This document shows positions 1-64,000 of a stretch of DNA of 64,000 nt, in pieces. The notes under the pieces were generated by a model. It was not told the DNA's origin. It saw only the letters and a list, made by a program, of their open reading frames with translations, and did not search any database. Numbering within the stretch: the stretch's first letter is position 1; the number at the start of each line of letters is the position of its first letter. The DNA comes from an uncultured Chlorobiaceae bacterium (GTDB lineage: Bacteria > Bacteroidota > Chlorobiia > Chlorobiales > Chlorobiaceae). Made by a program: the position numbers and the translations under genes. Location of the stretch: assembly GCA_903843305.1 (NCBI GenBank), contig CAIMPI010000031.1, forward strand, positions 1 through 64,000, written 5' to 3'.

Positions 1-1
1 C

Positions 2-607
2 GCTGAACAGCTTTATCGCAAAGAACAAAGCACAAAGCGGAATCTCAAGCAAAGCAAAATCCGTTATCCAGCCATACTTGAACAGGTACATTGCAATGCT
101 GCCCGAAACCTGACACGCAATCAACTGATCAGTCTGGCCGACTGTAGTTTTATAGGGAGGGGAGAGAATATCCTGATTACCGGTGCGACCGGGTGTGGCA
201 AGAGCTATCTTGCCTGTGCACTGGGAAGACAGGCCTGTTCACTTGGCTATCGAACCATGTATTTCGGTATGAACCGGTTTCTTGAACAGATTTCCCAGAC
301 AAAACTTGACGGCACCTTTGTCCGGGTGCTCAATCAAATAGAACGAACCCATCTGATTATCCTTGATGATTTCGGTCTCCAACCCCTTGACGCAACGACA
401 CGTATTGCCCTGCTGCAGATCCTTGAAGATCGGTATGGAAAGCAGGCTATGATGATCACCTCCCAGCTTCCTGTTGGGCAGTGGCATGACGTAATTGGGG
501 AGCCTACAATTGCCGATGGAATCATGGATAGATTAGTCGGAAATGCCCACCGAATTGAGTTGAAAGGTGAATCATTAAGAAGAAGGAATTTGGAAATAAT
601 TCTGTAA
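2..607 (+). CDS. istB: IS21-family transposition helper ATPase IstB (5' truncated by window)
   Basis: IstB is the AAA+ helper of IS21 transposition; it loads on target DNA and stimulates the IstA transposase. The open frame is continuous from base 2, so the true start lies upstream of the window. A Walker A motif GATGCGKS is encoded at about 181-204, followed by a Walker B-like segment LIILDDFG at about 352-375. The protein ends normally at 607. About 200 residues are visible, against roughly 250 for complete family members. An ATG at 257 lies inside the domain, after the Walker A motif, and is not the real start. Confidence 0.88.
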   Translation, partial: AEQLYRKEQSTKRNLKQSKIRYPAILEQVHCNAARNLTRNQLISLADCSFIGRGENILITGATGCGKSYLACALGRQACSLGYRTMYFGMNRFLEQISQTKLDGTFVRVLNQIERTHLIILDDFGLQPLDATTRIALLQILEDRYGKQAMMITSQLPVGQWHDVIGEPTIADGIMDRLVGNAHRIELKGESLRRRNLEIIL

Positions 608-636
608 GTTCTAACAGCAAATCTGGCATGAAAAAG

Positions 637-757
637 GTGGTACACTTTGCTCCGGAATGCCTGGTACACTTTCGCACGGAATCAGTGGTACACTTTCGCA
701 CGGAATCAGTGGTACACTTTCGCACGGAATCAGTGGTACACTTTCACCGGAATACTC
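637..757 (+). repeat. IS21 right-end tandem repeats (about 5 x 24 bp)
   Basis: Five head-to-tail copies of a 24-bp unit (consensus gtggtacactttcgcacgga plus atca) start at 637, 661, 685, 709 and 733. Units 2-4 are nearly identical; the first and last are diverged, and the last is about one base shorter. The position immediately after istB, at the element's end, and the shared tggtacacttt core fit IstA-binding terminal repeats. The array is fully in phase with the reading frame, which makes a spurious long ORF with a VVHFRTES repeat. Confidence 0.75.
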
Positions 758-1064
758 AGTCACTTGACTGGATTGGGAAAAAAGCTGTTGTAAACCACCA
801 CAAGCAGGTGCCGTTTTATATGTTGCGTAGGAATAATGAGTTGTCGGCTGGTGATCCTGATTCAAAAAATCTTCTTGTGCAGGGGGATAACCTTGTTGCC
901 TTGAAGTTGTCGAGTACAAAGCGGAGACATCATGGAGCAATGAAGATTCACGGGAGAAACGCGCTTTGGGGGAGTTGTGGGAGAAGCGGAGCGGAGGCGA
1001 GTGTTTGTTTGTGATGCCGAAGGGGAGGGATTTGGCGGGGATTGGGGGGATGGTAATGGTGTGA
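757..1064 (+). pseudogene. Type III restriction-modification remnant: mod 5' end fused to res 3' end
   Basis: From about 757 to 906 one frame reads LDWIGKKAVVNHHKQVPF, then GDPDSKNLLVQGDNLVALK, which matches the N-terminal region of type III adenine methyltransferases (Mod). It stops short of the catalytic DPPY region. From 909 a different frame reads VEYKAETSWSNED, KRALGELWEKRSGG, then ECLFVMPKG, characteristic of the extreme C-terminus of the type III restriction subunit (Res), to a stop at 1062-1064. The whole middle of the mod-res operon is missing and the two ends are joined out of frame. The IS21 element sits at the very start of mod. Neither fragment can be functional. Family recognition is from memory of conserved motifs. 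Confidence 0.7.
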
Positions 1065-1183
1065 TTTTTGACGTGTTGGTGATGAACCTTTGATTTGAAT
1101 GGTCGGAAATGTATAAAGATATTATACCCTATTCTCGTTGGGAGCTTTGGTTTGTAGATCAATAGATACCAAGCATTTCTAAT

Positions 1184-1804
1184 CTAATCATTGCGGCGCT
1201 GAATCATTACGGGAATTCCCGCATTTGACTCAAAAGCTTTGAGAAGCTCATGAGTCAGTTTTTTTTGCTTCTCCAATGCGTCGTTATCAACAGGAAAACT
1301 AACCATGTCCATTTTAATGCTCGTATCTCCAAACAACAGACGAAGAAGACCCTGTCTGATAAGTGCCTGTTCGGTTTCAATTTTCGTATGGCCTTCCGGA
1401 AGATAGATGCCTTTTTTGACATGAACAGCATCGAAATCGTAGCCAAGTGGCTTGCCCATTTCCATAAGCAATTCTGCCAGCAATGTGGCTTTTTTTTCAT
1501 TCCAAACATGGAGTTGTACTTCATTCTTTTCGCCTTTGGGATAGTCCCCAAGATGATCCAAATAGCTTTTCCATGCTTCACGTGTTTTTTTGAATCGTTT
1601 TCCTTTACATTCTAAATCAATAAGGTTGAGTGCCTGAACGTGGTCGAGGGAAAGACCGGTGGCACGAGTGGCCATTAAGGTTTTGAAGATGTGTAATTGT
1701 CTTTTTCGCGTTTCTTGAAACTGCTCAATTAGTTTTTGCACTTGTACTGCAAATACTGGTGCAACAAAGACAGCAAGCACCATTACCCCATCACTAAATG
1801 TCAT
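1184..1804 (-). CDS. DUF6680-like hypothetical protein
   Basis: A 206-residue protein of unknown function. The first 20 residues are a hydrophobic stretch (VMVLAVFVAPVFAVQVQ) that could anchor it in the membrane. A basic segment with RKRQLHIFKTLMATRAT follows, then a conserved-looking region with HVQALNLIDLEC. This N-terminal pattern is what I associate with the DUF6680 family, whose members occur scattered in accessory regions; the assignment is by eye. No catalytic motif is apparent. It stands alone between the restriction remnant and the J-domain gene, on the same strand as the latter. Confidence 0.7.
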   Translation of the reverse strand: MTFSDGVMVLAVFVAPVFAVQVQKLIEQFQETRKRQLHIFKTLMATRATGLSLDHVQALNLIDLECKGKRFKKTREAWKSYLDHLGDYPKGEKNEVQLHVWNEKKATLLAELLMEMGKPLGYDFDAVHVKKGIYLPEGHTKIETEQALIRQGLLRLLFGDTSIKMDMVSFPVDNDALEKQKKLTHELLKAFESNAGIPVMIQRRND

Positions 1805-1938
1805 TTTTCTATTCTCCCGGTGTATTGAAATTGTTCATGGGCATAAAAAACTATTTTTCAATCACTTAAATTCTTTTTAGTTCAGGTTCGTTTGGAAAGT
1901 ATCATATTTGTAGGGTTTTCTATAGCACAAAATTAGTC

Positions 1939-2826
1939 TCAAAATTCTGTTTCTGAGAGTTCATAAGTTTGCATGTTTCCATTTTTTACCTTGTAAAGTG
2001 TCATCCTGAGCTTGCTGTATCGAATACCGTTTGACGTTGGTATTTCTTCAAGGGAAAAAGCCTCTGACCGGGCTAACTGTCCATTACTTAAGTCGCGATA
2101 ACGAATGTCGTAGCTTCCCATTGTAAGTTTATTTAGGGTGAAGCTGCCAAAAGCAGGTATATAAAATTGTCGAACGGGATAAGCCTTGGTGCCGTCCAGC
2201 GAAACCAACTTTACGAAAACATCGGAATCATTGCGGTTGTTATCTATGGTAATCGTCGAAAAACCGCCTGTATGAAGCCTGTTATAGCCTTTGACATATC
2301 CTGCAGACGATGGCCAAGTCTGACCATTGGGTGCTTGGTTTGGCCTGATGTATTCATTTTGGACAGCTTGTGGTGCTGCTTCATAAGGTTTGGGGTCAAG
2401 CGGCGGTGTATGGGTGTATGTGCTCTGCTCGGTTACCCAAATCCATATGAAGAAAGCTAAGAGCCCATACGCAATCCAATTCTTAAGAATGTGTGAAAAA
2501 ACTTTTTTGGTAAAGAATTGTAGGCGTAGTATTTGCGGTTGTGAAGATGGTGATTGTGGCGTCGTTTTTTGCTGCTTATTGGAGTGTGTGGTTTGTTCAG
2601 GTACATACTCTTGTTGTGCTATCCACATATCATGTTGTTGCCGTTTTTCAGTATCAGACAACACCTCATATGAAGCGTTGATGATTACCATAATTCGCGT
2701 TGCTTCAGAGTTCTCAGGATTTCGATCTGGGTGGAATTTCAGAGCTAAAGACTTGTAGGCTGCACGGATCACTTCTGGCGGTGCATTGCGTGCTACCTTC
2801 AGATTGTCGTAGTGAGTGTGAATCAT
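1939..2826 (-). CDS. Membrane-anchored J-domain (DnaJ-like) protein
   Basis: Residues about 4-67 form a J domain with the diagnostic HPD tripeptide (FHPDRNPE) and the flanking YEVLSD segment, so it should stimulate an Hsp70 partner. A low-complexity Gln/Ser/Thr linker follows, then one membrane span (WIAYGLLAFFIWIWVT, around residue 117-132). The C-terminal half of about 150 residues has no Gly/Phe region or zinc fingers, so this is not DnaJ itself but a specialised type III J protein with an unknown, probably periplasmic, domain. The start is the first ATG, and the J domain begins within a few residues of it. Confidence 0.8.
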   Translation of the reverse strand: MIHTHYDNLKVARNAPPEVIRAAYKSLALKFHPDRNPENSEATRIMVIINASYEVLSDTEKRQQHDMWIAQQEYVPEQTTHSNKQQKTTPQSPSSQPQILRLQFFTKKVFSHILKNWIAYGLLAFFIWIWVTEQSTYTHTPPLDPKPYEAAPQAVQNEYIRPNQAPNGQTWPSSAGYVKGYNRLHTGGFSTITIDNNRNDSDVFVKLVSLDGTKAYPVRQFYIPAFGSFTLNKLTMGSYDIRYRDLSNGQLARSEAFSLEEIPTSNGIRYSKLRMTLYKVKNGNMQTYELSETEF

Positions 2827-3386
2827 GGCAGGTCAAGAGTTGCGTATAAACAATGGAAAAGTAGGATCTCTAAGAAAAGTCAAGCGAATGACTCAGTTTT
2901 CGGGTTGTGCTCCATGTTATGTTATAATGCCGTAAGTTACAAATTTTTGTAGAGGTCGCCGACGGCATTCAAGTCGTTGCGGTTAATGTTGCGGAATTTG
3001 TTGTTGCCCGATATTAGACGTTCCCAATCACGTTATGTTGAAGCTGCATGGGTGTGTGGAGCTCCAGATTCGCACATTATCCTTTTTTTTGCCGAGCTGG
3101 AGCTCAGCGTTCCCAGGGTATAGGTTTCAGTGCGCCAACACTGATGTATGTCAGGGGACGCAAGTTCAGTCTGCTCCAGATCAGCCCGGATACGCAGGGC
3201 GCGGAACTGTTTTGAAAATTATTTCTTATATATTACACTTGATGGGTATGGGAATAAGCACATGGTTGTACCTTGTCTGTTGCTGATAGCCTGAGTTTTC
3301 TTTGGTGTACGTCATAATCCTGGAAATGTTTATTATTCCACAAAACGTGGATAGTTGCATGTAACTCCAACCAATAAGGAGTCGTA
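2827..3386. other. Gene-poor 560-bp stretch with inverted repeats and a decayed gene end
   Basis: No convincing complete gene is present. Two perfect inverted repeats are visible: aatgccgt/acggcatt (2926-2933 and 2962-2969) and gagctccag/ctggagctc (3059-3067 and 3097-3105). A minus-strand open stretch at 2937-3032 translates to a protein-like tail and may be a gene remnant. An 83-codon plus-strand frame at 3035-3286 has no family features. The end near 3375 holds the ribosome-binding site of the next gene. Confidence 0.5.
2937..3032 (-). pseudogene. Possible C-terminal remnant of an unidentified gene
   Basis: On the minus strand, 31 codons between two in-frame stops read RDWERLISGNNKF, then RNINRNDLNAVGDLYKNL. 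The composition and rhythm look like a genuine protein C-terminus rather than random translation. No start codon or upstream domain is present. I cannot name the family. It may be debris from a lost gene, in keeping with the decayed restriction locus nearby. Confidence 0.3.
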
Positions 3387-3809
3387 ATGGTATTCAAGAT
3401 TGCACTTCGACCGGATCAGATAACTGACCTGGCTTCGCTTCGGGCTCATAAACCGGAATTGATTGACGCAATTATCGAAAGCCTGGTCGCTTCTCTTGAG
3501 CCTCTAACACCATCAGATGCCAAAGAGAGGTTTGAAAAGCTCACGGAAGAGTGGCAGGGTGACACTAAATTTCTTTCCAATATTGATGAGATAGCTTTGC
3601 ATCCTGCCTACCAGAGAATTATTGGTATGGGGCCAACGGTTATTCCCTTCATTCTTGAAAAGCTGATAACTTCGCCAAGCTATTGGTTTTGGGCATTGAA
3701 AGCAATCACGGGTGAAGATCCTGTGCCTGCTGCTGACCGGGGGGACATGGTAAATATGACTCAACATTGGTTGCAATGGGGGCGTGAACATGGCTATGGA
3801 GCTGATTAA
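3387..3809 (+). CDS. Hypothetical protein, first gene of a DUF7689-like pair
   Basis: A 140-residue soluble protein. The N-terminal half is helical (LIDAIIESLVASLEPL, then a charged segment AKERFEKLTEEWQGDT). The C-terminal half contains the motif HPAYQRIIGMGPTVIPFILEKL and an aromatic stretch SYWFWALKAITGEDP, then ends in HWLQWGREHGY. A clear aaggag sits about 7 bases before the ATG. The downstream gene overlaps its 3' end by about 20 bases, so the two are translationally coupled and probably work together. I know proteins of this type as frequent partners of DUF7689-like proteins, but no biochemical role is known to me. Confidence 0.75.
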   Translation: MVFKIALRPDQITDLASLRAHKPELIDAIIESLVASLEPLTPSDAKERFEKLTEEWQGDTKFLSNIDEIALHPAYQRIIGMGPTVIPFILEKLITSPSYWFWALKAITGEDPVPAADRGDMVNMTQHWLQWGREHGYGAD

Positions 3810-4251
3810 ACAGCATTTCCCTAATCTCGGGCAGGATTGTAAAATCACCAGCCCAGAAACATCCTCCTATAACTGTATTGCATGGGCTGCCGGTGTTTCT
3901 GATAAATTTTGGTGGCCAGATTCCGAATACATTGCATTTTGGCCTCAACAAATTCAGAGAAGAGTTACCCTTGAATCTTTTATCGCTGCATTCGAGACTT
4001 TGCGATATGCTCGTTGTGAGTCAGAAGAATATGAAGATGGTTTTGAGAAAATCGCCATTTTGGTTGACCCCTTTACCATCAAACCCACTCATGCCGCACG
4101 TCAATTAACAACAGGGCGGTGGACAAGCAAGCTGGGACAGTCCTTTGATATTGAGCATGATTTAAGAGAGGTTTGTGGTCAGATTTACGGCACAGTAGGA
4201 GCTGTTATGAAGCGAACTTTTGCTCATAAGTCCACGCTGAAAGAGTGCTGA
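3790..4251 (+). CDS. DUF7689-like protein, possible papain-like fold
   Basis: About 153 residues, starting at the ATG at 3790, which has a G-rich ribosome-binding site (gggggcg) upstream; a GTG at 3784 is an alternative. Conserved-looking blocks are YNCIAWAAG, WWPDSEYIAFWP, EKIAILVD, THAARQL and GRWTSKLGQSFDIEHD. The spacing of a Cys followed by Trp-Ala, a later His-Ala, and a downstream acidic residue resembles NlpC/P60 or transglutaminase-like active sites. That is inference, not an established activity. The gene overlaps its partner's 3' end by 20 bases. Confidence 0.72.
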   Translation: MAMELIKQHFPNLGQDCKITSPETSSYNCIAWAAGVSDKFWWPDSEYIAFWPQQIQRRVTLESFIAAFETLRYARCESEEYEDGFEKIAILVDPFTIKPTHAARQLTTGRWTSKLGQSFDIEHDLREVCGQIYGTVGAVMKRTFAHKSTLKEC

Positions 4252-4309
4252 ACGTTTTTTTTAAAGAGGATAAGTAGCGCTGGCTCAGATATTTTGCTAT
4301 TGTGAGCGG

Positions 4310-5029
4310 TCAAGACCAGAAAGAATCAATGGCGATTTCCATGCAGGGAGCTCCGGGACTTTGCTCTATCGTGATTAATTGCCCATGGAGTCTATAGCTC
4401 AGTTGGCTCTGGAGCCTTGGATTTGAGAGAACATTAGGGTTCAGAATGGCATAATTTATTCCTCCCAAGTGTCGAGCAGACAAGGTGAGCAGGCCAGGAT
4501 GACCTTCGCGATGGATTCTTGCACCGACGGACTGCGTGAAGGTGTAATCGGTTGTATGAAGGAGAGCTGGATAGTGGGCAGCAACATGGCGAAAATCAAG
4601 CAATACTGCATCGCACGCCACGGCATAGATTGTGCGCTCAATGACGACCTCTTCATGCTCAAAGCCAGCATCGCAGAGTAAACCCCGAACCCAGTGGTGA
4701 GCCGATTCATGGACTGATGTTTCGAGCCTGTCGCTGCCATACCAGACTCCGAATGACCCATCAGAAAATCGGCTTGCCTGCCGGTTTTTAAACGGCCAGT
4801 TTATCGCTTTGAACCATAGGGCATCTTCAAAAGGACGATGAATTTCCGGGGTATGCGACTGATAAGGCAGAGGTTTGGTGTCGGATTCGAGCTGACGAGC
4901 CAGAAGCCACTCCTCGGGATTGCGGCTTAAATCGTCGAACGGATCCTCGGATTCACTCAAGGCTACAATATTGCGTAGCAAGTCCTGATGAATATCGGTT
5001 ACAGTGATATGGGAGAAGAGGTTATCCAT
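4310..5029 (-). CDS. RES-domain toxin (NAD-degrading type) of a RES/Xre toxin-antitoxin pair
   Basis: RES toxins (MbcT/ParT class) have an ADP-ribosyltransferase-like fold and deplete or modify NAD-related substrates, arresting growth until the antitoxin binds. The domain is seen in RFSDGSFGVWYGSDRLETSVHE (Arg, Ser, Gly, Tyr and Glu of the family signature) and GGINYAILNP toward the C-terminus. It lies directly downstream of an Xre/MbcA-like antitoxin gene on the same strand, the standard order for this family. The ATG at 5029, 14 bases after the antitoxin stop, is preferred; a GTG at 5059 would overlap the antitoxin by 17 bases. Confidence 0.87.
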   Translation of the reverse strand: MDNLFSHITVTDIHQDLLRNIVALSESEDPFDDLSRNPEEWLLARQLESDTKPLPYQSHTPEIHRPFEDALWFKAINWPFKNRQASRFSDGSFGVWYGSDRLETSVHESAHHWVRGLLCDAGFEHEEVVIERTIYAVACDAVLLDFRHVAAHYPALLHTTDYTFTQSVGARIHREGHPGLLTLSARHLGGINYAILNPNVLSNPRLQSQLSYRLHGQLITIEQSPGAPCMEIAIDSFWS

Positions 5030-5042
5030 TTGGCGCAGCAGA

Positions 5043-5438
5043 TTACAGGGCGCATGCACGGTCGAGATAGAAACGCACCATCAAAAGACCGGCGAACCCC
5101 CACTCTTTGATGACCTCTAAAGGGGTAAGGTTATCGAAGGCTTTGTTTCGTGTGGATATCCAGTGATAGGCAAGATCCCGGTTTTTCGGAAAGAGCGTGC
5201 GAAGATTTTTGTGGATTGCCAGCAAATGACCTACCCGTTCATACTGATCACGACTGGTTCCGATTGGTTCGCCTTTTCGATAGCGCGTCAAGGCACCCCG
5301 ATTGGCTGGCGCAAGCCCTAAAAGAACAGCCTGATCTTCTGTCGTCAGCTTCCAGTGGTCGAAAAGCGTCATTACCATTTTGGCTAATGCTCCTCGATCT
5401 TTTGATGTGATGGTTTGATGCTCAAGCAGTGTGTTCAT
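5043..5438 (-). CDS. Xre/MbcA/ParS-type antitoxin
   Basis: A 131-residue antitoxin that should bind and block the RES toxin and repress its own operon. The middle carries a helix-turn-helix-like region ([11 protein letters not shown] followed by [14 protein letters not shown]). The C-terminus has the DUF2384-type toxin-binding segment ([16 protein letters not shown], then [16 protein letters not shown]). The gene precedes the toxin in one operon, and a near-perfect palindrome sits about 50 bases upstream of its ATG. Confidence 0.87.
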
Positions 5439-5488
5439 CGGTACCTATCTATGTTATGAAAGCCTATGGAAGAATATAAATAATAGTT

Positions 5489-5517
5489 ACTATTGAAACA
5501 ATAAATGTTTTAATAGT
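5489..5517. promoter_or_regulatory. Palindromic operator upstream of the RES/Xre operon
   Basis: The 12-base arms actattgaaaca and tgttttaatagt are separated by ataaa and match at 11 of 12 positions. The centre lies 65 bases upstream of the antitoxin ATG, within AT-rich sequence suitable for a promoter. Position and symmetry fit an autoregulatory site for the Xre-type antitoxin. No binding consensus was available to compare. Confidence 0.6.
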
Positions 5518-5842
5518 GCTTTTTTTCGGCAGTATGCTTACCAAACCTTCATTTCCTGGATACCACAATCACTCATGTCCATTTATGGTTATATATTCTG
5601 ATGAATGACATTAACTGTTAACTGCAGCCACAATCCACGGTGCAAAATTTGACAAGAAGCGTTATTATGTATGATATTTCGACGGCAACATCTGTTTTTC
5701 GACAATTATGCTTGACCGTATCCGGCTATGAACACGAAACATTTTATCTCAGAGTATTGCTTGTAGATGCTCCATGAATTGTTATTCGCCTCAGTTCCCT
5801 ATATTCAGAAAAAAGCCAGCATTCGTTCATTACCGATCCTTC
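5518..5842. other. Intergenic stretch between the toxin-antitoxin operon and mutS2
   Basis: About 325 bases with no supportable gene. It would hold the divergent promoters for the antitoxin operon and mutS2, but no clear -35/-10 pair or ribosome-binding site for mutS2 could be picked out. Confidence 0.4.
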
Positions 5843-8224
5843 ATGAACCCCACTACCCTCAAAAAGCTCGAATTCGACAAAGTCGCCCACTATGCCGCTC
5901 AGCTCTGCCTCTCGGCGATGGGGCGCGACCAGCTTCTTGCAGCCGTCCCGCAAAGAGATCGGCAGGTGCTTATTGCGGAGCTTGAGCGGTTGCTTGAGTT
6001 GCGGAATCTGCTTCAGGAGGGGATTGCGCTTCCGTTCTCATATCTGTCCGACACCCGCCCGCTGCTGAAAAAGCTGGAGCTGTTGGGGAGTTATCTTGAA
6101 CCAGAGGAGTTGCAGGATATCTATCATCTTCTCTTTTCATCGGTGCAGTTGCGGAAGTTCATGGCGCTCAACCGCGAGGTCTATCCGTTGCTTAATGACT
6201 TTACCCTACAGCTCTGGCTTGAGAGTGCTCTTCAGGCGGGGATTCGCCGGATTATTGATGAGCAGGGGAGGGTGCGCGATACGGCGAGTGATGCGCTTCT
6301 GATGATTCGGGGGGAGTTGCTGAGCAGTCGTGAACTGATTCGCCGGAGAATGGAGCGGCTGCTTCGTCGCTCTCAGGATAGTGGCTGGCTGATGGAGGAG
6401 AGGGTGGCTGTCAAGAATGGCCGTCTGACACTTGGGCTGAAGGTGGAGTATAAGTACAAGATTGCAGGGTATATCCAGGATTACTCCGGCTCGGGACAGA
6501 CGGTCTTTATTGAGCCTGCAGAAACGCTGGAGATCAGTAACCGCATTCAGGATCTGGAGATCAGCGAACGGCGGGAGATTGAGCGCATTCTGAAGGAGAT
6601 GACGGAGGAGATTCGGCTTGAGCTGGGCAATCTCCGGCACAATGAAGCTCTGCTTGCGGCGTTTGATGCCCTGTATGGACGGGCGCGGTTTGCGGTTGAA
6701 ACTCATGCTGTGCTGCCCGCTATTACTGAAGGGCAGGCGCTCCGTATTGTGAAGGGGTACCATCCCTGGCTGCTTATTTCGCATCGTCAAAAGGAGGTGC
6801 AGCCTCTTGACCTGATTTTGGATGAGGAGGATCGTGTTCTGGTGATCTCAGGCCCCAACGCCGGCGGAAAGTCGGTAGCGATGAAGAGCGCCGGGCTGCT
6901 CTGCTGTATGCTGGTTCATGGCTATCTGCTCCCTTGCAGCGAGAGTTCGGTGTTTCCCCTTTTCCGGGATATTTTTATCGAGATTGGTGATGACCAGTCC
7001 ATCGAGAATGACCTCTCCACCTTCAGTTCGCATCTTGGCGCTATAAAGTCAATACTTGATGGTGCAGGCAGTCGAGATCTGGTGCTCATTGACGAACTTT
7101 GTGCTGGCACCGATGTTGAAGAGGGTGGAGCTATTGCCCGTGCGGTGATTGAGGAGCTGCTTAGTCGTTCAACCAAGACGATTGTGACCACCCATCTTGG
7201 TGAATTGAAGGCTTATGCCCATGAGAGGGAGGGTGTGGTGAACGGTGCGATGGAGTTTGATCGGGCGGAGCTTCTGCCAACCTTCAGGTTTGTCAAGGGG
7301 CTGCCCGGCAACAGTTTTGCCTTTGCCATGATGAAGCGGATGGGGTTTCCCCGGAAAATGGTTGAACGGGCATCTGGATTTATGCTGCACGAGCGTATCG
7401 GGCTTGACCGGATGCTTGATGACCTGAGCCGCCTTTTTGAGGATAACCGTACACTGAAGCAGCAGCTTGAAGTGGATAAAGCGGATATGAAGAAGAGGGA
7501 GATCTCATTACGTCAGGAGGAAGCGGCGTTTGAGCAGAAGCGCCGGGCGCAGAAGCTTGGAGCATCGCGGGAGCTTCAGAAGGAGCTGGAACATGCCCGG
7601 CAGGAGATACGCGAGATTCTGCAAGAGGTTAAAGCGGCACCGATCGACGATAAAAAGGTGCATGAGGCCCGTAAAAAAATTGGCATCAAAAAGCAGCAGG
7701 CCGAAAAGAGTGAGTCGCTTCTGCGCGCCAGAGCTGAAGCTGCGGCCAGGGTTGATCGTACCATCCGTGCTGGCGACCTTGTCAGTATTCTTGATACCAA
7801 TACTTCCGGTGAGGTTGAGAGTGTTCATGGTGAGAGTGTGGTGGTGCTCTGCGGTAATTTCAGGTTGACCACATCACTGAAAAACCTTGAGAAGACATCA
7901 AAAACACAGGCAAAAAAGAGTTTGCGACAACCTGAACAGCGGCAGATCATAAGCTCATGGTCGGCCATGACGGCAGGAATTGAGTCAACAAAACTTGATG
8001 TGCGGGGGTTGACTGGTGATGAGGCGACGCTTAAAATTGAAAGATTTCTTGACACCATGCGCCTTAACCGCATTCATGCAGCGATGATCCTGCATGGCAA
8101 GGGAACAGGTTCTCTGCGTAAAAGAACTGCCGACTGTTTGCAGCAACATCCAGCGGTCAAGGGGTTTCGGCTAGGCGAGTGGGGCGAAGGCGGGGATGGG
8201 GTGACCTTTGTGGAGCTGGAGTAA
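5843..8224 (+). CDS. mutS2: MutS2 family ATPase/endonuclease
   Basis: MutS2 is a MutS-like ATPase with a C-terminal Smr nuclease domain. It acts on branched DNA to suppress recombination, and on collided ribosomes in some bacteria. The start at 5843 (MNPTTLKKLEFDKV) matches the family's usual N-terminus; an in-frame ATG at 5774 would add 23 unlikely residues. Walker A GPNAGGKS lies near residue 337 and Walker B LVLIDELCAGTD near 413. A long Lys/Glu/Arg-rich coiled coil follows (about 520-640). The Smr domain occupies the last 80 residues with LDVRG and HGKGTGSLR. The length of 793 is normal. Confidence 0.95.
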   Translation: MNPTTLKKLEFDKVAHYAAQLCLSAMGRDQLLAAVPQRDRQVLIAELERLLELRNLLQEGIALPFSYLSDTRPLLKKLELLGSYLEPEELQDIYHLLFSSVQLRKFMALNREVYPLLNDFTLQLWLESALQAGIRRIIDEQGRVRDTASDALLMIRGELLSSRELIRRRMERLLRRSQDSGWLMEERVAVKNGRLTLGLKVEYKYKIAGYIQDYSGSGQTVFIEPAETLEISNRIQDLEISERREIERILKEMTEEIRLELGNLRHNEALLAAFDALYGRARFAVETHAVLPAITEGQALRIVKGYHPWLLISHRQKEVQPLDLILDEEDRVLVISGPNAGGKSVAMKSAGLLCCMLVHGYLLPCSESSVFPLFRDIFIEIGDDQSIENDLSTFSSHLGAIKSILDGAGSRDLVLIDELCAGTDVEEGGAIARAVIEELLSRSTKTIVTTHLGELKAYAHEREGVVNGAMEFDRAELLPTFRFVKGLPGNSFAFAMMKRMGFPRKMVERASGFMLHERIGLDRMLDDLSRLFEDNRTLKQQLEVDKADMKKREISLRQEEAAFEQKRRAQKLGASRELQKELEHARQEIREILQEVKAAPIDDKKVHEARKKIGIKKQQAEKSESLLRARAEAAARVDRTIRAGDLVSILDTNTSGEVESVHGESVVVLCGNFRLTTSLKNLEKTSKTQAKKSLRQPEQRQIISSWSAMTAGIESTKLDVRGLTGDEATLKIERFLDTMRLNRIHAAMILHGKGTGSLRKRTADCLQQHPAVKGFRLGEWGEGGDGVTFVELE

Positions 8225-8320
8225 CAACCATTATTTTCGCAGGCAATGCAGAGCCATTGAAAAACAGGTAGCAAAACTGTATCTTGTGCCAAATGGGGTC
8301 ATCCCGCTTTTGACGTGATA

Positions 8321-8953
8321 ATGTTATTAATCCAGCAGGACTTGAAAGACGAGTATCTGACTATACCAAACCAGTTGACCGCATTGCGGATTCTGCTTGT
8401 TCCTGTTTTTGTTGCGTTATTGCTGCAGTCAGATCCTTATCTCAAACTGTTTGGCGTCATTGTATTTACTGTGGCTTCCCTGACGGATCTCTATGATGGT
8501 TATCATGCACGAAAATATGGTGTTGAGACTCGTCTTGGCGCTTTTCTCGATCCCCTTGCTGATAAATTACTTATTACGGCCGCGTTTCTGCTCTATGTCT
8601 GGATGGGCTATCTGGTGCTCTGGATGGTGATTCTTGTTGTGGTCAGGGATGTTTTAGTGACATCGTTGAGGATTTATGCCGAATATAAAAACAGGCCGGT
8701 AGTGACAAGCATGGAGGCGAAATACAAAACCCTTGTGCAGAATCTCTTTGTCTATCTGATCATGGCGCTCATTCTGATGAAGGAGGCGGCGTTTTTTGGC
8801 AAGGGTCTGTCGCTCACGATCAGCCGTTTTCTGGCTTCAGGTTATCTGGATTCGATCATGCTGGTTGTAACTGTTTTTACGGTCTACACTGGTATTTCTT
8901 ATCTGGTCAGCAACTGGGGTATCTACTTTCAGAAGCCTCTTCAGGGCCGATGA
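8321..8953 (+). CDS. pgsA: CDP-diacylglycerol--glycerol-3-phosphate 3-phosphatidyltransferase
   Basis: This enzyme makes phosphatidylglycerol phosphate from CDP-diacylglycerol and glycerol 3-phosphate in the inner membrane, the committed step to phosphatidylglycerol. The CDP-alcohol phosphotransferase signature is intact: D-x2-DG-x2-AR-x8-G-x3-D-x3-D spans DLYDGYHARKYG and GAFLDPLADK. Several hydrophobic spans surround it. The ATG at 8321 is preferred over a GTG two codons earlier. The gene is followed 4 bases later by pgpA, which performs the next step. Confidence 0.92.
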   Translation: MLLIQQDLKDEYLTIPNQLTALRILLVPVFVALLLQSDPYLKLFGVIVFTVASLTDLYDGYHARKYGVETRLGAFLDPLADKLLITAAFLLYVWMGYLVLWMVILVVVRDVLVTSLRIYAEYKNRPVVTSMEAKYKTLVQNLFVYLIMALILMKEAAFFGKGLSLTISRFLASGYLDSIMLVVTVFTVYTGISYLVSNWGIYFQKPLQGR

Positions 8954-8957
8954 TAGC

Positions 8958-9434
8958 ATGAAGCGGCTTGCGGCAAAAATTTTTTCCACCTGTTTCGGAA
9001 TTGGTTATTTTCCTGTGGCTCCCGGGACGGTGACGAGTATTGTGGCCGTTCTCTGCTACTCTTTCATTCCCATACTCCATTACCCGCCGCTTTTGCTCTC
9101 CCTTGTTGCGCTCTTCAGTGTTGTTGGCGTCTGGTCAGGAACGCTGATGGAGGAGGAGTGCGGGGAGGATCCCTCTATTGTAACGATAGATGAACTTGCC
9201 GGTCAGTGGCTTGCGCTGGCTTTTCTGCCTGAGGGATGGTTGTCTGTGCTGCTCTCGCTTGCCTTTTTCCGCTTTTTCGATATAGCAAAACCCGGGCCTG
9301 TCGATGCCGCTCAGCGTTTACCCGGAGGGTGGGGAATCATGGCTGATGATCTGCTTGCAGGGTTGTTTGCCAATCTTGCCGTACGGGGAGTGCTGCTTCT
9401 CTTTACCGCTTTTTACCTCTGGGTAGCAGTGTAA
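8958..9434 (+). CDS. pgpA: Phosphatidylglycerophosphatase A
   Basis: PgpA removes the phosphate from phosphatidylglycerol phosphate, completing phosphatidylglycerol synthesis in the inner membrane. Family hallmarks are the N-terminal GIGYFPVAPGTVTS, the central IVTIDELAGQW, and FFRFFDIAKPGP followed by GGWGIMADDLLAG, which holds acidic metal-binding residues. At 158 residues it has the usual length. It forms a pair with pgsA. Its 3' end overlaps the convergent dxs gene by 22 bases, so the two messages are partly antisense. Confidence 0.93.
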   Translation: MKRLAAKIFSTCFGIGYFPVAPGTVTSIVAVLCYSFIPILHYPPLLLSLVALFSVVGVWSGTLMEEECGEDPSIVTIDELAGQWLALAFLPEGWLSVLLSLAFFRFFDIAKPGPVDAAQRLPGGWGIMADDLLAGLFANLAVRGVLLLFTAFYLWVAV

Positions 9435-11314
9435 AATCTCATGATGTTTTCCGCCATTGTTGGAGTGTCGAAACCGATTTTTCGGTAGAGTTCATCGATA
9501 TGTCCATGGGTCACAAATGTATCTGGCAGTGCTACTTTCAGGACGGGAAGGTGCAGCCCTTTAGCATTGAGGTGGTCAATCACAGCGCTGCCAAGCCCGC
9601 CGATTGTGCTGTTCTCCTCAATGACGACAACATGTGTTGACCGAGATGCCAGTTCTTCAATTATGTCGCTGTCGAGCGGCTTGAGGAATCTCATATTGAC
9701 AACGGTGGCGTCAATGCCCTCTCTTTCCAGCAAGCTCGCTACCTCCAGTGCCTTGCCGGTCATGTTTCCAAAACCGAGCAGAGCCAACCCTTGCCCTTGA
9801 TGGAGAATCTCCGCTTTTCCGATGGGAAGAGAAGTGAAGTTTTTTCGCAGGGGGATGCCTGTGCTGTTGCCTCTGGGGTAACGGATGGCAACCGGGCCTT
9901 TCAGGTCATAGAGCGCGGTGTAGAGCATATCGCGCAGCTCCTGCTCATCCGCTGGTGCCATAATGACAAGTCCTGGCACAGCATGAAGATAGGAAAGGTC
10001 GAAAGCTCCGTGGTGGGTGGGGCCGTCCTCGCCCACCAGGCCAGCCCGGTCAATGGCAAAGACGACGTGCAGGTTTTGCAGCGAAACGTCATGAATCAGT
10101 TGGTCAAACGCGCGCTGGAGAAAAGTGGAATAAACAGCAAAGACTGGCTTGTATCCCTGTGTTGCCAGCCCTGCGGCAAAGGTGACGGCATGGGGTTCCG
10201 CAATACCGACATCATAAAAGCGGTTTGGAAGGGCCTTTTGGAAGAGGTCGAGCGATGTGCCGCTTGGCATGGCGGCAGTAATGGCGGTAATCCGGGTATC
10301 TTTCAGGGCAAGTTCAACCAGCGCCTCTCCAAAGACCTCCTGATATTTCGGAGGCAGCGAGCTGTCGGCGGTTTTGAGGTTTTTACCGGTTGTGGTATCG
10401 AAGCCGCCGTTGTGTGCGTGCCATTTGCTTTGGTTCTCTTCAGCAGGCTTGAACCCTTTGCCTTTTGTGGTGGTAACATGCAGCAGTTTTGGGTGGGGAA
10501 GCGCCTGCATCTCCTTGAGCGCCTTAACGAGCTGCTCCATGTTGTGACCATCAATCGGCCCGAAATATCTCAGGCCGAGAGCCTCAAAAAATGCTCCCGG
10601 TGTTAATGCAGCCTTGAATCCATCCTCAAGTTTGCGAATGGCCTTTTTTGCCTTCTCACCAAGCTCATTGTTAAGGAGTGAAATTGATTGCCAGAGCAGT
10701 GTGCGGGCTTTGTTGTAGGTTTTGTTCAGTGTCATGTTGATCAGATGGGTTCTCAGGCCTCCGGTACTTGGCGAGATGGCCATCTGGTTGTCATTGAGAA
10801 TTACCAGGACATCACTTTTCAGATCTCCGAGGTGGTTCATTGCTTCAAATGCCATGCCTCCGGTCATGCTGCCATCTCCAATGACGGCTATAACCTTCTC
10901 ATTGCTTCCAGAGAGTACAGTTCCAGCGGCAATTCCAGCAGCAGCAGAGATGGAGGTCGATGCGTGGCCGACGCCAAAGGCATCATGTGGACTCTCCGTT
11001 CTTTTGGGAAAGCCGGCCAAGCCGTTGTATTGCCGATTGCTCTGCATAAGCTCTTTTCTGCCGGTCAGGATTTTATGCACGTAGGCCTGGTGCCCTACAT
11101 CCCATATAATTTTATCATGGGGAGTACTGTAGACATGATGCAGTGCAACAGTCAACTCTACAACGCCCAGGCTTGATGCAAAATGGCCGCCATTAACCGA
11201 AACAAGATCGATTATCTCACTTCGACACTCATCAGCCAGTGTCTGAAGCTCAGCAAGAGTGAGCTTTTTGAGATCAACTGGTGAATGAATTGCTGAAAGG
11301 AGTGGCATAGTCAA
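9413..11314 (-). CDS. dxs: 1-deoxy-D-xylulose-5-phosphate synthase
   Basis: Dxs condenses pyruvate and glyceraldehyde 3-phosphate with thiamine diphosphate, the entry step of the MEP isoprenoid pathway. In a phototroph this feeds bacteriochlorophyll tails, carotenoids and quinones. It shows the N-terminal HxxYxHK-like VGHQAYVHKILTGR, the ThDP motif GDGSMTGG ending in NDNQMAIS (about residues 146-180), a pyrimidine domain with YSTFLQRAFDQ, and a transketolase C-terminal domain. At 633 residues it is full length. Its start overlaps the upstream yjbQ-like stop by 4 bases (ATGA), indicating coupled translation. Confidence 0.96.
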   Translation of the reverse strand: MTMPLLSAIHSPVDLKKLTLAELQTLADECRSEIIDLVSVNGGHFASSLGVVELTVALHHVYSTPHDKIIWDVGHQAYVHKILTGRKELMQSNRQYNGLAGFPKRTESPHDAFGVGHASTSISAAAGIAAGTVLSGSNEKVIAVIGDGSMTGGMAFEAMNHLGDLKSDVLVILNDNQMAISPSTGGLRTHLINMTLNKTYNKARTLLWQSISLLNNELGEKAKKAIRKLEDGFKAALTPGAFFEALGLRYFGPIDGHNMEQLVKALKEMQALPHPKLLHVTTTKGKGFKPAEENQSKWHAHNGGFDTTTGKNLKTADSSLPPKYQEVFGEALVELALKDTRITAITAAMPSGTSLDLFQKALPNRFYDVGIAEPHAVTFAAGLATQGYKPVFAVYSTFLQRAFDQLIHDVSLQNLHVVFAIDRAGLVGEDGPTHHGAFDLSYLHAVPGLVIMAPADEQELRDMLYTALYDLKGPVAIRYPRGNSTGIPLRKNFTSLPIGKAEILHQGQGLALLGFGNMTGKALEVASLLEREGIDATVVNMRFLKPLDSDIIEELASRSTHVVVIEENSTIGGLGSAVIDHLNAKGLHLPVLKVALPDTFVTHGHIDELYRKIGFDTPTMAENIMRFYTATQR

Positions 11315-11736
11315 ATTCCTGAAATCTGCAGAAGAATAGTTCTCTCTGCGCGTGGGCCGTCGAGTTCAACGAAAAAAACTGACTGCCACTGACCCAGCAG
11401 CATCTTTCCTTCCGAAAAAGGAATCGTTTCCGAGCTGTTCATAAACAGTCCGAGAAGATGAGAGTGGGCATTATGTCGGCCATCAAGAGGGTTAAGGTTA
11501 TGCAGGTAGTTGCCATCTTTTGGAACAAGGCGCTTGAGAAAAGTCTCCATATCTTCAAGAAGCCGCTTTTCTTTTTCATTGAGATTAATAAACGCGGTTG
11601 TATGACGGCTTATGACAGTGATCTGCCCTCTATCCAGCCCTGTCGATGAGAGGAATGTCGTTACCTCTGCGGTAATGTCGATAATTTCAATCGGCCTTGT
11701 GGTTTCTACTGTGATGGTGTGTGTAAAGACTTGCAT
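11311..11736 (-). CDS. YjbQ/UPF0047 family protein
   Basis: A 141-residue protein of the UPF0047 family; some members have weak thiamine-phosphate synthase activity in complementation tests, but the real role is uncertain. Family motifs present include GQITVISRHTTAFINLNE, NAHSHLLGLFMNS and LGQWQSVFFVELDGPR. His residues in the first two segments form the likely metal or phosphate site. It sits directly upstream of dxs with a 4-base overlap. That is suggestive because dxs needs thiamine diphosphate, though this link is inference. Confidence 0.88.
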   Translation of the reverse strand: MQVFTHTITVETTRPIEIIDITAEVTTFLSSTGLDRGQITVISRHTTAFINLNEKEKRLLEDMETFLKRLVPKDGNYLHNLNPLDGRHNAHSHLLGLFMNSSETIPFSEGKMLLGQWQSVFFVELDGPRAERTILLQISGI

Positions 11737-11761
11737 GGTAATAAAAAAGTCAAAATTTTTC

Positions 11762-13255
11762 TCAAGCAGGCTTGTCCTGAAGAGAGGGCTCTTTTTTAGA
11801 TATTGTTTTTTTTATGAATGTTATAACTACTGCTTCATGAGGTGAAAGGATCATTTTGATCATCATTTCAGCACAAGTAATATCGCATGTTTTGTTTATG
11901 AATTCTGTGCTGAGGATTTTGAGATCTTCGATGGTGATGTTTTCAAGCACAGCGTGTCCGAATGAAAGGTTTATGCTCATGTTGCTGAAATTTGCCAGAA
12001 TGAAGGCATTAGCCTCAGTTGTGAATCGGCGAAATCCCAGACAAAGCGATGCGTATGAGGTATTCAGATTAAGCCATTCTATCCGGCCTTCTTGAAAGAG
12101 AGTGCTTTTTTGAAGTAAAAAGAGTAGTTTATAGAACTCGGTCAGTTTCAGATCGCGGGGTTCAGTCGCCGGGCTGATAAGTTGTACAGGAATTTTTTTC
12201 CGAAAGCCTTCCATCTGTCCTTGATGAATAAGTTGCATACCTGGAGAGGTGAGTGATATAAGAGCTGCGGCTTTGTTATTCAGTCCCAATTTTTCAGCAG
12301 CTCGAGGCTCATCATGGTTTTCTATAAACCGGCAAAGATGTTCCTGGTAATCCCACGGAGCAAGCAAATGACCGGTCAGTTTTTCAATATCGACCTCGCT
12401 GTTGCTGAGATAATCGTAAAATGGCTTGTCGTAGGTAAAGTCAAATCCTTGTTGCTGTAGCTCCCACTCTTTGTTCCAGTAGGATTCGGCAAGAAAGATA
12501 AAGTTCGGGTGAAGGCGCTTTACTGTAGCGATTGCCTCTTGCCAGAACTCATTTTTCATGGAAATGCCAAAGTTATTCCAAGTCGTATTGAAAACGCTTT
12601 TAAGAATCAGCATGGCCATGTCGCACCTGACAGCGTCGCAGAGCGAGCTTATCTTCAACAGGTTTGCAATCATCATGGTATGCGTTTCCTGTCGAGCGTA
12701 GTTGAGTTGAAGGGTATCTGTCCATGGGGGAAAGTAGGGATCTTTGCCGTAGGCAAGGTATTTTGCTTTTACATACTCAAAGCTTGATGAAGGTTGTTGG
12801 TGATGTTCAGAATTGGTGACAGGAATAAAATAATCGGGATATTCTGGAAGCCACTCGTTGTCGAGCGCAAGGTGATTTGGCACAAAGTCGAGCATAAGCC
12901 TGATGCCGAGTTTGTGAAGTTTTTCACGAAAAGCAAGAAGTTCGACTTCTCCACCCAGAGCTTCGTTGACGGTATATGAGGGGATTGAATAAGGTGATGA
13001 TGCAATTTTCTCTGGTGTTATGATCGTTAAGTGGTCAAGGAATGAGCTTCGAAGTCCTTCATGAGCCATCGCAATCGCCTTGCTGTACTGGCTTGGTGTC
13101 CACACACCCATAAGCCAGACAATGTCAAACTTGCAGGATGCAATAAAGGAAAATTCCTCATCTGGAACAGTACCGAGGGTTACAGAGTAATTGTGTTCGA
13201 CGCTGAGTTTCTGCAGCCAGATCCTGGTATTGATTTCGTAAACAAGAGAAAACAT
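11762..13255 (-). CDS. GH13 (alpha-amylase superfamily) glycoside hydrolase or transferase
   Basis: A 497-residue TIM-barrel enzyme acting on alpha-glucosidic bonds. All GH13 catalytic positions are visible: region I DFVPNH (123-128), nucleophile Asp212 in AVRCDMAM, acid/base Glu257 in FLAESYW, and Asp315 in ENHDEPR. No signal peptide is seen, so it is probably cytoplasmic and may work on glycogen or maltodextrins. The substrate cannot be read from the sequence. It lies 25 bases upstream of the yjbQ-dxs pair on the same strand and may be cotranscribed. Confidence 0.88.
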   Translation of the reverse strand: MFSLVYEINTRIWLQKLSVEHNYSVTLGTVPDEEFSFIASCKFDIVWLMGVWTPSQYSKAIAMAHEGLRSSFLDHLTIITPEKIASSPYSIPSYTVNEALGGEVELLAFREKLHKLGIRLMLDFVPNHLALDNEWLPEYPDYFIPVTNSEHHQQPSSSFEYVKAKYLAYGKDPYFPPWTDTLQLNYARQETHTMMIANLLKISSLCDAVRCDMAMLILKSVFNTTWNNFGISMKNEFWQEAIATVKRLHPNFIFLAESYWNKEWELQQQGFDFTYDKPFYDYLSNSEVDIEKLTGHLLAPWDYQEHLCRFIENHDEPRAAEKLGLNNKAAALISLTSPGMQLIHQGQMEGFRKKIPVQLISPATEPRDLKLTEFYKLLFLLQKSTLFQEGRIEWLNLNTSYASLCLGFRRFTTEANAFILANFSNMSINLSFGHAVLENITIEDLKILSTEFINKTCDITCAEMMIKMILSPHEAVVITFIKKTISKKEPSLQDKPA

Positions 13256-13495
13256 TGGATTTTGATTCTTTATGTATGGGCAAGAGTTTGTACTTAAATA
13301 TAATAACTCTTGAAGCCAATATTGAGCATGCCGGGCATTAAAAAAGTCGAAGTGTTACTGGCAGATGATTTGTTGGAGAGTAATTTGTAAAAAGGGTAAA
13401 GTTATACGAAATTCAACAGGAGATTTTGGCGCGGAATGGTCTAAAAAAGAGATATACAGAGATGCGCTTTAACTGTTAACGGGTGTTCAGAAGTA

Positions 13496-15706
13496 TTGAC
13501 GGATTTTTTAAACGATCTCAATGATGTACAGCGCAATGCTGTTATTTCCACTTCCGGGCCTGTGATGGTTTTAGCGGGAGCTGGTTCCGGCAAAACAAGG
13601 GTGATAACCTATCGTATTGCCTATCTTATCAACGAACAAGGGATTGCGCCCCACAATATTCTGGCACTTACCTTTACCAACAAGGCCGCTGGCGAGATGC
13701 GTCATCGTGTAGATGCCCTTCTTCACCAAGGCAATTCCTCTGGTTTGTGGATAGGAACTTTTCATTCGATTTTTGCACGTCTTCTTCGAAATTATATTGA
13801 GTTGATTGGTTACAACCGGAACTTTTCAATTTTTGACACTGATGACAGTAAAAGTTTGATCCGACAGTCTATGGCAGATCTCAACATTTCCGTTGATTCA
13901 GTGCCGGTCAATACGGTTCAGGGAATGATAAGCAGGGCAAAAAATAGCTTTATTCTGCCGGTTGAATTTCATCGCAATGCCAGTGAATATAACCAGCAGA
14001 AGGCATCACTTGTTTATGAATTGTACACCAGAAAGCTGAAAGAGAATAACGCCCTTGATTTCGATGACCTGCTTATCAAGCCGATTGAACTCTTCAATGC
14101 CCATCCTGAAGTTCTCAATGAGCTGCAGGACTCTTTCCGTTATATCATGATCGATGAGTATCAGGATACCAATAGGGCGCAGTACCTTGTTGCCAAAATG
14201 CTTGGCGCAAAGCACCGCAATATTTTTGTTGTGGGTGATGATGCACAGTCGATCTACTCCTGGCGTGGTGCTGATATCTCTAATATTCTGAATTTCCAGG
14301 ACGACTATAATGATGCGTTGACTTTCAAGCTTGTCGAGAATTATCGGAGTACCGGTAATATTCTCAAGGCTGCAAACAGTGTTATTGGCCGCAATCTCAG
14401 GCAAATTAAAAAAGAGCTGGTTTCAAATCGGGATGATGGTGAACCATTGACGTTAATCGAGGCATATAATGAGCGTAATGAAGCTGAGAGGGTAGGAGCG
14501 CAGATTTTTACTTTACGTCAGAAGCAGGGATATGAGTTCAGAAGTTTTGCTGTTTTTTACCGCACCAATGCCCAGTCGCGGGTGGTTGAGGATGTTATGA
14601 GGCAGAACAAGATTCCCTACAGATTGTTTGGGAGCGTGTCGTTTTACAAGCGCAAAGAGATTAAGGACGCAGTCGCCTATCTTCGTTTTATTCTTAATGA
14701 GCGTGACAGCGAATCGCTATTGAGAATTATCAATTTTCCACCCCGAAAAATAGGTGATGTCAGTATCAGCAAGCTCAGGGAGTTTGCCGAAGAGCGTGAC
14801 ATCAGCCTTTACGATGCTATCATAAGGGCTGATGAGGGAGGCTTCCCTGCTCGACTGGTCAATGCTCTCACCTCTTTCAGTAGTGTTATTGAGGCCCTCA
14901 AGGGGTTGGCAGTCAACGGTACGGTGTACGAAGTTCTGACGGAGCTTTTCAATCTGACCTCAATTCCGTTGTTGCTGCAGGCGGAAAATACTCCTGAATC
15001 GCTGGCACGTCACGAAAACCTTCAGGAGCTGCTCTCCATGGCAAGGGATTTTTCAGACCATAACCCCGATGCGGGTTCACTTGGAGATTTTCTGGAGAAT
15101 ATCTCTCTTGCTTCTGACTATGAAGAGACGCAGGATTCTGACAACTATGTTTCACTGATGACGGTACATGCGGCCAAGGGTCTTGAGTTTCCTGTTGTGT
15201 TTATTACCGGTCTTGAAGAAAGGCTTTTTCCTCTGCATTGTTATGAGCCAGAAGAGCTTGAGGAGGAGCGTAGACTTTTTTATGTAGCAATGACGAGGGC
15301 GCAGGAAAAGATATTTCTCTCATGGGCGCAGAGTCGCTACCAGTATGGGCAGTTACATCACTCTCTACCGTCAATGTTTATCAGTGAAATCGACTCTTCG
15401 ATAGTCCAGACAGAGGGAGGTGGTTTTCTTTCAGACCGATCAGCGAAGGAGAGGCCCGCTTCCGGGTTATCATCCATGTCGAGAGGTTATCAGCAAAAAA
15501 TAACAATACCTTCTGGGCCAACAGAAATGACTAAGCCGTCTCGTCCTGCCCTTCGTGAAGGGGTGATGGTGCATCATGCTCTTTTTGGTCCAGGTGTTGT
15601 GCTTGATGTTCAGGGAACCGGGATAAAACAAAAAGTTAAGATAACCTTTCGCAATGCAGGGGAAAAGACGCTGATGGTGCAGTATGCCAATCTGAAAATT
15701 CAGTAG
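13496..15706 (+). CDS. uvrD: UvrD/PcrA-type superfamily 1 DNA helicase
   Basis: An ATP-dependent 3'-5' helicase for nucleotide excision repair, mismatch repair and displacement of stalled complexes. The start is a TTG at 13496, the codon that begins directly before the conserved N-terminus (LNDVQRNAVISTSGPVMVLA); no ATG is available there. Walker A AGAGSGKT is at about residue 27-34, DEYQDTN near 219, and VGDDAQSIYSWRGAD and YVAMTRAQEK follow. The last 50 residues form the PcrA-like C-terminal Tudor-type domain (VHHALFGPGVVLDV). The length of 736 is typical. Confidence 0.94.
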   Translation: MTDFLNDLNDVQRNAVISTSGPVMVLAGAGSGKTRVITYRIAYLINEQGIAPHNILALTFTNKAAGEMRHRVDALLHQGNSSGLWIGTFHSIFARLLRNYIELIGYNRNFSIFDTDDSKSLIRQSMADLNISVDSVPVNTVQGMISRAKNSFILPVEFHRNASEYNQQKASLVYELYTRKLKENNALDFDDLLIKPIELFNAHPEVLNELQDSFRYIMIDEYQDTNRAQYLVAKMLGAKHRNIFVVGDDAQSIYSWRGADISNILNFQDDYNDALTFKLVENYRSTGNILKAANSVIGRNLRQIKKELVSNRDDGEPLTLIEAYNERNEAERVGAQIFTLRQKQGYEFRSFAVFYRTNAQSRVVEDVMRQNKIPYRLFGSVSFYKRKEIKDAVAYLRFILNERDSESLLRIINFPPRKIGDVSISKLREFAEERDISLYDAIIRADEGGFPARLVNALTSFSSVIEALKGLAVNGTVYEVLTELFNLTSIPLLLQAENTPESLARHENLQELLSMARDFSDHNPDAGSLGDFLENISLASDYEETQDSDNYVSLMTVHAAKGLEFPVVFITGLEERLFPLHCYEPEELEEERRLFYVAMTRAQEKIFLSWAQSRYQYGQLHHSLPSMFISEIDSSIVQTEGGGFLSDRSAKERPASGLSSMSRGYQQKITIPSGPTEMTKPSRPALREGVMVHHALFGPGVVLDVQGTGIKQKVKITFRNAGEKTLMVQYANLKIQ

Positions 15707-15707
15707 T

Positions 15708-16739
15708 ATGAAGATAATTTTCGGTGTTCAGGGTACGGGAAATGGTCATATCAGTCGAAGTCGTGAACTGGTTCAGAAACTCAGGTTTGATGGACATGAT
15801 GTGGAGGTTATCATCAGTGGCAGAAAAGAGGATGAGTTGAAAGAGATAGAGATTTTTGCGCCTTACCGGGTAATGAAGGGAATGACCCTCGTAACCTACA
15901 AGGGAAAGTTGAACTATATTGATACCATGTTCAAGCTTGATCCGGTAAGTCTGTTGTCGGATATCGTGATGTTGGAAACCTCTGATACTGACTTGATTAT
16001 TACAGATTTTGAGCCGATTACATCCATGGCTGCAAAACTAAAAAATATTCCCTCTATAGGATTTGGTCATCAGTACGCCTTTCAGTACGATATTCCCATA
16101 GCACGTGGAACATTTTTTGAGAAATACGCTTTACTGAATTTTGCGCCCGCCCAGTACAATGCAGGGCTTCACTGGCATCATTTTAATCAACCGATTTTTC
16201 CGCCAGTTATTCCGCAGACGCTCTATGAACGTAAATCCCTGACCGTTGTCAAAGAGAAAGTTCTTGTGTATCTCCCTTTTGAAGAGGTGGCGGATATCTT
16301 GCTCTTTCTTGATCCGTTTTCGGGATTCGAGTTTTTTATCTATGGAAAGGTGCAGGAAAATCGTGATGAGGGGCATCTGCATTTCAGAACCTATTCCCGT
16401 GAAGGGTTTCTCATTGATTTGATGGAGAGTAACGGAGTTGTATGCAATGCGGGATTCGAGCTTCCGGGTGAGGCGCTCCATTTGGGAAAGAAGCTGTTGC
16501 TCAGGCCTCTTGACGGGCAGATTGAGCAGCAATCCAATGCGCTTGGAATGGTGCAGCTCGGGTATGGTATGGCCATGGATAGCCTTGATGAATCTATTTT
16601 GGCCGACTGGTTGCAGAAGCCAGGACGGGAATCATTGCGTTATGCGAGAACGGTAGACTATATTGCTGAATGGATTGACTGTGGGCATTGGGAAGAGCTC
16701 TCGAAATATACTGCTGCAGCTTGGGCGGAAAAATCTTGA
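15708..16739 (+). CDS. MJ1255/VC2487-type glycosyltransferase
   Basis: A 343-residue GT-B-like glycosyltransferase. The N-terminus IFGVQGTGNGHISRSREL is the glycine-rich loop of this family (MurG/GT28 related), and the C-terminal half has GVVCNAGFELPGEALHLGK, the nucleotide-sugar-binding region. The acceptor is unknown. It begins 2 bases after the helicase stop, so it is probably cotranscribed with uvrD, and is followed by a nitroreductase gene after 11 bases. No membrane span is apparent. Confidence 0.85.
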   Translation: MKIIFGVQGTGNGHISRSRELVQKLRFDGHDVEVIISGRKEDELKEIEIFAPYRVMKGMTLVTYKGKLNYIDTMFKLDPVSLLSDIVMLETSDTDLIITDFEPITSMAAKLKNIPSIGFGHQYAFQYDIPIARGTFFEKYALLNFAPAQYNAGLHWHHFNQPIFPPVIPQTLYERKSLTVVKEKVLVYLPFEEVADILLFLDPFSGFEFFIYGKVQENRDEGHLHFRTYSREGFLIDLMESNGVVCNAGFELPGEALHLGKKLLLRPLDGQIEQQSNALGMVQLGYGMAMDSLDESILADWLQKPGRESLRYARTVDYIAEWIDCGHWEELSKYTAAAWAEKS

Positions 16740-16750
16740 TTTTTATAACC

Positions 16751-17329
16751 ATGAAATTCAGGGATCTTGTAACGAAGTGCCGGAGTTATCGGCGATTTGA
16801 CGGTAACTTTCTGGTTACAGAGGAAACTTTGCGCGAGCTTGTTGAGCTTGCCTGCTATGTCCCTTCCGCCAGAAATCTTCAGCCACTGAAATATATTGCG
16901 GTTTGTGATCCTTCGGTTGTTGCGGAGATTTATCCTTGCCTCGCATGGGCGGGCTATCTTGCTGACTGGCCAGGTCCGGTTGACGGAGAACGTCCAACGG
17001 CTTTTATTGTCATGCTTGGTGATTTTGGAATAACCAAAGATTTTGCCTGCGACAGTGGTATTGCAGCTCAGACCATTCTTCTTGGCGCAACGGTTTCGGG
17101 TCTTGGCGGTTGTATTATTGGCGCTTTTCAAAGAAAACAAATCAGGGAATTACTAAAGATTCCTGAGAGCTTTTCACCGCTCATGGTCATTGCTTTAGGA
17201 AAACCTGTCGAAACGGTGGTTATTGACCAGATGTCGAATAATGATTCAGTTCGTTACGTCAGGGATGCGAACGATATTCATCATGTGCCCAAAAGAGTTA
17301 TTGATGATGTGCTCTTGAATTTTATATAA
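16751..17329 (+). CDS. Nitroreductase family protein
   Basis: An FMN-dependent NAD(P)H oxidoreductase-like protein of 192 residues. CRSYRRFDGN near the N-terminus and YVPSARNLQPLKYI are the FMN-phosphate-binding segments. DSGIAAQTILLGATVSGLGGC is the helix and loop typical of the fold, and VIALGKPVE is near the end. The ATG at 16751 is chosen because the flavin-binding segment follows at once; an earlier in-frame start at 16688 would overlap the preceding gene by 52 bases. The physiological substrate is unknown. Confidence 0.87.
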   Translation: MKFRDLVTKCRSYRRFDGNFLVTEETLRELVELACYVPSARNLQPLKYIAVCDPSVVAEIYPCLAWAGYLADWPGPVDGERPTAFIVMLGDFGITKDFACDSGIAAQTILLGATVSGLGGCIIGAFQRKQIRELLKIPESFSPLMVIALGKPVETVVIDQMSNNDSVRYVRDANDIHHVPKRVIDDVLLNFI

Positions 17330-17413
17330 TCAGAGCAACTCCGATCAGGTATTGCAGAAAAAGATTGTTCTTCTCTAAGCAGAGGAAAAATGGTACCTTA
17401 AAAACTATGTTTT

Positions 17414-17432
17414 TTCTCTTCTTGGAAGAGAA
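17414..17432. other. Hairpin upstream of the ArsA-like gene
   Basis: The perfect 8-base arms ttctcttc and gaagagaa flank a 3-base loop. It lies between the nitroreductase and the ArsA-like ATPase and is followed within 6 bases by a short T-run (cctttttg). It could be a weak terminator or an mRNA leader hairpin. Confidence 0.35.
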
Positions 17433-17473
17433 GAGGCCTTTTTGATTCTTGAGCTTTAATCAGGGGATTTTTT

Positions 17474-18775
17474 ATGTTGTCGAGGGACTTAACGGAAGGC
17501 CAGTCACAGACCAGAGTTATCATTTATTCAGGAAAGGGTGGAACTGGAAAAACCACCATTTCATCATCGACTGCGGTTGCTCTTGCAAGGCAGAACAAGA
17601 AAGTGCTGATCATGTCCTCCGATCCGGCACATTCGCTTTCAGATGTTTTTAATACACGGATAAGCCGCAACGATCCCCAGAAGATTGAAGGAAATCTGTA
17701 CGGTCTCGAAGTCGACACGATTTACGAGCTGAAAAAGAACATGTCCGGTTTTCAGAAGTTTGTCTCTTCCTCTTATAAAAACAAGGGAATTGACAGTGGT
17801 ATGGCTTCTGAGCTGACTACACAGCCCGGTCTTGACGAGATTTTCGCCTTGAGCCGCCTGCTTGATGAAGCACAGTCTGGCAAATGGGATGCCGTTGTGC
17901 TTGATACTTCCCCGACAGGCAATACGCTCCGCCTGCTCGCCTATCCGGAAATTATTATCGGTGGAAATATGGGCAAGCAGTTTTTCAAGCTCTACAAAAG
18001 CATGTCGTCGCTGGCACGTCCGTTGAATGGAAAATCAATCCCTGATGATGAGTTTTTTAACGAGATCAATGTACTGCTCAAGCAGATGGAGGACATTAAC
18101 AAGTTCATTCTCAGTCCGGAGGTGACCTTCCGTTTGGTACTGAATCCTGAAAAACTTTCCATACTTGAAACAAAGCGAGCCTATACCTTTGTACATCTTT
18201 ATGGCATCAATGTTGACGGTATTGTGATCAACAAAATTCTTCCTGCTTCCAAAACCGTTGGAGAGTACTTTGAGTTCTGGGCTGACCTGCACAGCAAATA
18301 TCTGATGGAAATTGACCAATCTTTTTACCCTACCCCGGTTTTCCGCTGTCAATTGCAGAGGACTGAGCCGATAGGTACCGATGCCCTGCATGAAATCAGT
18401 AAACTGGTTTTTGGAGAGCAGGCACCTGACAAGATTTTTTATTCCGGAAAAAATTTCTGGATTGAAAGCAAGAAAAACGCTGTATCGGAAGACCAGCGTG
18501 AAGTTCTCTGTATCAAAATACCTTTTCTCCAGGATGCTGAAGAGGTAATTGTTGACAGGATGGGTACCGATATTGTGGTCACAGTTGATAGAGCCCAGAG
18601 GATCATAACCTTGCCAAGGGCTTTGTATAGTCTTGAAATGGAAAAGTATATCCGGGAGGATAATCTTCTGCGTGTGGTATTCAGGGAGATTCGTGTCGAA
18701 AAGGAGGAACAGGAGTTGAGTGTAAATAAAAATATGCTCGACAAGCTCCGTTCGATGAGGCGATTGAAAATATAA
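17474..18775 (+). CDS. ArsA/GET3-like ATPase
   Basis: A 433-residue soluble ATPase of the ArsA/TRC40 family. The deviant Walker A SGKGGTGKTT is at about residue 19-28, SSDPAHSLSDVF (A-loop) near 50, and DTSPTGNTLRLL (switch II) near 140. The C-terminal 80 residues (LCIKIPFLQDAEEV onward) resemble the Hsp20-like domain appended to many ArsA-type proteins. No arsB or arsC is nearby, so arsenite export is unlikely. Green sulfur bacteria carry several such ATPases of uncertain role. It stands alone with about 140 bases on either side. Confidence 0.88.
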   Translation: MLSRDLTEGQSQTRVIIYSGKGGTGKTTISSSTAVALARQNKKVLIMSSDPAHSLSDVFNTRISRNDPQKIEGNLYGLEVDTIYELKKNMSGFQKFVSSSYKNKGIDSGMASELTTQPGLDEIFALSRLLDEAQSGKWDAVVLDTSPTGNTLRLLAYPEIIIGGNMGKQFFKLYKSMSSLARPLNGKSIPDDEFFNEINVLLKQMEDINKFILSPEVTFRLVLNPEKLSILETKRAYTFVHLYGINVDGIVINKILPASKTVGEYFEFWADLHSKYLMEIDQSFYPTPVFRCQLQRTEPIGTDALHEISKLVFGEQAPDKIFYSGKNFWIESKKNAVSEDQREVLCIKIPFLQDAEEVIVDRMGTDIVVTVDRAQRIITLPRALYSLEMEKYIREDNLLRVVFREIRVEKEEQELSVNKNMLDKLRSMRRLKI

Positions 18776-18914
18776 AATACGTATATAACGCATCAGGAAA
18801 GAGAAATTCAGGGGAAAGAGTTTAAATTTTCAAGGGAATCTTGTATCTTGAGTGTTTAAAGTGTCGAGTTAAAGGGAATTTACCCCAATCTTTGTTAAAG
18901 AATCAGCTTATATC

Positions 18915-19793
18915 ATGTCCGAGAAAGCGCACTATGGTTTGTTGAAAGGGAAAAAGGGAATTGTTTTCGGTCCGCTTGATGAAAGCAGTATAGGCTGGCA
19001 GATCGCACTTAACGCCTACAGCGAGGGCGCAGAGATTGCTATTTCAAATGTCGCAGCCGCGTTGCGTTTCGGTAATATTGAAGAACTCTCGGTACTGTGC
19101 GGCAACGCCCCGATGATTGTTTGCGACGCATCCAAAAACGAGGATGTCGATAACTGTTTCAAAGAGTTGAAAGAAAAAATCGGTTCGGTTGATTTTATAG
19201 TCCATTCCATCGGAATGTCACAGAATATTCGCAAGCAGTTGCCTTATGAAGAGCTAAACTACGAGTGGTTTATCAAAACTCTTGATGTTTCGGCATTGTC
19301 GCTGCACAGGATTGTTTCTTATGCCCTGAAGAATGAGGCGATCAACCCTGGAGGAAGCATTCTCGCTCTCTCTTATATTGCGTCACAGAGAAATTACTGG
19401 ACCTACTCCGATATGGGAGATGCGAAGTCACTGCTTGAATCCATTGTTCGCAGTTATGGACCACGGCTTGCCAGGAATGCTATCCGTATCAACACAATAT
19501 CACAAAGTCCAACCTATACCAAGGCTGGAAGCGGTATTCCTGGGTTTGAGAAAATGTACGAATACAGTGATCTTATGTCTCCACTGGGAAATGCCTCAGC
19601 CAAAGAGTGTGCTGAGTATTCCATGACTATTCTCAGTGATCTTTCACGCAAGGTAACCATGCAGAACCTTTTCCACGATGGTGGTTACAGTTCAATGGGG
19701 GCTACCATTCCCATGATCAAGCTTGCCCATGAGGTGCTCAATGACAAAGAGCTTGCAGAGCGTGTAGGCCTTGATGAGTTTTTGCCTTCCTGA
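18915..19793 (+). CDS. fabI: Enoyl-[acyl-carrier-protein] reductase (NADH), FabI type
   Basis: FabI reduces the trans-2-enoyl-ACP double bond, the last step of each fatty acid elongation cycle. It is a divergent short-chain dehydrogenase. The catalytic Tyr164-x6-Lys171 lies in YSDMGDAK, with the additional active-site Tyr154 in SYIASQRN. VHSIGMS is the cofactor-proximal segment. At 292 residues it is about 30 longer than E. coli FabI, including a C-terminal extension after the usual end. It is transcribed alone. Confidence 0.93.
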   Translation: MSEKAHYGLLKGKKGIVFGPLDESSIGWQIALNAYSEGAEIAISNVAAALRFGNIEELSVLCGNAPMIVCDASKNEDVDNCFKELKEKIGSVDFIVHSIGMSQNIRKQLPYEELNYEWFIKTLDVSALSLHRIVSYALKNEAINPGGSILALSYIASQRNYWTYSDMGDAKSLLESIVRSYGPRLARNAIRINTISQSPTYTKAGSGIPGFEKMYEYSDLMSPLGNASAKECAEYSMTILSDLSRKVTMQNLFHDGGYSSMGATIPMIKLAHEVLNDKELAERVGLDEFLPS

Positions 19794-20056
19794 GTGAGTT
19801 TTTATCGGGGTGTAACGTTGTCGCTTGCTCCCCGGTTATGCTGAGGGACAAATAATGGACAAAGCAAAACAACTCTGCGCATAACTGACTTCGAGTACAC
19901 AAAGCATCAGGGTTTAATGTGTTCTACTCGTTACAGTTGTTTATCGGAGGATTATCACAATATTATACTTTGTTTTCGCATTAATCTGGTTTTTCCCGAT
20001 CTTGTGCGATTTCCTGAGAACTCTTTTTCGGGTATCTTTATTTTTATTTTTTTTAA

Positions 20057-22303
<2,247 letters not shown>

Positions 22304-22325
22304 GGATATATTTATTCGACATCAT

Positions 22326-22356
22326 AAAGCCTGGACATTGCTCCGGGCTTTTGTGT
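22326..22356 (+). terminator. Rho-independent terminator after icd
   Basis: The stem aaagcctgg/ccgggcttt (one G-U type pair) has an 8-base loop and runs into a T-rich tail (ttttgtgttt). It lies 22 bases after the icd stop codon. Confidence 0.65.
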
Positions 22357-22415
22357 TTCTCTTCGTTCTCAATGTTATGAATACAAGACCCGTTAGGGGG
22401 GCCATATTGGTATCG

Positions 22416-23840
22416 TTATCCGATTGCGTAGAGGGCAAGTGCATCCATAATTTCGCCAGCCCAGAACCCATTAAATGAATGGCTGTTTGGGTCAGACGCA
22501 AACGAACCGGCCATATCTCCCGTTGTTACCTGACAACTCATAAGCATCTTATAGAGCCGTCCTATTACGCGAGTAACTATTTGCGGATTCACACCTGCCT
22601 TTTTACAATAAAGTGAGCCCTTGAGTGCCAGTGCAATGATATGCGGTTCTTTATAATCCGCAATCGGAGCTACACCTTCATTAAAGGTAACAGGAATTTG
22701 TGTTTCAGTTGGGTGTGTCGTGAGCCAGGTGTCGAGCCAGGTCAGGAAGGCGGTGCTTACCGTTGCAGCACTGGTAACAGCCGGATTGCTTGTTTTCGAA
22801 GTGATGCATTGTTGCCAGAAATCAGCAACTGCGGTAAACGCTCGATACTGGAATCCCCCCCAGAAAGTGTTTGGATCAGGGCCCTTCCATGAAAATTTGT
22901 TTATAGTTGCTCCAGACAACATAGAGGTGTCGTAATGGTAAACCGGAGCAAATGGTCCCATTATTGTAGTGCTTGTGCGATATGCTGCTTGTGCGTCGAT
23001 CAAAAGTTGCAGCATATTTGCAGCGGCAGTGTAATCCTTCATAAAATGCCAAGGTACCGGATTTTGGTATCCTGAATAATACGGTCCCCGAAAAGTTGCT
23101 GTGGGCTGAACTGAAAGATTCGCTCCTTTGTTGCTGAATTCAAAAGGTATGGCTCCCTTGTATACGATTTTCTTTTGTGGAGCAGTGATCATTTGAAATT
23201 CCCGGAACATCGAATTTTTTGCGGTTAACCATTTTGTCTTCAATTCTGCTGTTTCAAGGAGAGACAACAGGTCAAATGTTTCCATAAACCAGTGCAAAGA
23301 GTCGCCAGCTGTTGCGAATTCATTTGGACGCAACTTTCTCCATGTTGGCCAGCACTCATAAGCTTCACTGTAAGCGATGAGTTCAGACTCATGCCCCGTC
23401 TCCTTCGAGTTGAATCCGGCGCCACCATTGACAATCCAGTGAGAATGCCATTTTGCATTTGCTGAAGGGATAACACCAAAAAAGAAATACTTGATCAGAG
23501 CGTCGGCGATGGTTCGGGCCATGATCAGGTATTGGGTGATTTTTGTGGCCTGATATGCTTTGAGATAGCCACGTACCATCATTACTTGGCTTTCTGATGT
23601 GCTGGCCCTGAAGTGATAATATCCACCCCGGCCGGACTCTTCATCCATGTTATTGCGAACAAGGCCTTCTGGAGTAATAATATAATCTCCAGAGTAATCT
23701 CCAGGTGACTTTGCACTCCGTGCTGTCCACCGATGAATAAAAGCATCAAGGCTTGCTATAGCTGTTGTCATGGGTTTTCCGGATGGTTGAAGTTCTTGAG
23801 GCGTTTGTGGTAAATGAAATGTAATGATTTGTTTCCCCAT
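22416..23840 (-). CDS. Hypothetical protein, possible (alpha/alpha)6-barrel fold
   Basis: A 474-residue protein I cannot place in a family. It has no signal peptide or membrane span. It is rich in Trp, Tyr and Ala, with regularly spaced helical segments (YLKAYQATKITQYLIMARTI, ADFWQQCITSK, LTWLDTWLTTHPTE) that recall six-hairpin glycosidase-like barrels. ESGRGGYYHFRAS near residue 68 and GGFQYRAFTAVADFW are distinctive. Large proteins of this look occur as cargo or tail-associated genes in phage-derived loci, but no other phage gene is adjacent. It stands alone, opposite to both neighbours, and may be acquired DNA. Confidence 0.7.
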   Translation of the reverse strand: MGKQIITFHLPQTPQELQPSGKPMTTAIASLDAFIHRWTARSAKSPGDYSGDYIITPEGLVRNNMDEESGRGGYYHFRASTSESQVMMVRGYLKAYQATKITQYLIMARTIADALIKYFFFGVIPSANAKWHSHWIVNGGAGFNSKETGHESELIAYSEAYECWPTWRKLRPNEFATAGDSLHWFMETFDLLSLLETAELKTKWLTAKNSMFREFQMITAPQKKIVYKGAIPFEFSNKGANLSVQPTATFRGPYYSGYQNPVPWHFMKDYTAAANMLQLLIDAQAAYRTSTTIMGPFAPVYHYDTSMLSGATINKFSWKGPDPNTFWGGFQYRAFTAVADFWQQCITSKTSNPAVTSAATVSTAFLTWLDTWLTTHPTETQIPVTFNEGVAPIADYKEPHIIALALKGSLYCKKAGVNPQIVTRVIGRLYKMLMSCQVTTGDMAGSFASDPNSHSFNGFWAGEIMDALALYAIG

Positions 23841-23966
23841 CGAAAATATGCGGTGTTACATTCGGTCTGGATAGAGTTCACGCCAATAAGATTGTTACAT
23901 TATGAAGTGCAATGTTTAAATTCCCCACAGTCAGTTTCAAGTAACAGAACAGGTTAAGAAAAAGGT

Positions 23967-24797
23967 ATGGCACAGAAGACCCTGAACGTCATGTTCATCG
24001 GCGATGTTGTAGGTACTCCGGGCTTGCAGATGGTGGGCCGGATGCTGAAAAATTTTATCAGCAAGTATCATGTTGATTTTGTAATCTGTAACGGTGAAAA
24101 TGCCCATCATGGCAAAGGAATGAGCCTTGAAGCGCTGAATCAGCTTCTGGAGGCAGGGGTTAATGTGGTAACTGGCGGAAATCATACCTGGAGCAATTTC
24201 AACTTTTTTGATACACTGAAAACCCATAACCAGGTTTTACGCCCGCTGAACTACCCCAAGGGCACGTACGGCAAAGGCTATGGAATCTACAAGCTTCCGA
24301 ATGGGCTGGGTGATATTGCCGTTGTCAACCTTCAGGGCAGGACCTTTATGTACTCAATCGACTGTCCCTTCCGTACGGCAGACTGGGTGATCAAGCAGAT
24401 CAAAGAGCAGGTAAAGGAGAGTGTCAAATATATTTTTGTTGATATTCATGCGGAGGCTACGGCAGAAAAGATCGCTCTTGGATGGTACCTTGATGGCAGG
24501 GTATCAGCAGTTATTGGTACCCATACTCATGTACCGACAGGGGATGAGCGTATTTTGCCGAAAGGGACAGGTTACTGCACGGATGCAGGTATGACCGGAC
24601 CACATCAGTCAGTTATTGGTATGCAGATCAAGTCGGCAACTGACCGGATGCTTTACCAGACGCCACACAAATATGAGTGTGCTGAGGATGATGTCCATTT
24701 TTCCGCTGTACTGTTGTCGTTGGATGTGTCGAACGGGAAAACTGTTGGTATCGAACGGATTTTTTATCCGGAGTTTGATCGTGGGGAAATAAAATAA
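23967..24797 (+). CDS. ymdB: YmdB-like metallophosphoesterase
   Basis: A 276-residue calcineurin-like phosphoesterase of the YmdB/TIGR00282 group; Bacillus YmdB hydrolyses 2',3'-cyclic nucleotides and affects RNA decay. Metal-binding motifs are FIGDVVGTPG (Asp), NGENAHHGKG (Asn/Glu), GGNHTWSN and DIHAEATAEK, and later GTHTHVPTGDERILP. It is nearly collinear with family members and has normal length. It ends at a bidirectional terminator shared with fbp. Confidence 0.92.
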   Translation: MAQKTLNVMFIGDVVGTPGLQMVGRMLKNFISKYHVDFVICNGENAHHGKGMSLEALNQLLEAGVNVVTGGNHTWSNFNFFDTLKTHNQVLRPLNYPKGTYGKGYGIYKLPNGLGDIAVVNLQGRTFMYSIDCPFRTADWVIKQIKEQVKESVKYIFVDIHAEATAEKIALGWYLDGRVSAVIGTHTHVPTGDERILPKGTGYCTDAGMTGPHQSVIGMQIKSATDRMLYQTPHKYECAEDDVHFSAVLLSLDVSNGKTVGIERIFYPEFDRGEIK

Positions 24798-24839
24798 TCA
24801 ACAAAAAAGCCTCCATTCAAAGGAGGCTTTTTTGTTGAT
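24797..24839. terminator. Bidirectional rho-independent terminator between ymdB and fbp
   Basis: A near-perfect palindrome: atcaacaaaaaagcctcc on the left, an attcaaa loop, and ggaggcttttttgttgat on the right. The GC-rich core is flanked by A-runs and T-runs, so it works in both directions, ending ymdB on the plus strand and fbp on the minus strand. Confidence 0.92.
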
Positions 24840-24853
24840 AAAATACAGTTATT

Positions 24854-25855
24854 TTACCTTATTCCCTGCTCAAATTCCTCCGCAATGATAACATCTTCTT
24901 CGCTGCCGATATAGAGCGGCGTACGCTGATGAAGCTCAAGTGGCTGAATATCAAGAATACGATCTCTGCCGTTAGTGGCGCGGCCTCCAGCTTGTTCGCA
25001 GATGAAGGCAAGTGGATTGGCTTCATACATGAGACGGAGCTTTCCTGTGGCGTGTTTTGTGGTCGGCGGATAGACAAAGACACCGCCAGTCATAAGATTG
25101 CGATGAAAATCGGCGACAAGCGATCCAATATAACGGGTGCTGTAAGGACGGTTTGTTGCCGGGTCTTCTTCTTTGATGTAGTCAAGATATTTTTTTGTGC
25201 CATCGTTGAACTGAGCGTATGAGCCTTCGTTGATAGAGTAATATTTACCGCTTTTCGGCGTGACGATATTCTCGTGTGAAAGAAGAAACTCTCCAATGGT
25301 CGGGTCGTAGGTAAAGCCGTGTACACCGTGGCCGGTGGTATAAACCATGACTACTGAGGAGCCGTAGATGACATAACCGGCAGCGACCTGCTCGTAACCA
25401 TGCTGCAGACAGTCGCTGAGGCTTGCCTGGCCAGGATCTTCGCCCTTGAGCTTGTAGATCGAGAAAATGGTGCCGACGCTGACATTCACATCGATGTTTG
25501 AGGAGCCATCCAGCGGATCGAAAAGGAGAGCATAGTTGCCGGTCTCGTTTTTCGGTGGGATAATGATACCTTCGTTTTCTTCAGAGCCCATGATAGCAAA
25601 CCGTCCGTGCTGGCCGATTGCGTTGATGATTTTTTCATTGGCAAACAGATCAAGTTTTTTGACCTCTTCACCCTGAACATTGGTGCTTCCTGCAAAACCA
25701 AGAATGTCGACCAGGCCAGCGCGGACAACCTCTCTCCTGACCAGTTTTGCGGCAAAGGCAACGTCGTTGAGAAGGTCGGTAAGTTCGCCATGTGCTTCCG
25801 GAAAAAATTTCTGCTGTTCAAGGATGTGGCGTTCAATGGTAATCAAATTGCTCAT
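24854..25855 (-). CDS. fbp: Fructose-1,6-bisphosphatase, class I
   Basis: It dephosphorylates fructose 1,6-bisphosphate in gluconeogenesis. In an autotroph this carries carbon fixed by the reverse TCA cycle toward sugars and glycogen. The metal and substrate signature [20 protein letters not shown] is intact around residues 110-129, with GSEENEG upstream and [20 protein letters not shown] near residue 275, which carries the conserved Lys and Glu. The length of 333 is standard. It is transcribed toward the shared terminator and away from recJ. Confidence 0.95.
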
Positions 25856-26039
25856 GCTCTTCCGATAGTTAGTGTGTTGATTGACTTTATGGATTCAGCG
25901 TAAACGTTGAGCTTTAATGTAAGAAATAATCAGCCGATCTTTCACCACTATAGGAGTGCTGAAATGTGTCTGAATGTTTTTTTCAGAAAATGGCCAAGTG
26001 TTCCCTACATTGATAGTTTTCACTACCCGTAAATTTCTC

Positions 26040-27752
26040 ATGAAACGATTCCGCTGGAATTTACTCTCTCCTGATGAACAGCTTGTTCTTGCTCTTTCGG
26101 AGGCAATCAATGTAAGTATGCCTGTTGCAAGAGCCTTGTGCAACCGTGGTGTCTCTTCCTTTGACGAAGCAAAGGACTATTTTCGTTCTTCAATACTCAA
26201 TCTTCCATCCCCGTTTCTTTTCCAGGATATGGAGCAGGCTGTCGAACGGGTATTGCATGCCATCAGGGAGCATCAAAAAATAATGCTTTATGGCGATTAT
26301 GATGTTGACGGCACCACTGGCACAGCGATGCTTTTGCTTTTTTTGAAAGAGCTGGGTGGTGAGGTCTCTTATTACATCAATGATCGTTTTGCGGAGGGCT
26401 ATGGTATATCGACTGAAGGCATCGATTCGGCTGTTGAGCGGAACGTCGGCCTTGTCATTACGGTTGATTGTGGTATAAAAGAGAGTGAAGCGATAACTCG
26501 ATGCTCTGAATATGGTATTGATGTGATTGTTTGTGACCATCATGAATCTGATGAGCTTCCACCTGCTTATGCTATCTTAAATCCAAAGGTTCCGGGCTCG
26601 GCCTATCCATTCAGGGAGTTATGCGGATGCGGTGTTGCGTTCAAGTTTATTCAGGCAATAGGTGAACATCTCAATGCCGAAGCGGAGAGCTGGCAGCAAT
26701 ATCTTGATTTTGTAGCTATTGCCACAGCCGCCGATATGGTCTCTCTTGAGGGAGAAAATCGTGCACTGGTTCGCGAGGGAATTCAGCGAATGCGAACCAA
26801 ACCCAGAGCCAATATCAAGGCGATGTTTTCTCTCATGAAGGTTGCCTCCACAGAATTCGGCATGTTTCATATTGCTTTCGGCATTGCTCCCCGTATCAAT
26901 GCTGCGGGCAGAATGCACTCAGCACATCTTGCACTTGACTGGCTGCTTTCAGATTCTTCCGCCGATGCCCGATGTTATGCCGAGGAGCTTGATCGTATCA
27001 ATGTGCAGCGAAGGGAACGTGATGCCGACATTATGGTGAAAGCTGAAAAGATGCTTGATAATCATTTTGCGTCCTATTGTTCTTCGATTGTGCTTTATGA
27101 TGAGTCATGGCATCTCGGAGTTCTTGGTATTGTTGCGTCAAAAATGATTGAAAAACATTATCTGCCGACGGTTATTCTTGGGGGTATGAATGGGCTTATC
27201 AGGGGTTCAGTGCGAAGTGTTGAAGGGCTTGATATCCATGCGGTACTGCAACAGTGCAGCGAATATCTCGACCAATTCGGCGGTCATCACCAGGCAGCAG
27301 GCCTTACCCTTCGGCCGGAAAACTTTGCGGGATTTCGCAAAAAATTCAACGAAGTGTGTTCCGACCGTCTTTCAATGACGCAACGTCAGAAAGAGCTTGT
27401 TATTGATTCAAAACTTGCCCTTGAGGATATCACCGCTAAATTTATCAATGTGCTTGAGCAGTTTGCTCCTTACGGTTATGGTAATCAGGAGCCGCTATTT
27501 GTGTCAGAAGATCTTGTTCTGTTTGGTCAGCCAAAACTTCTCAAAGAGAGGCATTTAAAATTTTCTGTCAGGGATAAAAATGGTCGAACCTTTGATGTTA
27601 TCGGTTTTGATCGTCCGGATATCCATGCGGAACTTATATCGGTTGCTCGTCCAGTATTTACCATGGTCTACTCCGTTGAAAAAAGGATATGGAATAACAG
27701 GGAACAGTGGCAGATGAAGCTGAAAGACCTTGAACTTCGCAATCGGTCTTAA
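26040..27752 (+). CDS. recJ: Single-stranded-DNA-specific exonuclease RecJ
   Basis: RecJ is a 5'-3' single-strand DNA exonuclease for recombination and mismatch repair. DHH-family metal motifs are seen: YGDYDVDGTTG (about residue 84), TVDCGIK, and CDHHESDELP. DHHA1 signature residues GGHHQAAGLTL lie near residue 420. The ATG at 26040 is used because MKRFRWNLL starts in register with other RecJ proteins; an earlier in-frame ATG at 25974 adds only a divergent leader. The 3' end overlaps the convergent next gene by 4 bases. Confidence 0.94.
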   Translation: MKRFRWNLLSPDEQLVLALSEAINVSMPVARALCNRGVSSFDEAKDYFRSSILNLPSPFLFQDMEQAVERVLHAIREHQKIMLYGDYDVDGTTGTAMLLLFLKELGGEVSYYINDRFAEGYGISTEGIDSAVERNVGLVITVDCGIKESEAITRCSEYGIDVIVCDHHESDELPPAYAILNPKVPGSAYPFRELCGCGVAFKFIQAIGEHLNAEAESWQQYLDFVAIATAADMVSLEGENRALVREGIQRMRTKPRANIKAMFSLMKVASTEFGMFHIAFGIAPRINAAGRMHSAHLALDWLLSDSSADARCYAEELDRINVQRRERDADIMVKAEKMLDNHFASYCSSIVLYDESWHLGVLGIVASKMIEKHYLPTVILGGMNGLIRGSVRSVEGLDIHAVLQQCSEYLDQFGGHHQAAGLTLRPENFAGFRKKFNEVCSDRLSMTQRQKELVIDSKLALEDITAKFINVLEQFAPYGYGNQEPLFVSEDLVLFGQPKLLKERHLKFSVRDKNGRTFDVIGFDRPDIHAELISVARPVFTMVYSVEKRIWNNREQWQMKLKDLELRNRS

Positions 27753-28633
27753 ATTTCCGGCACACTTTTTTCATGGCGAATTTTTGTCAATACTCCTGCA
27801 AGTGATGAAACTGCGGAAATACCGAAAAATATGAGCGACAGGGCCACGCCTGCATTGGTTTCAAGTTGTATAAAGTTAAGAAGGAAATAGAAGGTTACCT
27901 CTCTGGCTCCAGCTCCTCCGATGGTAATAGGCAGAATGGTGGCGACTGTTGACAACAGAAAGATTGCCAGATAGTCGATATGGTTGGCATGAAGCGAGAT
28001 GGCCTGGAGAATAAAAAATGCTGATATGACTTGGGCAATCTGTACCAGCATCGATTCCAGTGCCGTGATGGTAAAAATGTTGATGAACTGTTTGTAAAAA
28101 AGTTTGTTCAGGAGCAGTGCCAATGGGTAGATTGTACCGAGCAATAGCCATGCATAAGGAATCAGTTGGGGGAATTTCAAGGCAAAAGTGCTGGGCAGCA
28201 GCAGAACAAGCGCGAGAAACACAAGAGCAAAAATCCCGCTGATCCGATCCCATAAAACTGCATGAAAAACATTGATCATTTTCATCCCATGGTTTTTCTG
28301 CAGGACATAGATTTTGTAGCCGTCACCGCCAACTCCTCCCGGAAGAAATAGATTATAGAACATTCCGAGATAGTAAAGCTTCAGGTTGTACAAGGCGGAA
28401 AGCTCAATGCCGATTGCCTTGAAAAAACGATTCAGGCGTACCGCATTGAAAAGCTTGGAGATATTGAAAAAAAGGAGGGAAAGCAGAAGATACCATGGAT
28501 TGGCACTCCGGATGATACCGGAAAGTTTGGCAACATCGGTTTTTCTCAGTACCAGATAAAGAGCCAGAGCAGTGACAAGAAGCTGAAGCAGAGGCTTGAA
28601 CAGCTTTTTAAGGTTGAATTTACTGTTTCCCAA
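27749..28633 (-). CDS. YbhN/AglD2-like flippase-type membrane protein (UPF0104)
   Basis: An integral membrane protein with about seven to eight hydrophobic spans, from LLQLLVTALALYLVLRK to the C-terminal LSLIFFGISAVSSLAGVL. The LPGGVGGDGYKIY loop near the third span and TIGGAGAREV near the seventh are hallmarks of the lysylphosphatidylglycerol synthetase transmembrane/UPF0104 family. The start is uncertain: a TTG at 28633 overlaps the GT2 gene by only 14 bases, while an ATG at 28702 would overlap by 83 and add a 23-residue Arg/Ser-rich leader. Adjacency to a polyprenyl glycosyltransferase suggests a role in lipid-linked sugar traffic. Confidence 0.83.
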   Translation of the reverse strand: MGNSKFNLKKLFKPLLQLLVTALALYLVLRKTDVAKLSGIIRSANPWYLLLSLLFFNISKLFNAVRLNRFFKAIGIELSALYNLKLYYLGMFYNLFLPGGVGGDGYKIYVLQKNHGMKMINVFHAVLWDRISGIFALVFLALVLLLPSTFALKFPQLIPYAWLLLGTIYPLALLLNKLFYKQFINIFTITALESMLVQIAQVISAFFILQAISLHANHIDYLAIFLLSTVATILPITIGGAGAREVTFYFLLNFIQLETNAGVALSLIFFGISAVSSLAGVLTKIRHEKSVPEI

Positions 28634-29552
28634 CGATCTTCTTGATGATATATGGTTTCTTGTTCTGCGACTCGTAATAGGTTCGCATGATGAATTCAGC
28701 AATGAAGCCCGTTGTAATTAACTGAATGCCGATAAAGGTTAAGATGATGCCCAGAGAAAGTAATGGGCGTCCTCCTATTTTCTCTCCCAGAATTTTCAGG
28801 GTAAGCAGGTAAACGTTCAGGGTTATGCCAATAAAAAGGGAGAGAAAACCAAGGGAGCCGAAAAGATGCATCGGTTTCTGGCTGTATTTCTGGAAAAAGA
28901 CCATGAACAGCAGGTCGCTCAGCACTTTGAAAGTGCGTCCTATGCCATATTTTGATGCACCAAACTTTCTCGGGTGATGCTGGACATCAACCTCCGCCAT
29001 TGTTGCGCCGTACAGTTGCACAAGCACTGGTATAAAGCGGTGCAGTTCGCCATAGAGACCAAGATTTTTTGCCACATCCTTTTTAAATACCTTTAAGGTA
29101 CATCCATAGTCGCGGATGTGCACATTGGTCAGATTTCTGATCATGGCATTGGCTATTTTGCTGGGAATTTTCCTAAGTATCATCCCATCCTGCCGCCCGG
29201 CCCGCCTGCCTGCAACAACATCCAGATCGTGGTCATGAAGATACTGCATCATCATCGGAATATCCGAAGGATCATTCTGCAAATCGCCGTCTATGGTGGC
29301 TATCAGCTCTCCTTGTGCATGGTCGATGCCAGCGGCCATTGCGGTTGTCTGGCCGTAATTCTTGTTCAGCACAACAAGATGTGCATTGATGGGAGCGTAT
29401 TTCTGGATTTCAGCTACAGTGCCGTCTGTAGAGCCGTCATCAACCAGAATGATCTCGTGCTCAACATCGGCAAGTGAAAGAGCGAGAGCTGCGAACAGTG
29501 GTTTGATATTCTCCACCTCATTCATTACTGGTATAACGACCGAAAGCTTCAT
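28620..29552 (-). CDS. GT2 family glycosyltransferase, polyprenyl-phosphate sugar synthase type
   Basis: A 310-residue GT-A glycosyltransferase resembling dolichyl-phosphate mannose synthase/GtrB. It would move a sugar from a nucleotide donor to undecaprenyl phosphate. SVVIPVMNEVENI starts the domain, EIILVDDGSTDGT follows, and the metal-binding ATIDGDLQNDP motif is near residue 88. Two C-terminal membrane spans (SLGFLSLFIGITLNVYLLTL and LGIILTFIGIQLITTGFIAE) are diagnostic of the GtrB/ArnC subgroup. Its downstream partner is a YbhN-like membrane protein and its upstream neighbour a GT39 enzyme, which probably uses its product. Confidence 0.92.
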   Translation of the reverse strand: MKLSVVIPVMNEVENIKPLFAALALSLADVEHEIILVDDGSTDGTVAEIQKYAPINAHLVVLNKNYGQTTAMAAGIDHAQGELIATIDGDLQNDPSDIPMMMQYLHDHDLDVVAGRRAGRQDGMILRKIPSKIANAMIRNLTNVHIRDYGCTLKVFKKDVAKNLGLYGELHRFIPVLVQLYGATMAEVDVQHHPRKFGASKYGIGRTFKVLSDLLFMVFFQKYSQKPMHLFGSLGFLSLFIGITLNVYLLTLKILGEKIGGRPLLSLGIILTFIGIQLITTGFIAEFIMRTYYESQNKKPYIIKKIVGKQ

Positions 29553-29562
29553 GATATCGAAT

Positions 29563-31110
29563 TCATTGCCTGAGTTTTGCCATTATAATGCCGTATTTGC
29601 TGTAGAGTATGGCTGGATGGTCGAGTCTATCGAGCTGTTTGACCGTTGTCAGAACAATCTCACCCGGTTCCGGGTGCCGTTTTTCAACAAAAGACTCCGA
29701 ATATACTAAAAAAGAGGGGTTATAGATTTCCCACATTACGATTTTATACCCTTCTTTTTTAGCCAGAAAAGCGGCCTGTTTGATCGGTTCCTGGAGGAGT
29801 CTGCCCGCAAGGGGAGTAAGGTAAAAATTTATCAAACAAGAAAATATCACACCAGTAGCAATCAACTTCCCAGCGGCGGAAAAATGTGGCAGAAATTGTA
29901 TAGCGGTGACTCCGATAATGGCTGCTATAACAACGAAAAGATAAGTCTTTCCTGTAAGCTCTATTGCTCCAGCAAGTAGAGCTTGTATATAGTCATCATT
30001 TATTTGGTGTACTGCTGTTTGCAGAAGCATAGGGAGAAAGGCAAGAGCGGCAAGCAGGAGCAATGGCCATAGAGCCAGGCTTTCAGGGTGTTTTGTTAAC
30101 GGTAGTGCCCTGGCTATGAGAATAAAGAGAGGTGTATAGCCATAAATCATATAGTGAGGCAGTTTTGTGCCGGAGAAGGAAAAAAAGAGAAAGACAAAGC
30201 TGAACCAGATCAGCAGAAACCGGTTTGTTTTGTCGGAAAGCAGAGTTTTCAGTTTGAATAGTACCGTAAAGAAAAGGCCGGTAAAAGGCATAATCCCAAT
30301 CAAGATAACTGGAAGGTAATAGAAGAGGGAACCCGAGTGTCCCTCAAACGAAGTGTTAAAACGACTGATGTTATGCTTGAAGAAAAACTCATTGATAAAT
30401 GCCATGCCTTGGTCACGGTATTCCAGCAAATACCAGGGAAGGGCAATGATGAGAAAAAGGATGATTCCTGTAGGGTTTAGTATCATCCTGAGCCATTTTT
30501 TCAATCGTCCCTCTTGCAGGGAGAACAAAAAAGTGACTACAAACGGAATAATGATCGCTATCGGTCCTTTGGTAAGCATCCCAAGCCCTGACGAAGCAAA
30601 TGCAAAATGCAGTGCCTGTTTTGAACCTGTTTTATAATGGTGGAGCAAGGCAAACATAGTAATGGCCAGCAAATAATTAAGCACACCATCGGCTATCGCT
30701 GCTTTTGAAATAACAATCACCTGTAGTGAAAGCACCATTAGTGCTGCGGCAAAAAACGCCTGTCGGTTGCCGGACTCTTTGCGCACAAACAGAAAAATGG
30801 AAGTTGCCCAAGCGGTTCCAGCAAGTGCAGAGGGTAGACGGAAGGAAAACTCGTTGAGTCCGAAAAGCTTGACAGCGGCAACCTGCAGCCAGTAAATCAG
30901 TATAGGTTTATCAAAACGGGGTGCACCGTTCAGGTAGGTAGTCAGGTAATTTTTACTGACGATCATCTCTCGTGTTGCCTCACTGAACGCTCCTTCATCA
31001 ACATCAAAGAGTGGCACGGATCCAAGAGCCGCAAAAAAACTTAGCAGAATAAGAATTGCCAGTGCAGCCAGAAACCAGGCAGTTTCAGATTTTGATTGGT
31101 TCAGATGCAT
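29563..31110 (-). CDS. ArnT-like GT39 family glycosyltransferase
   Basis: A 515-residue multispan membrane protein of the dolichyl-phosphate-mannose protein mannosyltransferase (PMT/ArnT) family. It transfers a sugar from a polyprenyl-phosphate donor to a periplasmic acceptor such as lipid A or protein. FDVDEGAFSEATREM holds the catalytic acidic residues in the first periplasmic loop, and FDKPILIYWLQ follows. About eleven to twelve spans are visible. It overlaps the PAP2 gene by 26 bases and precedes the GT2 gene by 10, forming one operon. Confidence 0.92.
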   Translation of the reverse strand: MHLNQSKSETAWFLAALAILILLSFFAALGSVPLFDVDEGAFSEATREMIVSKNYLTTYLNGAPRFDKPILIYWLQVAAVKLFGLNEFSFRLPSALAGTAWATSIFLFVRKESGNRQAFFAAALMVLSLQVIVISKAAIADGVLNYLLAITMFALLHHYKTGSKQALHFAFASSGLGMLTKGPIAIIIPFVVTFLFSLQEGRLKKWLRMILNPTGIILFLIIALPWYLLEYRDQGMAFINEFFFKHNISRFNTSFEGHSGSLFYYLPVILIGIMPFTGLFFTVLFKLKTLLSDKTNRFLLIWFSFVFLFFSFSGTKLPHYMIYGYTPLFILIARALPLTKHPESLALWPLLLLAALAFLPMLLQTAVHQINDDYIQALLAGAIELTGKTYLFVVIAAIIGVTAIQFLPHFSAAGKLIATGVIFSCLINFYLTPLAGRLLQEPIKQAAFLAKKEGYKIVMWEIYNPSFLVYSESFVEKRHPEPGEIVLTTVKQLDRLDHPAILYSKYGIIMAKLRQ

Positions 31111-31708
31111 CTAATTTCGACTTGAAATAGTGGTTGTAAAGGAGAACTGTGGATACCATGCCCAGAAAAGAACCGGCAATGACATCACTGATATAGTGCT
31201 GAGCAAGAAAAATACGGCTGAATGCTACCATAAAGCCAGCAAAAAGCGAACTAATTCGCCAGCGAGGGTAAAGCGTGCCAATGAGCATAGCGACACTAAG
31301 CGCTGTTGCCGCATGGCCGGATGGAAAGGACGTCCATGCTTTTTCAAGCTGGAAAAAAGCAAATCCTTGGAGGTGTTCAGTAAAATAAAGATTTGGTCGT
31401 GCCCTCCCTGCGATAAATTTAGCAAGATCCGCAGTTAATCCTGATGCTGCAACGGTAGAGAAGAGGAAAAGGCCCGAATATGCTCTGTACTGATTCTTGT
31501 TGCGAAAAATTGCATACAGTAGCAAGCCTCCAGCAATATAGCAGAGTGAATCGCCAAACAGTGTTATCAACTCGAATAGTTCATAAAACCATGTTTTTCC
31601 GAGCGCATGCAACCACAATGCAGCCTGAATATCCGCAAAAAAGTAGCTGAGCATGCAGAGGCAGATCATTGTTAACGAGGCTATACCCCATTGAAGAGCG
31701 CTGTTCAT
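31085..31708 (-). CDS. PAP2 family membrane phosphatase
   Basis: A 207-residue integral membrane protein with the three-part PAP2 signature: KFIAGRARP (residues about 94-102), SFPSGHAATALS and SRIFLAQHYISDVIAG. These carry the Lys/Arg, the two His and the Asp of the phosphatase site facing the periplasm. Likely substrates are undecaprenyl pyrophosphate or phosphatidylglycerol phosphate. Being first in a four-gene sugar-lipid operon, recycling of the polyprenyl carrier is the more likely task. Confidence 0.92.
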   Translation of the reverse strand: MNSALQWGIASLTMICLCMLSYFFADIQAALWLHALGKTWFYELFELITLFGDSLCYIAGGLLLYAIFRNKNQYRAYSGLFLFSTVAASGLTADLAKFIAGRARPNLYFTEHLQGFAFFQLEKAWTSFPSGHAATALSVAMLIGTLYPRWRISSLFAGFMVAFSRIFLAQHYISDVIAGSFLGMVSTVLLYNHYFKSKLDASEPIKI

Positions 31709-31811
31709 GAAGTCGTTACCGCGAGTTTATTTTTTTGGCAATTGATACTAAAAATACATTAAATTTTATTGTTATGGCATATATGTGATTGTATCTCGAA
31801 AACAGATAAAA

Positions 31812-32774
31812 ATGACTATAAATGAATTTATGAGTACTACAAAATCAGGAGAGGGTTTGCATTCACATGATACGGCACATAATAACCATCATGAACACCA
31901 CCACCATCATCATCATGCATCCGGCAACATTAAGACAGCTTTTTTCCTCAATGTAGGGTTTACCCTTGTCGAAATCGTCGGTGGTATGTTGACTGGTAGT
32001 GCGGCCATTCTTGCCGACGCAGTTCATGACCTTGGCGATTCCTTTGCGCTTGCACAGGCATGGTACTTTGAAAGCAAGTCCGGAGGCGAGAGCAGTGCAC
32101 GATACTCTTATGGCTACAAACGATTCTCTCTTCTCGGTGCACTTATCAGTACAGTGGTGTTGCTTACCAGTTCGCTCTTTGTGCTTGCCAACGCCATCCC
32201 CCGTATTCTTGAGCCCCATCACCCCAATGCTGGCGGAATGATTCTTCTTGCCGTCGTTGGTGTTATGGTTAACGGCATTGCAATGGCAAGACTTTCGAAA
32301 GAGAGCGGCATGAATGCCAAAGTTGTGGCACTACACCTTTTGGAAGATGTGCTCGGATGGGTGGCAGTACTCGTTGTTGCCGTTGTTCTCTACTTCTGGG
32401 ATGTTCCAGTTCTTGATCCTCTTCTTGCCATCATTATTACGCTCTATATTTTATCAGGGGTTGTAAAAAATTTAAAAGCAATGTTGCCGGTTTTTCTGCA
32501 AGCAGTGCCCGATGAGTTCGATCTCGCAACTATGACAAAGGAAATTGAGGAATTGGAGCATATCCATGCCGTTCATCATGCCCATATCTGGTCACTTGAC
32601 GGAATTCACACCGTATTCACTGCTCACCTTGAAGTGGATACTCTGCTTGAGGCTGAAGCATACATGCAACTCAAAGAGCGGATCAGAACACTGGTAGAGC
32701 GATACGGCATGTACCACTCAACCGTAGAAATAGAGTATCCTGGAGAGGCATGCAGAAACGTTCTTTCTGTCTGA
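31812..32774 (+). CDS. Cation diffusion facilitator (zinc-type) transporter
   Basis: A proton-coupled heavy-metal exporter of the ZitB/CzcD group in the inner membrane. The metal sites are the HxxxD pair: VHDLGDSFAL in span 2 and HLLEDVLGW in span 5. About six membrane spans precede a cytoplasmic C-terminal domain. The N-terminus is strikingly His-rich (NNHHEHHHHHHHASGN, about residues 23-38), typical of zinc or cobalt sensing. The ATG at 31812 is preferred, with a GTG at 31785 as alternative. It diverges from the PAP2 operon. Confidence 0.93.
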   Translation: MTINEFMSTTKSGEGLHSHDTAHNNHHEHHHHHHHASGNIKTAFFLNVGFTLVEIVGGMLTGSAAILADAVHDLGDSFALAQAWYFESKSGGESSARYSYGYKRFSLLGALISTVVLLTSSLFVLANAIPRILEPHHPNAGGMILLAVVGVMVNGIAMARLSKESGMNAKVVALHLLEDVLGWVAVLVVAVVLYFWDVPVLDPLLAIIITLYILSGVVKNLKAMLPVFLQAVPDEFDLATMTKEIEELEHIHAVHHAHIWSLDGIHTVFTAHLEVDTLLEAEAYMQLKERIRTLVERYGMYHSTVEIEYPGEACRNVLSV

Positions 32775-32825
32775 TAGTCTGAGGCAATCATAATTCATGC
32801 TGCAAGACAACATCCAATGTTATCA

Positions 32826-33008
32826 TCAGGGTTTAATATAAGCGTTCAGGCCAATGGTTATGGGTTTACCGTTAACCTCTGCGGAAGTGACCGTGTTGCC
32901 ATGCGTACTTGCAACAACAAGAGTTTTTCCTGACGCAGAAGGTGTTGGCTTCTCAAGATCGATTTCGATACAGAGCTTGTTGTTTTTAATTTCGACGGTC
33001 ATGGACAT
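32826..33008 (-). CDS. Small conserved-type hypothetical protein (60 aa)
   Basis: A 60-residue protein starting MSMTVEIKNNKLCIEIDL, with a strong ribosome-binding site (aaggagaa) 8 bases before the ATG at 33008. It has a Ser/Thr-rich middle (TPSASGKTLVVASTHGN) and a beta-rich pattern, no membrane span and no known motif. I recall similar short beta-rich proteins being widespread, but no function is known to me. An upstream in-frame ATG at 33044 would bypass the good ribosome-binding site and is less likely. Confidence 0.7.
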   Translation of the reverse strand: MSMTVEIKNNKLCIEIDLEKPTPSASGKTLVVASTHGNTVTSAEVNGKPITIGLNAYIKP

Positions 33009-33319
33009 CGTTGGTTCTCCTTTGATTGAATGAATGAAGGCCAAATATACGGAATTATTGCATTGAGTAGTATGGATGTTTTGTCAGGAACCGATTGTTG
33101 TCTCTTGTTGTTATGTCGTGTTTGATATGTAAAATGCCTGTTAAGTCTCATTTGTATTTATCGGCAATAAATACGTATAAATCCACGCTTAACCTCTTGG
33201 TGCGTAATAATTAAAAAGGTGGTTATGGGGTTTTATTATAGATAAAATATTATATTATAAGGTCAAGATGATTTTACTTTTTCCTGAATTCAATCATCAA
33301 TAAAAAGGAGATTATTACT
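33009..33319. promoter_or_regulatory. AT-rich control region upstream of the 33-47 kb operon
   Basis: The 311 bases separate a minus-strand small gene from the first gene of the long plus-strand cluster. It contains a perfect 8-base inverted repeat (33154-33174) and, further down, a very AT-rich segment near 33235-33265 (ttattatagataaaatatta) suitable for a promoter. A strong ribosome-binding site (aaaaggag) precedes the ATG at 33320. No known regulator box was recognised. Confidence 0.5.
33154..33174. promoter_or_regulatory. Candidate operator palindrome
   Basis: The perfect arms gtatttat and ataaatac surround the spacer cggca. It lies 146 bases upstream of the first gene of the long operon, in the only sizeable gap before it. 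Symmetry and position suggest a binding site for a dimeric regulator. No regulator gene lies next to it, so the partner is unknown. Confidence 0.4.
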
Positions 33320-34117
33320 ATGGGGATCAAAAAAAAGTGTGCCGTGCTTGCATGCGCACTATCCACTTCCCTGATGGCCTCGTCTGTGGTGAGAGCAGAA
33401 GATGTTAAAGGGAGCTTGTCAATACTCTATTCGCATCAAAAAACAGTACTCAGTGCAGGTCAGTATTTATCAAACCCTGTGGGTTTTGCTACTCAGCTTC
33501 CTATTGATCATGAAAATACAGGTAATGGGTATTATGGGTTCCAGGGCGAGGTCAATTATGGAAGATATTTGCTGTCAATTGATTACCTTAGCGGTACCTC
33601 CAAAACTATTGTTGGGGCGCTTGATGATGTCGGAAATGGCGTACCTTATTCAACGTCTTTTAATCCATTGACCCATGAGACCGCAGAAGTGCTTGATCTT
33701 AGTGCAGGTTATACTCTTGTTGAAAATGGGGCTAATGATAAATTGGCAGCAACGCTTGGATATTTTCGTATGTGGGCAAGTCCAACAATTTCAGCACCAA
33801 ACTGGTATGATGGCTTGGAAATAGGGGTAAAAGGAAAGTATTGGGTTTTTGACAGGTTAGCTTTAACCGGTAAACTGGGTTATGTTCCCAATGTGTCGGT
33901 TCACGGGTATATGAAAGCTGAAAATATCATGATCGGAGATTATTTGGTGAACTATACTGTTGGTGCGGAAGTGCCCTTGGCTGGCGGTATGAGTATTATT
34001 GGTGGGTACAAGAACCTCAGGGCCCAAAATACCGTTATTCTTAAAAATCCCGCAGCGGGAAGTAAAGCTATTGTGAAATTCAGCGGATTATTTGTAGGCG
34101 CTATGTGTAATTTCTGA
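33320..34117 (+). CDS. Outer-membrane beta-barrel-like protein with signal peptide
   Basis: A 265-residue secreted protein. Residues 1-27 are a classical signal peptide (KKKCAVLACALSTSLMAS, cleavage after VRA). The mature part is rich in alternating hydrophobic and polar residues, Gly, Tyr and aromatic pairs, and ends in Phe (VGAMCNF), as outer-membrane barrel proteins do. About eight to ten strands would fit. No specific family is recognised. It has a strong ribosome-binding site and opens the thirteen-gene same-strand cluster. Confidence 0.75.
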   Translation: MGIKKKCAVLACALSTSLMASSVVRAEDVKGSLSILYSHQKTVLSAGQYLSNPVGFATQLPIDHENTGNGYYGFQGEVNYGRYLLSIDYLSGTSKTIVGALDDVGNGVPYSTSFNPLTHETAEVLDLSAGYTLVENGANDKLAATLGYFRMWASPTISAPNWYDGLEIGVKGKYWVFDRLALTGKLGYVPNVSVHGYMKAENIMIGDYLVNYTVGAEVPLAGGMSIIGGYKNLRAQNTVILKNPAAGSKAIVKFSGLFVGAMCNF

Positions 34118-34176
34118 GTGTCAAGCGAGAATATGCACGGTAGGTTATAATATTTTCACATTTTATGTAAATAATT

Positions 34177-34515
34177 ATGGACTTCAAGAAATTTCTTGAC
34201 AATCACATAAGGCTCCTGTCAGAAGGTGATGTAGGTGCATTAGTGGAGAGTGATTACCATGATGATGCGGTAATGATTCTGATGCTGGGCGATAAAGGGC
34301 AAGTCATTTCCGGTAAAGATGCTCTTAAAGTGCAATTTGACATGTATCTGAAAAACATTTATCGCGGCTTTATTTCTCTTCAGAAGTTAGTCACTTTTGA
34401 GGATTCAATATGTCTGGAAGCCAGGATAAATACCTCGGGTGGTGAAGCCAACGTTTGGGATGCACTCTATATGAAAAACGGAAAAATTTTTCGCCATTAT
34501 TCCGGCATGATGTGA
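34177..34515 (+). CDS. NTF2/SnoaL-like small protein (copy 1)
   Basis: A 112-residue cone-fold (NTF2-like) protein by pattern: an N-terminal helix (FLDNHIRLLSEGDVGALVE), the Tyr-His-Asp-Asp-Ala turn (DYHDDAVMI), GKDALKVQFDMYL, and a final strand pair GEANVWDALYMKNGKIFRHYSGMM. Such proteins bind or isomerise small hydrophobic molecules, or act as non-catalytic partners. It shares GEAN...GKI-x2-H-x2-GM with the protein at 38350, so the two are paralogues. It lies 28 bases before a DJ-1/PfpI gene. Confidence 0.77.
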   Translation: MDFKKFLDNHIRLLSEGDVGALVESDYHDDAVMILMLGDKGQVISGKDALKVQFDMYLKNIYRGFISLQKLVTFEDSICLEARINTSGGEANVWDALYMKNGKIFRHYSGMM

Positions 34516-34543
34516 TCAACAATATCAACGTAAAAGGATAGCC

Positions 34544-35293
34544 ATGAAAAAAGTATTGGTACTTGCATCAAATCTTGGACTTTGGGGTGAAGAACTTCAG
34601 GCTCCATGGGACGCGCTGAACAAGGCTGGTTTTAAGTTGACCCTTGCGACAGAAAAAGGAATTACTCCTCTTCCCTTACAGTTAAGTGTCGACAAAAATT
34701 TTGTTGATCCTGTTCAACAGTATAATGTAAATCCAGGAGAAGTTGTCGACCGGATTTTGGAAATACTTCAAACTGGTGAATGGGACAACCCGATAAAAAT
34801 CTCTGAGGCAAAGGCAGATGATTATGATGCAATGGTCATTGTCGGTGGGCCGGGATCTCCCCTTGATTTGGTTGGAAATGCAAAAGTACACCGGCTTCTT
34901 GAAGATTTCTATGCACAGGGAAAGATTATGGGAGCGTTGTGTTATGCTGTTGGAGCATTTGTTTGGGCGCGCAAACCGGAGGATGGCAAAAGCATCATTA
35001 CAGGCAAAACAATTGTTGCTCATCCAAAAGAGTGGGACTTCACCGATGAACTGCCCTATCCACTTTATAATGCCTCTCCCGAAAATCCCGGAACAGATCT
35101 TGTTACACCAGGATTTGCTTTTCCACTTCAGGTCATCGTGGAAGATGCGGTTGGGGATACAGGAAAAGTAATTGCCATACCATCAGCAAACAGGAAAAAT
35201 CCGGTTGTCCATTTTGATTTTCCATTTGTTTCGGCCCAATCAGTTGAGTCAAGTATTGCATTTGGCAATAAATTGGTTGAGGTTCTATCATAA
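34544..35293 (+). CDS. DJ-1/PfpI superfamily protein (copy 1)
   Basis: A 249-residue DJ-1/PfpI domain protein of the larger Hsp31-like kind. The nucleophile elbow is ALCYAVGAF with Cys133, and the supporting acidic residue is in WGEELQAPW (Glu16/17). VIVGGPGSP is the glycine turn. Family members act as glyoxalase III (2-oxoaldehyde to hydroxyacid), deglycase-like or amidase-like enzymes; substrate cannot be read here. It pairs with the NTF2-like gene just upstream, an arrangement repeated at 38350-39627. Confidence 0.87.
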   Translation: MKKVLVLASNLGLWGEELQAPWDALNKAGFKLTLATEKGITPLPLQLSVDKNFVDPVQQYNVNPGEVVDRILEILQTGEWDNPIKISEAKADDYDAMVIVGGPGSPLDLVGNAKVHRLLEDFYAQGKIMGALCYAVGAFVWARKPEDGKSIITGKTIVAHPKEWDFTDELPYPLYNASPENPGTDLVTPGFAFPLQVIVEDAVGDTGKVIAIPSANRKNPVVHFDFPFVSAQSVESSIAFGNKLVEVLS

Positions 35294-35368
35294 TAATAGC
35301 AGTTGTTCTTGTAACAATACCTGTCAGTCTGTAAGACAACATTTATAAGACTTAATAACGATAAGGCA

Positions 35369-36193
35369 ATGAATCCTGAAAAAAAATTGGTTATCAAAAT
35401 AATCGAGAGGGGACATGTGCATATTCATTGTTGCGCAACTCCTGATGATGGCGAAAGAGTCAATGCCCAGATTATAGAAACTGCGAATAAATTGGTTATT
35501 GTCGACACTACGTTGCTGAGGCCTTATGCCAAAGAGTTACGGGAATATGCAGATAGTCTTGGTAAGCCGATTGATCGTGTTTTTGTAACACACGCTCATC
35601 CTGATCACTGGTTTGGTCTTGAGTATTTTCAGGATTTGGATGTTTTTGCGTTTCTTGAAACAATTGAGGAGATTAAAAATTTTGCTCAGATCGCACTCGA
35701 TTTTCATAAAACTCAGCATGGCGATTTGGTTACCGACACGGTTTATTTGCCTGATAAACAAATTGTTGATAGTGAAGTTGTTATTGATGGAGTTCGGTTC
35801 AGGTTGTTTAAAATAGTAGCGGCTGAAGATCTTTTTATGTTGGCTCTTGATTTACCAGAAGAGAAGGCCTTTATAGCCCAGGATTTATTGTATAACAAGG
35901 TACATCTGTTTGTGGGCCAAAGATCTCTTGATGGAACGTTGTGTTTTGATGGGTGGATAGCTGCGCTGAAAAAATTTCAAAACGAAAATTATGAAGTTGT
36001 TCTGCCCGGTCATGGTGTCCCTGCTGATGCCTCTCTCTTTCAGGAAAATATCAGTAATCTTGAAAAGGTAAAAAGCATCCTGTTAGCTTCAACTGGGGAA
36101 AATTTTGTGCAAAATATTTTAGAAGCATTTCCGGATTATGGGCTCAGGTCGATGGTGGAAATGTCGGCATTTTTTCTTTTTCAAATGAAGTAA
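35369..36193 (+). CDS. Metallo-beta-lactamase-fold hydrolase
   Basis: A 274-residue MBL-fold protein. The metal motif HxHxDH is THAHPDHWFG at about residue 73-81. A later Asp is in FIAQDLLYNKVH and a final His in VLPGHGVPAD. These supply a dinuclear metal site, so it should be an active hydrolase, for example of a thioester or lactone. Glyoxalase II-like activity would fit the neighbouring DJ-1 and VOC proteins, but this is inference. No signal peptide is seen. Confidence 0.88.
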   Translation: MNPEKKLVIKIIERGHVHIHCCATPDDGERVNAQIIETANKLVIVDTTLLRPYAKELREYADSLGKPIDRVFVTHAHPDHWFGLEYFQDLDVFAFLETIEEIKNFAQIALDFHKTQHGDLVTDTVYLPDKQIVDSEVVIDGVRFRLFKIVAAEDLFMLALDLPEEKAFIAQDLLYNKVHLFVGQRSLDGTLCFDGWIAALKKFQNENYEVVLPGHGVPADASLFQENISNLEKVKSILLASTGENFVQNILEAFPDYGLRSMVEMSAFFLFQMK

Positions 36194-36214
36194 TTATTAC
36201 ATAGGGAGAATCAA

Positions 36215-37708
36215 ATGAAACGTTCTAAAAAACATGCCATTAAAAAACTGCAATCGTGCTGTTCAGCAATTGCGGCTACTGGCTTATTTATTTGTGGGGC
36301 TTCTGTTTACCCTGACACCGTTTTTGCCGCTGCTGATAATCCTAAGATTGATTATGGATTAACTGCCGGTTTTTCGACGATGTCTATAAACAATACGCAT
36401 TTTGGTTTGGGTCAGCTAAATGTAACGTATTACCCACAGGATATTGCCAGGTCAGAAGGCTATTTAGCTCCAAGTGCTAATTTATTATGGAAAACATCTG
36501 ATTCAGGAACTATATATGGAGGATTGCGAGCAGTTGGTTCTATGACCAGGGGAGATGGTGATAGTTGGGGTTTGACGGCGGATTTACATCATGATTACAC
36601 TCAAGGGCGATTTGTAATGGTCGGAGAAAGCATGTCATACCTCAACATAGATAAGCTATATCTGGGATGGAAGTCCGCTGATCTGATTCCTTTTCTGGAT
36701 AAAGATGGATTGGACATTAGTGTTGGTAAACAGAATTTCCAGCTTGGTGATGGTATGGTTCTGACCGATGGAAATGATGAGGCCAACCCACATAAAGGTA
36801 TTTATTGGCTTGATCCTCGCCAAGGCTGGAATAATTCAGCAATAGTGCGTATCAAATCTTTGCCATATCAGGCAGAGCTATTTTATCTTCAATCAAATAG
36901 TTATAGTTTAGATATTGCTTCCGGTGGTTATACTGATGATATTTTTACTGATAATATTGTAGGAGGAAATCTTGAATTTGTTAATGCCAAGCGCGGAAAG
37001 ATTGGCGTTTCATACTTTAATATTACGAGTTCAAACAATCCTGAACGTGACGGGTTGAGTGTTACTGGTTTACATGGTCGGGGAAATCCTCTTTCAACAC
37101 TCCAGAACCTTGAGCTGGCAGGTGAAGTGGATTTTCAGAAGAATAAAAACAGTGCTATAGACAGGGATGCTGTCGCATGGTTCGCTGAAGCAAAATACTT
37201 TATGCCAGAGTTGCCTTGGCACCCGACGCTTGGATACCGTTATTCATCATTTTCAGGTAATAAGCCGGGTACAAGTAAAAACGAAGGTTGGGATTACCTG
37301 TACAATGGCTCAACTGAACGCGGTTTTGGGTACTGGTATCAAGGGATTGTGGTCGGAACCTATGAAACTCGTTTGAGCAACCTTGATACACATTTTGTCA
37401 ACTTGACTCTGATGCCTCCTGTCAAGGGTAGCTGGATGAAGTTGCTCTATTATAATTATCAGTTTAATGAGCCCAGTACAGCTCAATCAATCCTCGGTAC
37501 ACCTATATCAAGCAGAAGCTTTGCTTCGGAATGGGATGTTATTCTTGGTTATTCTCCTACACCAAAGGTTGACTATATGGTAGTTTATGGAAATGCAAAA
37601 CCTTATCAGGGAGGTATTGATCGTGTTTCCGGAACTGCTAATAATACATATTATTACGATGATAAACACTCAACCATGCTTCAGTTTACAATGTTGTACC
37701 ATCTTTGA
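36215..37708 (+). CDS. Outer-membrane porin, alginate-export-like
   Basis: A 497-residue outer-membrane protein. It has an Arg/Lys-rich leader with hydrophobic core (residues 1-39, likely cleavage near VFA-AAD), then a long series of amphipathic strands with Gly, Tyr and Trp typical of an 16-18-strand barrel. ISVGKQNFQLGDGMVLTDG is reminiscent of the alginate export porin family. It ends FTMLYHL. A ribosome-binding site (gggag) precedes the ATG. As the only channel in the cluster it is the likely route for its substrate or product. Confidence 0.82.
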   Translation: MKRSKKHAIKKLQSCCSAIAATGLFICGASVYPDTVFAAADNPKIDYGLTAGFSTMSINNTHFGLGQLNVTYYPQDIARSEGYLAPSANLLWKTSDSGTIYGGLRAVGSMTRGDGDSWGLTADLHHDYTQGRFVMVGESMSYLNIDKLYLGWKSADLIPFLDKDGLDISVGKQNFQLGDGMVLTDGNDEANPHKGIYWLDPRQGWNNSAIVRIKSLPYQAELFYLQSNSYSLDIASGGYTDDIFTDNIVGGNLEFVNAKRGKIGVSYFNITSSNNPERDGLSVTGLHGRGNPLSTLQNLELAGEVDFQKNKNSAIDRDAVAWFAEAKYFMPELPWHPTLGYRYSSFSGNKPGTSKNEGWDYLYNGSTERGFGYWYQGIVVGTYETRLSNLDTHFVNLTLMPPVKGSWMKLLYYNYQFNEPSTAQSILGTPISSRSFASEWDVILGYSPTPKVDYMVVYGNAKPYQGGIDRVSGTANNTYYYDDKHSTMLQFTMLYHL

Positions 37709-37770
37709 TACAGCTCAAACTGATAGTAATAGTTTAGCTTCAAAAATACATTGATGTAATCGCTGAGAGT

Positions 37771-37803
37771 AAAGTCCCTGCAGCTTTGTTGCTGGGCTTT
37801 ATT
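37771..37803 (+). terminator. Weak terminator or attenuator after the porin
   Basis: An imperfect hairpin formed by aaagtccctgcag and gttgctgggcttt, followed by attca rather than a T-run. It sits in the 141-base gap between the porin and the next NTF2-like gene, the largest gap inside the cluster. It could reduce read-through or protect the mRNA end. Confidence 0.35.
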
Positions 37804-37849
37804 CACAAACAAGCAAGATTAATAACCAAAAACAATTTGGAGTAATCTA

Positions 37850-38287
37850 ATGGCAAAACCTTTATCTGAATCGGAAGTAGCAGATCTTGTAAAGATTTGG
37901 TACAAAAAGCTTGATGTTCATGCTTCCTTGCTGGAATTTTTACCCTTGCTTGGAGATGATACTCTTGAGATGACATTTCCTGAAGCAACACTTCATGGCT
38001 TGGTGGATTTTGAAAAATGGTATGAGAGAGTTATTCGAATCTTTTTTGATGAGGTGCATCTACTGAAGGAGGTAAAAATAAACCTTCAGGGCGATTCTGC
38101 TGAAGTTAATCTTATCGTTGAATGGCAAGCAAGTGTATGGAATCCTCCAGCAGCAAAGAGTGAAAGAATCAAGCTTGATGCTGATCAAGCCTGGGTTGTA
38201 CAACGATCTGAGAAATCAGGCGATCCTGTAATCGTCAAGTATGTCGTTAATGCGTTGAATTATCAGGAAGGTTCGGCGAAGTTATAA
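37850..38287 (+). CDS. NTF2-like protein (copy 2, divergent)
   Basis: A 145-residue protein with the NTF2/SnoaL-like order of elements: two N-terminal helices (DLVKIWYKKLD and ASLLEFLPLL), the DDTLEMTFPEATLHG strand turn, WYERVIRIFFDEVH, and three long strands (SAEVNLIVEWQASVW to VKYVVNALNYQ). It differs from the other two NTF2-like proteins of the cluster and lacks their GEAN/GKI-H-GM signature. Its function is unknown. It starts the second NTF2/NTF2/DJ-1 module. Confidence 0.75.
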   Translation: MAKPLSESEVADLVKIWYKKLDVHASLLEFLPLLGDDTLEMTFPEATLHGLVDFEKWYERVIRIFFDEVHLLKEVKINLQGDSAEVNLIVEWQASVWNPPAAKSERIKLDADQAWVVQRSEKSGDPVIVKYVVNALNYQEGSAKL

Positions 38288-38349
38288 ATGACGCTGCACA
38301 ATAGCAGCATTGCTGGAGATATCTTTTTAATACTATCAAGGGGAAAAGT

Positions 38350-38742
38350 ATGAAAAATGTTCCTGACAGCCCTATGGGCAAGATGTATAAAGCGCATATT
38401 CAGTTTATTTTAGACAAGAACATTGAAGCATTGCTTGATCAATATACTGACGACGCATTGCTGATTAGCAGCTTTATGAAAAAGCCTCTTATTTATAAGG
38501 GTCGGAATGAGTTGCGTGAGCATATGCAGGGCATTCTTGGTATTCAAAACCTTGAAACAGAAATAATATTCTGGTCAGAGACGGTTGAGCCGCAAACCCT
38601 CATGATTACAGAACAAATCACCATGCAAACTGCTGATGGTGAAGCCAACATGCGCTTCGCAGATAGTTGGGTGCTTCGTGATGGCAAGATTGCTATTCAT
38701 TTTGCCGGAATGGTACAATATCCTGATGGATCTCTTGCATGA
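38350..38742 (+). CDS. NTF2/SnoaL-like small protein (copy 3)
   Basis: A 130-residue NTF2-like protein: MYKAHIQFILDKNIEALLDQY helix, TDDALLISSF turn, GRNELREHMQGIL helix and the late GEANMRFADSWVLRDGKI, then HFAGMV. The GEAN...GKI-x2-H-x2-GM pattern is shared with the protein at 34177, so it is its paralogue. A ribosome-binding site (aagggga) precedes the ATG. A DJ-1/PfpI gene follows after 54 bases, as for the first copy. Confidence 0.78.
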   Translation: MKNVPDSPMGKMYKAHIQFILDKNIEALLDQYTDDALLISSFMKKPLIYKGRNELREHMQGILGIQNLETEIIFWSETVEPQTLMITEQITMQTADGEANMRFADSWVLRDGKIAIHFAGMVQYPDGSLA

Positions 38743-38796
38743 TTAAGTAAAATAAATCCTCCGTTTTTTATCAATAATTCCTAAAAGTAAATATTC

Positions 38797-39627
38797 ATGA
38801 ATAAGAAAAAAGTTCTGGCGATTCTCTCTGAATATGGATACTGGGGAATCGAATTGGTTGGCCCCTTGAATAAACTTGAAGCAGCGGGTTATACTGTTGA
38901 TTTTATGACTCCCAACGGTAAACCCGCAGATGCTCTTCCTCCAAGCTTTGACTCAACCTATGTTGATCCACCACTTGGTATCTGTGTAACAACAAAGCAG
39001 CACGAAAATGATGTGAAAGCCTTTATTGATAAAAATCGTACATCTGCCCCACTCTCGCTTAAATCCTACATTCCAGAAAGACCCTACTATTCGGCAGCTA
39101 ATTTTCTAAGAAATCTCGAACAATATTATACCAAGGTCAAAGAATCTGTTGAGTTTCTAACCAGTGAATATGACGCGTTGTTTGTTGTTGGCGGAAGTGG
39201 ACCAATTGTTGATTTAGTGAACAATCAAAGCCTCCACGAGTTGATCTTGGGATTTTACAGAAAAGATCAGCCAGTTGCAGCAATTTGTTATGGTGTTGCA
39301 GCTCTTGTCTTTGCAAGAGATTTCAATGAACGAAAGAGCATTATAAAAGGTAAACATGTTACCGGGCATTGTATCGAATATGATTATCACGATGGAACAG
39401 GGTTTCTTCACACCGACTTTAATATGGGTCCCCCACCGTATGTTCTTGAATATCTCTTGACCGATGCAGTGGGCCCTTTTGGCCAGTATCATGGTAATTT
39501 TGGAAAAGAAACTTCTGTGATAGTTGATTATCCGTTTATAACAGCACGTTCATTACAATGTTCTTATGAAATGGGCGACAAATTTGTGGACGTGTTAAAC
39601 AATGGACTCAAAAGATATGGCTGGTAA
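38797..39627 (+). CDS. DJ-1/PfpI superfamily protein (copy 2)
   Basis: A 276-residue paralogue of the DJ-1-like protein at 34544. Shared landmarks are the N-terminal YWGIELVGPL (Glu19), STYVDPP, VVGGSGPIVDLV and the nucleophile elbow AAICYGVAALVFAR with Cys164. A DYHDGTGFLHTDFN segment near residue 196 is unlike copy 1 and may shape the pocket. Its 3' end overlaps the ThDP enzyme gene by 11-26 bases, so the two are translationally coupled. Confidence 0.86.
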   Translation: MNKKKVLAILSEYGYWGIELVGPLNKLEAAGYTVDFMTPNGKPADALPPSFDSTYVDPPLGICVTTKQHENDVKAFIDKNRTSAPLSLKSYIPERPYYSAANFLRNLEQYYTKVKESVEFLTSEYDALFVVGGSGPIVDLVNNQSLHELILGFYRKDQPVAAICYGVAALVFARDFNERKSIIKGKHVTGHCIEYDYHDGTGFLHTDFNMGPPPYVLEYLLTDAVGPFGQYHGNFGKETSVIVDYPFITARSLQCSYEMGDKFVDVLNNGLKRYGW

Positions 39628-41323
39628 AACTGGAAATCAAAAGATTCTGGAGCAGTTTGTTGCCGACGGGTTTACCTTTATGTTCGGCAACCCAGGTACA
39701 GTAGAGCAAGGTTTTCTTGATGCGCTCGCAGATTATCCTCAACTACATTACATTCTTGCCTTGCAAGAGTCTGTTGCCGTAATGATGGCTGATGGGTATG
39801 CGCGAGCGACAAAACGACCGGCACTTGTACAACTGCACAGTAGTCCTGGTATTGGTAATGCTGTTGGTGCGCTTTATCAGGCAAAACGAGGGCATGCCCC
39901 TCTTGTATGTATTGGCGGCGATGCAGGAGTCAAATATCTCAATATGGATGCCCAGATGGCTGCCGATCTTACAGCTATCATGGAGCCTGTGACAAAATAT
40001 GCTACGGTTGTTTATGACAGGAATTCCGTACTACGCACCCTGCGTCGTGCAATTAAAATTGCGTCAACCCCTCCGATGGGGCCGGTATACGTCTGCCTGC
40101 CGCTTGATGTTCTGAGTCAAATCAATGATGAAGAGGTTTTTCCGACTCATATTCCTGATACAGCAACCATACCCGCTGATGACAAAATAGCGCTTTTTGC
40201 GAGGGAGTTGCTTGGTGCCGCTAAACCGGTTATTTTCATCGGTGACGGAGTCGCCTATTCTCATGCTGAAAACGAACTGACTCGGGTTGCTGAGCTTATT
40301 GGCGCTGAGGTCTATGGTGTCGATGTTGGTGATCTCAATATGGATACGACGCATCCACTCTATTGTGGAACTACTGGTCATATGTTTGGAGCCGCCAGCT
40401 TGCCTATAACCATCAAAGCTGATGTGCTTCTGATTGTTGGTACCTATATGCTGCCTGAGGTATTTCCTGAGCTGGGTAATGTTTACAACAGTAATGCACG
40501 TGTCCTTCATATCGACTTGAATGCCTACGAGATTGCGAAAAACCATCGGGTCGATTACAGCTCAGTGTCAGATCCAAAACTGACACTGACCGAATTAGCG
40601 CAAAAGCTTCAGCAGCTTATTACTCCTCAGTATCGGCAAGATGCAGAGAAACGCACCCGGGAAATTCAGGATAATAACAAGAAAAGTCGGACTCATCAGT
40701 TTGAGCTGGATAGTGCGAACCGTGAATCTGTTCCGATGTTTATGTCCAGATTCATGGAAGAGCTTGCTCCAAGACTTCCTGAAGATGCAGTTATTTTTGA
40801 TGAAGCCCTTACCAATAGTCCTGCTCTGACGAGATATTTCCCGCCTCGGAAAATTGGTTCTTATTTCAGTACTCGAGGAGGTTCTCTTGGTGTTGGTTTT
40901 CCAGGCGCTATCGGGTTGAAGCTTGCCAATCCTGACAAAGTTGTTATAGGGTTTTCAGGTGATGGAGGCTCTATGTACACCATCCAGGCTCTCTCTTCGG
41001 CCAAAAGGCATAAGATCGGGGCCAAGTTTATTGTTTGTAATAATGGCGCTTATCGTTTGTTGCAGGTGAATATAAAAGAGTACTGGAAAGAGCAGCAAAT
41101 CGAGAATCGGGAGATGCCGGTTCCATTCGATTTATCGGTTCCGGAAACAAGATTTGATCTGCTTGCCCAGTCTATGGGGGTGGATGCCGTGAGGGTTGAA
41201 ACAGTTGAAGATATACCAGGAGCAATTACCAGGATGCTTGCTGACGATAAGCCGTTCCTGATTGACTTGGTACTTGAGGGAGATACACATCCTCATCTGG
41301 TCAATGTTCGATGTGGGCAGTAA
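39602..41323 (+). CDS. ThDP-dependent decarboxylase (benzoylformate decarboxylase / acetolactate synthase-like)
   Basis: A 573-residue thiamine-diphosphate enzyme with the standard three domains. The catalytic Glu56 lies in LALQESVAVMMADGYAR. The ThDP-magnesium motif runs from GDGGSMY near residue 454 to the NN pair about 28 residues later (FIVCNNGAY). HSSPGIGNAVGAL resembles benzoylformate decarboxylase more than acetolactate synthase, and no regulatory subunit gene is nearby. It should act on a 2-oxoacid, either decarboxylating it or condensing it with an aldehyde. An ATG at 39617 is an alternative start. Confidence 0.88.
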   Translation: MDSKDMAGKTGNQKILEQFVADGFTFMFGNPGTVEQGFLDALADYPQLHYILALQESVAVMMADGYARATKRPALVQLHSSPGIGNAVGALYQAKRGHAPLVCIGGDAGVKYLNMDAQMAADLTAIMEPVTKYATVVYDRNSVLRTLRRAIKIASTPPMGPVYVCLPLDVLSQINDEEVFPTHIPDTATIPADDKIALFARELLGAAKPVIFIGDGVAYSHAENELTRVAELIGAEVYGVDVGDLNMDTTHPLYCGTTGHMFGAASLPITIKADVLLIVGTYMLPEVFPELGNVYNSNARVLHIDLNAYEIAKNHRVDYSSVSDPKLTLTELAQKLQQLITPQYRQDAEKRTREIQDNNKKSRTHQFELDSANRESVPMFMSRFMEELAPRLPEDAVIFDEALTNSPALTRYFPPRKIGSYFSTRGGSLGVGFPGAIGLKLANPDKVVIGFSGDGGSMYTIQALSSAKRHKIGAKFIVCNNGAYRLLQVNIKEYWKEQQIENREMPVPFDLSVPETRFDLLAQSMGVDAVRVETVEDIPGAITRMLADDKPFLIDLVLEGDTHPHLVNVRCGQ

Positions 41324-41380
41324 CACCGTGTAAACACAGCGAAATCTTCTCTAATTAACATTTTTAAAGGAAGATAATTT

Positions 41381-41947
41381 ATGAAACTAAAGGATAAAAA
41401 AATCGCAATTCTCATGGAGAGCGATTTTTACGAACCGGAAATCTTCTATTACCAGCGCAGATTTCTTGAAGAAGGGGCCGATCTGCGCCTTCTTACCAGG
41501 CTTTGGGGACAAAACTCATTGACGTTTAAAGGTCATGAGTATCATATCCCACTTGAGGTATCTGGAACTTTTGAGGGGATCAGTGATGAAGAACTTTCAA
41601 CGTATGCCGCAATCATTGTTCCGGCAGGCATGGTTTCCGACAGACTCCGTTATACTGATGATCTAAAGGTAGTTCCGCCTGCCTCGACTTTCATGAAGCG
41701 CGCGTTTGGAAATAAAAAAATCATCAAGGGGGTAATCTGTCATGGATTATGGCTGCTTGCTCCTGTACGGGAAGTTATTGCAGGCCGTAAACTTGTCTGT
41801 CACAACAACTTGTATAGTGATGCCAAGGCTTACGGTGCAGAGTTTATTGACCAGGATGTTGTTGTTGACCATGATTTGGTTACAGCGAGAACCGGTGGAC
41901 ATTGCCATCTTTTTGCAAGAAAGATTATTGATTTGATCCCCAATTAA
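41381..41947 (+). CDS. DJ-1/PfpI family protein (copy 3, short PfpI type)
   Basis: A 188-residue PfpI-like protein. The nucleophile elbow is GVICHGLWLLAP with Cys120-His121, as in PfpI, and the acidic partner is in SDFYEPEIFYY (Glu18/Glu20). AAIIVPAGMVSD is the glycine turn. VVVDHDLVTARTGGHCHLFARKI near the C-terminus matches the ending of the PfpI group. It is shorter than the other two and more likely a different activity within the same superfamily. Confidence 0.87.
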   Translation: MKLKDKKIAILMESDFYEPEIFYYQRRFLEEGADLRLLTRLWGQNSLTFKGHEYHIPLEVSGTFEGISDEELSTYAAIIVPAGMVSDRLRYTDDLKVVPPASTFMKRAFGNKKIIKGVICHGLWLLAPVREVIAGRKLVCHNNLYSDAKAYGAEFIDQDVVVDHDLVTARTGGHCHLFARKIIDLIPN

Positions 41948-41962
41948 TTAATCCGATCCATC

Positions 41963-42376
41963 ATGAAATTTGTTCATGTAGCACTTTCCTGCTCTGATCT
42001 GGAGAAAACCGAGAAGTTTTATAGTAAATATTTTGGGTTTAAAAGAGCAAGATATATCCCTCTTGGTGACGGCAATGCCATTGTTTTTATCAAATGTGGT
42101 GATTTTTATCTTGAGCTTTTCAGAGCCGAATCCCCAAGACCGATTCCACAGGCTGATAAAGATGGACAGAATTATCCCGGCTGGCGGCACATCGCTTTTC
42201 AGGTCGATAGTCTTGATGCATTTATTGCAGAGTTCAACAACGAGCTTGATATCTCTCTCGGGCCTCTCGATTTCAGCAGTTTTATCCCGAATTGGAAATC
42301 TGTATGGGTTAAAGACCCAGACGGAAACATCATTGAAATAAGTCAGGGTTACCAAGATGATTTAACCGGAGTTTGA
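41963..42376 (+). CDS. VOC-superfamily protein (glyoxalase/dioxygenase fold)
   Basis: A 137-residue vicinal-oxygen-chelate protein made of two beta-alpha-beta3 halves. MKFVHVALSCSDLEKTEKFY carries the first metal-binding His (residue 5); WRHIAFQVDSLDAF carries the second; VKDPDGNIIEISQ near the end carries the conserved Glu. A complete ligand set is therefore likely. Glyoxalase I is one possibility given the DJ-1 and MBL neighbours, but the family is catalytically diverse. Confidence 0.87.
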   Translation: MKFVHVALSCSDLEKTEKFYSKYFGFKRARYIPLGDGNAIVFIKCGDFYLELFRAESPRPIPQADKDGQNYPGWRHIAFQVDSLDAFIAEFNNELDISLGPLDFSSFIPNWKSVWVKDPDGNIIEISQGYQDDLTGV

Positions 42377-42378
42377 TT

Positions 42379-44475
42379 ATGGTACAAAAAAAAAATATTG
42401 TTATTGAAAGGGGTGCTGCTCATCCGCTTGGCGCTACACCTGATGCCAACGGAGTAAACTTTTCAATTTTTTCTGAAAACGCTTCAGGCATAGAGTTGTG
42501 CCTTTTCGACAGGCACGATGATTTTCATCCATTCCAGACCGTAAAGTTAGATCCCGGTATCAACCATACGTTCCATTTCTGGCATGTCTATATCAGGGGT
42601 TTAAAAGCTGGCACTCATTATGCCTATCGAGTCGATGGAGTTTATGCACCAGATCAGGGTCATTTATTCAACAGGAACAAGGTTGTAATAGATCCTTATG
42701 CTCGAGGTAATACCGATGAACTTTATGACAGGGGAGAGGCTTGTCATGATAGAGATAATATCACAACGTCAATGCGTAGCGTAGTCATTGATGAAAAAAA
42801 GTATGACTGGGAGGGGGATAAGCCGCTGAACACCCCTATGAAAGACAGCATTATTTATGAAATGCATGTTCGCGGATTTACTAAAGACGATTCAAGCGGC
42901 GTTAAACACTCCGGGACATTTCGTGGAGTCGTTGAAAAGATTCCTTATCTCAAAAAGCTTGGAGTTACAGCAGTCGAGCTCCTTCCTGTTTTTGAGTTTG
43001 ACACGAAGCAGGTACTGAAAACCATGCCTGATGGAACGGAGCTTAAGAACTATTGGGGGTATAGTACGGTAGGTTTTTTTGCTCCAGTAGGGAGGTACTG
43101 TTGTAAGCCAGAAGAGGGAGACCATCTCAACGAATTCCGTGATATGGTTAAGGCTTTCCATAAAGCAGGTATCGAAGTTATTCTTGATGTTGTTTTTAAT
43201 CACACCGACGAAGGAAACCATAAAGGGCCAGTACTCTGTTTTAAGGCGATAGACAATGCCATTTATTACCATCTGGTTGATGGTGATAAAAAGTATTACA
43301 TGGATTATACAGGGTGCGGTAATACCGTTAATTGTAATCACCCAATTGTTGAAAAATTTATTACGGACTGCCTTGCGTTTTGGGTTAACGTTATGCACGT
43401 CGATGGTTTCCGGTTCGATGAGGGTTCGGTGTTGAGTCGAGGAGAAGATGGTCGTCCTCTTGCTCATGCTCCAGTGATCTGGAATGTTGAGCTGATGGAT
43501 ACGTTTGTCAATACAAAACTGATTGCCGAGGCATGGGACGCTGCAGGTGTTTATCAGATCGGTTCATTTCCCGGCTACCGATGGGCAGAATGGAATGGTC
43601 GTTACCGTGATGATATCCGCAGATTTGTTAAAGGCGATGGCGGGATGGCAGCAACGGTAGCATCAAAGCTGTCGGGTTCAAGCGATATCTACCAGCATAG
43701 TCGGCACACTCCCTTGAATTCCATCAACTTTATTACCTGCCATGATGGATTTACCATGATGGATCTGGTGTCGTACAATGAAAAGCACAACTTTGCCAAC
43801 GGTGAGGATAATCGGGATGGCAATGATGGCAACGACAGTTGGAACCATGGAGTTGAAGGCGCAACCGATGATCCTGGCATTAACGAGTTCCGGAAGCGTG
43901 AAATAAAAAACTTTATCTCAATTCTTATGCTTTCCCAGGGCGTCCCCATGATCCTTGGTGGTGATGAATTCGGACGCACACAACAAGGCAACAACAATAC
44001 TTATTGTCAGGATAACAAGCTTAATTGGTTCGACTGGCAACTGACAGAAAAAAATAATGATCTCCTTCATTATTTTACAGAAATGATCAAGCTTCGCAGA
44101 TCATTATCCTCATTGAGACGCTATAGTTTTTACGATGGCAAAGCAATCAATAGCAGAGGAATGCGTGATATTGAATGGCATGGATGCAGGCTGCTTGCGC
44201 CGGGCTGGAATGATCCTGAATGCAGGGTGCTGGCATTCACTATTGCCTCTTTTGTTGAAAGCGAGCCTGATATACATGTTATGCTCAATATGAGTATGGA
44301 AAACCTTGACTTTGAAATTCCGCAAATTGACACTTTTGAGTGGTTGCGTTCAGCGGATACATCATTGCAATCTCCTCAGGATATTGTAGATATTCGAAAG
44401 GCAAATGTTATTGTCGAAAAGAGTTACAATGTTAAAGCCCATTCTTCTGTAATTTTAGTCTCAAAAGCGAGGTAA
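42379..44475 (+). CDS. glgX: Glycogen debranching enzyme GlgX
   Basis: GlgX hydrolyses alpha-1,6 branch points of limit-dextrin glycogen, releasing short maltodextrins. It has the N-terminal CBM48 (HPLGATPDANGVNFSIFSENAS), region I DVVFNHT, nucleophile Asp in GFRFDEGSVL, acid/base Glu in LIAEAWDAAG, and Asp in ITCHDGF. FGRTQQGNNNTYCQDN is characteristic of GlgX/isoamylase. At 698 residues it is full length. The ATG at 42379 starts 2 bases after the VOC gene stop. Confidence 0.95.
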   Translation: MVQKKNIVIERGAAHPLGATPDANGVNFSIFSENASGIELCLFDRHDDFHPFQTVKLDPGINHTFHFWHVYIRGLKAGTHYAYRVDGVYAPDQGHLFNRNKVVIDPYARGNTDELYDRGEACHDRDNITTSMRSVVIDEKKYDWEGDKPLNTPMKDSIIYEMHVRGFTKDDSSGVKHSGTFRGVVEKIPYLKKLGVTAVELLPVFEFDTKQVLKTMPDGTELKNYWGYSTVGFFAPVGRYCCKPEEGDHLNEFRDMVKAFHKAGIEVILDVVFNHTDEGNHKGPVLCFKAIDNAIYYHLVDGDKKYYMDYTGCGNTVNCNHPIVEKFITDCLAFWVNVMHVDGFRFDEGSVLSRGEDGRPLAHAPVIWNVELMDTFVNTKLIAEAWDAAGVYQIGSFPGYRWAEWNGRYRDDIRRFVKGDGGMAATVASKLSGSSDIYQHSRHTPLNSINFITCHDGFTMMDLVSYNEKHNFANGEDNRDGNDGNDSWNHGVEGATDDPGINEFRKREIKNFISILMLSQGVPMILGGDEFGRTQQGNNNTYCQDNKLNWFDWQLTEKNNDLLHYFTEMIKLRRSLSSLRRYSFYDGKAINSRGMRDIEWHGCRLLAPGWNDPECRVLAFTIASFVESEPDIHVMLNMSMENLDFEIPQIDTFEWLRSADTSLQSPQDIVDIRKANVIVEKSYNVKAHSSVILVSKAR

Positions 44476-44478
44476 ACA

Positions 44479-46647
44479 ATGGAAAAAAACAAATTTGAGT
44501 TTACATTTTCTGATACGATTCAGGGATATGTAACCCATTTCGATTGGGATAAGCAGATTTTTTGTCTTGACACTTCAGATGGAAGAACTTTCGAAGTCAA
44601 ACTCGCTGCGAATATTTATGCTGAATTAGTCAGAAATCTCGGTGAGGCGTTTATTGACTGTACAGGTCAGATAAAGGATATGCTTGCCCCTGGCAGATTT
44701 CTCTATGTTTACGGAGTCTTCTTTCCTGAAGATGAAGTCAAGTTTGAAGCCAAGCATTTAGTATTTCTCGGTAAGGATGAACAAGAGTTTCGTTTTGAGA
44801 AACAGGACTGGTGGATCAAGCAGATTCGTCAACTCGGTGACTTTTATCTTAAAGCCCAGTTTCCTGATGGTGATGTTGACTACCGTAAATACAAAACCAA
44901 CCTTTCACTTGAGGGAGAACAAACTGGTAATTTCCGTCAGGAAACTGATACCATGTCACGTCTTGTCTATGGTTTTGCAACAGCTTACCTTTTGACTGGC
45001 GATGATCGATATCTTGAAGGCGCAGAAAAAGGTACGGTCTATTTACGTGAGCACATGCGCTGCAAGGATACCAGTGAAAACATCACTTACTGGTACCATG
45101 GTATTGATGTCAAAGGAAAACACGAACGGAAGATTTTTGCTTCAGAATTCGGTGATGACTATGATGCCATCCCGGCCTATGAGCAGATTTATGCGCTTGC
45201 TGGCCCGACACAGACATACCGAGTAACCGGCGATCCCGAGATTGCGAGCGATATTGATATGACGCTTAATCTTTTTGACAAGTACTTTTATGATCGGCAA
45301 CTTGGCGGTTATTTCTCACATATTGATCCAGTGACCTTCGATCCAAACGCAGAATCTCTTGTGGGCAATCGTGGACGCAAGAACTGGAACAGTGTCGGTG
45401 ACCATGCGCCAGCTTACCTGATTAATGCCTATCTTGCCACAGGTGACGAGCGTCTGAAAAAGATGCTTGTCAACACGGCCGATACTATCACAGAGCATTT
45501 TCCTGACTATGAGCACAGTGCTTTCGTACAGGAAAAGTTCCATGCTAATTGGGAACATGATTCCACCCATGGCTGGCAGCAGAATCGGGGTGTTGTAGGT
45601 CATAATCTGAAAATTGCCTGGAACTTGACTCGTATCAACAGTGTTGAAGGTCTTGAGCCAGAAAAAAGTGCAGCTTACATGGAATTTGCCCACAAAATCG
45701 CAGCTCTTATGCCTGAACATGGTTGTGACCGGCAACGTGGCGGCTGGTACGATGTTGTTGAAAGAACTCTTGAAGACGGCCAGAAATTCCACCGGTATGC
45801 ATGGCATGACCGTAAAGCATGGTGGCAGCAGGAACAGGGAATACTTGCCTATCTTATTCTTTTTGGCACAACTGGCAAAAAAGAGTATCTCAAGCACGCC
45901 AGAGAGTCCAGCGCTTTTTACAGCGCATGGTTCCTTGATCAGGACAGCGGCGGGATATATTTTAACGTATTGGCTACTGGTATTCCATATTTGCTGGGTA
46001 CTGAAAGGCTCAAGGGCAGTCACAGCATGAGTGGTTATCACTCATTTGAACTGGCCTATCTTGCTACTGTCTACCAGAACTTGCTGATTACCAAACAGCA
46101 CCTTGACCTCTATTTTAAACCATATCCTAATGGCTTTAAGGACAACATTCTTCGTGTTGCCCCTGACATTCTCCCTGCAGGATGTGTCAAGATTGAAACT
46201 GTATGGATCGATGGAAAGGAGTATCAGGATTTTGATGCTGATAATCTTACGGTAAAGCTTCCAGAAACTCAAAATCGTGTTAAAGTTCAGGTTCGCCTTG
46301 TTCCGGTTGGCAGTGTCGAACATTTCACGATGACTGTTGATCAGGATGGTGACATTCTCAAATTGACACTTTCAGGTGAACTGGATCATGTGGCAATTCA
46401 CTCATTCAGAAAAAATCTTGTAGAGATTGCCTCTAAAAATCCCGCCAAAGTAGCTTTTGATATGACAGCGCTTCAGTCCCTCGTTGAAGAAGCAGTACGC
46501 ACAATAATATTCGAGAAGCAGAAAATGAATATTGATTGTGACGTCTATATTTGCGGAGCAAATGAAGAGGTTAAGACGTTCTTTGATCGTGAAGAGCTTG
46601 CTGAGGAGGTTGTTTTACTTGATACTTACGATAAGTCAAAAATGTAG
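44479..46647 (+). CDS. AGE-family epimerase/isomerase fused to a C-terminal STAS domain
   Basis: A 722-residue three-part protein. Residues 1-105 form a beta-rich domain (IQGYVTHFDWDKQIFCLDT). Residues about 110-545 are an AGE (N-acyl-glucosamine 2-epimerase/cellobiose epimerase) alpha/alpha-barrel, with GHNLKIAW, WHDRKAWWQQEQG and MSGYHSFELAYL holding the typical His/Glu residues. Residues about 615-722 are a STAS domain aligning with SpoIIAA through the SGELDH motif. At the SpoIIAA phosphorylation position the usual Asp-Ser is replaced by Val-Glu (669-670). It begins 3 bases after glgX stop. The epimerase substrate is unknown. Confidence 0.86.
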   Translation: MEKNKFEFTFSDTIQGYVTHFDWDKQIFCLDTSDGRTFEVKLAANIYAELVRNLGEAFIDCTGQIKDMLAPGRFLYVYGVFFPEDEVKFEAKHLVFLGKDEQEFRFEKQDWWIKQIRQLGDFYLKAQFPDGDVDYRKYKTNLSLEGEQTGNFRQETDTMSRLVYGFATAYLLTGDDRYLEGAEKGTVYLREHMRCKDTSENITYWYHGIDVKGKHERKIFASEFGDDYDAIPAYEQIYALAGPTQTYRVTGDPEIASDIDMTLNLFDKYFYDRQLGGYFSHIDPVTFDPNAESLVGNRGRKNWNSVGDHAPAYLINAYLATGDERLKKMLVNTADTITEHFPDYEHSAFVQEKFHANWEHDSTHGWQQNRGVVGHNLKIAWNLTRINSVEGLEPEKSAAYMEFAHKIAALMPEHGCDRQRGGWYDVVERTLEDGQKFHRYAWHDRKAWWQQEQGILAYLILFGTTGKKEYLKHARESSAFYSAWFLDQDSGGIYFNVLATGIPYLLGTERLKGSHSMSGYHSFELAYLATVYQNLLITKQHLDLYFKPYPNGFKDNILRVAPDILPAGCVKIETVWIDGKEYQDFDADNLTVKLPETQNRVKVQVRLVPVGSVEHFTMTVDQDGDILKLTLSGELDHVAIHSFRKNLVEIASKNPAKVAFDMTALQSLVEEAVRTIIFEKQKMNIDCDVYICGANEEVKTFFDREELAEEVVLLDTYDKSKM

Positions 46648-46678
46648 TATTAATTAGTTATAACCTACTATTACAATT

Positions 46679-47452
46679 ATGACAGATGTATTGTTTCTTG
46701 TCAGTGTAACAGGTTTAGTAATGGCTGTTTCGGTGTTATGCCTTCTGATCATTAGAAAAGTGTATGGGCATTCATTGATGGCTAAGCATAATGATGTTGC
46801 CGGGTTTATTTATGCGGTAATTGGAGTTATTTATGCTGTTTTACTTGCATTTGTTGTAATTGTGGAGTGGGAGATGTTTCGGGACGCCGATGGCAAAGTT
46901 CAGGAAGAGGTTCAGTGTATGGCCTCGGTGTTCCGTGACGTTGAGGTGTTCGATGAACCACAGAAATCATTAGTCGCGAAGGAAATTGTAAACTATACCA
47001 ATATCGTGATCAATGAAGAGTGGGCATTGATGGCTAAAGAGGAAGCAAGTGAAAAGGCGGTGAAATCGATCAGGCGTATTTTTACCCTGGTAACAGAAAT
47101 CAACCCCGCAAATGAGCATCAAAAAATTTGGTATCAGGAAATTGTCACCAGGCTTAATAACTTTCATAACGCACGAAACCATAGAGTGCAAGCAGCCAAG
47201 GAAAGTATTCCTGACTTCATGTGGAGTATAATGATTGTCGGTGCCGTAATTACCATAGGTTTCAGTTTTCTCTTTGGTACAGAGAATTTATGGGCACAAT
47301 CTTTTATGGTTGCGTCACTTGCAGGAATAATTACTCTTGTACTTCTTTTGATTGTTGCTCTTGATCATCCCTATGCAGGTATCATCATTGTAAAACCAGA
47401 AGCCTTTGTGGATCAGCTCGTTCGTTTTAAGGACTTTCTTGTAACGCAATAA
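46679..47452 (+). CDS. DUF4239-like membrane protein
   Basis: A 257-residue integral membrane protein with two N-terminal spans (VLFLVSVTGLVMAVSVLCLLII and FIYAVIGVIYAVLLAFVVIV), a cytoplasmic or periplasmic helical middle of about 120 residues, and two C-terminal spans. DVAGFIYAVIGVIYAVLLAF with a following EWEMFRDAD is the hallmark of the DUF4239/bestrophin-like family. It is the last gene of the cluster, 31 bases after the AGE-STAS gene. No function is established. Confidence 0.83.
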   Translation: MTDVLFLVSVTGLVMAVSVLCLLIIRKVYGHSLMAKHNDVAGFIYAVIGVIYAVLLAFVVIVEWEMFRDADGKVQEEVQCMASVFRDVEVFDEPQKSLVAKEIVNYTNIVINEEWALMAKEEASEKAVKSIRRIFTLVTEINPANEHQKIWYQEIVTRLNNFHNARNHRVQAAKESIPDFMWSIMIVGAVITIGFSFLFGTENLWAQSFMVASLAGIITLVLLLIVALDHPYAGIIIVKPEAFVDQLVRFKDFLVTQ

Positions 47453-47688
47453 TAATAAATGATTGTATACCCTTTTGGTCAGCATCAATTGTAGCCCGGG
47501 ATTGTCAGATGGACACTGAAGAAATCAGTTGTTTTTTTTGATGCCTTGTTCTTCTCGGAAAATACCGTTCCCTCTTGCCCGCCTTTTTTCTTATTATGAA
47601 GCTGCACAGTGCGTAGTTGTTCGGCTCTTTTGTCAGCAACCGCATAAAAATTCCCGGTGTAATCAAGAAAAATCAAGCGTTGCGACTG

Positions 47689-48408
47689 ATGGCTGAAACT
47701 ATTCTTAAGCTTGAAAATATCCGAAAAGAGCTTGGGCTCTCCAAGGCTATCCGTCAGACCATCATTCCAAATCTTTCGTTGGAGGTGAAAGCAGGGGAGT
47801 TTGTTGCCATTACAGGCCCTTCGGGTTCCGGGAAATCAACGTTACTTTATCTTATGGGTGGTCTCGACAAACCGACTGCAGGTAAGGTGTGGCTTGATGG
47901 AGATGAGATTAGTGAAAAAAATGAGACGGAGATGAACCGCATCAGGAATGAAAAAATAGGATTTATCTATCAGTTTCACTTTTTGCTGCCTGAATTCAAT
48001 GCTGTTGAGAATGTCAGTATGCCAATGATGATTAACGGCAGACGGAGTCGCAAAGAGATCAAGGACAGGGCAATGAAACTGCTCGATATGGTTGAAATGC
48101 AGAATAAGTATTTCAACAAGCCAAGCCAGTTATCAGGGGGGCAACAGCAACGGGTAGCCATTGCGCGAGCGCTTGCTAACGAACCAAAAATCCTGCTTGG
48201 CGATGAGCCGACCGGTAACCTTGATTCACGTTCTGCCAATAATGTTTATCAGCTTTTTGAGCGCCTCAACAAGGAGTTGAAGCAGACAATTATTATTGTA
48301 ACTCATGATGAGGAGTTTGCAAACAGGGCAGGGCGTCGGATTCATCTGGTTGACGGAAAAGTTGAGAGTGATCGCCTGTTGCGGGCAAAAGCAGTGCAGC
48401 TCGTTTGA
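47689..48408 (+). CDS. lolD: ABC transporter ATP-binding protein, LolD-like
   Basis: A 239-residue ABC ATPase of the LolD/MacB class, which energises lipoprotein or peptide extrusion with a separate FtsX-like permease. Walker [10 protein letters not shown] is near residue 45, the signature [16 protein letters not shown] near 150, and Walker [13 protein letters not shown] after it. The ATG at 47689 ([11 protein letters not shown]) is preferred over 47617 because the family begins there. No permease is adjacent. It overlaps the cruA-like gene by one base (TGATG). Confidence 0.87.
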
Positions 48409-49982
48409 TGGAAATACAATGTAGTACTACTATTTTTACCTCTATGTCATTGTTACTTGAGAGCATCAAGCTGAATAAACCCTATCTTTACCGTGCATTT
48501 TCATCGCTTGAGGATGGTGAACAGCATCTTCATCGTCTCATTGAGCTTGATCAATACTGGGAGTGCTTGAAACAGCCAGTTCAAAAGGTGATTCTCCCTT
48601 CCCGCGATCTTCCGAAAGATACGGTGATCAGTGGTGAGTATGACTTGCTCTATGCTGGCGGAACGCTTAGTTTGCTCCATGCAGCAGTCATGGCGGGAAA
48701 GTATGGCCGCAAGGTGCTGATTCTTGATCGTCAAACTCCGGCAAAATCTACCAGGGACTGGAATATTTCCCGAAAAGAGCTTCTGAAGCTATCGGCCCTC
48801 GGTCTTTTTACCGAAAGTGAGATTGACTCATTTATTGTTCGCCAGTATAAAAACGGATGGGTTGAATTTTATCAGCCTGACGGGCGTCAGAAAAGGCTTG
48901 TCATGAATAATGTACTTGATTGTGCCGTTGATGCCGATAAATTGCTTGGTATGGCAAACGATAAGGTTAAGGCTGCTTCCAATAGCACTATTATTGGTGG
49001 TAGTACCTTTCTCTGCTGTTACCAGTTTGATGATCATATCGTTGTAAAGATTGCAGACCTTCAGGGGAGAGTTTTCTATTACAAGGCCAGGGTTCTTGTT
49101 GATGTAATGGGTGTACTCTCTCCCATTGCTATACAGCTCAATGAAGGAAAGCCGCATACCCACGTTTGCCCCACTGTTGGGACCATAGCGAGCGGTTTTG
49201 AAAATATCGATTTCGACACCGGTGAAATTCTTGTCACGACTGGCAGTGCTGATACCACCTCGGCCAAAGGGCGGCAGCTTATCTGGGAAGGATTTCCGGC
49301 TGAAGGCTCAAAGTATATAAGCTATCTTTTCTTTTATGATGAGGCGGATTCCCCGAACGACAAGTCATTGCTCGCTCTTTTTGAGACCTATTTCAAAACT
49401 CTTCCTGAATACAAAAAACAGGGAACGGATTTTGTCGTTCACCGGCCTGTCTATGGTATTATTCCTGCCTATTTTCATGATGGTTTCAATCGTACCAGGG
49501 AGATTGCCGATGATCACATCATTCTTTTTGGCGACGCAGCATCACTTGGCTCTCCGCTCACCTTTTGCGGTTTTGGATCAATGGTTCGAAATCTTCATCA
49601 TCTTACTGGCGATCTTGACCGGGCACTCAGCGACAATAATCTTTCAAAAAAGCATCTCGAAAAGATCAGCGCTTATGAGCCCAATGTGGCTTCTATGGCA
49701 AATCTCATGAAGTACATGTGTTTTAATGCTGCAACTGATGAACCGAATTTTGTCAACGATCTGATGAATGAGGTCATGATAGTGCTGGATGATCTTCCGC
49801 AGCACTATCGCCAGGCTATGTTTCGAGATGAAATGAAGATTGAGGAGCTTGTCGTGGTGATGCTGCGGGTTGCGTGGCGCTATCCAAAAGTGCTGATGGC
49901 TACCTGGGAGAAACTTGGTGTGCAGGGCTCTCTCGGTTTTCTGAAAAATCTTGTTGGATGGGCATTCTCACCAGTTCGATAA
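48408..49982 (+). CDS. cruA: CruA/CruB-type lycopene cyclase (FAD-dependent)
   Basis: The CruA/CruB cyclases of green sulfur bacteria and cyanobacteria turn lycopene into gamma- or beta-carotene. The 524-residue protein has an internal dinucleotide-binding segment (YDLLYAGGTLSLLHAAVMAGKY near residue 80), then RDWNISRKELLKL, which I associate with this family, and the late GDAASLGSPLTFCGFGSM. Which of CruA or CruB it is cannot be told by eye. It follows lolD with a TGATG overlap, and ligA follows after 24 bases. An ATG at 48444 is another possible start. Confidence 0.82.
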   Translation: MEIQCSTTIFTSMSLLLESIKLNKPYLYRAFSSLEDGEQHLHRLIELDQYWECLKQPVQKVILPSRDLPKDTVISGEYDLLYAGGTLSLLHAAVMAGKYGRKVLILDRQTPAKSTRDWNISRKELLKLSALGLFTESEIDSFIVRQYKNGWVEFYQPDGRQKRLVMNNVLDCAVDADKLLGMANDKVKAASNSTIIGGSTFLCCYQFDDHIVVKIADLQGRVFYYKARVLVDVMGVLSPIAIQLNEGKPHTHVCPTVGTIASGFENIDFDTGEILVTTGSADTTSAKGRQLIWEGFPAEGSKYISYLFFYDEADSPNDKSLLALFETYFKTLPEYKKQGTDFVVHRPVYGIIPAYFHDGFNRTREIADDHIILFGDAASLGSPLTFCGFGSMVRNLHHLTGDLDRALSDNNLSKKHLEKISAYEPNVASMANLMKYMCFNAATDEPNFVNDLMNEVMIVLDDLPQHYRQAMFRDEMKIEELVVVMLRVAWRYPKVLMATWEKLGVQGSLGFLKNLVGWAFSPVR

Positions 49983-50006
49983 CTTTTTCCAGTGATGACC
50001 GATATC

Positions 50007-51998
50007 ATTCATGCGGCAGAGAGGATAGCGCAGCTTCGCAAAGAGATTGAGCATCACAACAGTCTTTATTACGTTGAAGCTAAACCACAACTTTCCGATT
50101 ACGAGTTTGACAAGCTGCTCGAACAGCTTATCGCTCTTGAACGGCAGTTTCCTGATCTTGTTACCCCGGATAGCCCTTCACAGCGGGTTGGTGGAGCAAT
50201 TACCAAGGAGTTTGTAACGGTTATTCATCGCGAACCGATGCTGAGTCTTTCCAACACCTATTCGTTAGGCGAAGTGGAAGAGTTTTATAACCGGGTGAAA
50301 AAACTACTTGCTCTCGAAGGGGTGGATGAACAGGAGATGGTTGCCGAGCTGAAGTTTGATGGAGTAGCGATAAGTCTGCTCTACAATGATGGGCTGTTAG
50401 TTCGTGGGGCCACGCGGGGTGACGGTATTCATGGCGACGATATTACGGTAAACATCAGAACTATTCCTGCGGTACCCCTGAAATTGCGATGTGTCGCTGA
50501 TGGGGAGATTGAGGTGCGGGGGGAAGTATTCATGCGTAAGGAGGATTTTGAGCAGCTTAACGAGAGCCGTCCAGAGGAGGAGCGCTTTGCCAATCCCCGT
50601 AATGCCACAGCAGGAACGCTAAAATTGCAGGACTCTGCCGAGGTTGCCCGTCGCCGTATGAGCTTTGTTGCCTATTATCTCAAAGGCATCAGAGATGAAT
50701 CCACTTCGCATTTCAGTAGACTCGAGATCCTTGAAAAACTTGGTTTTTCTACGGGCAACCATTACCAGTTATGCCTGAAGCTGAATGATATCAGCGATTT
50801 TATAGCCGAGTGGTCAGAAAAACGGTGGAAACTTCCTTATGAGACCGATGGCGTTGTACTGAAACTCAATGCCGTGACGTTCTGGGATAAACTCGGTGCA
50901 ACAGCCAAAAGTCCTCGCTGGGCAATTGCCTACAAGTACCCTGCCCAACAGGCACAGACAGTACTTCTCGACGTAATTTTTCAGGTTGGACGCCTTGGCA
51001 CTATCACACCGGTTGCTGAACTTGAACCGGTGCTGCTTGCCGGTTCAATCGTTTCCCGCTCGACGCTCCATAATTTTGACGAGATTGAACGTCTTGGCAT
51101 CATGATTCATGATTGGGTCGTCATCGAAAAGTCAGGTGAGGTGATTCCAAAAGTTATCAGCGTCGTGCTTGAGGAGAGGCCGTTGGGTGCAGTGTCCATC
51201 GTCGTTCCTTCACACTGTCCCGAGTGTGGTACTCCACTTCAAAAACCTGAAGCTGAGGTGAGTTACTATTGCACCAATGAGGAAGAGTGTCCGGCGCAGA
51301 TTAGGGGTCGACTGCTTCATTTTGCCTCTCGCAATGCTATGGATATCAAGAGCCTCGGCAAAGCGTTGGTTGACCAGCTTGTTGCCACAAAGTTGGTGAA
51401 GGATGTCGGAGATCTCTATTTTCTTCAAGAGCCACAACTTGAAAAGCTTGAGCGGATGGGGCGCAAGTCGGCACAGAATCTTGTGCGAGCCCTTGACGAA
51501 AGCCGGACAAAAAGTTATGAACGGCTGCTCTATGCCCTCGGTATCCGTCATGTCGGGCGTGCTACCGCACGTGAGCTGTCCCAAGCCTATCATTCGCTTG
51601 AAATGCTGAGCCATGCGAGTGAGGAGGAGCTTTCCACCGTTCCCGACATCGGGCCAGTGGTTGCTCACAGTATTTGCGACTATTTTGCTAAACCGTCAGT
51701 GCCGCTTCTTCTTGAAAAGTTAAGGGATGCAAGGTTTTCCCTTTGTGCATCGGAGTCAACAACTCAGGTCAATCGAAATTTTGAGGGACTTACGGTACTC
51801 TTTACGGGGAGCCTTGATCGCTATGATCGTCAGACAGCTTCTGAACTGATTATTGAGCGAGGCGGCAGGGTAGTGAACTCGGTCAGTAAAAAAACCGGCC
51901 TTGTTGTAGCCGGCCATGATCCCGGGAGCAAGCTCGATAAAGCGCTGAAACTTGGTGTGAGGGTGCTTTCAGAGGAGGAATTTGAGGCAATGCTTTAA
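50007..51998 (+). CDS. ligA: NAD-dependent DNA ligase
   Basis: LigA seals nicks during replication and repair using NAD. The adenylation site is the Lys of [11 protein letters not shown] (near residue 115). [18 protein letters not shown] is the Ia domain. Four zinc-binding Cys are CPECGTPL and [12 protein letters not shown]. Helix-hairpin-helix repeats and a C-terminal BRCT domain ([15 protein letters not shown] onward) follow. At about 663-668 residues it is complete. The exact start is uncertain among several codons at 49992-50010; MTD at 49995 is also plausible. Confidence 0.92.
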
Positions 51999-52007
51999 AA
52001 AAATATA

Positions 52008-52649
52008 ATGGATACTCATTACAGGGTGGCGATATTCGGTTCCGCAAGAATTAAGGAAGGCGATAAGGACTATCATGATGTTTTTGAAATAGCAAGGGGT
52101 CTTGCAGAGGAGGGTTTTGATATTGTTACTGGTGGAGGACCTGGACTGATGCAGGCGGCAAATGCCGGATCACAGAGTGCACATTCGGAAACTCACTCTA
52201 TTGGTTTGAATATCAGACTTTCAAGAGAGCAGGAACCGAACAAATTTCTGAATATCAAGCAGGAATTTTCCAGTTTCAGTAATCGCCTTGATACCTTTAT
52301 GGCCTTGTCCGACGCGGTGATTGTTGCGCCGGGGGGGATTGGAACACTTCTTGAGTTGTTTTATGCCTGGCAGCTTGTGCAGGTTGAGGACATCTGCAAG
52401 ACACCTATTATTCTGTTTGGCGCAATCTGGACCAATCTACTTCTTTGGCTGGAGACGGAAGTGATGGCACAGAAGCTGTTTAATAAAAATGACCTACAGA
52501 TGATTTTTCATGTCATTGATCCTGAGGAGGTTGTTGAACTCATCAAAAAGATTCATACCGACCGGCTTCAGGAAGAGCCTGTATGCAAAAATTTTGCACA
52601 ATACAGGAAAAAACTCTTCCCGAATGGTGAACAGACAAAAAACCAATAA
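52008..52649 (+). CDS. LOG-family nucleotide 5'-monophosphate phosphoribohydrolase
   Basis: A 213-residue LOG/lysine-decarboxylase-like protein. [13 protein letters not shown] opens a Rossmann-like fold, and the active-site signature PGGIGTLLE follows DAVIVA near residue 110. [11 protein letters not shown] is also conserved. Such enzymes cleave ribose 5-phosphate from nucleoside monophosphates (cytokinin-activating in plants); the bacterial substrate here is unknown. It lies 9 bases after ligA and meets convergent ubiE with no gap. Confidence 0.88.
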
Positions 52650-53372
52650 CTATTTTTTAGCGACGTACAGAATCGATGTCTCAAAGGTCATCGGAAAATA
52701 TTCCGCACTCTTGAATCCGCTTTTTCTCAGAATAGCAGTGAACGCCTCCGCTTGCGGAAACTGTTCGACGGAGTTTGGCAGATAATCGTAGGCAAACGAG
52801 GATTTGCTGAACAATCCCGCGATTTTAGGCAGCACCTTTTTGAAATAGATCAAGTATAGTTTTTTCATCACACTATTACGCGGGATCATTGGTTCAATAA
52901 TGAGCGCATGGCCGCCTGGTTTCAGGACACGGTGGAACTCTCGCATTCCCGCATCAAGATTTTCAAAATTTCTCACGCCGAAACCTGCACTGACCACATC
53001 GTAACTGGCATTACCAAAGGGGAGCTTCTCAGCGTATCCTTCATGAAAAGTGATGTGCGGGTACTTCTTTTTTGCAATGACAAGCATTTCAGGTGAAAGG
53101 TCAAGAGCAGTCACTTTTGCACCGGCAATTTTTGACATGGAGGCTGCCAGATCACCAGTCCCGGTGGCGACATCAAGAATTTTTGGTGTAGAGTTGTTCC
53201 CAAGCAGTTTTTTTGCCTTGCTGGAAGCCTTCGCCCTCCAATAATTATCGATGCCCAAGCTGAGCAGATGGTTGAGGAAATCGTAGGTCGGGGCCACCTC
53301 GTCAAACATCGAGCGTATTGATCCTCTCGACTTTGTCCGCAGAAGGGACTTTGTTTCAGCTTTTTTTGCCAT
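52650..53372 (-). CDS. ubiE: Demethylmenaquinone/ubiquinone methyltransferase
   Basis: UbiE/MenG methylates the ring carbon of demethylmenaquinone using S-adenosylmethionine, the last step to menaquinone, the quinone of green sulfur bacteria. Family motifs are [21 protein letters not shown], the SAM-binding [11 protein letters not shown], and [14 protein letters not shown] with FHRVLKPGG. At 240 residues it has normal length. The ATG at 53372 (MAKKAETKS) is used; it overlaps the hisI stop by 17 bases. Confidence 0.92.
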
Positions 53373-53769
53373 AAACATCTTCAGGATTAAACATCAGGGT
53401 ATCACAGATTTCCAGGGAGAGATCATCGGTTGCCCTGCGATAAAAGCAGGAGTGATAGCCAACGTGGCAGGCACCACCGGTCTGGGAAACTTTCAGCAGC
53501 AGGGTATCGCCGTCGCAATCAATCAGGATGTCGTGTACTACCTGCATGTTCCCGGAAGATTCTCCTTTCAGCCATAGTTCCTTGCGGCTTCGGCTCCAGT
53601 AACAGGCTCTCTTTTTTTCAAGCGTCATTTGAAGGCTTTCCCTGTTCATCCATGCCATCATAAGTACCTTTCCGGTCTCATGATCCTGCACAATTGCTGG
53701 GACAAGTCCTTTTTCATCGAACTTTACCGTTTCAGGAAAGCTTTTCTGTATATCTTGATTATCGCTCAT
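53356..53769 (-). CDS. hisI: Phosphoribosyl-AMP cyclohydrolase
   Basis: HisI opens the purine ring of phosphoribosyl-AMP in the third step of histidine synthesis. Characteristic segments are [44 protein letters not shown] and the metal Cys-containing [14 protein letters not shown]. It is the stand-alone cyclohydrolase (137 residues) without the HisE pyrophosphohydrolase domain. It is coupled to ubiE, while hisH and hisA lie about 6 kb away in the same window. Confidence 0.93.
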
Positions 53770-53933
53770 TGAAGGTGTAGATTAAAAGTTAATTATGCAA
53801 CATCCTCTGGATGCACAGAAAATGAAAAATGTACTTAAAGATTGATAAAATTATGGAAAAACCAAGATCGGAATGGATAAAAAGTTCAAAACATGTAACT
53901 TCTCAAAGCTGAATACTCTAACGAAAGTACCCA

Positions 53934-55016
53934 ATGAAGTCCCTGCAAAAATTTCTTCCGAAATATTCTATTGCACTTGCTGTTCTTTTTATTGCTACAG
54001 TTTTATTTCTGATAACGAGAGGCAACACTGTTGATCTTGAGGCGGTAGTAGTGACCAATGCAGAGCTGGTTCAGGCAATCTATGCCACTGGTTTTGTTGA
54101 AGCCGATGCTGTCGCGAACCTGAGCGCTGAATTTTCAGGAACGGTGAGTTTTGTTGGTGCGCTGGAGGGTCAGCATGTCTCTGCCGGTCAGAAAATTCTT
54201 CAATTCGACAGTCCTCAGCCACAGCTTGCTGTTCGTGAAGCAAAGGCTGCCTTTGCTGAACAGCAGGCTCTTGCGAGAGACAACAGGCTTCGTTCTGCCA
54301 GAAAGAAAAATCTTTTCATCGAAGGGGCGATATCCCGCCAAGAACTTGAGGAGGCTGAGAAAAACAACATTCAGTCCGAAGAGCTGCTCCAGCAGAAAAC
54401 GCTCCAGTTGAAAATGCGTGAGGATGATCTGAAAAAGTTAACGGTCATCGCTCCATTTTCAGGCATCTTGACCCTGCAGACCGTCAAGGAGGGGGATTAT
54501 GTTACGACTAATACACTTGTTGCACGGGTGGTGGATCCTTCCGGCTATATAGTCAGTGTCGAAGTTGACGAGCTTGATATTCCCCGTATCCGCAATGGTC
54601 AGAAGGCGACAGTTGCGTTTGATGCTTATCCCGAGAAGCGCTTCTCTGCCGTTGTTACTCGTATTGTGCCTCAGACAGACAGGGTGACGAAGACGTCGAA
54701 AATATATCTGACCCTTGATCATTCGCCGGAAAATATTCAGGCAGGCATGACCGCTACCGCAAATATTATCTACAATACCAAGCCAAATGCGCTTCTTGTC
54801 AGAAAAAGCTCTGTCTTTGAAGAAAATCGTCAGACCTATGTCTGGGCAATTAAAAATGGGCGATTGAAAAAGCAGTCTATTCGGCAGGGAGCAAGTGATA
54901 TGACCTTTGTTGAAGTGCTTGAAGGGCTTAAAAAAGGCGATAAAATTGCACTTGCCCCCGAAAAGAACTTACATGAGGGTATGGAGGTCCGAATCATCCC
55001 GGCAAGGAAGTCCTGA
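53934..55016 (+). CDS. Efflux periplasmic adaptor (HlyD/RND membrane-fusion family)
   Basis: A 360-residue membrane-fusion protein. Residues 13-32 are a signal anchor (IALAVLFIATVLFLITRG). A lipoyl-like beta-hairpin (ANLSAEFSGTVSFVGALEG and GILTLQTVKEGDYVTT) flanks a helical hairpin of about 80 residues. The beta-barrel domain includes VSVEVDELDIPRIRNGQKATVAFDAYPE. The membrane-proximal end is VRIIPARKS. No pump or TolC gene is adjacent. The next gene begins 16 bases downstream. Confidence 0.88.
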   Translation: MKSLQKFLPKYSIALAVLFIATVLFLITRGNTVDLEAVVVTNAELVQAIYATGFVEADAVANLSAEFSGTVSFVGALEGQHVSAGQKILQFDSPQPQLAVREAKAAFAEQQALARDNRLRSARKKNLFIEGAISRQELEEAEKNNIQSEELLQQKTLQLKMREDDLKKLTVIAPFSGILTLQTVKEGDYVTTNTLVARVVDPSGYIVSVEVDELDIPRIRNGQKATVAFDAYPEKRFSAVVTRIVPQTDRVTKTSKIYLTLDHSPENIQAGMTATANIIYNTKPNALLVRKSSVFEENRQTYVWAIKNGRLKKQSIRQGASDMTFVEVLEGLKKGDKIALAPEKNLHEGMEVRIIPARKS

Positions 55017-55032
55017 GATTACCATTAAGGAG

Positions 55033-56040
55033 ATGGCATCAAGAGATAAAATAGCGGTTATTCTTGCGGCGCATGGGGAGGCTGAAACTACCCGCTTCAT
55101 GGAAAACTACAGGGTTACCCGCCAAACGCTTGCCCATGCCTCTCTGGTTATACCAATTGCCAGTTCTCTCCAAAAGACGATAGCGGTTACCGCATCCCTG
55201 AAAAAATTGATTCAATCGCGTACCGACGCACAGTGTTCGCCGCATAACAGGATCACGCGAGAGCAGGTTGCCGCCTTGCAGTGCCATTTGGATCTTTCTC
55301 CATCATCAGAGGTGTTCGAGTTTGAGGTTCATGCTGCCTTTTCAGCTTCGCGGCCTTATGTGGAAACCATTATAGAAAAGACTCGGTGTTCCGACGGGCA
55401 GGTTATTGTTTCCATGGCACCTATTGATACCAGTCTCTCTTGTGGTCAGCTTTGTGCTTATCTGTCCAAATCCCGCAGCCATCGGGATCTCTGGAATGTT
55501 AAAGTGCTCAGCAGATTCTGGGACGATGAGAGACTTTCCGCTATTTATTGTGACCATGTATTTGAAAAGAGTCCCATGTCTCCGACTCACAGGAATGAAA
55601 AGCGAATTCTGCTTCTTCTTTTTCATGGTACGCTTGTTGCAGATACGAAAGGTGAGTTACCTCAATTTAGAACCGGACGAGAGGAAACCATAAGCTTTGC
55701 CGAACGTCTCCAGCAAATCTTTTTGCGAGATTCCCGAAATCCTTATGACCGGATCATGACTGCATATCTCAACCATAATGTTGGTGGAGAGTGGACAAAA
55801 CCCTCATTTGAAGAGGTCTGCTCGATGCTTCGGGACGAGAGTTCAGTCACCGTTGACCTTTTCTGTTGTGGCTATTTTGCCGACGGCAATGAAACCATTC
55901 GCAGGGCAGCAGTACTTGGGTCGTTACCGTCGGTAAGTGAAGCGACCTCCATTCCATGCGTTAACAGCAGTTCTGCTTTTACCGCGTATCTGACTTCGAG
56001 AGTTGTCGATGCTGCACGGCAGATCATGAGTTTCAGATGA
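55033..56040 (+). CDS. Ferrochelatase-like protein
   Basis: A 335-residue divergent ferrochelatase-family protein. The start at 55033 has a strong ribosome-binding site (aaggag) close by; an upstream frame at 54907 overlaps the previous gene and is not used. AVILAAHGEAETTR opens a chelatase-type fold. The catalytic His of ferrochelatase corresponds to LLLLFHGTLV, and the Glu to FADGNETIRR. Sequence between these is very divergent, so it may be a true HemH or a chelatase-like protein with other metal or substrate. Confidence 0.72.
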   Translation: MASRDKIAVILAAHGEAETTRFMENYRVTRQTLAHASLVIPIASSLQKTIAVTASLKKLIQSRTDAQCSPHNRITREQVAALQCHLDLSPSSEVFEFEVHAAFSASRPYVETIIEKTRCSDGQVIVSMAPIDTSLSCGQLCAYLSKSRSHRDLWNVKVLSRFWDDERLSAIYCDHVFEKSPMSPTHRNEKRILLLLFHGTLVADTKGELPQFRTGREETISFAERLQQIFLRDSRNPYDRIMTAYLNHNVGGEWTKPSFEEVCSMLRDESSVTVDLFCCGYFADGNETIRRAAVLGSLPSVSEATSIPCVNSSSAFTAYLTSRVVDAARQIMSFR

Positions 56041-56139
56041 GATTGTCCTGATGAATGGTTAACGCTGTTTTGGTGTTTATCTTTTCTGAAAAAGATTACT
56101 CATGCAATGCTGAAAAAGAGTTGAAAAGGAGTTGGTAGT

Positions 56140-56982
56140 ATGGGCCGTGTGGCTGTTTTTATTGATGGAGCAAACCTGTTTTTTACCCAGCGCCATCTTG
56201 GCTGGCAGATAGATTTTTCCCGACTGATGGCATTTTTCAAGTCTGGATATACATCAGTCCAGGCGAATTATTATGTCCCGGCATCTGAACCAGTATCGGC
56301 TGAAAATGCTGCATTTTCGAGAGTACTGACTGCACATGGGTATCGGATCATCTCGAAACCTGTTAAAAAGATTGTTAATAAAGAGACTGGCGTGGTGATC
56401 ATGAAAGGCAATCTTGATGTTGAACTCGTGGTTGATGCCTTAAGTGGTGCGGATCAGTACGATACCTTTATCCTGTTCAGCGGCGACAGTGATTTTCTGC
56501 CTCTGCTCAGAGCGTTACATGAAAAGGGAAAAGAGGTTATTGTTTATTCTACTCAGGGGCTAAGCGCGCGCGAGTTGCTGGCAGAGCCCGGGATAGCCTA
56601 TCGTGACCTTGCAATACTCAAAGAGCGTATCGAACAGGTCAGGTCAGGAGACTCCATGCGCGCCGATGGAGTGATCGGAGGGATCGATCAGGAGTTTTCG
56701 CCTCCTCTTCCCGATATTGGGCAGACTTTTACCGGCAGCGTCCTGAAAGTCCAGTCTTACGGGATTTTTCTCAGCAATCCTTTTCATGTCAAATGTCTTC
56801 TTCCCTTGAGCTTTCTTGGTATCAGCAAATATATCAGTGACCTGACGGCTATTGTGCGCATGACCGATGTGTTTGATGTGGTGGTTTTCCACGTCAATAC
56901 TGACCGCGATATTGCGGAGATTACCGTTAAACTTGCCGATAAAATGATGGCTGAGGAGCTGACCTCAAGGATAGATGCATAA
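56140..56982 (+). CDS. NYN-domain (LabA/DUF88) nuclease with C-terminal S1-like domain
   Basis: A 280-residue protein. Residues 1-165 form a NYN nuclease (PIN-like) domain with the acidic site in VFIDGANLF, KGNLDVELVVDAL and LFSGDSDFLPLLRALHEKG. Residues about 190-275 (GQTFTGSVLKVQSYGIFLSN to EITVKLADKM) resemble an S1/OB RNA-binding domain. Together they suggest an RNA-binding endoribonuclease. A ribosome-binding site (aaaggag) precedes the ATG. It stands alone on the plus strand, convergent with nfnB. Confidence 0.85.
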   Translation: MGRVAVFIDGANLFFTQRHLGWQIDFSRLMAFFKSGYTSVQANYYVPASEPVSAENAAFSRVLTAHGYRIISKPVKKIVNKETGVVIMKGNLDVELVVDALSGADQYDTFILFSGDSDFLPLLRALHEKGKEVIVYSTQGLSARELLAEPGIAYRDLAILKERIEQVRSGDSMRADGVIGGIDQEFSPPLPDIGQTFTGSVLKVQSYGIFLSNPFHVKCLLPLSFLGISKYISDLTAIVRMTDVFDVVVFHVNTDRDIAEITVKLADKMMAEELTSRIDA

Positions 56983-57022
56983 TCCCCAGCACTCCCTCTA
57001 TCCTTGAAGGCGGAGTGAAATT

Positions 57023-58459
57023 TCAGACAGCCCTTGTGCCCATTAACTTTTCATTAATGGCAGCCGCTGCAGTGCGTCCTGCACCCATGGCAAGAATAAC
57101 TGTTGCTCCGCCAGTGACTATATCACCGCCAGCATAGACATTCTCTTTTGATGTGGCCATGGTGTTGATGTCAACAACAATAGTGTCGCGCTTGCTGACA
57201 TCAATATCCGGCGTTGTCTGCTTGATGAGGGGGTTGGAGCCATTTCCGATAGAAATAATCGCCATGTCGATTGGGAGAGTAAACTCCGAGTCTGGTATCG
57301 GTATCGGTTTGCGGCGTCCTGAATCGTCAGGTTCCCCTAATTCCATTCTGATGCATTTGACGCCGGTAAGCCATTGCTGGTCATTACCGATAAACTCCAC
57401 AGGGTTCGTCAGCAGCATAAATTCAATACCTTCCTTCTGCGCGTGGTGAAGTTCCTCTAAACGGGCAGGCATTTCAGCTTCAGAGCGGCGATAAATAATA
57501 TATGCATGTTCTGCCCCAAGTCTTTTTGCTGTGCGAACGGCATCAAGGGCCGTATTGCCGCCTCCGAACACAGCAACGTTTTTTCCCTTGCAGTTGAATA
57601 CCGGAGTGTCATTTTCAGGGAATTGATATGACTTCATCAGGTTTACTCTGGTCAGGAATTCATTGGCGGAATAAACTCCGAGCATATTTTCTCCCGGAAT
57701 GCCCATGAACCATGGCAGACCAGCACCTACGCCAATAAAGACGGCATCAAACCCTTCTTCTTTCATGAGTTCGTCAACAGTAATCGAACGGCCAGCGACA
57801 GCATTGGTGACAAACTTAACGCCGAGTTGTTTCAGCCCTTCAATTTCAGCTTTTACGATCTTTTTGGGAAGGCGGAATTCTGGAATGCCGTAGACAAGAA
57901 CACCGCCAAGTTCATGCAGCGCCTCAAAAACAGTAACCGCATGGCCCATTTGAATCAGATCGTTTGCGCAGCTTAGACCTGCAGGGCCGCTGCCGATAAC
58001 TGCAACTTTTTTACCCGTTGAGGATTTGACTGAAGGCAGTTCCACATTTCCTGTTTCGCGTTCGTAATCAGCAGCAAACCTTTCCAGATTGCCGATAGCG
58101 ACTGATTCATGTTTTTTGGCAAGAATACACATTTTTTCGCATTGATCTTCCTGTGGACAGACCCTGCCACAGATGGCTGGCAGTACATTGTCCTCCTTGA
58201 TTTTTTTTGCAGCGCCAAGAAAGTTCCCTTCAGCAATCATCTTGATGAACTGGTCTATTTTTATATTGACCGGACATCCTTTAACGCAGGCAGGGTTCCG
58301 GCACTGAATGCACCGTAAAGCCTCTTTTTGTGCCAGTTCAGGGGTGTATCCGAGATGTACCTCATTAAAATTATTGACACGTACCTCGGGAGATTGAGCA
58401 GGCATTACCTGGCGAGGAATAGCAAGGCGTTCTTTGGTCGTGATATGTTGTGCATCCAT
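57023..58459 (-). CDS. nfnB: NfnB/GltD-like flavoprotein (sulfide dehydrogenase SudA-like), large subunit
   Basis: The large subunit of an NADH-dependent reduced ferredoxin:NADP oxidoreductase-type complex. The N-terminus binds two [4Fe-4S] clusters through Cys50, 53, 58, 62 and Cys97, 101, 107, 111. An FAD-binding VIGSGPAGLSCA lies near residue 153 and NADPH-binding VFGGGNTALDA near 297. At 478 residues and without a GltB partner, it is the NfnB/SudA form rather than a glutamate synthase subunit. It lies downstream of nfnA on the same strand. Confidence 0.87.
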   Translation of the reverse strand: MDAQHITTKERLAIPRQVMPAQSPEVRVNNFNEVHLGYTPELAQKEALRCIQCRNPACVKGCPVNIKIDQFIKMIAEGNFLGAAKKIKEDNVLPAICGRVCPQEDQCEKMCILAKKHESVAIGNLERFAADYERETGNVELPSVKSSTGKKVAVIGSGPAGLSCANDLIQMGHAVTVFEALHELGGVLVYGIPEFRLPKKIVKAEIEGLKQLGVKFVTNAVAGRSITVDELMKEEGFDAVFIGVGAGLPWFMGIPGENMLGVYSANEFLTRVNLMKSYQFPENDTPVFNCKGKNVAVFGGGNTALDAVRTAKRLGAEHAYIIYRRSEAEMPARLEELHHAQKEGIEFMLLTNPVEFIGNDQQWLTGVKCIRMELGEPDDSGRRKPIPIPDSEFTLPIDMAIISIGNGSNPLIKQTTPDIDVSKRDTIVVDINTMATSKENVYAGGDIVTGGATVILAMGAGRTAAAAINEKLMGTRAV

Positions 58460-58573
58460 AGTAATCCTTCTTTAATAAAAGAGAGTTGTGTTATCCGAAA
58501 AAAGCCATACCCGGCAAAAGAAATGAAAGGGAGATTGTCAACTATTGGTCAAAGTGATAACCCCAGGAGTGGC

Positions 58574-59419
58574 TTATACTGATTTAATGAGGTTACAGCG
58601 GTGTACATAGGCTTCAGCCGATTGCTTTTCTTCCGGCAGATAGATCTTGTTCCGGTCAGACAAATTTTTAAAGTCAACAAGGTGAGCGTCAAATTCAGGG
58701 CCGTCAACACAGGCGAATTTAATCTGCTTGTCAACGGTGACCCTGCAGCCGCCGCACATGCCGGTACCATCAACCATAATCGGGTTAAGACTGACCACAG
58801 TTTTTATATGGTAGGGGCGGGTAACTTCGGCGATGGCTTTCATCATCGGGATAGGGCCGATAGCAAGTACATAATCAATGGTTCTTCCGGAATCAATCAG
58901 TTCCTGAAGCTTCTGGGTAACAAACCCGTGAAAACCGTAAGAGCCATCATCAGTGGTAATATATGCCTCATCACTGACCGTTGTCATTTCTTTTTCAAGG
59001 ATCACGAGATCTTTTGAGCGAGCGCCGTTAATCGTAATGACATAATTACCCGCCTTCTTGAGGGCTACAGCCGTAGGATAGGCGATTGCTGTCCCCACAC
59101 CACCACCAATACTCACAACAGTTCCAAACTTCTCGATATGTGATGGTGCTCCCAGAGGACCTACCACATCGGTGATGGTGTCGCCAGTATTTTTGCTGTT
59201 CAGTTCTCTCGTTGTTTTACCCATACCCTGAACAATAATGGTTATGGTGCCCTTTTCAGGATTAGAGTCAGCAATAGTCAATGGTACTCTTTCACCACTC
59301 TCATCCACCCTGATCATGACAAACTGGCCAGCGTTTCTTTTTTTTGCGATACGAGGAGCCTCAATTTCAATTTTTTTGATATTTTCAGCTAAAAATTGTG
59401 CGGAAACAATTCTATACAT
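58574..59419 (-). CDS. nfnA: NfnA/SudB-like flavoprotein, small subunit
   Basis: The small subunit of the Nfn-type complex, related to ferredoxin-NADP reductase and PyrK. It has an FAD domain (GQFVMIRVDESGERVPLTI), an NAD domain with VSIGGGVGTAIAYP, and a C-terminal [2Fe-2S] site with Cys in GTGMCGGCRV, KFACVDGPEF. In the complex, FAD here bifurcates electrons between NAD(H) and ferredoxin. It is 281 residues long and 114 bases upstream of nfnB. Confidence 0.87.
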   Translation of the reverse strand: MYRIVSAQFLAENIKKIEIEAPRIAKKRNAGQFVMIRVDESGERVPLTIADSNPEKGTITIIVQGMGKTTRELNSKNTGDTITDVVGPLGAPSHIEKFGTVVSIGGGVGTAIAYPTAVALKKAGNYVITINGARSKDLVILEKEMTTVSDEAYITTDDGSYGFHGFVTQKLQELIDSGRTIDYVLAIGPIPMMKAIAEVTRPYHIKTVVSLNPIMVDGTGMCGGCRVTVDKQIKFACVDGPEFDAHLVDFKNLSDRNKIYLPEEKQSAEAYVHRCNLIKSV

Positions 59420-59589
59420 TGGTTCTTCGATTTCGTATGATAATAGGAGACCCGCCGGGTATTAAAGGTAAGGTGAAAAAGTCACTATAATAAACAATAA
59501 AAAATCAATATAAAAATCAGACAAAAATAAAGATGGAGTTGGTTACGATGTGCTGTGCTTTTGATTTTTTGTTCTTATAACTTTTTTTT

Positions 59590-60195
59590 ATGGTTTTTAT
59601 TGCGGATTATGGTGCCGGAAATCTTCGTTCTGTGCTTAAAGCATTTGAATACCTCGGGATCAAAGCTATCGTCAGCAGTGATCCACGGAAGCTTGCAGGT
59701 TACAGAAAAGTTATTCTTCCTGGAGTTGGAGCGTTCGGGCAGGCTATAGATTCACTGAATGCCTCAGGTTTTACTGAAGCATTGCTGGAGCACGTCGATA
59801 AAGGAGGGCAGCTCCTTGGAATATGTCTTGGCATGCAATTGCTGTTGACAGAAAGTGAGGAGATGGGAGCTTACAGGGGAATGAACCTGATTCCAGGCAA
59901 AGTGCTTCATTTCAGGAGCGAGACGGACAAAATTCCACAGATTGGGTGGAACTCGGTTGATCAATACAAAGAGAGTCTTCTTTTCCGGGGAATTCCTGAC
60001 CATTCTTTTTTCTATTTTGTTCACTCATATTACTGTGAAGTTGAAGCTTCTGAGGCTGTGGCAGCAACTACATGGTTCGCAGGAAAAAATTTTTGTTCCG
60101 CCATTGAAAAAAATGGTATTTTTGCGGTTCAGTTTCATCCTGAAAAGAGTTCTGATGCAGGGTTGCAGGTGCTAAAAAACTTTGCCGGATGCTAA
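59590..60195 (+). CDS. hisH: Imidazole glycerol phosphate synthase, glutaminase subunit
   Basis: HisH hydrolyses glutamine and passes ammonia to HisF in histidine synthesis. The glutaminase triad is seen as Cys in LLGICLGMQLLL (near residue 78) and His/Glu in VQFHPEKSS near the C-terminus. GVGAFGQAIDSL is the N-terminal phosphate-side loop. The length of 201 is usual. hisF is not in this window. It is followed 22 bases later by hisA. Confidence 0.94.
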   Translation: MVFIADYGAGNLRSVLKAFEYLGIKAIVSSDPRKLAGYRKVILPGVGAFGQAIDSLNASGFTEALLEHVDKGGQLLGICLGMQLLLTESEEMGAYRGMNLIPGKVLHFRSETDKIPQIGWNSVDQYKESLLFRGIPDHSFFYFVHSYYCEVEASEAVAATTWFAGKNFCSAIEKNGIFAVQFHPEKSSDAGLQVLKNFAGC

Positions 60196-60217
60196 AATAT
60201 TATTTTTGTTATCTCTT

Positions 60218-60988
60218 ATGTTGATTATTCCAGCAATAGATATTAAGGACGGGAAGTGTGTACGGTTAACCCGCGGTGATTTCAGTCAGAAGAAGATATA
60301 TCTCGACAATCCTCGTGACATGGCCATAATATGGCGCAAGCAGAACGCCAAGATGCTTCATATTGTTGATCTTGATGCCGCCCTTACCGGCGACTTGGTC
60401 AATTTTGATAAAATCAGGGAAATTGTGATCAATCTTGATATTCCTGTTCAGGTCGGTGGTGGTATTCGCTCAGTCGATGCGGTCAAAAGCTACCTTGATG
60501 TCGGTGTTGGCCGTGTGGTTATTGGTTCGGCTGCGGTTACCAATCCCTCACTTGTCGAAGAACTTCTGAAAATTTACAGTCCGTCACAGATTGTTGTAGG
60601 AATAGATGCCGAGAACGGTGTTCCAAAGATTAAGGGCTGGCTTGAAAGCTGCGATCTGAAAGATTATGAACTGGCTCTGCAGATGAAGGAGATGGGGATA
60701 GAACGGGTGATTTATACCGATATATCCCGCGATGGCATGATGCAGGGGTTTGGTTATGAAAGCACCAAAATGTTTGCTGAAAAAGCTGGTATGAAAATTA
60801 CTGCTTCAGGAGGTGTTACCAATTCTCAAGACATGAAAAAGCTTAATGACCTTAAGCCTTACGGTGTTGATTCAGTTATTATTGGTAAAGCCCTCTATGA
60901 ATGCAATTTTCCATGTCAGGAGTTGTGGTATAATTATGAAGACGGCTTGACACTGGATCGTAATTTCTCCACAGCACGAAAAAAATAG
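60218..60988 (+). CDS. hisA: Phosphoribosylformimino-AICAR ribonucleotide isomerase
   Basis: HisA performs the Amadori isomerisation of ProFAR to PRFAR on a (beta/alpha)8 barrel. Catalytic Asp residues are in IPAIDIKDGKCVRL (residue 8) and TDISRDGMMQG; phosphate-binding GGGIRS and ASGGVTN are both intact. The ATG at 60218 matches the family start; an upstream TTG at 60182 would overlap hisH. At 256 residues it is complete. Confidence 0.94.
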   Translation: MLIIPAIDIKDGKCVRLTRGDFSQKKIYLDNPRDMAIIWRKQNAKMLHIVDLDAALTGDLVNFDKIREIVINLDIPVQVGGGIRSVDAVKSYLDVGVGRVVIGSAAVTNPSLVEELLKIYSPSQIVVGIDAENGVPKIKGWLESCDLKDYELALQMKEMGIERVIYTDISRDGMMQGFGYESTKMFAEKAGMKITASGGVTNSQDMKKLNDLKPYGVDSVIIGKALYECNFPCQELWYNYEDGLTLDRNFSTARKK

Positions 60989-61047
60989 CCAGGTATCAGA
61001 GAGGGTGCTGGTACTATCCTCTTCTCCTAAAAGATAACAGGCAGAAC

Positions 61048-61686
61048 GTGCAGCAGCAGGACTTACTATTGCAGCAACAGATTGAGGCAGTCATTTTTGC
61101 TTCTGAAGAGGCTGTTACTCTCAATAACATCAGGCAAGTTACCGGTAAAAATCTTGATTCAGGGGAATTTCAGTCCATTGTTGAGCGGCTTAATGCCGAG
61201 TATGCTGCAACCGGAAGGACGTTTCAGATTCACCATATTGCCGGAGGCTACCGTTTCCTTACCAAACCGGAATTCGCTGATCTCCTTAAACAACTTTTTG
61301 CCCCGAAAATCCGCAGAAAACTTTCCACATCTATCCTTGAAGTTCTTGCCGTAATTGCCTATAATCAGCCTGTTACCAAGGGAGAGATCCAGCAGATTCG
61401 TGGCGTAAGCCCTGATTATGCAATTGACAGGCTTCTGCTCCGCGGGTTTATAGAGGTTCGCGGAAGGGCCGATTCACCCGGAAAACCACTCCAATACGGA
61501 ACCACTATGGACTTTCTTGATCTTTTTCATCTTTCTTCATTAAAAGAACTGCCGAAACTTCGCGAGATAAAGGAAATTCTTCAGGAGCAGGAAGAGCAGG
61601 AGTACCTTACCCGGCAGGACGTGATAGAAACGACTTTATCTAACAACTATCAAGAGGCAACGATACAAGAGCATGAAAAACAGTAG
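61048..61686 (+). CDS. scpB: Segregation and condensation protein B
   Basis: ScpB is the winged-helix kleisin-associated subunit of the SMC condensin complex in chromosome segregation. It starts at a GTG at 61048. QIEAVIFASEEAVTLNNI and LEVLAVIAYNQPVTKGEIQQIRGV, then YAIDRLLLRGFIEVRGR, are the family's two winged-helix cores. A Glu/Gln-rich C-terminal tail of 40 residues follows. The rluB start overlaps its last 14 bases. No scpA is in the window. Confidence 0.93.
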   Translation: MQQQDLLLQQQIEAVIFASEEAVTLNNIRQVTGKNLDSGEFQSIVERLNAEYAATGRTFQIHHIAGGYRFLTKPEFADLLKQLFAPKIRRKLSTSILEVLAVIAYNQPVTKGEIQQIRGVSPDYAIDRLLLRGFIEVRGRADSPGKPLQYGTTMDFLDLFHLSSLKELPKLREIKEILQEQEEQEYLTRQDVIETTLSNNYQEATIQEHEKQ

Positions 61687-62416
61687 TAAAGAGGATGAGG
61701 TCAGAATTAATCGATTTCTTGCCTCATGTGGCATCGCATCACGGAGGGCGGCCGATCAGCTTGTTCTCGACGGCAGGGTTATGGTCAATGGGGTTGTGGT
61801 TACGACGCCAGGGATAAAAGTTAGTCCTTCCCGCGATGAGGTTATTGTCGATGGCGAGCGGTTTGCCCAGCCCGAACACAGAAAGGTCTATATTTTGCTC
61901 AACAAACCCAGGAATGTGATCACGACCAACAGTGATGAGAAAAATCGTGAGATGGTGCTCGATTTTATTGACGTCAAGGAGCGGGTTTTTCCTGTTGGAA
62001 GGCTCGACAGAAAAACGACAGGTGTTATTTTGTTGACTAATGATGGAATTCTTGCGCATAAACTTATGCATCCTTCTTCTAATGTAAAAAAAGAGTATAT
62101 TGCGGAGCTGGCTGAAAAATTTACGCCGAATCTTCTGCCTCAATTGACAGGAGGAATGCGTTTAAAAGATACCGGGGAAAAAGTCAGTCCCTGCAGAGCA
62201 AAAATACTTGACGAAGGGATGCAGGTTCTGTTGAGCATTCATGAAGGAAAGAACCACCAGGTCAGAAGAATGTTCGAAACCCTCGGGTTTGAAGTTAAAA
62301 GGCTTGAAAGGGTTGCTTATGCAGGCCTCCAGGCAGGAGAACTCCGGCGGGGCGAATGGCGATATCTGAGCCGTAACGAGGTTCAGGAACTTTATAAGTT
62401 AACGGAGAGTCCATAA
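61673..62416 (+). CDS. rluB: 23S rRNA pseudouridine synthase (RluB/RsuA family)
   Basis: A 247-residue pseudouridine synthase with an N-terminal S4 RNA-binding domain (RINRFLASCGIASRRAADQLV) and the RsuA-type catalytic domain. The catalytic Asp is in VGRLDRKTTGVILLTNDG. VRRMFETLGFEVKRLERV is the C-terminal hallmark. The coupled scpB-rluB arrangement is common in bacteria. Its stop codon lies inside the left arm of a long palindrome that overlaps the next gene's start. Confidence 0.92.
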   Translation: MKNSSKEDEVRINRFLASCGIASRRAADQLVLDGRVMVNGVVVTTPGIKVSPSRDEVIVDGERFAQPEHRKVYILLNKPRNVITTNSDEKNREMVLDFIDVKERVFPVGRLDRKTTGVILLTNDGILAHKLMHPSSNVKKEYIAELAEKFTPNLLPQLTGGMRLKDTGEKVSPCRAKILDEGMQVLLSIHEGKNHQVRRMFETLGFEVKRLERVAYAGLQAGELRRGEWRYLSRNEVQELYKLTESP

Positions 62417-62463
62417 GCTATCAGCCGGTTTTGTTAACAGACAAAACCTTTCATAGCTTATGG
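62411..62463. repeat. 53-nt near-perfect palindrome spanning rluB stop and next start
   Basis: The outer arms ccataagctat and atagcttatgg (11/11) enclose an inner hairpin ggttttgt-taacag-acaaaacc (8/8). The two parts are joined by short unpaired bulges (cagcc and tttc). The left arm contains the rluB TAA stop and the right arm the ATG of the next gene. It can form a long stem in either strand. It may be a terminator without a U-run, an mRNA-processing hairpin, or a translational switch. Confidence 0.75.
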
Positions 62464-64000
62464 CAGTGCCTTCCTTTTTTTTCAAACGTCATGCTTTCCG
62501 CGCATTCATGACGTTTTTAGCTTTTATTGCATTTCCTCTTTTTTCTTCTTCAGCCCTGTGCGACGACAATGATGGTCTTCAGGATTTGCTCAACAATGTG
62601 GAATCCGAAGTAAATATAGAGCGGTTGATCGAATTGGTCGAAGAGTTGAAAAAAAATAAAATCTCTCTCAATGAAGCTGATGCCGATGAACTGCGTCAGC
62701 TTCCATGGCTTAAAGCACCTGATGCGCAAGCCATTATCACCTATCGCAGAGACAAGGGTATAATCCACTCCCTGTCGGAACTTGAGATTGTTCTTGGAAA
62801 AGAGAAAACAGCGCAAATTGCTCCCTATGTTCGATTTAAAAAAGAGTCGGGGTTTCTTAAAATACCAACAACAAAGGCTGTTGAGGTTGAAGGATCGCTC
62901 TACAATCGCCTTTTCTGGGAAAGCGTACCGCGAAAAGGTATTCTGAATGGTAAATACTCAGGTTCGAATAACAAGCAGTACCACCGTGCGGAGTTTTCGA
63001 CTCCTCACATCAAGGCAAGTCTGGTTCAGGAAAAAGATATCGGAGAGCCTGATGTGGCCGATTTTACAGGGCTGTTCATCAATGCTTATGATCTCGGGGC
63101 TCTTAAAAGTGCTGTTCTCGGCAATTATAAACTGAATTTTGGTCAAGGGTTGCTTATCGGACAGGGTCGCTATGTTGCCAAAGGCAGTGATCCTGTCGGC
63201 AGTGTCCGTCTTTCGTCAAAACAGTTGTTCCCTTATGCGTCGAGCTCGGAATATGGTTTTCTCCAGGGTGCAGCAACAACACTGAAAATCAATCCTTTTG
63301 AGGTTACAGCGTTCTATTCGGCAAATCAGCTTGATGCTATTATCAATGACAAAGGCATTATTACAAGTTTTTCTACATCGGGTTACCATCGAACGGAGCT
63401 TGAAATAAGCAGGAAAGATAATGTTACAGAAACCATTTCTGGAGCAAATATCCTCTATTATTATCAGGCAGGTCTTGTTAGTGGCAGGGCTGGGGGCAGC
63501 GTGTTGTACTACAATTATCCACTCCCGCTTGAAAAGCTGCATCAACCGGATGAGGCGGTGAGTACGATCTCTTCCTCTACACTCTATAGTTTTGAAACAG
63601 CTTTGTCTTTTGGAAAGGCAAGCCTTTTTTCCGAGGTAGCATTTTCCAGGAAACCCGCTGCTGCATCATGGACAGCAGGAGCGGAATACGAGATTTTTCG
63701 TGGAGTGAGCACCGTTGCGGCTCTAAGGCGGTATGGAGTGAATTATTATTCCCCCTTTGCCGCAGCCTTTGCCGAAAAAGGAGATGGCGCTTCAAACGAG
63801 GATGGATACTATATCGGTGCAAATGCCAAGGTCAGTGACCGTCTCACAGTTGGAGCCTATTATGACCTTTTTACTTTTCCTGAGCTTGGTGATCATTGTC
63901 CATTTCCATCTGAGGGTAATGATTACAGACTATTCATGACATGGAAACAATCGCCATTGCTTGCATGGAGCCTTCAAGTACAACATAAATACAAAGAAGA
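62460..64000 (+). CDS. Helix-hairpin-helix outer-membrane barrel-like protein (3' truncated by window)
   Basis: Starting from the ATG at 62460 the frame stays open to the window end (at least 513 residues). Residues 1-34 form a signal peptide (basic KRHAFR, then FLAFIAFPLFSSS). Residues about 69-125 are a ComEA-like helix-hairpin-helix domain (SLNEADADELRQLPWLKA, and IITYRRDKGIIHSLSEL). The rest is strand-rich, with aromatic residues and LNFGQGLLIGQGRY, as in an outer-membrane barrel. Such HhH-barrel proteins occur in Bacteroidota/Chlorobiota; their role is unclear. An ATG at 62508 is an alternative start. Confidence 0.78.
   Translation, partial: MAVPSFFFKRHAFRAFMTFLAFIAFPLFSSSALCDDNDGLQDLLNNVESEVNIERLIELVEELKKNKISLNEADADELRQLPWLKAPDAQAIITYRRDKGIIHSLSELEIVLGKEKTAQIAPYVRFKKESGFLKIPTTKAVEVEGSLYNRLFWESVPRKGILNGKYSGSNNKQYHRAEFSTPHIKASLVQEKDIGEPDVADFTGLFINAYDLGALKSAVLGNYKLNFGQGLLIGQGRYVAKGSDPVGSVRLSSKQLFPYASSSEYGFLQGAATTLKINPFEVTAFYSANQLDAIINDKGIITSFSTSGYHRTELEISRKDNVTETISGANILYYYQAGLVSGRAGGSVLYYNYPLPLEKLHQPDEAVSTISSSTLYSFETALSFGKASLFSEVAFSRKPAAASWTAGAEYEIFRGVSTVAALRRYGVNYYSPFAAAFAEKGDGASNEDGYYIGANAKVSDRLTVGAYYDLFTFPELGDHCPFPSEGNDYRLFMTWKQSPLLAWSLQVQHKYKE

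Follow-up and report, generated by a model that had tools for sequence, protein, structure and literature searches.

The closest described relative of the locus treated here is the icfG cluster of Synechocystis PCC 6803 (slr1852-slr1862), in which genes for a DJ-1/PfpI protein, an AGE-fold protein, a STAS protein and the glycogen debranching enzyme GlgX lie side by side. The same four are adjacent in Synechocystis salina (L084). In Synechocystis, icfG mutants are affected in their carbon use (PMC12329169), and slr1852-slr1862 is repressed by salt (PMC8670252). The cluster has been regarded as a regulator of carbon metabolism since the 1990s; the purpose of its enzymes is left unexplained in the literature searched. 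Further systems that invite comparison are the glucose 2-epimerases and cellobiose 2-epimerases of the AGE family, the benzoylformate decarboxylases and the glyoxalases I, II and III.

The window analysed here is a stretch of 64,000 nucleotides (contig CAIMPI010000031.1, positions 1 to 64,000) from an uncultured Chlorobiaceae bacterium. Between positions 33320 and 47452 it contains 14 ORFs, all on the plus strand, as judged by ORF list and fold assignment (Table 1). Among them are three DJ-1 proteins, three NTF2/SnoaL-like proteins, an MBL-fold hydrolase, a ThDP-dependent enzyme, a VOC protein, GlgX and an AGE-STAS fusion. A sequence-only reading had named this same-strand array and its folds, and both are real by ORF and profile evidence. 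Its title, however, counted thirteen genes and omitted the DUF4239/bestrophin-like gene ending at 47452, which is found near AGE in 11 of 80 AGE loci (see below).

The intergenic gaps range from -26 to 141 nt (in array order 59, 28, 75, 21, 141, 62, 54, -26, 57, 15, -4, 3 and 31 nt). An in-frame ATG of GlgX at 42379 implies that the overlap of -4 with the VOC gene may in fact be a gap of +2. The GC content of the array is 42.0%, versus 45.9% and 45.8% in the flanks. Within the array, 44 promoter-like sites (36.2 +/- 6.4 by chance) and 17 terminator-like sites (13.8 +/- 3.8 by chance) were counted; these internal signals are near chance, and a single operon is therefore compatible with the data. 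Rfam and tRNA features are absent from the window. The left border (CDF) is common to the window and one relative (G028), while the right border differs. A clean empty site was sought in relatives and not found: G028 matches at the left border only, and in cluster-free Chlorobium the window's left flank does not lie 5' of LolD-FAD.

Table 1. Genes of the array, with coordinates in the window and the matches on which their assignment is based.
Gene product	Position	Strand	Evidence or remark
OMP1, putative outer-membrane barrel	33320..34117	+	no Pfam/NCBIfam match
NTF2a, SnoaL-like	34177..34515	+	PF12680 E 1.4e-4, under cut-off
DJ1a, DJ-1/ThiJ-like, Cys133-Tyr134	34544..35293	+	PF17124 51.8 bits, PF01965 48 bits
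MBL-fold hydrolase	35369..36193	+	PF00753 49.5 bits
OMP2, outer-membrane barrel, weakly alginate-export-like	36215..37708	+	PF13372 (Alginate_exp) E 0.0047
NTF2b, divergent SnoaL-like	37850..38287	+	alignment; orthologue in L061 over SnoaL_2 cut-off
NTF2c, SnoaL-like	38350..38742	+	PF12680 34.3 bits, over cut-off; alignment
DJ1b, Hsp31/ThiJ-like	38797..39627	+	PF17124 74.1 bits; 26-nt overlap with ThDP
ThDP-dependent enzyme, benzoylformate-decarboxylase/acetolactate-synthase-like	39602..41323	+	three TPP domains
DJ1c, PfpI-type	41381..41947	+	PF01965 65 bits
VOC protein	41963..42376	+	PF00903 55 bits
GlgX glycogen debranching enzyme, TTG start	42373..44475	+	TIGR02100 743 bits, over the curated cut-off of 640.9
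AGE-STAS fusion	44479..46647	+	PF07221 60 bits, PF01740 43 bits
DUF4239/bestrophin-like membrane protein	46679..47452	+	PF14023 205 bits

Same-strand genes may, of course, be neighbours by accident, and scans for internal promoters and terminators cannot demonstrate one operon. That unrelated genes were merely juxtaposed is nevertheless hardly credible, since the same families are found together again, rearranged, in other phyla and on plasmids. Barring assembly or contamination artefacts, chance is refuted by co-distribution. The AGE-STAS protein, used as query, yielded 80 loci from many phyla, and the genes surrounding these were matched against the window's proteins: GlgX lies near AGE in 73 of the loci and a DJ-1 protein in 56. 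A betaproteobacterial contig (L016) contains 13 of the 14 families, arranged differently, with its DJ1a 83-84% identical to that of the window. Membership is kept while order changes, which favours function over inheritance of a block.

The ThDP enzyme tells the same story. Around it, 35 loci contain AGE (31), GlgX (29), DJ1c (29), DJ1b (27), NTF2b (19), VOC (18), NTF2c (14), MBL (7), DJ1a (6), OMP2 (5), OMP1 (3) and NTF2a (3); many of these loci had been picked via AGE, so that the figure for AGE cannot be taken as independent, and some contigs are truncated. In Chlorobium, AGE-STAS (at least 94% identity) occurs in 5 of 37 genomes and ThDP (87%) in the same five (hypergeometric 2e-6). Among 291 cyanobacterial genomes, 30 contain AGE, 13 ThDP and 10 both, with 1.3 expected; if three known AGE carriers are removed, AGE is present in 8 of 11 ThDP genomes versus 1.0 expected (p 3e-7). 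All these p-values ignore phylogeny and shared ancestry. DJ1b accompanies ThDP in all 13 ThDP-carrying cyanobacteria. In nine of the ten double carriers AGE and ThDP share one contig, within about 20 kb, and two of the three cyanobacteria that have ThDP without a close AGE orthologue possess a more distant AGE (38%) within that cluster (L125, L126). Plasmids behave likewise: all 14 ThDP records, from five phyla, also carry AGE, and copies are found in Runella, Deinococcus, Streptomyces, Nostoc and Gemmobacter.

The association is not absolute. A ThDP orthologue is lacking in 8 of the 20 AGE genomes examined, and the two halves can therefore exist apart. An evenly drawn gammaproteobacterial sample, too sparse to bear on this, gave 1 of 321, this one being the sample's own centre genome. 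The AGE tree mixes phyla: Chlorobium groups with two unplaced MAGs, then with Thiodiazotropha, apart from the Ignavibacteria sequence. Another Chlorobium (G016, L134:1-10000) has a divergent version with an AGE of 41-43% lacking STAS, a DJ1b-like gene (47%), a separate STAS and an ankyrin protein. In the Chlorobium copy of G014 (L132:16275-19900) DJ1a occurs twice around OMP1, which suggests local duplication.

The gene set recurs across many phyla, its order varying and many copies lying on plasmids. The array is almost certainly one local form of a conserved gene module that has spread horizontally. The sequence-only reading had named independent distribution in relatives as the finding that would speak against it; in the relatives, the genes travel together. 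The core of the module is GlgX, the AGE-fold sugar enzyme, STAS and the PfpI-type DJ-1 protein; to this are added a near-obligate DJ1b-ThDP pair, NTF2/SnoaL and VOC proteins, and redox or hydrolase genes.

The AGE-STAS protein consists of an N-terminal beta domain (residues ~1-100), an (alpha/alpha)6 AGE domain and a C-terminal STAS domain (~611-722). Its AF2 model has a pLDDT of 85.6, and the predicted structure shows the fold of aldose 2-epimerases. The best PDB matches of the barrel are glucose 2-epimerase (8h1l/8h1k), with cellobiose 2-epimerase also near; Foldseek gave E values of about 1e-16 against solved 2-epimerases and TM scores to target of 0.73-0.82. The likeness extends to the GHN..AW motif. 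The Glu of the GHxxE motif is important in the aldose 2-epimerases of the AGE family. Here, in contrast, the motif reads GHNLK, and K378 is invariant in 36 sequences. With Lys378 in place of the conserved Glu, the reaction may not be an epimerisation. The N-terminal beta domain and STAS are likewise extra to the known 2-epimerases. A proposal that lti46.2 of Anabaena is an AGE-STAS gene was unsupported by search.

The nearest solved relatives of the ThDP enzyme are benzoylformate decarboxylases (E 7e-58). It shares with them the ThDP Glu and the equivalent of His70; Glu56, His79 and Arg425 are invariant in the alignment. Unlike them, it lacks an equivalent of His281 in the alignment and has the extra invariant Arg425. 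It reaches 299 bits against the benzoylformate decarboxylase model NF005485, below the cut-off of 493. Its partner DJ1b has invariant Cys164-Tyr165 and Glu19 (32/32), and DJ1a has Cys133 in 9/9 and Tyr134 in 8/9 sequences, with Phe in the remaining one. Neither has the His next to Cys that belongs to the Cys-His-Glu/Asp triad of glyoxalase III (HchA/Hsp31). DJ1c differs: Cys120-His121 with Glu18/Glu20 is found in 35/35 sequences, as expected of the Cys-His and upstream Glu of PfpI/YhbO, at a score of 75.3 bits versus a TIGR01382 cut-off of 139.05.

The remaining folds also recall glyoxalases. The VOC protein keeps the four metal ligands of glyoxalase I (H5, E51, H76 and E125; 25-26 of 26 sequences at three positions, H or Q at the fourth), yet it scores 28.1 bits against the GloA model (cut-off 165). 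In the MBL protein H75, H77, D79, H80, D172 and H215 are kept and invariant in 8 sequences. Its Glu153, equally invariant, lies about where the third site-1 His is expected, a placement made by eye against known MBL motifs. The full His/Asp ligand set of glyoxalase II is thus incomplete, and the score against GloB is 15.9 bits (cut-off 200.8). All three glyoxalase-related folds, VOC, MBL and DJ-1, are present with candidates far under the equivalog cut-offs. The sequence-only reading had assigned them to oxoaldehydes or glutathione-type adducts. This now looks less strong than was claimed: it finds partial backing in the retained catalytic sets of VOC and DJ1c, and is weakened by MBL, with Glu for a ligand His, by the Cys-Tyr of DJ1a and DJ1b, and by the scores.

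These residues bear on an alternative, in which DJ-1, VOC, MBL and NTF2 proteins would protect against carbonyl stress by detoxifying or repairing glyoxal-type damage derived from sugars, being induced with glycogen use, while the ThDP enzyme would remove 2-oxo by-products. The intact ligand set of VOC and the PfpI-type Cys-His of DJ1c are in its favour, as is the stress-responsiveness of the icfG-type cluster in Synechocystis (PMC8670252). The altered MBL and DJ1a/DJ1b sites and the low glyoxalase scores, however, make it unlikely, as do the GMC oxidoreductases, EthD proteins and ester-cyclase-like genes of sister clusters, which exceed the needs of detoxification.

These sister clusters are instructive. 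Apart from GMC oxidoreductases and EthD proteins, they add glucose 1-dehydrogenase, glucosidase, lactonase, many SnoaL/ester-cyclase genes and alpha/beta hydrolases, and also GlgB, a GlgE-type maltotransferase-domain protein, TreS and GalU. One Streptomyces copy adjoins GlgB and the maltotransferase-domain protein, another TreS and GalU; a glycogen synthase is near the Runella copy, and malQ, glucosidase and glucose 1-dehydrogenase are near the Nostoc copies. Such sugar and glucan genes suggest that the chemistry concerns sugars and is built around a glucan store. Small proteins resembling Nif11 or nitrile-hydratase leaders lie within or next to cyanobacterial copies (L173:14549-15209, L075:2904-3633, L170:11069-11785, L049:2437-3120), mostly near GMC oxidoreductases and with no obvious RiPP maturation enzyme. 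Another cyanobacterial copy encodes a 1090-aa protein in which SnoaL-like domains are joined to NHL/SMP-30 repeats (L125:7584-10856).

Of the three NTF2-like proteins, NTF2b itself has no Pfam match; its L061 orthologue just passes SnoaL_2 (27.5 versus a cut-off of 27). Its FFDExH motif is invariant, and in relatives it often directly follows ThDP. The barrels OMP1 and OMP2 were found only in Chlorobium copies and in L016, where the OMP2 orthologue matches Alginate_exp with E 0.00014. For OMP2, AF2 with five sequences gave a pLDDT of 28.7, and its profile had zero matches in the PDB. Two cyanobacterial copies have OprB-like porins, recognised by Pfam in L137 and by eye in L131. The secretion of a product that the sequence-only reading had envisaged finds no backing here: no part of the set is less widespread than the barrels, and an inner-membrane exporter could not be recognised among the 14 genes.

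The same point weighs on a second alternative, the biosynthesis of a small molecule, be it a natural product or an osmoprotectant, from glycogen sugar, with SnoaL/NTF2, GMC, EthD and ThDP proteins as tailoring enzymes and the barrels for release. Plasmid carriage, the SnoaL/ester-cyclase, GMC, EthD and hydrolase genes of sister clusters and the small leader-like proteins near GMC genes agree with it. A scaffold-forming synthase, RiPP maturase or exporter is, however, not recognisable, and we consider this alternative possible but rather improbable.

Tentatively, and somewhat short of an even chance, we regard a glycogen-fed pathway of AGE, ThDP, DJ-1, VOC and NTF2 steps, encoded by the module, as the best explanation. 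GlgX would debranch stored glycogen, and the AGE domain would convert the aldose or reducing-end sugar thus set free. A 2-oxo or dicarbonyl sugar derivative might arise by oxidation elsewhere; GMC, glucose dehydrogenase and lactonase genes are available for this in sister clusters, whereas the array lacks these oxidases. The ThDP enzyme would then decarboxylate or condense this derivative, and DJ1b/DJ1c, VOC and NTF2 proteins may handle reactive carbonyl intermediates. The sequence-only reading had already held plausible a pathway linking glycogen breakdown with sugar epimerisation; the tie of glycogen breakdown and the AGE-fold enzyme to ThDP, DJ-1 and VOC genes is borne out across phyla. What we infer of the chemistry, next to the observed co-inheritance, pairing, motifs and folds, namely substrate, step order and product, is rather doubtful in its particulars.

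Could the enzymes be mere passengers of carbon-status signalling, in a partner-switching island of the icfG kind? Apart from icfG biology itself (PMC12329169), it is the copies in Runella, Deinococcus and Streptomyces that suggest this, since in them STAS is retained alongside an ATP-binding/anti-sigma protein, a SpoIIE phosphatase or both. In the plasmid copies of Streptomyces (L169:16083-21475) and Deinococcus (L168:20196-25683), STAS and SpoIIE are followed by a MinD/ParA ATPase, and the Streptomyces plasmid also has an anti-sigma factor beside them. The present array does not fit. Its STAS domain aligns with SpoIIAA, but Glu670 occupies the position of the phospho-serine Ser58; in 72 fused proteins this residue is Ser or Thr in 37 and neither in 35. 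No kinase or phosphatase is encoded among the 14 ORFs, and a regulatory island is accordingly quite improbable. For both reasons, STAS here probably serves for docking, or acts constitutively, instead of working as a phosphorylation switch. The one clear HATPase_c_2 (RsbW-like) match of the genome is on another contig (G000:C15:76842-93391), where some 16 kb separate it from a further STAS gene and a GH13 gene lies in the interval.

In comparison with the icfG cluster, then, the array likewise sets AGE, STAS and GlgX side by side and includes a PfpI-type gene, AGE and STAS being fused. It lacks the anti-sigma kinase, the SpoIIE/IcfG phosphatase and the carboxymuconolactone-decarboxylase-like gene, and it adds DJ1a, DJ1b, ThDP, VOC, MBL, three NTF2 proteins and two barrels. 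Kinase and phosphatase being absent and the phospho-serine replaced by Glu670, the array is not an icfG switch; with two icfG features missing, it is a related variant, not a member. That the system is undescribed, as the sequence-only reading had it, is true for the extended set, of which no description was found in a literature search confined largely to papers free of subscription; the core is that of the icfG cluster of cyanobacteria, a system not mentioned in that reading. It is nearly an even bet, if slightly less, that the set is a plasmid-mobile pathway across phyla in which a non-canonical AGE enzyme and the ThDP/DJ-1 pair lead to a new product, the icfG operon being its reduced form. 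If so, the pathway exists in at least Chlorobiota, Cyanobacteriota, Pseudomonadota, Actinomycetota, Deinococcota, Bacteroidota, Planctomycetota and Chloroflexota, and can be put to test in cultivable Nostoc, Streptomyces, Deinococcus and Runella. The icfG core within a larger, plasmid-borne, cross-phylum set with a DJ1b-ThDP pair thus provides a concrete enzymatic hypothesis.

Follow-up and report, generated by a model that had tools for sequence, protein, structure and literature searches.

The window, a stretch of 64,000 nucleotides from an uncultured Chlorobiaceae bacterium, encodes on its forward strand a protein of 722 residues (44479..46647, + strand, ATG start) in which an AGE-fold enzyme is fused to a C-terminal STAS domain. 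Full-length relatives of this AGE-STAS protein, 56-75% identical, occur in many phyla. The reading frame starts 3 nt past the stop codon of glgX (42373..44475, + strand), which encodes a glycogen debranching enzyme (TIGR02100, 743 bits; cut-off, 641). A gene for a bestrophin-like membrane protein (46679..47452, + strand; PF14023, E = 1.4e-60) lies directly downstream and is found in the equivalent place in only some relatives (loci L004-L006, L020 and L021). Further upstream, a gene for a DJ-1/PfpI family protein (41381..41947, + strand; PF01965, 65 bits) lies where the icfG cluster of Synechocystis has slr1854; a DJ-1 gene is also found upstream in the split loci described below. The segment upstream of glgX and the fusion gene (34177-42376) contains repeated gene kinds (SnoaL-like, ThiJ/PfpI-like, TPP-dependent decarboxylase-like and VOC). 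Its gene clusters recur beside AGE-STAS genes in proteobacteria (L008, L009, L015, L016, L018 and L019) and some Nostoc (L032 and L035). This recurrence suggests joint transfer as a metabolic island.

The original prediction of an AGE-family enzyme with a STAS tail is borne out by Pfam matches to both parts and by an AlphaFold2 model built from 41 sequences (mean pLDDT, 86.7; pTM, 0.84). Residues 141-492 match PF07221 (GlcNAc_2-epim) with an E value of 2.7e-16, above the curated cut-off. In the model, residues 101-542 (44779..46104, + strand) adopt the (α/α) barrel of the AGE superfamily; Z scores for this region are 31-38 against superfamily members such as mannose isomerase (5x32), glucose 2-epimerase (8h1k) and cellobiose 2-epimerase, the best match being 5x32 (Z = 37.6, r.m.s. 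deviation of 2.4 for 379 residues). Unlike other members of the superfamily, AGE-STAS has additional N- and C-terminal domains. The N-terminal domain (residues 1-100; 44479..44778, + strand) is β-rich, with modelled strands between residues 13 and 96, and is also present in separate and STAS-less relatives (aligned in L083, L077, L081 and L089). The barrel is followed by a β region (residues 543-612; 46105..46314, + strand; modelled strands 542-609) that is conserved in the split copies, whose enzymes end in its vicinity.

Known epimerases rely on catalytic active-site residues that include the glutamate of a GHxxE motif. His309 and His375 are invariant and are shared with the AGE superfamily. 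However, the GHxxE glutamate is replaced by Lys378, which aligns with the glutamate of 8h1k and 8bry and is invariant in 41 aligned sequences, and the glutamate three residues past the first histidine is replaced by Ala312. The equivalog model for N-acyl-D-glucosamine 2-epimerase (NF052547), an enzyme defined in part by the glutamate that is Lys378 here, gave only 20.2 bits against a cut-off of 600. The AGE fold is clear, but the active site departs from that of a standard epimerase, and for the putative AGE-STAS enzyme the label 'epimerase' should be used with care. Other Chlorobiaceae (L086-L089) have a STAS-less relative, 42-44% identical, that adjoins a transporter-like gene and has no glgX in its 1.5 kb flanks; the copy in L089 has an apparent signal peptide. 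In L086 this gene adjoins PAP2 and glycosyltransferase genes, look-alikes of which are located at 29563-31708 of the window.

The STAS domain comprises residues 614-722 (46318..46644, + strand). Residues 619-716 match PF01740 with 43 bits, and a profile search with the tail alone raised this to 48 bits (cut-off, 22.6). The β/α order of a STAS domain is present in the model. The fold-match list of the whole model is filled by the large domain and contains no STAS structures. SpoIIAA (1tid) was the only single-sequence match among solved structures (residues 615-708, E = 0.006), and this alignment includes the SGELDH motif (residues 632-637), as had been claimed. A chance match is ruled out by the Pfam score, the 1tid alignment, the model and a profile match to the SpoIIAA structures 1auz, 1th8 and 1tid. 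The likeness to SpoIIAA and RsbV extends to the SGELD motif and to the phosphosite: V669-E670-E671-A672 align without gaps with D-A-S-G of 1tid, and thus, as the original prediction stated, a glutamate occupies the place of the phosphorylated serine. The aligned 1tid sequence has alanine at position 58; the wild-type SpoIIAA residues at the site are D57-S58-S59-G60. In the model, helix 670-680 starts with Glu670 (codon 46486..46488, + strand), the equivalent of Ser58. Unlike SpoIIAA and RsbV, the protein encoded in the window has no phosphorylatable residue at the site and no adjacent kinase or sigma factor, and is fused to an enzyme. The SpoIIAA/RsbV family models stayed below their cut-offs (TIGR00377, 37.6 against 53.45 bits; TIGR02886, 19.9 against 114.75 bits).

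Glu670 is not a sequencing error, because every genus copy read (L142-L146 and the window) has the identical E670-E671, and because in the genus purifying selection acts on both domains. The dN/dS value is 0.056 for the enzyme and 0.18 for the STAS domain, so that selection on the latter is about three times weaker. Past the phosphosite lies a conserved helix motif, R674-x-[LI]-x-F678-x-x-Q681-K682 (46498..46524, + strand). Across 74 fused STAS sequences R674 is invariant, as is G633, and F678, Q681 and K682 are present in 91%, 86% and 93%, respectively; R674 differs in three more divergent cyanobacterial fusions (L137-L139). The motif also occurs in the separate STAS-2 proteins described below.

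AGE-STAS is a widespread family. Relatives are encoded by 577 candidate stretches of species genomes, and the fusion is present in 73 of the 80 nearest relatives; together with the window these form the 74 fused sequences analysed here, a set of nearest relatives and not a random sample. Their hosts include cyanobacteria, proteobacteria, planctomycetes, Chloroflexi, actinobacteria and Paenibacillus, among others. The earlier statement that AGE proteins normally lack STAS domains therefore needs a limit, as this subfamily consists largely of AGE-STAS fusions. Within the window's genus the gene is sporadic, being found in six of 61 genomes and in one of these as a fragment at a contig end. We found no paper describing the fusion in the open-licence literature.

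The other seven of the 80 loci encode an enzyme of about 607 residues that stops before the STAS domain. The gene order in these split loci is AGE enzyme, small STAS (STAS-1), glgX and second small STAS (STAS-2). Operons with enzyme and STAS as separate genes, in the order AGE/STAS-1/GlgX/STAS-2/phosphatase/kinase, are found in many cyanobacteria and in a handful of other bacteria. In Synechocystis salina (L083), genes for a Cache-HAMP-SpoIIE phosphatase and an RsbW-like kinase are located downstream, and DJ-1, CMD and slr1852-like genes upstream. Gene order and annotation identify the split locus as the icfG cluster of Synechocystis (slr1852-slr1862), which encodes the AGE protein Slr1855, Slr1856 (STAS-1), GlgX1, Slr1859 (STAS-2), the phosphatase IcfG and the kinase Slr1861; its members are named in PMC8670252 and PMC12329169. 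Slr1861 acts as a kinase on both Slr1856 and Slr1859, the phosphatase activity of IcfG extends to Slr1856 and not to Slr1859, and mutants of the icfG operon have carbon-use defects (PMC12329169). Phosphorylation of Slr1856 and Slr1859 increases in the dark (PMC7466104).

Like the icfG cluster, the window locus brings together an enzyme of the same subfamily, a STAS domain of the Slr1859 type, glgX and a DJ-1 gene. Unlike in the icfG cluster, enzyme and STAS are one protein, glgX precedes the AGE-STAS gene and is of another subfamily, and STAS-1, a SpoIIE-type phosphatase and an RsbW-type kinase are absent from the locus. What is new is this fused, switch-less branch of icfG-type modules; the modules themselves are already known. 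One cyanobacterial genome (G350, contigs C208 and C72, loci L126 and L139) holds both a split copy, with kinase and phosphatase, and a fused copy. In another split locus (L131 of genome G414, about 7284-11392) the two parts of the enzyme gene are separated by about 2.2 kb of DNA that may have been inserted.

To look for switch genes in the loci, we used three queries: the catalytic domain of IcfG, an Slr1861-like kinase and the RsbW-like kinase of the window's own genome. A second set of loci was drawn independently from cyanobacterial genomes, with a single genome added from the phylum group to which the window belongs. A kinase is encoded within the stretch in 19 of 26 split loci (5/7 in the first set, 14/19 in the second) and a phosphatase in 4/7 and 12/19; these are low estimates, because contig borders cut off several of the split stretches and the 19 include a fragment (L140) and a distant relative (L132). 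Neither gene was found in any fused locus (0/73 in the first set, 0/7 in the second, 0/81 with the window), with the proviso that very divergent kinases could escape these queries. The window was counted from whole-genome searches, which gave kinase-like matches only on other contigs and no SpoIIE-type phosphatase. STAS-1 is confined to split loci, and no second STAS gene was found near the fused loci examined.

The STAS domain might nevertheless still switch with an RsbW-like kinase encoded elsewhere in the genome; as a permanent competitor or sink, it would link that kinase to a metabolic enzyme. The original prediction suggested looking for such partners. The genome has one clear RsbW-like kinase (contig C15, 75 bits) and, also on C15, an RsbV-like STAS protein of 195 residues with an acidic repetitive tail and serine at the site; a third protein, a SulP-type transporter, contains a STAS domain. 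The RsbV-like gene (L002, 1477-2064) and the kinase gene (L114, 1486-1893) are about 16 kb apart on this contig of genome G000. However, the whole-genome search found no SpoIIE-type phosphatase, and a glutamate at the site should weaken kinase binding. Moreover, 58 of the 61 genus genomes contain the kinase and six the AGE-STAS gene, so the kinase is not tied to this gene. A partner in trans is therefore improbable in our estimation. Whole-genome phosphatase counts are uninformative, nearly all relatives having some.

The phosphosite behaves very differently in separate and fused proteins. Serine is found in all eight STAS-1 and all six STAS-2 separate proteins of the first set and in every separate copy of the second, bringing the STAS-2 total to 22/22. 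A survey of the 74 fused sequences revealed nine different residues: S (23), T (14), A (10), P (9), K (6), E (5), D (4), R (2) and N (1). Serine or threonine is thus retained in 37 of 74, and glutamate is not general. Mapped onto the enzyme tree, built without the STAS columns, the distinction between S/T and other residues requires at least 11 changes, or 12 losses if S/T is ancestral and never regained. Within the fused clade the phosphosite varies more than 64% of STAS positions, while G633, R674, F678, Q681 and K682 are conserved. Given the diversity of residues, the many changes and the variability of the site, Glu670 is one of many outcomes at this position.

The original prediction read the glutamate as a phosphomimetic lock. 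With such a lock, Glu670 would hold the STAS domain in a state like the phosphorylated one, so that it would never bind its kinase or anti-sigma factor and would give one fixed output. Glutamate is indeed fixed in the genus, the site is also acidic in some cyanobacteria, in Planctomycetes and in Paenibacillus, and a Ser-to-Asp variant of the related Ssr1600 loses binding to Slr1861 (PMC12329169). The survey tells against this reading: the residue is acidic in only nine of the 74 fused sequences, proline, alanine, lysine and arginine together being three times commoner, and a position that varies more than most of its domain accepts these residues as readily as Glu or Asp. We regard a phosphomimetic lock as very improbable.

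A tree calculated from 89 STAS domains unites the fused ones (98/98), groups them in turn with the Slr1859-type STAS-2 (100/98) and sets them apart from the Slr1856 type. The fused domain is thus placed by phylogeny with STAS-2. Gene order had led us to expect descent from the AGE-adjacent STAS gene (Slr1856 type), which the tree rules out. A model of a lone STAS-2 protein made without an alignment was poor (pLDDT, 62) and was left out of the analysis. Since the STAS domain is a fused version of an icfG operon protein of the Slr1859 type, its historical link to a partner-switching network is real. It may also scaffold the enzyme to such a network, as the original prediction suggested, but near the fused loci examined there is no switch kinase, phosphatase or second STAS.

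The direction of the event depends on the tree consulted. The split copies are a single group (84) in the enzyme tree; what divides the fused ones is only the point at which the distant outgroup attaches. Rooted on STAS-less relatives, the AGE tree nests the split form inside the fused forms, albeit with a very long outgroup branch; the STAS tree rooted on STAS-1 points in the opposite direction. Because AU tests rejected neither all fused copies as one clade (p = 0.33) nor STAS-2 as one clade (p = 0.35), a single event, fusion or fission, would be enough in either direction. Should fission have come first, 'loss' of the switch should read 'gain'. The AGE rooting favours the idea that STAS was originally a ligand-sensing or self-assembly domain, never phospho-switched in this lineage, and that the switched separate form arose by later fission. 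Given the long outgroup branch, the alternative that was not rejected and the contrary STAS tree, we consider this rather unlikely.

A full-length glgX gene lies near 68 of the 74 fused genes, and AGE, GlgX and STAS distances run parallel (r = 0.78, 0.85 and 0.69). This linkage supports a role of AGE-STAS in glycogen or maltodextrin metabolism. Against a Synechocystis-type GlgX query, fused loci score about 540-720 bits and split loci 1030-1720 bits; by these scores the two kinds of locus contain clearly different GlgX subfamilies, which counts against the explanation that follows.

The explanation we favour, with modest confidence, is that fusion made a phospho-switched contact permanent and that the STAS domain survives as the docking module of an enzyme linked to GlgX. 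AGE-STAS would then be a permanently coupled combination of an Slr1855-like AGE-fold enzyme and an Slr1859-like STAS domain of an icfG-type operon. In the separate form, a STAS protein with a strictly conserved serine is encoded beside a kinase and a SpoIIE-type phosphatase, so that its contacts would be switchable; in the split operon, STAS-2 would dock on the enzyme and phosphorylation would switch this contact. In the fused form docking would be permanent and the switch genes superfluous, accounting for the disappearance of the kinase, the phosphatase and the other STAS from the locus. The serine would be freed from constraint and replaced in many ways, in the Chlorobium lineage by glutamate. 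Because serine or threonine persists in half of the fused copies, a kinase from another locus may still phosphorylate some of them.

Purifying selection and the conservation of R674 and the F-x-x-Q-K helix argue that the fused STAS domain was retained as a module. We envisage phosphorylation-independent docking or assembly, with the enzyme's own assembly or GlgX as the most likely object, in glycogen-related metabolism. Of the functions put forward in the original prediction, use of the STAS fold for assembly, taken as assembly or docking, fits best.

The fusion can be read as a 'Rosetta stone': the direct partner of Slr1859-type STAS proteins would be the neighbouring AGE-fold enzyme and, by way of it, GlgX and glycogen. 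Being encoded together and sometimes fused, Slr1859 and Slr1855 are predicted to bind each other. The targets of Slr1856 and Slr1859 are given as unknown (PMC12329169), and the fusion hints at a partner for Slr1859 in cyanobacteria. We tentatively raise the possibility that STAS proteins of the Slr1859 type serve a metabolic enzyme (Slr1855, with GlgX) as switchable subunits, instead of or besides being sigma-factor regulators, and that AGE-STAS is its natural constitutive version, the switch having become dispensable once docking was permanent. If so, a regulator of partner switching would have become a built-in part of an enzyme, and the repeated decay of its phosphosite would be the trace of this change.
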